Notes under the pieces: model-generated
Databases searched by the model: none
Told to the model about the DNA's origin: nothing
What the model saw: the letters and a program-made list of their open reading frames with translations, nothing else
Made by a program: the position numbers and the translations under genes
Part shown: positions 1 to 23,827 of the stretch, one piece after another
Numbering within the stretch: position 1 is the first letter of the stretch
Layout of the letters: each line of letters starts with the position of its first letter
Assembly (NCBI GenBank): GCA_021796315.1
Contig: JAJYOH010000021.1
Coordinates: forward strand, 1-23,827
From: Chloroflexota bacterium
GTDB lineage: Bacteria; Chloroflexota; Anaerolineae; Anaerolineales; Villigracilaceae
Direction: 5' to 3'
DNA: 23,827 nucleotides

Positions 1-35
1 AGCCGAAGCATTGCGTCTAAAATATTACCTTCCAT
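1..35 (-). CDS. atpE: ATP synthase F0 subunit c, N-terminal fragment
   Basis: Only the first 11 complete codons (MEGNILDAMLR) are inside the window; the gene runs off the left edge. An ATG at 35-33 is preceded by AAGGAG about 8 bases upstream, a good ribosome binding site. The call rests mainly on position: it directly follows atpB, where subunit c lies in most bacterial atp operons, and the short N-terminus fits subunit c of related bacteria. Subunit c would form the proton-carrying ring of F0. Too little is visible to check the membrane helices or the proton-binding carboxylate. Confidence 0.65.
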   Translation of the reverse strand, partial: MEGNILDAMLR

Positions 36-63
36 TTTTGTATCTCCTTGATTCCTTTTAGAT

Positions 64-1053
64 TTAGTGCGCCGCAGCGCCAGCTTCTTCGTGATGATCT
101 TCCTCATGGCCGTGACCTTGAGTGGCCTGCGCCATGAAGACCATTGTCAACATACCGAACACAAACGCCTGAATGATACCGACGAATAACTCAAACATCA
201 TGATCATGGCAGGCAAGATACTGATCCTGCCGAGCAGACCGGCAACAATCGCAACCAACACCACACCCGCGAACATGTTACCGAATAGACGGAATGCAAA
301 CGAAAGGATCTTCGAAAGTTCAGAGATCAATTCAAGCAGGCCGACCAAAAAATCCATCGCGCCGAAGAACGGCGTCTTGAACATGGTGCGGAAGTTGAAA
401 AACTTGCTCAGGTAACCAAATCCCTGCGCCTGAAAACCGATCACCTGGATCATCACCACCGCGATGATAGCCAGCGAAGCAGTGAAGTTCAGATCCACGG
501 AAATTCCGCGGAAGAACGGGGCGAGAATATATCCGTTCTCAACTTCGCCGGGTTGAAGAAGAATACCGGAAACCGGGTGTCCCTTCGCAACCTGATGCAA
601 AACGCCAATCGATTCAAAGCCCGGGATAAGTTTGAGCAGATTCGCGAACAACACATAGATCATGATGGTCGCAAACCACGGGAAGATCGCCCGCGCCCAC
701 TTCGCTCCAGCCGAACCTTCGGTGAGACCGTAAAGCATCTCAACCGCCGCTTCCATCAAATTGCCGATGCCGCGCGGAACGAGATCGGTCTTCGCGCTCT
801 TCTTGATGGATTGATTGGTGGCATACGAAATAATCAAAATGAGAATGATCGTTACCAACAAAGTTGGCAGCGTGTTCACCAGATAGAACGGCCCGATAAC
901 AGGCAGAGTGAACAATGGTTCTTCAATTAATTTTTCAGCCGCAACCGTGATCTCCGGCTGAACAGGAACAAAGATCCCGCCCACCACAAAGCCAACGATC
1001 ATCAGCACGAGCACGACCCAGCGTCGCCAGGGTCTACGCTTCTGAGTTTCCAA
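64..1053 (-). CDS. atpB: ATP synthase F0 subunit a
   Basis: Subunit a forms the proton half-channels against the c-ring in the membrane. The 329-residue product is strongly hydrophobic with about six helices. It carries the family hallmark SFAFRLFGNMFAG with the essential Arg at 255, followed by FELFVGIIQAFVF with Glu288 and Gln295 in the last helices. The start is a TTG at 1053-1051, chosen because AGGAGG lies four bases upstream and the next in-frame ATG falls inside the first helix. It lies 12 bases after the AtpZ/AtpI-like gene and 28 bases before atpE, so the three form an operon. It is somewhat long for the family, partly from an N-terminal basic stretch and a His/Glu-rich C-terminal tail (GHGHEEDHHEE). 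Confidence 0.95.
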   Translation of the reverse strand: METQKRRPWRRWVVLVLMIVGFVVGGIFVPVQPEITVAAEKLIEEPLFTLPVIGPFYLVNTLPTLLVTIILILIISYATNQSIKKSAKTDLVPRGIGNLMEAAVEMLYGLTEGSAGAKWARAIFPWFATIMIYVLFANLLKLIPGFESIGVLHQVAKGHPVSGILLQPGEVENGYILAPFFRGISVDLNFTASLAIIAVVMIQVIGFQAQGFGYLSKFFNFRTMFKTPFFGAMDFLVGLLELISELSKILSFAFRLFGNMFAGVVLVAIVAGLLGRISILPAMIMMFELFVGIIQAFVFGMLTMVFMAQATQGHGHEEDHHEEAGAAAH

Positions 1054-1065
1054 GACGCCTCCTAA

Positions 1066-1338
1066 TTATTCAGAGATTTTCTTCTCTGATTCAGCATTAG
1101 ATTTGATTCTCGCCAGCGTCCTGCGCCCTACAAAGAGCATCAGGATAACTGAAAGAGGAATTCCTGCGAATAAAAGTATAAGAGTGAAAAGTGGCTTCGT
1201 GTGAAAAGTCTGGTCAAGCCACAGACCGCCGAACAACGTACCCAGGATAATGATCAACGTCAGGCACCCCACCTGCCCCACCAACACGATCAAAAGCGTA
1301 CTGATAACGTTCTGTTTATTTCCGTTCGATTGTGTCAT
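1066..1338 (-). CDS. AtpZ/AtpI-family small membrane protein of the ATP synthase operon
   Basis: A 90-residue protein with two predicted membrane helices (about residues 12-37 and 48-69) separated by a short polar hairpin (LDQTFHTKP) and ending in a charged tail. This layout and its place as first gene before atpB match the AtpZ/AtpI group, which in other bacteria helps assemble the c-ring or supply Mg2+/Ca2+ to the ATP synthase. Family assignment comes from topology and context rather than a sharp motif. The ATG at 1338-1336 has no Shine-Dalgarno sequence and lies only eight bases after a perfect -10 box, so the message is probably leaderless. No credible in-frame start exists downstream before the first helix. 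Confidence 0.75.
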   Translation of the reverse strand: MTQSNGNKQNVISTLLIVLVGQVGCLTLIIILGTLFGGLWLDQTFHTKPLFTLILLFAGIPLSVILMLFVGRRTLARIKSNAESEKKISE

Positions 1339-1346
1339 GTCGCACG

Positions 1347-1375
1347 ATTATATCAACAAGGTAAAGGCGTGTCAA
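1347..1375 (-). promoter_or_regulatory. Perfect sigma-70 consensus promoter for the atp operon
   Basis: Read on the minus strand, TTGACA (1375-1370) is followed by a 17-base spacer and TATAAT (1352-1347). Both hexamers and the spacer match the housekeeping consensus exactly. Transcription would start about seven bases past the -10 box, near 1340-1338, at or next to the ATG of the AtpZ/AtpI-like gene at 1338. This gives the atp genes their own strong promoter separate from the upstream nuo operon. Confidence 0.85.
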
Positions 1376-1412
1376 ACAAACCGATATTTCAACGCTTCAC
1401 GCCGGATTTTCA

Positions 1413-1433
1413 GCCTGCCCCCCCGCCGCAGGC
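1413..1433 (-). terminator. GC-rich hairpin after nuoN, possible weak terminator
   Basis: GCCTGC (1413-1418) and GCAGGC (1428-1433) pair around a 9-base loop containing a run of C (G on the transcript). It lies between the nuoN stop and the atp promoter, where a terminator would be expected. There is no U-tract after it, so it may only slow polymerase or do nothing. Confidence 0.25.
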
Positions 1434-1444
1434 CTTGATCTACA

Positions 1445-2893
1445 CTAAAACAGGTTCGCCGCCGCAGCGCTCGACCAGCTGAACCACGGCGCAAACACGG
1501 TTCCGATCAAAATGACGCCCAACGCCAACACCGCCAACGCGATCGCATATGGGCGAGTCAACATCACCGGATGTTTGTCTTCATCCTCTTTTTCCATGCG
1601 ATAAAGATAGACATACTTCATCACATTCAAGTAGTAATACACGCCCACGATGGAATTCAGGATGCCCATGACAACCAGCCAGGTGTAATTAGCCTGGATA
1701 CCTGCCGCAAAAACAAAAACCTTGGCAACAAATCCACCGAACGGAGGCATGCCCGCCAGTGACAGGAACGCCGCCAGCATGATCAGTCCAAGCCACGGCG
1801 AACGGCGGCTGAGGCCTCGATACGCATCATATTCGTCCGAGCCGACAATCCTGCCGACTGCTGCGACCACACCGAAGGCGGCCATGTTGGTCACGATGTA
1901 AGCCAGCATGTAAAAGACCACGCTCGCGATTCCTAATTTTGAAATCGCCACGATGCCGATCATGGCATAACCCGCATGAGCGATGGATGAATAAGCCAAC
2001 ATGCGTTTGATATTCTTTTGCGGCAGAGCCATTAAATTGCCAATCGTCATCGTGACCGCGGAGAGAACTGCCAGCATGGTTGTCCATGAAATGGTGAAAT
2101 CAGGGAAGACAACCAGGAAGAGTCTTGCGATGACCGCAAAGCCTGCAGCCTTGGAAGCTGTTGACAGAAAACCAGAGATCGGGGTCGGCGCGCCATGGTA
2201 CACATCGGGCGCCCAAAAGTGGAATGGAACGATCGAAACTTTGAAGCCAAGTCCGACGATCAGGAGGAAGATCACACCCAACATAACGGGACCCGCCAAA
2301 TGTCCAGATTGAAGCGCAGCGGCGAGAGCATAAAGATTGGTCGTCCCGGCAAATCCAAACAGCAGACTAAATCCATAAAGCATGATCGCCGATGTCATCG
2401 CACCGAAGAGCAAATATTTGAAGCCCGCTTCGGTTGAGCGCTCATCCGAAAGCATGAAGCCAGCCAAAACATAAAGCGGAATGGATGTGGTTTCGATGGC
2501 AAGATAAAGCATCACGAGATCGGCGGATGATGCCATCAGGCACATGCCGATGGTGGATGCGAGAAGCAGAACGTAGGCCTCGCCGCGATCGCCGACTTTT
2601 TCGTGATCCATCAGGAACAAGGCCGTGATGCCTGCTCCAAAAACAAAGAACATCTTGAAGAAGAAGCCAAGCCAATCGAAGCGGATCATGCCGCCGAGCG
2701 CCGCAACCGGTTCACCCGGACGACCAACAAGGAGACTGATGATCAACGTGGCAAGTAAGCCGCCAGCCGTCAACCAGCCAGCGTTGCGACGATTTTCGGC
2801 TTTCCAAAACGGCTCGACAATCAAGACGATAACGCCAAGAATCAGGATGAGCGTTTCAGGGAGAATGGAAAGAAAGGAAATGGATGTAAACAT
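1445..2893 (-). CDS. nuoN: NADH-quinone oxidoreductase subunit N
   Basis: NuoN is the antiporter-like subunit nearest the quinone module of complex I. The 482-residue product is of normal length and has about 14 helices. The conserved channel residues are visible: Glu134 in IETTSIPLYVL, Lys218 in GFKVSIVPFHFWAPDVY, Lys248 in STASKAAGF, and the late Lys in GFVAKVFVF. Its ATG overlaps the stop codon of the upstream nuoM by one base (TAATG), so the two are probably translationally coupled. It is the last nuo gene, and the atp promoter lies about 70 bases beyond its TAG stop. Confidence 0.96.
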   Translation of the reverse strand: MFTSISFLSILPETLILILGVIVLIVEPFWKAENRRNAGWLTAGGLLATLIISLLVGRPGEPVAALGGMIRFDWLGFFFKMFFVFGAGITALFLMDHEKVGDRGEAYVLLLASTIGMCLMASSADLVMLYLAIETTSIPLYVLAGFMLSDERSTEAGFKYLLFGAMTSAIMLYGFSLLFGFAGTTNLYALAAALQSGHLAGPVMLGVIFLLIVGLGFKVSIVPFHFWAPDVYHGAPTPISGFLSTASKAAGFAVIARLFLVVFPDFTISWTTMLAVLSAVTMTIGNLMALPQKNIKRMLAYSSIAHAGYAMIGIVAISKLGIASVVFYMLAYIVTNMAAFGVVAAVGRIVGSDEYDAYRGLSRRSPWLGLIMLAAFLSLAGMPPFGGFVAKVFVFAAGIQANYTWLVVMGILNSIVGVYYYLNVMKYVYLYRMEKEDEDKHPVMLTRPYAIALAVLALGVILIGTVFAPWFSWSSAAAANLF

Positions 2894-4410
2894 TATTGAA
2901 CTCCCAGCAGGCCCAGGATGCTTTTGACGCCCGTTTCAACCATCGGCACCATGAAGGATGGGAACACTCCGATGAGGATCATCAGACCAGACAGGGTCAC
3001 GATGGCAACTTTGTCGAGCACGGTGACGTCGGTCATGTGACCTTCCAGTTTCTCCGGCATTTTTCCGAAGAAAACTTTGCGGATGTTCAGCATGATGTAG
3101 GCCGCTGTCAGGATGATGGAAAGACTGGCAATGACCGCCACCAGCCATTGCGATTTCCACACGCCCATGAAGATCGGGAACTCGGCAACGAAACCGGAGA
3201 AGCCCGGCATACCCATCGAAACCAAACCACCGATGATAAAACCGATGGCCGCGAACGGCATGACTTTGTTCATGCCGCCCAGTTCGGGAATTTGACGTGT
3301 GTGCGAGCGGTCATAGATCATACCGGTGACAGCAAAGAAGAGAGCCGTCATGATTCCGTGCGAGAACATTTGCACACCCGCGCCGAGCAGACCGTCATGA
3401 TTCAGAGTTGAGATACCAAGCATCACCAGTCCCATGTGCGAGACGGACGAGAAACCGATCATGTATTTCATATCGGTCTGAACGAAGGCGATGAATGCGC
3501 CGTACACAACCGCCACGCCTGCACATAACATGATGACCCATGACCAGTGTTGAGCGCCTTCAGGCAGAAGCATGATGCCGACACGCAACGCCGCGAACGC
3601 GCCAAGCTTCATCAACACGCCCGCATGGAACATGGAAACAGCCGTCGGCGCAGCAACGTGTCCATCTGGCGACCAGTTATGAAAAGGCCAGATGCCGCCG
3701 AGCACGGCGAAGCCGAAGAAAACGGGAAGAAACCACAGGTTCTGGAAGGAAGCGGAGAAACCAGCCTTTTCAAGTTGAAGCATATCAAAGGTGTAGATGC
3801 CGGTGTTCTGACCAGCCACCCAATACATCGCCAATGCGCCGACCAATGCGACCACCGAACCGATGAACAGATAAAGTGTCAGCTTCATGGCCGCGTATTC
3901 GCGAGTCTGTATCCAGCCCCAGATGACGATGAGCAGATACATCGGGAACACCGCGATCTCATAGAAGAAGAACAACATGAACAGGTCAAGTGAAGCAAAG
4001 ACGCCGAACACGCCGCTGGCCAAGATGAACAGGAAGGCAAAGAATTCGCGCGGACGATCCTGAATGCCGGCGGAAAGATGCGAGTGTTCATCGAAGTCGC
4101 CCCACGAGATCAACACACCCGTGAACATGACCACGCCGGTCAAAAGAACGAGCGGAGCGCTGATGCCGTCCACGCCGAACTTGAGGCTGATGCCCAAAGC
4201 GGGAAGCCATGGATATGTTTCAATAAATTGATAACCGGCGGCGGTTTTATCGTAAGAGAGATAAACCCAAAACGAAAGCAACAGAGCGAACGTTGCGGCG
4301 GCCAGCGCCACGCCGCGCGCTTCCGTCTTGCGGTCAGCGGGGATCAACAAAATGATCATCGCCGCCACAAGCGGACTAAAGACAATCACACTCAATACAG
4401 GAAAATTCAT
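2893..4410 (-). CDS. nuoM: NADH-quinone oxidoreductase subunit M, second copy (divergent)
   Basis: A 505-residue antiporter-type subunit with about 14 helices, clearly NuoM-like: Glu151 in FYEIAVFPMYLL, Lys268 in GVLMKLGAF, and the late Glu in GFVAEFPIFMG. It differs from the neighbouring NuoM in one notable way. The TM7 motif normally read as AIKVPIWPFHTW is AVLGGIWPFHNW here, so the conserved lysine is Leu237 (codon 3702-3700). I start it at the ATG at 4410 rather than the in-frame GTG at 4416, because that GTG lies inside the GAGGTG ribosome binding site. It follows the other nuoM across a 62-base gap holding a palindromic element and overlaps nuoN by one base. Confidence 0.93.
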   Translation of the reverse strand: MNFPVLSVIVFSPLVAAMIILLIPADRKTEARGVALAAATFALLLSFWVYLSYDKTAAGYQFIETYPWLPALGISLKFGVDGISAPLVLLTGVVMFTGVLISWGDFDEHSHLSAGIQDRPREFFAFLFILASGVFGVFASLDLFMLFFFYEIAVFPMYLLIVIWGWIQTREYAAMKLTLYLFIGSVVALVGALAMYWVAGQNTGIYTFDMLQLEKAGFSASFQNLWFLPVFFGFAVLGGIWPFHNWSPDGHVAAPTAVSMFHAGVLMKLGAFAALRVGIMLLPEGAQHWSWVIMLCAGVAVVYGAFIAFVQTDMKYMIGFSSVSHMGLVMLGISTLNHDGLLGAGVQMFSHGIMTALFFAVTGMIYDRSHTRQIPELGGMNKVMPFAAIGFIIGGLVSMGMPGFSGFVAEFPIFMGVWKSQWLVAVIASLSIILTAAYIMLNIRKVFFGKMPEKLEGHMTDVTVLDKVAIVTLSGLMILIGVFPSFMVPMVETGVKSILGLLGVQ

Positions 4411-4426
4411 AAGCACCTCACGTATG

Positions 4427-4475
4427 CGTAACGCGTAATTCGTACAGGCAATTACGCGTCACGAATTACGTATTA
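4427..4475 (-). repeat. Intercistronic palindromic element between the two nuoM genes
   Basis: Arms 4427-4440 and 4450-4463 pair over 14 positions (13 Watson-Crick plus one wobble on the transcript) around a 9-base loop. A third arm, ACGAATTACG at 4461-4470, can instead pair with 4434-4443, so two folds exclude each other. The decamer TTACGTATTA at 4466-4475 recurs exactly at 9062-9071 inside another intergenic palindrome, which suggests a dispersed repeat family. Its right end contains the stop codon of the upstream nuoM. Confidence 0.7.
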
Positions 4476-5990
4476 GAAAAGCCTCATTACGGCTTTATTG
4501 ATCACATCAAGTATCCACGCCGGCCAGATGCCGATGACTAAAATCAAGACCATCAGCGGAGCCATGACAAAAATTTCGCGCGTGTTGATCTCGGTAAGTT
4601 TATGTTCGCCGTGCGCCCAATGTTCATTCAACGGGCCATGTAAAACTTTCATGATGCCCTTCAAAATATATGCGCCAGTGAAAAGCAAGCCAAGCATGGA
4701 AATCGCGGTGTAAACCGTCAGCACCGGGAACGCGCCCCGCACCACGAGAAACTCCGAGACGAAACCATTAAGCCCGGGCAGGCCAAGCGAGGCCATGCTG
4801 GTAAAGATCAGGATGCCGCCATAAATCGGGACGAGCGGGAATAATCCGCCGAACTCTTCGAGGTTGCGCGTGTGAGTCCGTTCGTAAATTACGCCGACCA
4901 GGAAGAACATTCCAGCCGCGGACAATCCATGATTGAACATTTGCAGGACCGCGCCGTTCATGGCGATGTGCGCATCGGCCGTGCCCGCGGCGTAAGCGGC
5001 TGCCGCGATACCGAGCACTACAAAGCCCATGTGATTGACCGATGAATATGCAACCAGTCTTTTGAAATCTGTCTGACCGAATGAACCGAACGCGCCGAAG
5101 ACAATCGCAGCGGTGGCAAGGGCAGCCAGCCAGCCGGCGTAATTATGTGACTCGACCGGATATAACGGCAGAACGAGTCGCAAAAATCCGTACGCGCCAA
5201 GTTTGAGCAGGACACCAGCCAGCAACATCGAGCCAGCAGTCGGGGCTTCGGTGTGCGCATCAGGCAACCACGTGTGGAAAGGCCAGATCGGAACCTTGAT
5301 CGCAAACGCGATCACGAACGCCCAGAAGATGACCGTCTTCACAGTCTCAATTGGATAGCCAAGCAAAAAGCCCTGGGCCGAAGTCCAGTTTGCGGTAATG
5401 GTGGCAAGGTCAAAGGTCCCGAACAAAGAGCCGAGCAACTGAATGCCGAGCAAGAGTCCGAGCGAGCCGCCCATGGTGTAGATCATGAACTTGAGCGAAG
5501 CGTAATCCTTGTTGGCGCTTCCCCACTGATTGATGAGGAAGTACATCGGCACGAGGCCAATTTCCCAAAACAGGAAAAAGATCAGCAGGTCGATCGCCAT
5601 GAAAACGCCGAGCATTCCGGTTTCCAAAAACAGGAAGAGCATCATGTACGGTTTGATGCGATCGGTCACACTGAAGGATGCGAGAATGGCGAGCGGCGTC
5701 AACAGCGTGGTCAACAAAACCATAGTCAGGGATAAACCGTCCACGCCGAGATGAAGCGACGAATTGATGGCTTGATACCAGATGTATTTTTCTTCGAACT
5801 GGTATCCGGCCACACCGGACTTGAACTGGGTCCACAAAAAGACAGAGAGTCCAAACGGAATGAGACTCGCACCGAACGCGAACCAGCGCAAAAGTTTGGC
5901 TTCGTCCTTCGGCAGGAAAAGCATGACGATCGCCGAGACAGCCGGGAGAAATAAGATCAGGCTAAGAAGATGGGAAGTGAGAAAATCCAT
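4473..5990 (-). CDS. nuoM: NADH-quinone oxidoreductase subunit M, first copy (canonical)
   Basis: A 505-residue proton-pumping antiporter-like subunit with a complete set of NuoM channel residues: Glu143 in FWEIGLVPMYFL, Lys232 in FAIKVPIWPFHTW followed by LPDAHTEAP, the Lys in GVLLKLGAYG, and the late Glu in NGFVSEFLV. The start ATG at 5990 has GGAG five bases upstream. It lies 16 bases after nuoL, so it is the copy in the usual nuoL-nuoM position. It and the following NuoM share the fold and motifs but little continuous sequence, so this is an old duplication or an acquired paralogue and not a recent tandem copy. Confidence 0.95.
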   Translation of the reverse strand: MDFLTSHLLSLILFLPAVSAIVMLFLPKDEAKLLRWFAFGASLIPFGLSVFLWTQFKSGVAGYQFEEKYIWYQAINSSLHLGVDGLSLTMVLLTTLLTPLAILASFSVTDRIKPYMMLFLFLETGMLGVFMAIDLLIFFLFWEIGLVPMYFLINQWGSANKDYASLKFMIYTMGGSLGLLLGIQLLGSLFGTFDLATITANWTSAQGFLLGYPIETVKTVIFWAFVIAFAIKVPIWPFHTWLPDAHTEAPTAGSMLLAGVLLKLGAYGFLRLVLPLYPVESHNYAGWLAALATAAIVFGAFGSFGQTDFKRLVAYSSVNHMGFVVLGIAAAAYAAGTADAHIAMNGAVLQMFNHGLSAAGMFFLVGVIYERTHTRNLEEFGGLFPLVPIYGGILIFTSMASLGLPGLNGFVSEFLVVRGAFPVLTVYTAISMLGLLFTGAYILKGIMKVLHGPLNEHWAHGEHKLTEINTREIFVMAPLMVLILVIGIWPAWILDVINKAVMRLF

Positions 5991-6006
5991 CGTGACTCCA
6001 ATCTGG

Positions 6007-8148
6007 CTACGCCAGCCTCAACAGGTATAAAAGCAGACCGGCGAGGGCGAGGATGATCACCAGTGACACAAGCATGTATTGCTGGATGCGACCGGATTGG
6101 ATCGGTCGCAGGGAGCGGCCAAACCATTGAGTGACGTGAGCCGTGCCATCACCGAAAAATTCATTGATGACAGGCAGGTCGAAATAATTGCGGATGCCGG
6201 AACCGATTCCATTGGCGGCTTTTCCAAACAGATGCAGGAAGCCGTCGATCGCGCCTTTGTCCATCCACAAGGAAACGAAGACTTCAGAGAACCAGATGGC
6301 GGGCTTGATGAAAACAACATTGTAGAGTTCATCAAAGTACCATTTGTTTTTGAGAACTGGAATTTGTAATTTATCCTGGGCTGCGTTTTGAACATTGCGA
6401 TAAACAAGCCAGCCGAGCAGCAAGCCGCCCAGCGCAACCACCAATGAAGTTGTCAGCGGAACGAAACTAAACGGCGCGGCTTCCGGCATCGTCGCCAGAG
6501 TCGAACCGACGAATTCATGGAACCAGTTCGGGAGCAACCCGCCGAGGCCGGGGAAATGTTCAGGAATACCAACCCAGCCATAACCGATCGCAAAGATCGC
6601 AAGAACCACCAGCGGAAGCGTCATCGTCCACGGAGTTTCCTGCGCGTGCTCCGCTTCTTTTGTGCGCGGCTCGCCGAGGAAAGTCAATGTGATCTGGCGC
6701 ATCGTATAGAAAGCTGTCAGGAAGGCCGCCAAAGCCAGGGTAACGAAAACCGCTATGTGTCCGCTGCCGAACGCTTCGGCGAAGATCTCGTCCTTCGACC
6801 AGAATCCCGCCGTCAAAACCGGGAAGCCGGAGAGGGCAAATCCGCCAATCAGGAATGTCCAAAAAGTAATTGGCATCTTCTTTCTAAGTCCGCCCATGTT
6901 GAACATATCCTGCGGGTCAACATCGTGATTGCCCGTGTGAAAAACACCGTGTTCCATTCCATGAATAACCGAACCGGAACCGAGGAAGAGCAAGGCCTTG
7001 AAGAATGCGTGCGTGACCAAGTGGAAAGCCGCCGCAACATACGCGCCAGTTCCGAGCGCGGCGATCATGAAGCCGAGCTGCGAAATCGTCGAATAAGCCA
7101 GGACGCGCTTGATGTCGTTTTGCGCGACGGCAATTGTGGCCGCGAATAAAGCCGTGAACGCGCCGATGAATGCAACGAACGTCATCGTGTGCGCATCGAG
7201 GCTGAGCAGCGGGAACATGCGGATGACCATGTACACGCCCGCCGACACCATCGTCGCGGCATGGATCATGGCGCTGACCGGCGTCGGACCTTCCATCGCG
7301 TCCGGCAGCCAGACGTGTAACGGCCACTGCGCCGATTTGCCGATCGTCCCGATGAAGAGAAGCAGACCGATCAAGCCAGCCGCGGAAAGTCCGAAGATCG
7401 GCGTGGGAACGGTCGCTAAAACATGCAAAGTATTTGCAGTGAAAATTTCGCGATAGGAAAGTGTGCCGGTCGCGCTATAAAGGAAAGCAATGCCGAGCAG
7501 CATAAACACATCGCCGATGCGGGTGGTCATGAATGCTTTGACCGCCGCGTTGCGCGCCGATGGCTTGGCATACCAGAAACCGATCAAGAGATATGAACAT
7601 AAACCCATGATTTCCCAACCGACAAATAACGTGAGCAGATTGTCGGAGAGAACCAGTGTGTACATGCCGAAAGCGAACAGTCCCAGGAAAGCAAAGAAGC
7701 GCGAATACATAGGCTCGATGGACGGCACAACATGCTTGTGTCCGTGTTCTTCAACGGTTGCGCCATGCGGCGGCAAACCAGGGTGATCGTGATCGCCAGC
7801 AGGTTGACCGTAATTGTGATAGCCCACACTGTACACAAAAATCATGAAGATCGTCCATGCCACGAAGAACAAAACCACCGCCGAGAGCGGATCAACCAGC
7901 ACGCCGATCTTCAACCATGTATCGCCGGTCGGGATCCAGTTGATGGCGGATGCAAAAGGTTCCTTGCCGAGTTCGGTCACGCCAATGGCGCGCACAAAAA
8001 CGATCATCGCGCCCAGCCATGAAAGCGCCGCCGCGCCGACTGCCACTGTGTGGCTGAGCGTTTTATTTTTATTCGTGAACAACACGATCAAAAAGAACGC
8101 CAGGATCGGGGGTAATGGAATTAACCAAATCAATGTTTCAGTCGTCAT
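6007..8148 (-). CDS. nuoL: NADH-quinone oxidoreductase subunit L, extended form
   Basis: NuoL is the distal pumping subunit, whose C-terminal amphipathic helix runs back along the membrane arm. The 713-residue product has the expected residues: Glu179 in VGWEIMGLCSYLL, Lys271 in GKSAQWPLHVW, His296 in HAATMVSAGVY and Lys452 in GFWSKDEI. It is roughly 100 residues longer than the E. coli protein. One extra part is a His-rich loop at about 111-141, between predicted helices. The other is in the lateral-helix region after WYFDELYN (603-610): the stretch from IDG (634-636) to QSG (684-686) is 50 residues, compared with roughly 23 in alphaproteobacterial NuoL as I recall it. The last membrane helix is about 690-711. 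The start ATG at 8148 has GGAGG four bases upstream. A hairpin separates it from nuoK. Confidence 0.96.
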   Translation of the reverse strand: MTTETLIWLIPLPPILAFFLIVLFTNKNKTLSHTVAVGAAALSWLGAMIVFVRAIGVTELGKEPFASAINWIPTGDTWLKIGVLVDPLSAVVLFFVAWTIFMIFVYSVGYHNYGQPAGDHDHPGLPPHGATVEEHGHKHVVPSIEPMYSRFFAFLGLFAFGMYTLVLSDNLLTLFVGWEIMGLCSYLLIGFWYAKPSARNAAVKAFMTTRIGDVFMLLGIAFLYSATGTLSYREIFTANTLHVLATVPTPIFGLSAAGLIGLLLFIGTIGKSAQWPLHVWLPDAMEGPTPVSAMIHAATMVSAGVYMVIRMFPLLSLDAHTMTFVAFIGAFTALFAATIAVAQNDIKRVLAYSTISQLGFMIAALGTGAYVAAAFHLVTHAFFKALLFLGSGSVIHGMEHGVFHTGNHDVDPQDMFNMGGLRKKMPITFWTFLIGGFALSGFPVLTAGFWSKDEIFAEAFGSGHIAVFVTLALAAFLTAFYTMRQITLTFLGEPRTKEAEHAQETPWTMTLPLVVLAIFAIGYGWVGIPEHFPGLGGLLPNWFHEFVGSTLATMPEAAPFSFVPLTTSLVVALGGLLLGWLVYRNVQNAAQDKLQIPVLKNKWYFDELYNVVFIKPAIWFSEVFVSLWMDKGAIDGFLHLFGKAANGIGSGIRNYFDLPVINEFFGDGTAHVTQWFGRSLRPIQSGRIQQYMLVSLVIILALAGLLLYLLRLA

Positions 8149-8160
8149 GAAGCCTCCACA

Positions 8161-8193
8161 AAACCCTAAAGGTCTCCAAAACCTTTAGGGTTT
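8161..8193 (-). repeat. Perfect 13-bp hairpin between nuoK and nuoL
   Basis: AAACCCTAAAGGT (8161-8173) and its exact complement (8181-8193) flank a 7-base loop. On the transcript the stem lies right after the nuoK stop and ends about four bases before the GGAGG of nuoL. There is no U-tract, so it is unlikely to terminate; an mRNA-stability or processing role is plausible. Confidence 0.75.
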
Positions 8194-8196
8194 GTA

Positions 8197-8505
8197 TTAC
8201 CATTTCATCAAATCAATTTCATCAGCGATGACGGTGTTGCGTCGGCGATAAACTGAAATGACCAGCGCCAGACCGACAGCCACTTCCGCGGCGGCCACCG
8301 CAAAGACAATGATCGCGAACACTTGTCCCGCCATCATTGAAACTTCACCGTAACGCCAGAACGCCACAAGATTGACATTCACCGCATTGAGCATCAACTC
8401 CACGCCGAGCAAAATCGCAATGGCATTCTTGCGCGACAACACACCGAACAATCCAACGCTGAACAAAGCAGCTGAAAGAACGAGATACCATGAAAGGGGA
8501 ATCAT
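8197..8505 (-). CDS. nuoK: NADH-quinone oxidoreductase subunit K
   Basis: A 102-residue, three-helix membrane subunit of complex I of normal length. The signature helix ILLGVELMLNAVNVNLVAF contains the conserved Glu of the central hydrophilic axis, and the third helix AIIVFAVAAAEVAVGLAL contains the second conserved Glu. The start ATG at 8505 has AGGAG six bases upstream. It lies nine bases after nuoJ, in the usual nuoJ-nuoK order, within the membrane-arm operon. Confidence 0.96.
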   Translation of the reverse strand: MIPLSWYLVLSAALFSVGLFGVLSRKNAIAILLGVELMLNAVNVNLVAFWRYGEVSMMAGQVFAIIVFAVAAAEVAVGLALVISVYRRRNTVIADEIDLMKW

Positions 8506-8514
8506 CGCGGTCTC

Positions 8515-9042
8515 CTATTTTTGAGAGTCCCCGGAACGGGGATTGAAGGCGAGATAAACCGCGCCGACCAATGCCGCCAACAAAAGAATAGATGCGACTT
8601 CGAACGGCAAAACAAAACCGGTGGGCGACGTGAGCGCATTGCCCAACTGCCCCACCGCGTCAAACCCGACCGGGAGATCGGCCGCCGTTTTCGAGAAGCC
8701 GCTCCAACTCTGGAGCATTCCGAACAGCCCGCCGAATACCAACACTGCGATGATCGCGCCGAGCCACCATCCGCTGTTCAGACGCTGACCGCTTTCCAGT
8801 TGCTCCTTGCGAGTCAACATGACCGCGAAGATGAACAGGATCGCAATTGCGCCGATGTAAACGACAACTTGTACCACCGCCAAAAATCCGGCGTTCAACA
8901 ATGCGTAAATGATCGCCACTCCAAACAGCGTGGATACCAGCCACAACGCGGAGTGAACCAGATTGCGGCTGGTTACAACCATCAGCGCCGAGCCGAGGGT
9001 GACAACCGCAACAATGAGAAAAATAATTTGAGATGCTGTCAT
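8515..9042 (-). CDS. nuoJ: NADH-quinone oxidoreductase subunit J
   Basis: A 175-residue, five-helix membrane subunit. The family's characteristic helix is present as VVVYIGAIAILFIFAVMLT, including the Tyr and the glycine of the pi-bulge region that changes shape during turnover. I start it at the ATG at 9042 (MTASQIIFL), which has AAGGA five bases upstream. An in-frame extension to 9099 would translate straight through the 9058-9087 palindrome and is rejected. It sits between nuoH and nuoK; a short gap with a palindromic repeat separates it from nuoH. Confidence 0.94.
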   Translation of the reverse strand: MTASQIIFLIVAVVTLGSALMVVTSRNLVHSALWLVSTLFGVAIIYALLNAGFLAVVQVVVYIGAIAILFIFAVMLTRKEQLESGQRLNSGWWLGAIIAVLVFGGLFGMLQSWSGFSKTAADLPVGFDAVGQLGNALTSPTGFVLPFEVASILLLAALVGAVYLAFNPRSGDSQK

Positions 9043-9057
9043 AAGATTCCTTTTTCG

Positions 9058-9087
9058 GAATTTACGTATTACGTAATACGTAAATTC
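9058..9087 (-). repeat. Perfect 30-bp palindrome between nuoH and nuoJ
   Basis: Bases 9058-9087 equal their own reverse complement over all 30 positions, centred between 9072 and 9073. As RNA this would be a 13-bp stem with a 4-base ACGU loop. It is AT-rich and built from repeated TACGTA-type units. It shares the decamer TTACGTATTA with the element at 4427-4475. No U-tract follows. Confidence 0.8.
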
Positions 9088-9095
9088 GACATTCA

Positions 9096-10289
9096 TCAAT
9101 GATGCGCGGCTTCCGCAGCTTTCGGCGCTTCAACTTTTTCACGTTCACTGCGGCTGTACGAGCGCACAATTTCCAGCGCGATCCACGCCACTAAAACGTT
9201 CGACAGGAACATGCTGATTGCGTAGACCCAGACCGAGGTCCCGGCCAGAAGCGCATTCATCAATGCAGTCACCATCAAAAGCGCGAATGAAAGCGGCGTC
9301 AGGAATTTCCAGTTGAAGGCCAGCATGTGGTCGATGCGAATACGCATCATGGTGTATCGAACCCACATGATGACCCAATATCCAACCAGGGCCTTGGCAA
9401 GAAAAATAATAACTGCCAGGAACGGGCTGACTTTTTCCAGGCCGAAGAAACGATATCCGCCAAAGAACAGGATGGCCAGGAAACCGCCGAAAGTCAAAGC
9501 ATGTAAAAGCTCGCCTGCATAAAACATGCCGAACTTCATTCCCGAATATTCGATGTTAAAACCGGACACCAGTTCCGATTCGCCTTCGGAAAGATCGAAC
9601 GGAGCGCGGCCCAACTCTGCGATGGCGGCGACCAGGAAGATCACTGCGCCCAAAGGCGAAAGAATGAAATACGGGATGCTTTGCGCCTGGATGATCCCGT
9701 TCATGCCCATTGTCCCGGCGAAAATGGTCGGGATCAAAAGCATCGCCACCATCGGAATCTCGAATGAAACCATCACGGCCACCTGACGGAACGCGCCGAT
9801 GGTCGCAAATTTATTATTCGACGACCAACCTGCCATGATAATGGAGAGTGTGCCGATTGCGCCTGCGGCAATAATATACAGCAGGCCTACATTCAAATCC
9901 ACGCCGAGGATGACGGGAGCCAGAGGAACGATAGCCCACAAGATCAACACCGACATCATCGAAAGCATCGGCGCGATGTTATAGACTACACGGTCGGCGC
10001 CTTCAGGCGTGGTGTCTTCTTTAATAAGAAGTTTGATAATGTCCGCGAACGGCTGGATCAAACCGAAAGGTCCAACCCGGTTCGGACCAATGCGATCCTG
10101 GAAGCGCGACACCACTTTGCGCTCGAGCCAGACCAGAAAAATATCCATCACCATCAGCAAGGTAATGAGCAGAAGCGTGCCGAGAAAAGCCACTAATATA
10201 CCGGCAGCCACGGCAGGCATTCCCCAACCGGCGAAAATTCCAGTCAACCAGTCCGCGGCGATTTTGAGAGGGTCATTCCAAAAATTCAT
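9096..10289 (-). CDS. nuoH: NADH-quinone oxidoreductase subunit H
   Basis: NuoH anchors the peripheral arm and forms much of the quinone chamber. The 397-residue product shows WLERKV, then DRIGPNRVGPFGLIQPFADI and the acidic loop AELGRAPFDLSEGESELVSG leading to NIEYSGMKFGMFYAGE, all diagnostic. It is longer than most homologues, with an extended N-terminal region and a charged C-terminal tail ending in KAAEAAHH. The start ATG at 10289 has AGGAG six bases upstream. It follows nuoA directly across a gap with a hairpin; the nuoB, C, D and I genes often found between A and H are absent here. Confidence 0.96.
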   Translation of the reverse strand: MNFWNDPLKIAADWLTGIFAGWGMPAVAAGILVAFLGTLLLITLLMVMDIFLVWLERKVVSRFQDRIGPNRVGPFGLIQPFADIIKLLIKEDTTPEGADRVVYNIAPMLSMMSVLILWAIVPLAPVILGVDLNVGLLYIIAAGAIGTLSIIMAGWSSNNKFATIGAFRQVAVMVSFEIPMVAMLLIPTIFAGTMGMNGIIQAQSIPYFILSPLGAVIFLVAAIAELGRAPFDLSEGESELVSGFNIEYSGMKFGMFYAGELLHALTFGGFLAILFFGGYRFFGLEKVSPFLAVIIFLAKALVGYWVIMWVRYTMMRIRIDHMLAFNWKFLTPLSFALLMVTALMNALLAGTSVWVYAISMFLSNVLVAWIALEIVRSYSRSEREKVEAPKAAEAAHH

Positions 10290-10309
10290 GAGTCACTCCT
10301 GTACACACA

Positions 10310-10349
10310 AAGAAAAGGCTGAAAGGAATTGTCCCATCAGCCTTCTCTT
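10310..10349 (-). repeat. 13-bp hairpin between nuoA and nuoH
   Basis: Arms 10310-10322 and 10337-10349 pair at 13 positions on the transcript, 12 Watson-Crick and one G-U, around a 14-base loop. The downstream side reads TTTTCTTTG, a weak U-rich tract, so partial attenuation is possible. The nuoH ribosome binding site follows shortly after. Confidence 0.6.
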
Positions 10350-10365
10350 ATAAATTACGATTGAA

Positions 10366-10719
10366 TTACGCCCACTCCAGCATTCCCTTGCGCCAGGTAT
10401 AGATCAGCCCGGCAATCAGGATCGCAACAAACACAATGCCTTCGATAACGGCAAACAATCCCAATTGGCCAAGCCGTACAGCCCACGGAAAAAGGAAAAC
10501 TGTTTCAACATCGAAGACCAGGAACACCAATGCAAAAATATAATACTGTGCCTTGAACTGCACCCAGCTATCGCCTACAGTCTCGATACCGCATTCATAA
10601 GTTGCCAGCTTAATGGGATTCGACTTCTTTGGTCCCAAAATCCAGGCAACACCGATCGCGCCTACAGGGATGATCAGCCCAACAATAAAAAACAAACCAA
10701 CGTAAAGCCATTCGTTCAT
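10366..10719 (-). CDS. nuoA: NADH-quinone oxidoreductase subunit A
   Basis: A 117-residue, three-helix membrane subunit. The diagnostic loop PIKLATYECGIETVGDSWVQF is followed by YYIFALVFLVFDVETVFLFPW, including the conserved Cys and acidic residues near the quinone site. I start it at the ATG at 10719 (MNEWLYVG), which has GGAG eight bases upstream. A longer in-frame form from 10803 would have a Cys-rich, non-family N-terminus and would cover the likely promoter. It is the first gene of the nuo membrane-arm operon. Confidence 0.95.
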   Translation of the reverse strand: MNEWLYVGLFFIVGLIIPVGAIGVAWILGPKKSNPIKLATYECGIETVGDSWVQFKAQYYIFALVFLVFDVETVFLFPWAVRLGQLGLFAVIEGIVFVAILIAGLIYTWRKGMLEWA

Positions 10720-10759
10720 TATCAGTACTCCGTTGCGGGTTTTTCTACAAAACGAGTGC

Positions 10760-10768
10760 ATTGTACCA
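10760..10768 (-). promoter_or_regulatory. Likely extended -10 promoter for the nuo operon
   Basis: On the minus strand TGGTACAAT (10768-10760) matches an extended -10 element, about 40 bases upstream of the nuoA ATG. No good -35 lies at standard spacing. A perfect TTGACA at 10803-10798 is present but 32 bases from this -10, too far to pair with it. The region between the unknown gene at 10822 and nuoA is the natural place for the operon promoter. Confidence 0.45.
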
Positions 10769-10821
10769 TAGAGAACAAAACAGCCGCCACGAAAGCATGT
10801 CAATATTTTAGGTGATTTTCG

Positions 10822-11676
10822 TCATGTATTCTTTTTGTGAAATAGGTGTTCAACTAGCCACTTCAAAATATCGGTTACAAATGGAAAGCCAAGGATCGCC
10901 CCGATAACAGATCCGACACCGCCAGCCGCGCGTGCCGCATTTCCATTCAGGCCAAGAAAACTTGTCGCCTCGATCTGGACCGATTGGGCGGATACCGTTT
11001 TTTGGCTTTCCACCCCGCTGACTTTATCAATGAAGCGCAGATAGAACCAGGCCGTGCCGCGGAACGTTCCCGCTGTAGTCGGGAGAACACTCCAATAAAA
11101 CGTGGCTGATTGTCCGGGCAGGAGCGGTTCGCTGATTGTTTCGCTTGGGCGGATCTGCAGCCCGGCCATATCCAACCGCGCTTCAGCAATCACATTATGT
11201 GTATCATATAAATTTGGGATTTGAACAATTTTTCCGGTGACGGTATTCCCCTGCGCCTCGGCTGTCGGCGTGACGTTGCCAAGCGTATCGATTTCAAGCG
11301 TCAGGCGAATCACATCCGAATCGCCCACGCGAATCTTTGACGGATACTCCAGCGTCAGGCGGCGCGATTCCAAAATGGCCGGAGGCGGCGCAATGACCAG
11401 CGACTCGGATGGCCGCTGCGCCGTTGGGGTTTGCCGAATAACAAGCGAGGAGAAAGTCGGGGCCGGCGCGGGTTGTGTCGCTTCGATCACCGGCAAAATA
11501 GTCGGGTAAGGCGCGGGCGCGCCCACGCTTGCTCCGCACGCAAGACTGACGCCAAACAAAACCAGTCCAGCGAGGAAGAGATAAAAGTTTCTAACGAGGC
11601 GAGGCCGGTTGTTCAGGAGTCCGGCCCAAGGCGCCGAATGAAGCGATGAAAATTTGGGAGAGTTATCGTTTTGCAT
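10822..11676 (-). CDS. Unrecognised membrane-anchored extracytoplasmic protein
   Basis: I do not recognise a family. The 284-residue product has a basic N-terminus, one hydrophobic helix (about 31-47) ending SLAC at Cys47, and a Pro/Ala/Thr-rich linker (about 50-75). A beta-rich domain of about 150 residues follows, and a second hydrophobic stretch (about 252-280) precedes a basic tail HKKNT. SLAC is only a loose lipobox, so lipoprotein anchoring is uncertain; the first helix may simply stay in the membrane. Most of the protein would lie outside the cytoplasm. The ATG at 11676 is seven bases after the methyltransferase stop, with GGTGAT upstream, so it looks like the last gene of the importer and demethylation operon. 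Confidence 0.75.
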   Translation of the reverse strand: MQNDNSPKFSSLHSAPWAGLLNNRPRLVRNFYLFLAGLVLFGVSLACGASVGAPAPYPTILPVIEATQPAPAPTFSSLVIRQTPTAQRPSESLVIAPPPAILESRRLTLEYPSKIRVGDSDVIRLTLEIDTLGNVTPTAEAQGNTVTGKIVQIPNLYDTHNVIAEARLDMAGLQIRPSETISEPLLPGQSATFYWSVLPTTAGTFRGTAWFYLRFIDKVSGVESQKTVSAQSVQIEATSFLGLNGNAARAAGGVGSVIGAILGFPFVTDILKWLVEHLFHKKNT

Positions 11677-11683
11677 TTGGTCA

Positions 11684-13132
11684 TCACCATCCTTCGGGCA
11701 TCTCCAATTTTCCAGAAACTAAATCTTTGAACTCAGCCCGAATACGAGCGTCCACTTCGGAAGAAAAAACCGCCAGGCTGTCGCGCTCAAAAATTTCACG
11801 CACCTTCAGCGCGGCGCGCGCATGTGTATCCAGCGCGCCTTTCTTTTCCCATTGAGTCCGCGTATCGCGGTCTGAAAGTTTTGGAAGCAGTGCGGATGTT
11901 TTCATGCGTTTCATAGTGTGAGGCTCGACAATGAACGAACCACCCGGCCCGACCTTTGCGATCACATCCAGGGCCAGTTCATCTTCACTGAAGTCGATAC
12001 CATGCTTGAGGCGCTTGAGCATAAGCGCAATTTCATCATCGATCACGGTCTTGGCAAAGTCAAACACTTTCAACGCTTCGAGTAGACCGCCCATATTCAA
12101 CATATCCATGCCAGCCAGCACGCCAGCCGTGGTGGACATACCAGTTTCGTAACCAGACTGCGCATCATTGATCTTGGAGTTCGTCAGCCCAATGTAACCG
12201 CCGGATGGCACATTATAGAAGTGCGCCATTTGCGCGTGAGCCATGTGCAACATGCCGCACTCGATACCGCCCGACGCATATGCACCGCTGCGCATATCGG
12301 CAACCGTAGGCAGCGTGGCATAGATCAAGGGCGTGCCCTCGCGCACCATTTGCATCAACACTGCCGCTGCTAAAAATTCAGCGTTGCCTTGCGCCAGTGT
12401 ACCAGCCATGGACATCGGCGAAGTGAGTCCGGCATTCGGCACGATCGTTGGATAAACCGGCAATCCTTGTTCCGCAAAAAACATCAATGCTTCGGTCGAT
12501 AAATGATCCATGGTCAGCGGCGAGACCACCGGGCAATAATGATGCGTGATGAAAGGATGTTCGCGATAGGCTTCGTCACTGCCAGCGATCAGACTACCCA
12601 ACTTTAAAATTTTCCTGGCATCCGGCAAATCCTTGCTGGTGATGCGGACCGGTTTCAAACAATATTTCAAGGCCGGATAAATGCGCGCCAAGGTAAATTG
12701 TTCAGGCGGCGCATCATCAGCCAGAACGGAGACCGAAAAAATATCGTAACCAGGCAGCTCGTTGATCAGATGCGCGATGCGGGCGATATCGTCAGAACGT
12801 GAGCGTCTTTCCTGACCCGTGACCGGGTCCAGCAAATTTGGGGCTGAACTCCCGGTGACGATGACCGGGCCATCCTGCGGAATCGTTTTGTCAAATTTTG
12901 GGTCGCGCCCGTGAAAGGTAAAAGTCGGCGGCATCATTCGGCGATATTTTTCGACCACTGCCGGAGGAAATTTTACGATCTGTTTTTCCGAATCCACAAT
13001 GCAGCCATGCTGGGCAAAAACGGCGCGAGCTTTTTCATAACGCACCAGCAAGCCGACGTTCTCAAGAATCTCGAGCGAGGCATCATGAATGCGCTGAGTC
13101 TGTTGATCCGAAAGAAGAGTAGCAAAAGCCAT
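11684..13132 (-). CDS. MttB-family methylamine/betaine:corrinoid methyltransferase, non-pyrrolysine type
   Basis: The 482-residue protein is of normal MttB-superfamily length and aligns along the whole family, with features such as LEILENVGL near the N-terminus and a TIM-barrel core. In archaeal trimethylamine methyltransferases the pyrrolysine sits just before a T-[DN]-S-K motif. Here the matching stretch is GGYIGLTNSK, with Leu316 encoded by CTG, so no amber codon is involved. Pyrrolysine-free members such as MtgB move a methyl group from glycine betaine to a corrinoid protein. No corrinoid protein or activating enzyme is in the window, so the acceptor must be encoded elsewhere. It starts two bases after the PfkB-like gene, with GAGGAA eight bases upstream of its ATG. 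The exact substrate is inferred from neighbours. Confidence 0.85.
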   Translation of the reverse strand: MAFATLLSDQQTQRIHDASLEILENVGLLVRYEKARAVFAQHGCIVDSEKQIVKFPPAVVEKYRRMMPPTFTFHGRDPKFDKTIPQDGPVIVTGSSAPNLLDPVTGQERRSRSDDIARIAHLINELPGYDIFSVSVLADDAPPEQFTLARIYPALKYCLKPVRITSKDLPDARKILKLGSLIAGSDEAYREHPFITHHYCPVVSPLTMDHLSTEALMFFAEQGLPVYPTIVPNAGLTSPMSMAGTLAQGNAEFLAAAVLMQMVREGTPLIYATLPTVADMRSGAYASGGIECGMLHMAHAQMAHFYNVPSGGYIGLTNSKINDAQSGYETGMSTTAGVLAGMDMLNMGGLLEALKVFDFAKTVIDDEIALMLKRLKHGIDFSEDELALDVIAKVGPGGSFIVEPHTMKRMKTSALLPKLSDRDTRTQWEKKGALDTHARAALKVREIFERDSLAVFSSEVDARIRAEFKDLVSGKLEMPEGW

Positions 13133-13134
13133 GA

Positions 13135-14100
13135 TTACATTTCCTCGTTTGATTTTATGGTAATTCCGGAAAAGGCCGGATACTCAACTTGAAGTTTTGC
13201 AGCGACCGCCGATATCTCATCCACATCGAACATTTGAAGTCCGGCCCTGGTGACCTTGAGCGATGCGGCGGCAGTTGCAAACCGCACACAAGCTTCGAGC
13301 TTCCAGTCATGCAAATATCCATAAACAAAACCGGCTGAAAAAGTTGCGCCCGCTCCGCATCCATCCACGGCCTCGACAATTGGCGCATGTACCCGTATTG
13401 CCTGATTCCCCTGCACGGCAAGGCAACCCTCTTCAGCCATGGTAATCAATGCAGTTTGGACGCCAACCCGCAACAATTTTACTGCCACGTCCAACGGCGA
13501 TTCTTCGCCAAGTTGCGCCGCATCCGTCACCGCCTGACAAATTACGGCCCGCCCCGCATAATTTTTTAATTTATCCAGATCTGTGTGACCATGTTCAAGA
13601 TTGAGAAACACTTCCACGCCAGATCGACGCGCAGCATGCATGGCACGCAGAATATGATCGCCATCGTACCAGTCTACATATAAAACACGCGCGTTTTCAA
13701 GTAGGGAAAGGTCGGCGGTATCGAGAGTATCTAATATTTCCGGTGTGCGTTGCCAAAAATACGTGCGCGCGCCGGTCCTGTCCGAAATGTCGACTTCGTG
13801 CGGCGTTTTGAATTCTTTCGTAAAGCGCACATCCGCCTGCACGCCCCATTCATCCAACTGGCGGGCAAGATCATGTCCGCGCGGGTCGTCGCCAACGGAT
13901 GTGCCGATCATGCCCGTTGGCACATTCCACTGGCGCAGCAGACAGGCGACAATCGCGGCGTCATCGAACACAAACTCATTGACTTCTTTCACGATTGCGC
14001 CGGTATTATGCTCTGGAAGTTGTTCCACCACCATGATCGTGACGGGCGTCAACATTCCAAAGCCAATGTAAACGGGATGGGCCTTTGAAATCGGTGTCAA
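13135..14100 (-). CDS. PfkB/ribokinase-fold protein lacking the catalytic Asp (possible pseudokinase)
   Basis: The 321-residue sequence follows the PfkB fold: a beta strand VYIGFG, a middle motif SVGDDPRGHDLARQLDEWGV, and the C-terminal anion-hole motif. That motif normally reads D-x-x-G-A-G-D but here is DGCGAGATF, so the catalytic base is Ala252 (codon 13347-13345). The usual GG motif near the N-terminus is also absent (VFDDAAIVACLL). Sugar-kinase activity is therefore doubtful; a binding, structural or altered catalytic role is possible. The start is a TTG at 14100: it is the only ordinary start between the in-frame stop of the Rieske gene and the first beta strand, with a weak GGGA upstream. 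It lies in the middle of the demethylation operon and is probably coupled to the methyltransferase. Confidence 0.8.
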   Translation of the reverse strand: MTPISKAHPVYIGFGMLTPVTIMVVEQLPEHNTGAIVKEVNEFVFDDAAIVACLLRQWNVPTGMIGTSVGDDPRGHDLARQLDEWGVQADVRFTKEFKTPHEVDISDRTGARTYFWQRTPEILDTLDTADLSLLENARVLYVDWYDGDHILRAMHAARRSGVEVFLNLEHGHTDLDKLKNYAGRAVICQAVTDAAQLGEESPLDVAVKLLRVGVQTALITMAEEGCLAVQGNQAIRVHAPIVEAVDGCGAGATFSAGFVYGYLHDWKLEACVRFATAAASLKVTRAGLQMFDVDEISAVAAKLQVEYPAFSGITIKSNEEM

Positions 14101-14130
14101 ATCAGCAATCCCAAAAAAATCATCAACTCG

Positions 14131-15390
14131 TTATCGAAGTACCGGAGCCATCTGCTGCTCATACCAGCGCAGAAAACTCTCAAGGTTATATTCCTTGAAC
14201 GTCGAAAGCGGACCCGGTGTATAAGCATGTGAATTGACTCCGCGCTGCTGGTTGACACATATTTCCCAATCCTGCTCGGCGGTCATCAACCAGAAAGGCA
14301 GAAGTTTCTCAAGATCATAATCCCTGCCTTCTTCGGCTTTTTCATCCACCAGCCAGGTCATGCGGACAGCAGTGTGATACAGCCCATTGGGAGTCAGTCT
14401 CACAGAGACGCCATGGTCGCAGCTGGAATGCTGCCAGAAATTGGGCAGCATCCGCACACGGACAGTGCCTACATCGGGGTCCGTATAATCACCCATCAGC
14501 GGAGCAACCTGTTGACCGTCCAGGCTTTCGCAGACAAAGCCGTCCACGAGCGGAGTGCGATTGGCTGAATACCAGATATTATGTTCCGGGTCGGGAAATT
14601 CAGTGAGTCCAGCTTCCGTACGAGTGACCGCCAATCCCTGAGAAGCCCATTTCGCTTCACTGCGAGCCGTAACCATCTCAAGCTGTTCTGCAATGCGATC
14701 GATCGTATCGTCAGCGTTGTAATGATCAAAGTTGGCCTTGATATATTGCGGATGATTGACATTGCAGTGATAACACTCGCGATTGTTTTCCCAGACCAGT
14801 TTCCAGTTGGCATGAATATCGAAATCCATGATCTTGGCGACTTTTGCGCGCGTCAAACCCTGGGGACGAACGACCGGAGCAATGGTTTCATACGCAGCCT
14901 CAAAGTCCATCGGCTCTTTGGCAAGGCTGATAAAGATCATCCCTTCCACTTCGCGCGCATGTGCCTGGTGCAATCCCAATTCGGATTTATCAAGCCCTTC
15001 CTGCATTCCGCGCCAGAGAAGCAAACGTCCATCACGGTCATAAGTCCACTGATGGTACGGACAGATAAAGCGCTTGACGTGCCCCTCCGCCGCTTCGCAG
15101 ATAACCGAACCGCGGTGGCGGCAGACATTGTAAATGGCCCGCACCCCGCCATCATCCTGACGGACGATAATGACCGAGTCGCCATCCACTTCGTACAAAA
15201 AATAATCACCCGCTTTCGATATCTGACAGGAATGACCGGCAAACAACCAGCCGCTGCGCCAGATGACATCCATCTCCGCGCGATAAAGAGATTCATCCTG
15301 ATAATAAGGCCGTTGCAAACCATGTCCAGGCTGGCGTGGCGGGATCATTTTCTTGAGAGCGGAAAAATCTGTAGAATTGAGAGTTGACAT
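14131..15390 (-). CDS. gbcA: Rieske non-heme iron oxygenase, glycine betaine monooxygenase-like
   Basis: The Rieske [2Fe-2S] ligands are Cys90 and His92 (CRHRG) and Cys110 and His113 (CPYHQW). The mononuclear iron site is His208 and His213 in ENNRECYHCNVNHP, with Asp374 in AEQDWEICVNQQRG as the likely third ligand. The ENNRECYHC form is typical of GbcA and close relatives, which use O2 and reductant to demethylate a quaternary amine, giving formaldehyde and, for betaine, dimethylglycine. The 419-residue length is normal. The usual reductase partner (GbcB) is not in the window. AAGGA lies about nine bases upstream of the ATG. The adjacent dimethylglycine dehydrogenase-like gene supports this substrate class, though stachydrine or carnitine relatives cannot be excluded. 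Confidence 0.85.
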   Translation of the reverse strand: MSTLNSTDFSALKKMIPPRQPGHGLQRPYYQDESLYRAEMDVIWRSGWLFAGHSCQISKAGDYFLYEVDGDSVIIVRQDDGGVRAIYNVCRHRGSVICEAAEGHVKRFICPYHQWTYDRDGRLLLWRGMQEGLDKSELGLHQAHAREVEGMIFISLAKEPMDFEAAYETIAPVVRPQGLTRAKVAKIMDFDIHANWKLVWENNRECYHCNVNHPQYIKANFDHYNADDTIDRIAEQLEMVTARSEAKWASQGLAVTRTEAGLTEFPDPEHNIWYSANRTPLVDGFVCESLDGQQVAPLMGDYTDPDVGTVRVRMLPNFWQHSSCDHGVSVRLTPNGLYHTAVRMTWLVDEKAEEGRDYDLEKLLPFWLMTAEQDWEICVNQQRGVNSHAYTPGPLSTFKEYNLESFLRWYEQQMAPVLR

Positions 15391-15451
15391 TCACTTACTT
15401 CCTTTCGAGCACTTATAAATTATTTTTAAAAACTTGCACACATAAAAAAAA

Positions 15452-17875
15452 CTACGCCCGCAGCTTCTCGCCTTTCGGATCATACAAAACGGTGGCAGAC
15501 ACTTCCGCGATACGGCGGCCTTCGATCAATTCAACTTCAACACGCGAACCGGCTTTCGCAATTTCAATCGGCAGGTACGCATACAAAATATTTTTCTTCA
15601 ACGTAAATCCGTAGCCACCGCTGCGCACGCGCGTCAACACTTTGCCGTCAACATAGACCGCTTCGCCGCCGTAAATTTGCGTGAAGTCATCGCCATCCGC
15701 CAAAACAAGCGTGCATAACTTTGTCGAAAGTCCGGCTTTCTTTTTCTCGACCAGCGCATCACGTCCGATGAAATTCCCTTTATCGAGATGCACACAAAAA
15801 CCAAGCCCGCCTTCGTACGGCGTTTCCATCGGTGTGACATCGGTCGTGTAATAGCGATAACCTTTTTCAAGCCGCAGCAAATCCAACACTTTGTATCCGC
15901 CGACTTCGATGCCGAATTTTTCTCCAGCTTTGATGAGCGCATCCCAAACTATGATCGCCCGATTATTCGGAATATAAAATTCCCAGCCCAACTCGCCGAC
16001 ATAACTGACTCGCTGCGCCCAAACTTTGGCGCCGTTGATGAAAATATTTCTCGCGGTCAGATACGGGAACGCTTCATTCGAGACGTCATCTTTTGTGACC
16101 GTTTCCAAAACGTTTCTCGCCTTCGGGCCCCACATCGCGAGCGTCGCCCAATCCGTGGAAATTTCGCGGATGGTCACATCTTCATCTTCAACGTGCATTT
16201 GTATCCACGACATATCGTTGCCAATGAATGCCGAGCCGGTCACAACCCAGAAAACATCTTCGCCACGACGAGTGATGGTCACATCCGCTTCGACGCCGCC
16301 ATTAGCGTTCAAGAATTGAGTGTAAACCGCAGAGCCGATCGGTTTGTTGATGTCGCTGTCAGCCAGGCGGTTGAGCAGAGTCAGAGCATCGGGGCCGCTC
16401 ACTTCGATTTTGCCGAACGAGGTCAAGTCGAAGAGCGTGACGCGTTCTCTGGTCGCTTGATGCTCCACGCCAACGCGGTCAAAATACGGAGGCTTGTTCC
16501 AGCCCCATTCGCGTTGATCCGCACCGGCACGCCGCCAGGGTTTTCCCGGTTGGAAATAATTGACGCGCTCCCAGCCGAATTTTTCACCGAAGACCGCGCC
16601 CATTTCCTGCAAACGATAATGAACAGGGCTGACACGATGCGGACGCGCCCATTCATTTTCATCGTTGGGATATTTCAAGGCGTAATAATATTTCACGCCT
16701 TCGCGCGTGCGCTCGGCCGCGTATTCGGGGTTTATATAATTCGTTCCAAAGCGCGTAGCGCGATAGGCGTTGACGTCCTGCGGCGCTTCACCGCCGACGA
16801 TCCATTCAGCCATGAGCTTGCCCATGCCGCCCGCACCGCCATAACCATTGAGCGACATGCCCGCCGCCATCCATAAACCGCGCGCGCCCGCAACGGGACC
16901 AAGCATCGGCTGGCTATCGGGCGTGTATGCGCCGGGGTGACAAACGAGCGTGATGATTCCGGCTTCCTGCAAAAATGGGATTCTGCGAATCGCGCCTTCG
17001 AGCAACATTTCAAAGCGGCCGTAATCGGCGGGCAAAGTTGCGTTGCCGTGTTCCCACGGCGCGCCATCGATCCAACGTGCAAGCGGGTTCGGTTCGTAAC
17101 CGCCGATCACCAATCCGCCCTGTTCTTCGCGCATGTAAACCAAATTATCAGGGTCGCGCAAACAAGGCGTATCGTGCGTGAACTCATGTCCGGGCACAGC
17201 CTTCAACGCAATGTGCTGGTGATCGACCGGCGTGGTTGGAAGATAAACGCCAGCCATCGCGGCCACGCGCGGCGCCCACATGCCAGCGGCATTGACCAAA
17301 AGATTCGTTCGGATCGCGCCTTGAGTGGTCAGCGCTTTTTCAATCTCACCCTTGGCTGACAATTCGATTCCGGTCACGCGCGTGTTGGTGTAAACCGTGA
17401 CGCCCATTTCCTTGATAATGCGCGCCATCAAAGTTGTCGTTGAATACGGATCAAGGTGTCCATCGCGCGGCAAATAAATTGCGCCGTATAAATCTTTCGA
17501 GCTGATCTGCGGCATAATTTTTACCGCTTCGCTCGGAGAGATAACTTCGCAATCCATACCGATGGCTTTTGCTTTGCTGACGCTGCGCTGCAATTCCCTG
17601 AATTGATTTTCGCTCGAAGCCACGCGCAAACTTCCAACGTGATTGAACAATCCCAGTTCGCTGTAAAGTTCGATGCTGTATTTTCGGAATTGCATCATGG
17701 TCTTCGACGTGGAAAATTGCGTCACCAAACCGGCGGCATGAGAGGACTCGCCGCTGGCAATTTCCCCTTTTTCCAAAAGGATAACATCCTTCCAGCCAAG
17801 CTTGGCAAGATGATAAGCAATATTGACGCCGTAGATTCCCCCGCCGACGATGACAACCTGGGCCTGATCTTTCAT
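15452..17875 (-). CDS. Dimethylglycine/sarcosine dehydrogenase-like FAD and GcvT-domain protein
   Basis: The 807-residue product has the layout of dimethylglycine and sarcosine dehydrogenases. An N-terminal FAD domain (VVIVGGGIYGVN at 7-18) comes first, with SHAAGLVTQF whose His46 aligns with the histidine that carries covalent FAD in DMGDH. A central linking domain follows. The C-terminal half is GcvT-like and folate-binding (LFDLTSFGKIEVSG, SYVGELGWEFY, TPYEGGLGFCV). It would oxidatively remove an N-methyl group and hand the one-carbon unit to tetrahydrofolate. I start at the ATG at 17875 (MKDQAQVV); an in-frame ATG at 17914 would add 13 residues with no family match. A strong hairpin separates it from the importer ATPase gene upstream, and the Rieske gene follows after 61 bases. 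Confidence 0.88.
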   Translation of the reverse strand: MKDQAQVVIVGGGIYGVNIAYHLAKLGWKDVILLEKGEIASGESSHAAGLVTQFSTSKTMMQFRKYSIELYSELGLFNHVGSLRVASSENQFRELQRSVSKAKAIGMDCEVISPSEAVKIMPQISSKDLYGAIYLPRDGHLDPYSTTTLMARIIKEMGVTVYTNTRVTGIELSAKGEIEKALTTQGAIRTNLLVNAAGMWAPRVAAMAGVYLPTTPVDHQHIALKAVPGHEFTHDTPCLRDPDNLVYMREEQGGLVIGGYEPNPLARWIDGAPWEHGNATLPADYGRFEMLLEGAIRRIPFLQEAGIITLVCHPGAYTPDSQPMLGPVAGARGLWMAAGMSLNGYGGAGGMGKLMAEWIVGGEAPQDVNAYRATRFGTNYINPEYAAERTREGVKYYYALKYPNDENEWARPHRVSPVHYRLQEMGAVFGEKFGWERVNYFQPGKPWRRAGADQREWGWNKPPYFDRVGVEHQATRERVTLFDLTSFGKIEVSGPDALTLLNRLADSDINKPIGSAVYTQFLNANGGVEADVTITRRGEDVFWVVTGSAFIGNDMSWIQMHVEDEDVTIREISTDWATLAMWGPKARNVLETVTKDDVSNEAFPYLTARNIFINGAKVWAQRVSYVGELGWEFYIPNNRAIIVWDALIKAGEKFGIEVGGYKVLDLLRLEKGYRYYTTDVTPMETPYEGGLGFCVHLDKGNFIGRDALVEKKKAGLSTKLCTLVLADGDDFTQIYGGEAVYVDGKVLTRVRSGGYGFTLKKNILYAYLPIEIAKAGSRVEVELIEGRRIAEVSATVLYDPKGEKLRA

Positions 17876-17920
17876 TACAGCATATCGCCTTTCGGATTTG
17901 AGTTGAATTACCATACGCAA

Positions 17921-17969
17921 ATCCGCTTCTTTAACGGACCCCGGTTTGGGTCCCGATAAAGAAGCGGAT
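17921..17969 (-). repeat. Long two-part hairpin between the importer ATPase and dehydrogenase genes
   Basis: ATCCGCTTCTTTA (17921-17933) is exactly complementary to 17957-17969, a 13-bp outer stem. Inside it, GGACCC (17936-17941) pairs with GGGTCC (17948-17953) around a 6-base loop. No real U-tract follows (GGATTTGCG), so full termination is unlikely. It may lower or protect expression of the downstream half of the operon. Confidence 0.75.
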
Positions 17970-17991
17970 ATTTAATCGGCGGCGATTCCGT

Positions 17992-19059
17992 TTAATTCTC
18001 GCGGTCGAGAATCAGCACCGCTTCACGCGAACAGGTAACCTGTGATTTATCGCCAATCTTCGGAAGCTCAAGGAATGGATTATTGAAAGTGTCCATATTG
18101 AATTTTGTTTTGCCGATCGTTATCTGAATACGCACCACGGAGCCAAGGAATGTAATATTCTCGATGACGCAGTCAACCACATTCGCTTTCCTTTGCTCCG
18201 ATGCAAAGCTGAAACGCTCGGGACGAATGGCAATCGCAACTTTATCGCCCTTCTTTTGACCATCCACCCGGTTTGCAGATTCAAATTGCACGCCATCCAT
18301 CTCGATGATGCCTTTTTCAGGATCGACCATTTCGGCTTCGGCGGTATTCAATGTGCCCACGAAATTGGCAACGAACGCAGTCTTGGGGAAGTTGTAGATC
18401 TCGAACGGCGTACCGACTTGCTCCATATGCCCATGGCTCATCACCACGATACGATCAGAAATCGAGAGGGCTTCTTCCTGGTCGTGTGTAACGTAAATAG
18501 CAGTTATTCCCAATTCCTTTTGAATTGCGCGAATCTCGGAACGAAGTGAAATGCGGATCTTAGCGTCCAAGGCGGAGAGAGGTTCATCAAGGAGAAGCAC
18601 CTGAGGCCGAATGGCAAGGGCCCTCGCCAGCGCAACTCGTTGCTGCTGTCCGCCAGAAAGTTGGGATGGATAACTATCGCCCCTCTGTTCAAGGTGAATT
18701 AGCGCAAGCATTTCAGTTACGCGCTCTTTGATGGAAGATTCAGATTCCTTGCGAATGCGGAGGCCAAAACCAATATTCTGCGCAACGGTCATATTTGGGA
18801 AGAGAGCATAAGATTGAAAAACCATGCCCACATTGCGTTGGTTGGGCGCCTGATTGGTGATGTCTGCGTTATCAACAGTAACGCTGCCTTCGGTGGGAAT
18901 CTCAAAACCGGCAATCATGCGTAACGTAGTGGTCTTGCCGCAACCGCTGGGGCCGAGGAACGAAACGAACTCGCCACGCTCCACCTTTAAGTTAAAGTTC
19001 TCAACTGCAGTTGCCGTGCCAAATTGTTTACGAATGTTAGTGAGTTCAAGGAATGCCAT
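17992..19059 (-). CDS. ABC importer ATPase, PotA/spermidine-putrescine type
   Basis: The ATP-hydrolysing subunit of the importer, acting at the cytoplasmic face. With the start at 19059 it has 355 residues: Walker A GPSGCGKTT (36-44), Q-loop FQSYALFP, signature LSGGQQQR (134-141), Walker B VLLLDEP (154-160), D-loop SALD, and switch His192 in YVTHDQEEA. A C-terminal beta domain of the TOBE/OB type (IAIRPERFSF onward) follows, as in PotA, FbpC and MalK relatives. Of two adjacent ATGs (19062 and 19059) the second has better spacing from GGAG. It lies 17 bases after the second permease gene. The substrate is inferred from the downstream demethylation genes, so polyamine specificity should not be assumed. 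Confidence 0.93.
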   Translation of the reverse strand: MAFLELTNIRKQFGTATAVENFNLKVERGEFVSFLGPSGCGKTTTLRMIAGFEIPTEGSVTVDNADITNQAPNQRNVGMVFQSYALFPNMTVAQNIGFGLRIRKESESSIKERVTEMLALIHLEQRGDSYPSQLSGGQQQRVALARALAIRPQVLLLDEPLSALDAKIRISLRSEIRAIQKELGITAIYVTHDQEEALSISDRIVVMSHGHMEQVGTPFEIYNFPKTAFVANFVGTLNTAEAEMVDPEKGIIEMDGVQFESANRVDGQKKGDKVAIAIRPERFSFASEQRKANVVDCVIENITFLGSVVRIQITIGKTKFNMDTFNNPFLELPKIGDKSQVTCSREAVLILDREN

Positions 19060-19076
19060 CATTGTCTCCAATAGAG

Positions 19077-19874
19077 TTAATGAACGCCGCCCAATTGCCC
19101 CTGTCCGGGCCGTCCGTGACTGAGTAACTGGATCAAGCCGATGGCGGCCCAAGTAAGTGCAAGGCTGATGATTGCCAAAGCAGCCGGCTCGTAGGCTCGA
19201 TTATTTCCCATGTAAACAAGGTACGGCCCAAATGCCGGACGATTGAGCAGGCTCGCCAACGTGAATTCGCCGATCACAATCGCGAACGTCAGGAACGCTC
19301 CGCTGAGCAGCGCAGCGCGTATATTTGGGAAAATGATGCGGAACAAAATGGTAAACCAGCCCGCCCCCAGGCTTTGCGCCGCCTCGGTAAGCGTCCGCAC
19401 ATCGATCGCGCGCAAGCCCGCATCCACCGAACGATAGGTATACGGCATCGCAATGATAACGTATCCACACATCAAAAGCAGGTTGGTCGCCTGGTCGCTA
19501 TTCGTAAGGGCAAAGGGCGGCCCGCTATAAATTCGGATCAGCCCAAAAACAAGGACGATCGCTGGAATAACGAATGGCATGAGAGTAATGAATTCTATTA
19601 GCGGTCTAACCTGTGGTAAACGTAAATGCACCCAATACGCTGTCGGTACGATCAATAACAAACCGACAATGATCGTTGCCAACGCCATAAGGACGGAATA
19701 TGTGAACGATTCCCGGAATCGGGGATCAATCAGCACATTCTGGTAGGCAACCAGGCTCAACACTCCCCGTTTCTCGCGCAACGAAAAGTCCAACGTCCCA
19801 TACAGCGGCACAAGAAAATAGAGAGCGCCCAGGATGATCCAAAACCAGGCCCAGAGATTGATTTTTTTTCTCAT
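19077..19874 (-). CDS. ABC importer permease, PotC type
   Basis: A 265-residue inner-membrane permease with about six helices. The cytoplasmic EAA loop that docks to the ATPase is clear as LTEAAQSLGAGWFTILFRIIFP. The start is the ATG at 19874 (MRKKINLWAW), which overlaps the stop of the other permease in an ATGA, a sign of translational coupling; the longer in-frame form from 19907 is rejected. It would form a heterodimer with the neighbouring permease. The family also serves iron(III), 2-aminoethylphosphonate and other small solutes, so the sequence alone does not fix the substrate. Confidence 0.92.
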   Translation of the reverse strand: MRKKINLWAWFWIILGALYFLVPLYGTLDFSLREKRGVLSLVAYQNVLIDPRFRESFTYSVLMALATIIVGLLLIVPTAYWVHLRLPQVRPLIEFITLMPFVIPAIVLVFGLIRIYSGPPFALTNSDQATNLLLMCGYVIIAMPYTYRSVDAGLRAIDVRTLTEAAQSLGAGWFTILFRIIFPNIRAALLSGAFLTFAIVIGEFTLASLLNRPAFGPYLVYMGNNRAYEPAALAIISLALTWAAIGLIQLLSHGRPGQGQLGGVH

Positions 19875-20770
19875 TGCAGCCATCTCGCAGTTCGGCGTTG
19901 AAGCCATGAATATAAACCGATGGAAATTGCCATAATGACGATCATCCCGAAAGCGAGTGCATATCCGAGATTGGGATTGTAGAGTACATTTCCGCTTATC
20001 TGCGCGCCAATCAGAACCGTGACAATGTTAAGCGTGCGGGTAAGTGCGTAGGCAGTGGCATATGCGCCAAATGCATTCCCGAAAAGCAGAATCGTCGAGC
20101 CTAGCAGAGAGGGCAGGAGGATTGGCAGAGCAACATAACGCCAATATTGATAGGAACTTGCGCCAAGATTCTCAGACGCCTCGCGCCACTCTGCCCTCAA
20201 GCCGTCCAGGGCAGGCGCCATGATCAAAACCATCAGCGGGAACTGGAAGTACATATACGTGAGCGCCAACCCCCAAAAATTGTAGAGATTAAAACCTAAA
20301 TCATAAATGCCGATCCCCATTCGATCGAGAAAAAAAGCCGTAAGAAAGCCTGTGTGCCCCAGCGTGGCAATGAATGCAAATGCAAGTGGAACCCCGGCAA
20401 AGTTCGAAGCGACGCCTGAAAATGTTGTCAGCGCTGTTCGGATCCACTGCGGCAAGCCACCCAAAATGGCCGCGTACGCAAGCATGAAGCCTAAAATTCC
20501 TCCGCCAATGGCTGTGACGATGCTGATCTGAATACTAAGAACGTATGCATCCAGAATGCTCGGAGTGAAGAGATCAAAGATGTTCTGCAGAGTAAAACCG
20601 CCAGCGGGGTTCTGAAAACTGCCAACGATTAGAGAACTGGCTGGCCAGAACAGGAAGAGAACTACAAAAATCAGGAAAGGAACTATACCCACCCAAGGAA
20701 TAAGATTCCGAATGATCGAAGAATGCTGTGGAGGGCCTACTCGTATCTGGTTTTGAGTTGCTTGTGCCAT
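19871..20770 (-). CDS. ABC importer permease, PotB type
   Basis: A 299-residue permease with a first helix at about 27-46, five more helices, and the ATPase-docking EAA loop WREASENLGASSYQYWRYVALP. It pairs with the permease gene that overlaps its 3' end by four bases. The ATG at 20770 has GGAG ten bases upstream. The N-terminal 25 residues are polar and cytoplasmic. A 13-bp hairpin separates it from the binding-protein gene, a common place for an mRNA-stabilising stem when the binding protein is needed in excess. Confidence 0.92.
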   Translation of the reverse strand: MAQATQNQIRVGPPQHSSIIRNLIPWVGIVPFLIFVVLFLFWPASSLIVGSFQNPAGGFTLQNIFDLFTPSILDAYVLSIQISIVTAIGGGILGFMLAYAAILGGLPQWIRTALTTFSGVASNFAGVPLAFAFIATLGHTGFLTAFFLDRMGIGIYDLGFNLYNFWGLALTYMYFQFPLMVLIMAPALDGLRAEWREASENLGASSYQYWRYVALPILLPSLLGSTILLFGNAFGAYATAYALTRTLNIVTVLIGAQISGNVLYNPNLGYALAFGMIVIMAISIGLYSWLQRRTARWLQ

Positions 20771-20797
20771 CTTGGAAACACTCCAGTTGTTATTATT

Positions 20798-20826
20798 TCT
20801 CCTCCCCTTCTGAGAAGGGGAGGAGA
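20798..20826 (-). repeat. Perfect 13-bp hairpin between the binding-protein and permease genes
   Basis: TCTCCTCCCCTTC (20798-20810) and its exact complement (20814-20826) flank a 3-base loop. The stem is GC-rich and very stable. On the transcript it is followed by AAATAATAAC, not a U-tract, so it probably protects the upstream binding-protein mRNA and does not terminate fully. Confidence 0.75.
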
Positions 20827-20841
20827 GTGAACAAACGGAAG

Positions 20842-21993
20842 TTACGGCGCCTTCTGGACGTTTGCGCCGACGACGCTATCCCAGTTCTTGGTGATAACGT
20901 CCTTATAAGCAGCTTGTTGATCCAACGTCGGGAAGACGGCATTGGCATAGTTCGCAGCAGGAGGCAGTTTCGCCATCAAGTCTGCCGGAAGCTTGTTTGC
21001 CTGGGCCATTGCATTGAAACGAATGGGGTGGCAATAACCTTTGAGCCAGGTCAGTTGACCTTCGTCCGAGTACAGATACTCCATCCACAATTTCGCGGCG
21101 TTCGGATGCGGCGCATATGCGCTGATCGCCTGGATGTAGATACCGGCAACAACACCGGTCTTGGGCACGATCGTCAAGATCTTGGGGTTGCCAGCCAGGG
21201 TGTCGTTATCGGCGAGCGACAAATAGTCCCACGTAATGTTGATGGGGGTCTCACCCTTGGCAACAGTTCCGGCCAAACCTACAACGGGAACAAAATTGCC
21301 TGCCTTGTTCAGGCTGGCAAAAAAGTCGAGACCGGCCTGACCGGCTTTGCTAACGTCTCCACCCGAGGCGGAGAGACCTGCAGCAAACACGCCCTGGATC
21401 GCCTGAGCCGCCTGACGCGGATCACCCGACAATGCAACGCTGTTCTTGTATTCAGGCTTCTGAAGATCAGCCCAATCCTGTGGCGGATTCTTGACAATGT
21501 CGGCGTTGACTTCGAACGCCATTACGCCATAATAATCACCATACCAATAGCCATTGGGATCCTTGGCGGTATCCGGAATCTCATTCCAGGTAGATACCTT
21601 GTAAGGAGCAGATAACCCTTGTTGCACGAGTTGCGGACCAAATGACAGACCTACATCAATCACATCTGGTGCTTGGGGCCCTTTGTTATCTTTGTTCGCG
21701 ATAATAGCCTGGATCTCTTCTCCGGAGGAGCCATTAGGATTCAAAGAATTGATCGGGATTCCATATTTGGCCGTAAACTGCTTCATCATGTCGCCGTAGT
21801 CGCACCATGTATCCGGCAACGCGATGGTGGTCAACTGGCCTTCAGCCTTGGCTGCCGCAACGAGGGCATCCATGCCAGTGCCGCCGCCGGTAGCGGGCGC
21901 CGCTGTAGGCGTTGCCGCCGAGCCGCAGGCGGAAAGAATCATGCTGACGACCAGAACCAATGGGAAAACGTTGAACAAAATCTTTTTGGTCAT
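20842..21993 (-). CDS. ABC importer substrate-binding lipoprotein
   Basis: The 383-residue product begins with a lipoprotein signal (MTKKILFNVFPLVL, then MILSACGS) with lipid-attachment Cys23. A Thr/Pro/Ala/Gly-rich linker follows, then a two-lobed solute-binding domain of the PotD/AfuA class (DVIDVGLSFGPQL, GYWYGDYYGVMAFEVN, TPINITWDYLSL). Several Trp and Tyr residues near the expected cleft (PDTWCDYGD, WYGDYYG, WDYL) could form an aromatic box for a quaternary amine; that is inference. The start ATG at 21993 has AAAGGAG about nine bases upstream; the longer in-frame form from 22092 would run through the promoter. It is the first gene of the importer and demethylation operon. Confidence 0.92.
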   Translation of the reverse strand: MTKKILFNVFPLVLVVSMILSACGSAATPTAAPATGGGTGMDALVAAAKAEGQLTTIALPDTWCDYGDMMKQFTAKYGIPINSLNPNGSSGEEIQAIIANKDNKGPQAPDVIDVGLSFGPQLVQQGLSAPYKVSTWNEIPDTAKDPNGYWYGDYYGVMAFEVNADIVKNPPQDWADLQKPEYKNSVALSGDPRQAAQAIQGVFAAGLSASGGDVSKAGQAGLDFFASLNKAGNFVPVVGLAGTVAKGETPINITWDYLSLADNDTLAGNPKILTIVPKTGVVAGIYIQAISAYAPHPNAAKLWMEYLYSDEGQLTWLKGYCHPIRFNAMAQANKLPADLMAKLPPAANYANAVFPTLDQQAAYKDVITKNWDSVVGANVQKAP

Positions 21994-22019
21994 TCTCTTC
22001 TTCTCCTTTTGGGTTTTTG

Positions 22020-22042
22020 TATGGAAACCATATGCTTCCATA
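22020..22042. promoter_or_regulatory. Operator-like inverted repeat at the importer operon start
   Basis: TATGGAA (22020-22026) and TTCCATA (22036-22042) are perfect 7-base half-sites around a 9-base centre. The repeat covers the predicted start of transcription and the first 20 bases of the message, upstream of the ribosome binding site. This position suits a repressor that responds to the imported substrate. A short RNA stem is the alternative. Confidence 0.5.
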
Positions 22043-22047
22043 GTTCG

Positions 22048-22077
22048 ATTATAAACGAAACAGGAAACCTTAATCAA
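22048..22077 (-). promoter_or_regulatory. Sigma-70 promoter of the importer and demethylation operon
   Basis: On the minus strand TTGATT (22077-22072) is followed by an 18-base spacer and a perfect TATAAT (22053-22048). Transcription would begin near 22041, giving a leader of about 48 bases before the binding-protein ATG at 21993. Confidence 0.65.
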
Positions 22078-22091
22078 AATTAAACCAGACA

Positions 22092-22283
22092 TTAACCGAG
22101 CATGATTGTGAAATTAAATTCAGGGTCCGGGTTGAAGGAAGAAGGAGTTGGCAAACTCATTTCGGAAGGATTGACCGGCAGGATATGCCGTTCGCGCGCC
22201 GCTGGCCAAAACCCCCAAAGCAGCAGGCCGCAGGAGAGCAGAAGCAAAAGAACTCCAAGAAGGATTCGCAATCGCTTTGCCAT
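22092..22283 (-). CDS. Small single-helix membrane protein, unknown
   Basis: I do not recognise a family. The 63-residue product is a basic start (MAKRLRI), one strong hydrophobic helix (about 8-26, LGVLLLLLSCGLLLWGFW), then a polar Pro/Ser-rich tail of about 35 residues, probably outside the cytoplasm. The ATG at 22283 is chosen because a perfect TATAAT ends six bases upstream and nothing like a ribosome binding site fits, so the message is probably leaderless; the longer in-frame form from 22319 would overlap this promoter. It sits between the ATP-grasp gene and the importer operon and has its own promoter. Function is open. Confidence 0.6.
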   Translation of the reverse strand: MAKRLRILLGVLLLLLSCGLLLWGFWPAARERHILPVNPSEMSLPTPSSFNPDPEFNFTIMLG

Positions 22284-22289
22284 GTGCCT

Positions 22290-22319
22290 ATTATATACTG
22301 GATTAATCTCAAAGGCCAA
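22290..22319 (-). promoter_or_regulatory. Promoter for the small membrane protein, leaderless type
   Basis: On the minus strand TTGGCC (22319-22314, four of six consensus bases), an 18-base spacer and a perfect TATAAT (22295-22290) precede the ATG at 22283 by only six bases. The expected start of transcription is the A of the ATG itself or a base beside it. Confidence 0.6.
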
Positions 22320-22327
22320 TCAGCGGA

Positions 22328-23287
22328 CTATTTAGAAACCCTGGCTGCTCTCTGTTTTTGACGCACAATCGCCGAACGAAAAATGCGATCGAAGAATCCA
22401 TCGTAACCATCCTTGTCGTAAAGGATCATGTAATCGGCGGGGCCGTATTCTTCGGGCAGATATAAAATTCCGCCGTTGGGATTAATTTCCAAAATGAATA
22501 ACCCGCCTTTTTCGTCCATGCGCACATCGCAACGCCCATAGCCCGTGCATCCCATCGCAAGGTACATCCGTCGGCCAACATCCTGTAAACGCGGAATCAA
22601 AGTTTCGTCTTTCACTTCTCGAAATTCAAACGGCACGGAATAATCCCACTTGATATCAGCGTGCCAGAAATCGTGTCCTTCAGGGAAGATCAATTCGGTC
22701 GGCGGATAAACGAACGGCCTGGAAAGATCGTCGGGGTTATCCACGATGAAGACGTTGAACTCGCGCCCGACGATAAACTCTTCGACGCGCGCCGCACCAA
22801 ATTCCGAAGAGATGCGTTCAAACTGGACCTTGAGCTGGTCCGCCGTTTCGACGCGACTCTGCGCCGTCATGCCGATGCTGCTATAACTGCGCGGATGCTT
22901 GACCATCAGCGGATAACGCAGATCGTCCGCGGCCTTCAAAACATCTTCGCCCGCCCGAACATGATGCCCGCGCGCAAAACCGATTCCGTTTTTATCGGCT
23001 TTCTCCTGCATCTCTTCGCGGCTCGGATCGTAGCAATTACTGCTGGCGCCCGTGAATGGCATATTCAATTCTTCCATCGCCTGGATGACATCCAGGCCGG
23101 GATAATCTTCATCCGCCGCGCCATCGCACAAATTGAAATAAACATCGAAGCGATTTTCTTTGGCAAGCGCGCCGAGTTTTTTCATGACTGGCCTGCTCAA
23201 TGTGACCATCTCCCAATCGAACTTTTTCAGGAACTCAGCAGGAGTAAAACCGTAAGTCTCTTCATCGTAAAGGACACACACGCGCAT
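22328..23287 (-). CDS. D-alanine-D-alanine ligase-like ATP-grasp enzyme
   Basis: The 319-residue protein has the Ddl-like ATP-grasp layout: an N-terminal Rossmann-like part with FNLCDGA and NMPFTGASS, Lys130 in PLMVKHPRSYSSIGM (ATP loop), EEFIVGREFNV (Glu169 and Glu170), and the metal-binding end GRCDVRM followed by FILEINPNGG (Asp254, Glu267, Asn269). These enzymes join a carboxylate to an amine through an acyl phosphate. The N-terminal lobe differs from housekeeping Ddl and no cell-wall gene is adjacent, so a specialised peptide or amino-acid ligase is as likely as Ddl. The ATG at 23287 has GAGGTG close upstream. It faces away from the rightward genes, and I saw no convincing promoter for it. 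Confidence 0.85.
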   Translation of the reverse strand: MRVCVLYDEETYGFTPAEFLKKFDWEMVTLSRPVMKKLGALAKENRFDVYFNLCDGAADEDYPGLDVIQAMEELNMPFTGASSNCYDPSREEMQEKADKNGIGFARGHHVRAGEDVLKAADDLRYPLMVKHPRSYSSIGMTAQSRVETADQLKVQFERISSEFGAARVEEFIVGREFNVFIVDNPDDLSRPFVYPPTELIFPEGHDFWHADIKWDYSVPFEFREVKDETLIPRLQDVGRRMYLAMGCTGYGRCDVRMDEKGGLFILEINPNGGILYLPEEYGPADYMILYDKDGYDGFFDRIFRSAIVRQKQRAARVSK

Positions 23288-23373
23288 AAGTCACCTCGTT
23301 TCTGAATGCGAACGTTATCATAAAAATATTATCCATACAATGTTTTGAATGATTTTTTGGCTTAAAGTTTTTG

Positions 23374-23403
23374 CTTACATCAAAATAGATTTGGTTGTAG
23401 AAT
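23374..23403 (+). promoter_or_regulatory. Possible promoter for the rightward DUF4062 remnant
   Basis: CTTACA (23374-23379), an 18-base spacer and TAGAAT (23398-23403) give a moderate match about 40 bases before the ATG at 23445. The whole 157-base divergent gap is AT-rich, so chance matches are likely. I see nothing else in this gap. Confidence 0.3.
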
Positions 23404-23444
23404 GAACGCATGGACTGGCATACTGAAACAGCGAGGGTAACACG

Positions 23445-23615
23445 ATGAAAGTTTTTCTCAGTTCCACCTACATTGATTTAATTGAATATCGCAAAGCCGC
23501 GCATGACGAACAACCATCCATGAATTTTTCACGAATTCACGAACATCAAATTCCCATTCGCGAATTCGTGGTCCCCCATTCGTGGACGGTTGACCCCAAC
23601 AGGATTTCGCTATGA
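23445..23615 (+). pseudogene. Truncated DUF4062 gene
   Basis: A good ribosome binding site (GAGGG, seven bases before the ATG) starts a frame whose first 21 residues, MKVFLSSTYIDLIEYRKAAH and one more, match the beginning of DUF4062, a domain often found at the N-terminus of large STAND/NACHT-type or TIR-like signalling and defence proteins. The match then stops. The remaining 35 codons run through palindromic intergenic-type sequence with no domain, ending at TGA 23613-23615. That stop overlaps the next ATG as ATGA, so the original gene was probably much longer, with its middle lost or replaced. It could still make a 56-residue peptide. Confidence 0.55.
23530..23585. repeat. Palindromic repeat DNA inside the truncated DUF4062 gene
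   Basis: CACGAATTC (23530-23538) is inverted at 23562-23570 (GAATTCGTG), and ATTCGTGG occurs again at 23578-23585. The build resembles a short dispersed intergenic repeat more than coding sequence, and it begins close to where DUF4062 similarity ends. Confidence 0.5.
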
Positions 23616-23827
23616 CCACAAAAAAGCTCGTACCATTACTCATTGCGCTTTTGGGACTTGCCCTCGTCATTGCCGCATTTGTGGTGTGGTTCGAACCACC
23701 CGCGGAAGGCGGAGTGTTCAGCACAGCAGGAGCAATTATTTCATTTCTCGCTGGCGCAGGCGCAAGCCTCAAAGGCTGGAAGGATTTCTTCAAGAAAGAC
23801 GAACCTACCAACAGCATTAAGCAGGAA
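23612..23827 (+). CDS. Two-helix membrane protein, N-terminal part (runs off window)
   Basis: The ATG at 23612 overlaps the preceding stop (ATGA) and has AGGA seven bases upstream. The 72 visible codons stay open to the window end. They encode a basic start (MTTKK), a hydrophobic helix (about 6-27), a short loop WFEPPAEGG, a second hydrophobic segment (about 34-54) and a charged stretch KGWKDFFKKDEP. I do not recognise a family. Coupling to a DUF4062 gene suggests a signalling or STAND-type protein could follow, but the decisive part lies outside the window. Confidence 0.6.
   Translation, partial: MTTKKLVPLLIALLGLALVIAAFVVWFEPPAEGGVFSTAGAIISFLAGAGASLKGWKDFFKKDEPTNSIKQE

Follow-up and report, generated by a model that had tools for sequence, protein, structure and literature searches.

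Membrane-arm genes of a probable four-antiporter ('2M') complex I in an Anaerolineae-like Chloroflexota bacterium, with a second NuoM lacking the helix-7 lysine

The defining description of the '2M' form of complex I is reportedly that of Chadwick et al. 2018 in the ISME Journal, the title of which is said to speak of convergent evolution. In complex I with four antiporter-like subunits, the added subunit is usually credited with one more pumped proton. According to passages of PMC7117926, the Chloroflexi form has two nuoM genes between nuoL and nuoN, with nuoBCDI located apart and nuoCD fused, and one of the genes is termed 'modified nuoM2'. For C. aggregans, another 2M case of the Chloroflexota, the cluster is given in a passage of PMC8004040 as nuoABCDHJKLMMN. 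Two NuoM and a lateral-helix insertion were also described, in the parts of the sources at hand, for the clade-3 complex of Nitrospira (PMC6606698, PMC12342949) and for Complex_I_3 of Ca. Manganitrophaceae (PMC9040806); the insertion comprises 26 residues in MrpD2 of Complex_I_3 and has a similar length in Nitrospira NuoL (PMC9040806). Another variant with four antiporter-like subunits is the rhizobial 'green' complex I, in which two MrpD-like subunits replace NuoL, as outlined in PMC9040806. Canonical complex I, such as that of E. coli, Paracoccus and Sinorhizobium, has one NuoM, and NuoE, F and G are encoded within the same operon.

In this study, we analyzed a stretch of 23,827 nucleotides (the window) from a Chloroflexota bacterium, in which a first-pass annotation had noticed a complex I gene cluster with two nuoM genes.

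Gene run, relatives and subunit assignment

The minus strand between positions 1445 and 10719 carries intact genes for NuoA-H-J-K-L-M1-M2-N, followed by atpI-atpB (Table 1). All eight nuo reading frames are open, gaps between them do not exceed 76 bases and two pairs overlap. The genes for the predicted NuoL, NuoM1, NuoM2 and NuoN thus follow one another in this order within a single compact run, and the tandem of intact, divergent nuoM genes next to nuoL noticed in the first-pass annotation was borne out by the open frames and by an identity of 34% between NuoM1 and NuoM2. In profile searches, NuoL, both NuoM and NuoN scored above the NCBIfam subfamily cut-offs of TIGR01974, TIGR01972 and TIGR01770, respectively; nuoK exceeded its family cut-off, and J, H and A matched their own families with scores below cut-off. 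The nuoA frame extends to 10803, and the start ending the gene at 10719 was preferred because the resulting 117 aa is the commonest size among relatives. Likewise, the true nuoJ start is probably located further inside than the listed TTG, since many relatives have about 169 aa.

Table 1. Positions of the features in the window and the evidence for their assignment.
Feature	Position	Strand	Evidence
atpB and atpI (F0F1 ATP synthase), directly downstream	64..1338	-	atpB TIGR01131 104.9 bits, cut-off 102.6; atpI PF09527 35.1, cut-off 26.6
nuoN, proximal antiporter-like subunit	1445..2893	-	TIGR01770 406.6 bits, cut-off 332.6; key residues
nuoM2, Leu-type NuoM adjoining nuoN	2893..4416	-	TIGR01972 449.4 bits, cut-off 263.8; residues; model; Foldseek
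Codon of NuoM2 H264 (= E. coli NuoM L259, helix 8)	3625..3627	-	place computed from gene start
Codon of NuoM2 L239 (= E. coli NuoM K234, helix-7 ion-pair lysine)	3700..3702	-	place computed from gene start
nuoM1, Lys-type NuoM adjoining nuoL	4473..5990	-	TIGR01972 525.1 bits, cut-off 263.8; residues
nuoL, distal antiporter-like subunit, lengthened lateral helix	6007..8148	-	NF005141 643.2 bits, cut-off 556; nine key positions kept
NuoL lateral-helix segment K602-Q684	6097..6345	-	anchor distance 82; model helices
nuoK	8197..8505	-	NF004320 103.2 bits, cut-off 57
nuoJ, listed TTG start overlapping nuoH	8515..9099	-	NF005168 110.8 bits, below cut-off 154
nuoH	9096..10289	-	NF004741 290.9 bits, below cut-off 305
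nuoA	10366..10719	-	NF005839 137.4 bits, below cut-off 163; 117 aa

Gene order and strand agreed in all 80 kept relatives for the genes present within their contigs. The arrangement L-M1-M2 was visible in 69 of these loci and L-M1-M2-N in 63, while in the remaining 11 the contig ends before NuoM2. The atp genes are conserved neighbours: of the 63 loci reaching nuoN, 52 have one. Among the best 120 matches of each of two protein searches, those named by organism were from Chloroflexi, Anaerolineales or Dehalococcoidia. In the regions of six relatives that were checked, nuoB, a single NuoCD frame of 578-600 aa and nuoI were always located away from the membrane genes. By this comparison with relatives, the quinone-site arm NuoB-CD-I would be supplied from a separate operon. 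Unlike the window, the C. aggregans cluster includes nuoBCD (PMC8004040, as far as its passages go), so the nuoBCDI split is not general across the phylum.

With two nuoM between nuoL and nuoN, the locus matches the Chloroflexi 2M form described in passages of PMC7117926 and PMC8004040, and hence a form already known from this bacterial group. By their description, the complexes of Nitrospira and Ca. Manganitrophaceae share the two NuoM and the lateral-helix insertion but belong to another phylum; from the rhizobial 'green' complex the locus differs by a true NuoL. Taken together, these genes very probably specify the membrane arm of a four-antiporter complex I of an Anaerolineae-like Chloroflexota bacterium, with NuoM2 as an in-line proton-conducting subunit. 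Judging from gene order, all four antiporter-like subunits would belong to one complex, and their order in the membrane would mirror that of the genes, i.e. L-M1-M2-N followed by K, J and H.

The lengthened lateral helix of NuoL

In the window NuoL, 48 residues lie between D635 of the IDG motif and Q684 of the QSG motif, compared to 21 in S. meliloti. This excess of 27 agrees with the value of about 27 estimated in the first-pass annotation, and the insertion proved to be real: the stretch from K602 (KWYFDE) to Q684 spans 82 residues in the window, compared with 54 for S. meliloti and 49 for E. coli. The encoded lateral-helix segment is thereby longer by about one 27-residue module, and a weak internal repeat with an offset of 27 was detected within it. 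The structure model, which matches solved NuoL and NdhF chains with a TM of about 0.7, predicts helices at 603-655 and 659-680 with pLDDT of about 47-73 there. Such a module would let the lateral helix span the added subunit.

Long segments were found in every two-NuoM cluster measured: 81-84 residues in a sample of 12 from the 80 relatives, and 78-82 in five of five further clusters and again in eight of eight more. The distance from IDG to QSG was 46-50 in all 80 relatives. In single-NuoM clusters the segment measured 49-54 residues in 33 of 40, and it was long in the other 7. The long helix, which had been taken to support the fourth subunit, is therefore no proof of one, and its length was rejected as a four-antiporter marker; long helices alongside one NuoM warn against calling 2M complexes from helix length alone. 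It is possible that the seven exceptions recruit a second NuoM from elsewhere in the genome. Of these seven genomes (G036, G045, G027, G004, G015, G012 and G078), the first five were covered by a search for PF00361 members. G036 has three more members, of 499-662 aa, at two further sites, and G045 has two more, of 492 and 652 aa, whereas G027, G004 and G015 each gave a single weak match outside the cluster.

The helix-7 lysine and the proton path of NuoM2

The window NuoM1 retains E144, K234, K265, H322, H348 and E407 (E. coli numbers), and the window NuoN retains E133, K217, H224, K247, H305 and K395 (E. coli positions). Among relatives, K234 was present in 75 of 75 NuoM1, nine key positions of NuoL were kept in 80 of 80, and five of the six NuoN positions in 59 of 59, with H224 being histidine in 53 and glutamine in 6. 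In NuoM2, leucine occupies the K234 position in all 67 window-type proteins, all of which retain E144, K265, H322, H348 and E407. A further set gave the same picture, with leucine in 37 of 37 second-position NuoM and lysine retained in the first-position ones. Thus, in the window the predicted NuoL, NuoM1 and NuoN carry every E. coli proton-path residue tested, and NuoM2 lacks one of them, the helix-7 lysine; with canonical complex I the key residues are shared, NuoM2 being the exception. The structure model of NuoM2 (mean pLDDT 83.4) has NuoM chains as best Foldseek matches, with a TM of about 0.9 to solved canonical NuoM.

Passages of PMC7117926 and PMC8004040 and a keyword literature search yielded no mention of this leucine; the original Chadwick 2018 description may already note sequence changes in NuoM2. 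The window NuoM2 has H264 on helix 8, six residues ahead of the retained helix-8 lysine K270. In some Leu-type NuoM this histidine is replaced, by leucine in L237, L255 and L256 and by alanine in L244-246, and it therefore does not strictly compensate for the missing lysine.

Two readings of the function of NuoM2 were weighed. It could export its own proton, giving five protons per two electrons, with the leucine being neutral or another gate covering for the lysine. This is the five-proton hypothesis for 2M complexes of Chadwick 2018, as relayed in part by later papers, and it is in line with the retention of the other tested proton-path residues, with the E. coli NuoM variant E407K, which is altered at another key residue and according to a passage of PMC9271201 still pumped 1.5 H+ per electron, and with Leu-type proteins being the only NuoM of other complexes in the Chloroflexota whose lateral helix is of normal length (L201, L244-248, L251 and L254). 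Against it, the E144/K234 ion pair is described, in the source passages available, as a conserved feature of every antiporter-type subunit that opens and closes as part of a proposed pumping mechanism. None of the NuoM2 read has this lysine, whereas all NuoM1 read do, and its counterpart is present in 80 of 80 NuoL and 59 of 59 NuoN. Overall, we hold export conceivable at slightly less than even confidence, and lean towards it once the 2M architecture is given.

Alternatively, NuoM2 may serve as relay or spacer only, extending the arm and conveying the charge wave with no proton export of its own. The uniform loss of the ion-pair lysine fits such a role, as do the NuoM2 of L242, L243 and L257, in which the helix-8 lysine is located one residue earlier, with H348 being glycine in L243 and L257. 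It is opposed by the use of Leu-type NuoM as sole NuoM elsewhere and by 240 of 240 near NuoM2-like proteins, picked by similarity, which have L234 and H259 and keep E144, K265, H322, H348 and E407. A mere relay is on the whole unlikely, and somewhat less so, though still doubtful, if the 2M architecture is taken as given. The preferred reading is that NuoM2 would be an in-line proton-conducting subunit passing the charge wave between M1 and N via changed chemistry. Of the first-pass proposal of a four-antiporter complex with a long NuoL that pumps an extra proton, the architecture held up as the published Chloroflexi 2M form; the extra proton, as put forward, was not supported, NuoM2 being devoid of the ion-pair lysine. 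A fifth pumped proton in the window complex is unproven and, as the helix-7 lysine is absent, has to be measured, not assumed.

Descent of the two NuoM subunits

Both NuoM scored best with the complex I model TIGR01972, and neither ranked an Mrp or hydrogenase model first; on this profile ranking, an Mrp or hydrogenase origin of one of them was rejected. In a tree with NuoN as outgroup and without Mrp rows, both fell among NuoM, in agreement with the first-pass assignment, and formed separate groups (SH-aLRT 98 for M1 and 97 for M2), the sisters of which are single-NuoM loci (L190 with M1, 96; L201 with M2, 100). Leu-type NuoM also occurs as the sole NuoM in some other complexes, which makes M1 and M2 appear to be two old lineages.

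These sisters could also mean that M1 and M2 are alternative subunits of two three-antiporter complexes sharing the other subunits, all the more as L190 combines a single NuoM with a long NuoL helix; we consider this very improbable, given that M1 precedes M2 in one run in the 69 of 80 loci showing both and in further two-NuoM loci, and that all measured clusters with two NuoM have a longer NuoL helix. A recent tandem duplication of one NuoM, suggested by the adjacency of both genes, was rejected on their identity of 34% and the separate groups with single-NuoM sisters, and is the least probable explanation. Returning to the four-antiporter complex, we find it somewhat likely that the second NuoM of Chloroflexota is a distinct Leu-type subfamily without the helix-7 lysine that was combined with a Lys-type NuoM from a different lineage.

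If true, the added subunit would be gated otherwise than by the Glu-Lys pair, or be non-pumping. If the lysine is absent across the Chloroflexota, as in every case read, the extra-proton inference for this group needs measurement. Either way, since Leu-type NuoM is also the sole NuoM in some complexes, the subfamily would put the ion-pair pumping model to a natural test, and complexes with a sole Leu-type NuoM would show cleanly to what extent the Glu-Lys pair is essential.

The membrane-arm operon and its surroundings

The first-pass annotation described a complex I membrane arm with two NuoM genes in one operon and a long NuoL lateral helix. This observation was borne out by the gene run (Table), by a helix segment of 82 residues, and by matches above NCBIfam subfamily cut-offs for NuoL, NuoM1 (first-position NuoM, adjoining nuoL), NuoM2 (second-position, adjoining nuoN), and NuoN.

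Table: Features of the window
Feature	Position	Strand	Remark
nuoA, H, J, K, L, M1, M2, N, then atpI, atpB		-	gaps between nuo genes ≤76 bases
Predicted 284-aa protein	10822-11676	-	two hydrophobic stretches by eye, N-terminal and C-terminal
MttB-family methyltransferase	11684-13132	-	best model below NCBIfam cut-off
PfkB-type kinase	13135-14100	-	best model below NCBIfam cut-off
GbcA-like Rieske oxygenase	14131-15390	-	best model below NCBIfam cut-off
FAD oxidoreductase-GcvT fusion	15452-17920	-	best model below NCBIfam cut-off
ABC transporter set	17992-22092	-	all best models below cut-offs

Relatives were obtained by a NuoL scan of a genome collection, and the best 80 of at least 584 stretches encoding a relative were analyzed, all of which we take to be Chloroflexota of some rank. 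In all of these best 80 loci, gene order and strand agreed for the genes present. The succession L-M1-M2 was visible in 69/80, and in the 11 loci without NuoM2 the contig ends before it; nuoN was reached in 63/80, 52 of them with an atp gene. No frame in any of the 80 loci had E. coli nuoB, CD, E, F, G, or I as best match. In one relative (L038), an extra ~4.6 kb (10567-15196) with a 1292-codon open stretch separates nuoL from nuoM1.

Of 71 loci of relatives that contain nuoA, 59 also carry the 284-aa protein, which adjoins nuoA in the window and had no match in NCBIfam or Pfam; it is a conserved neighbour of the operon for this two-NuoM (2M) complex. The genes from methyltransferase to GcvT fusion possibly serve glycine betaine or methylamine breakdown. 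Within the ABC set, 2-aminoethylphosphonate models came closest for ATPase and binding protein, and molybdate and sulfate models for the two permeases.

The search for the peripheral arm covered 16 genomes from among the 80 relatives. Fifteen contained at least two strong NuoB matches and at least two NuoL above the cut-off; G014, a chromosome record, had one such NuoL and one full NuoB; it also had a shorter NuoB match, and in the region around this match (L133) no further nuo match was found. In stretches L122, L124, L125, L127, L129, and L131, nuoB was followed by a single fused NuoCD frame (578-600 aa) and nuoI, and no nuoE, F, or G matches were found within them. The other complex in the fetched regions (L123, L128, L130) is encoded by a 14-gene-type operon with one NuoM, seen in part in L130, which is cut at the contig start; nuoJ and nuoK were unmatched in L123. 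A nuoE-nuoF pair lies elsewhere in G014.

Length of the NuoL lateral helix

The helix segment was counted on the alignment from KWYFDE to QxG and comprised 81-84 residues in 12 sampled of the 80 relatives. In a first set, from which 32 NuoL were omitted as their loci had no NuoN in reach, two-NuoM clusters had 78-82 residues (5/5, including L126, the genome of L075 again), and single-NuoM clusters had 49-54 in 33/40 and 78-83 in 7/40; three of these 40 come from outside Chloroflexota, and L123, L128, and L130 were fetched on purpose. The long-helix single-NuoM clusters are L123, L128, L130, L190, L197, L198, and L203. In a second set, chosen for NuoM2 likeness, the segment had 78-82 residues in 8/8 two-NuoM and 52-54 in 12/12 single-NuoM clusters. 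A divergent NuoL (L132), whose cluster has no NuoM match, had 25.

A NuoL tree calculated after removal of the C-terminal 170 residues required at least three changes of helix length. The strongest self-match of L190 lay at an offset of 26 residues (z 7.2); for the window type the offset was 27 (on average 2.5 shuffle deviations), and for the Anaerolineales single-NuoM operons it was 29 (3.1). The extension thus looks like duplication of a module, and the differing offsets are consistent with separate extension events.

With a rise of 1.5 Å per residue, 27 helical residues span ~40 Å, about as much as one antiporter-like subunit is wide. The long helix is therefore in keeping with a fourth subunit but, given the long helices in single-NuoM clusters, no proof of one. 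Similar insertions in otherwise canonical complexes are described for Ca. Manganitrophaceae in a part of PMC9040806. The interpretation as a four-antiporter complex mostly holds, but the 2M architecture is already published for Chloroflexi, as described in sections of PMC7117926 and PMC8004040.

Origin of the two NuoM proteins

A NuoM tree was built by a quick method with SH-aLRT as the only support measure, and the tool warned of long branches meeting at the outgroup. In it, M1 and M2 each came out as a single group spanning two separate Chloroflexota sets. Sister to M1 was the single NuoM of L190, which joins the 2M set also in NuoL (96) and NuoN (91). M2 was sister to the single NuoM of L201 (Dehalococcoidia by database name), which is Leu-type, i.e., has leucine at the ion-pair lysine position; its complex has a normal-length helix and does not join the 2M set in NuoL and NuoN. 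A Leu-type NuoM may have joined an L190-like complex already bearing the long helix; alternatively, each sister lineage may have lost one copy from an old ancestor with two NuoM. Both histories fit, and neither is preferred.

Leucine at the ion-pair lysine position of NuoM2

According to a part of PMC9271201, every antiporter subunit has a conserved lysine/acid ion pair, which in NuoM is E144 and K234 (PMC13073174, in part). At the K234 column, NuoM1 had lysine in 75/75 window-type sequences and in 5/5 further two-NuoM clusters, and NuoM2 had leucine in 67/67 and 5/5; among the five further clusters, L195 and L206 alone are distant from the window type. Single NuoM had lysine in 38/39, the exception being L201; with L201 omitted, K234 was the sole column with charge or histidine in >90% of single NuoM and ≤10% of NuoM2. 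A further set, with four genomes present twice and several already in earlier sets, gave lysine in 36/36 first-position NuoM (that of L227 was too short to count) and leucine in 37/37 second-position NuoM; its 13 single NuoM, from a set chosen for NuoM2 likeness, had leucine in eight and lysine in five.

Leucine and a helix-8 histidine occurred together in 240/240 proteins listed by two protein searches, which are not independent because they were picked by similarity. L237, L255, and L256 have leucine in place of this histidine, and L244-246 have alanine. These last three, single Leu-type NuoM, also have aspartate at the E144 position.

The predicted structure of NuoM2 has the NuoM fold (TM ~0.9 versus solved NuoM chains), and the model is poor at residues 244-257, directly after the leucine. 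In E. coli NuoM, the E407K variant of another key residue still pumps at a lowered ratio (PMC9271201, in part); by analogy, loss of a single key residue need not abolish pumping. The NuoM2 leucine, together with Leu-type as the only NuoM elsewhere, is worth follow-up and makes the hypothesis of one extra pumped proton directly testable.
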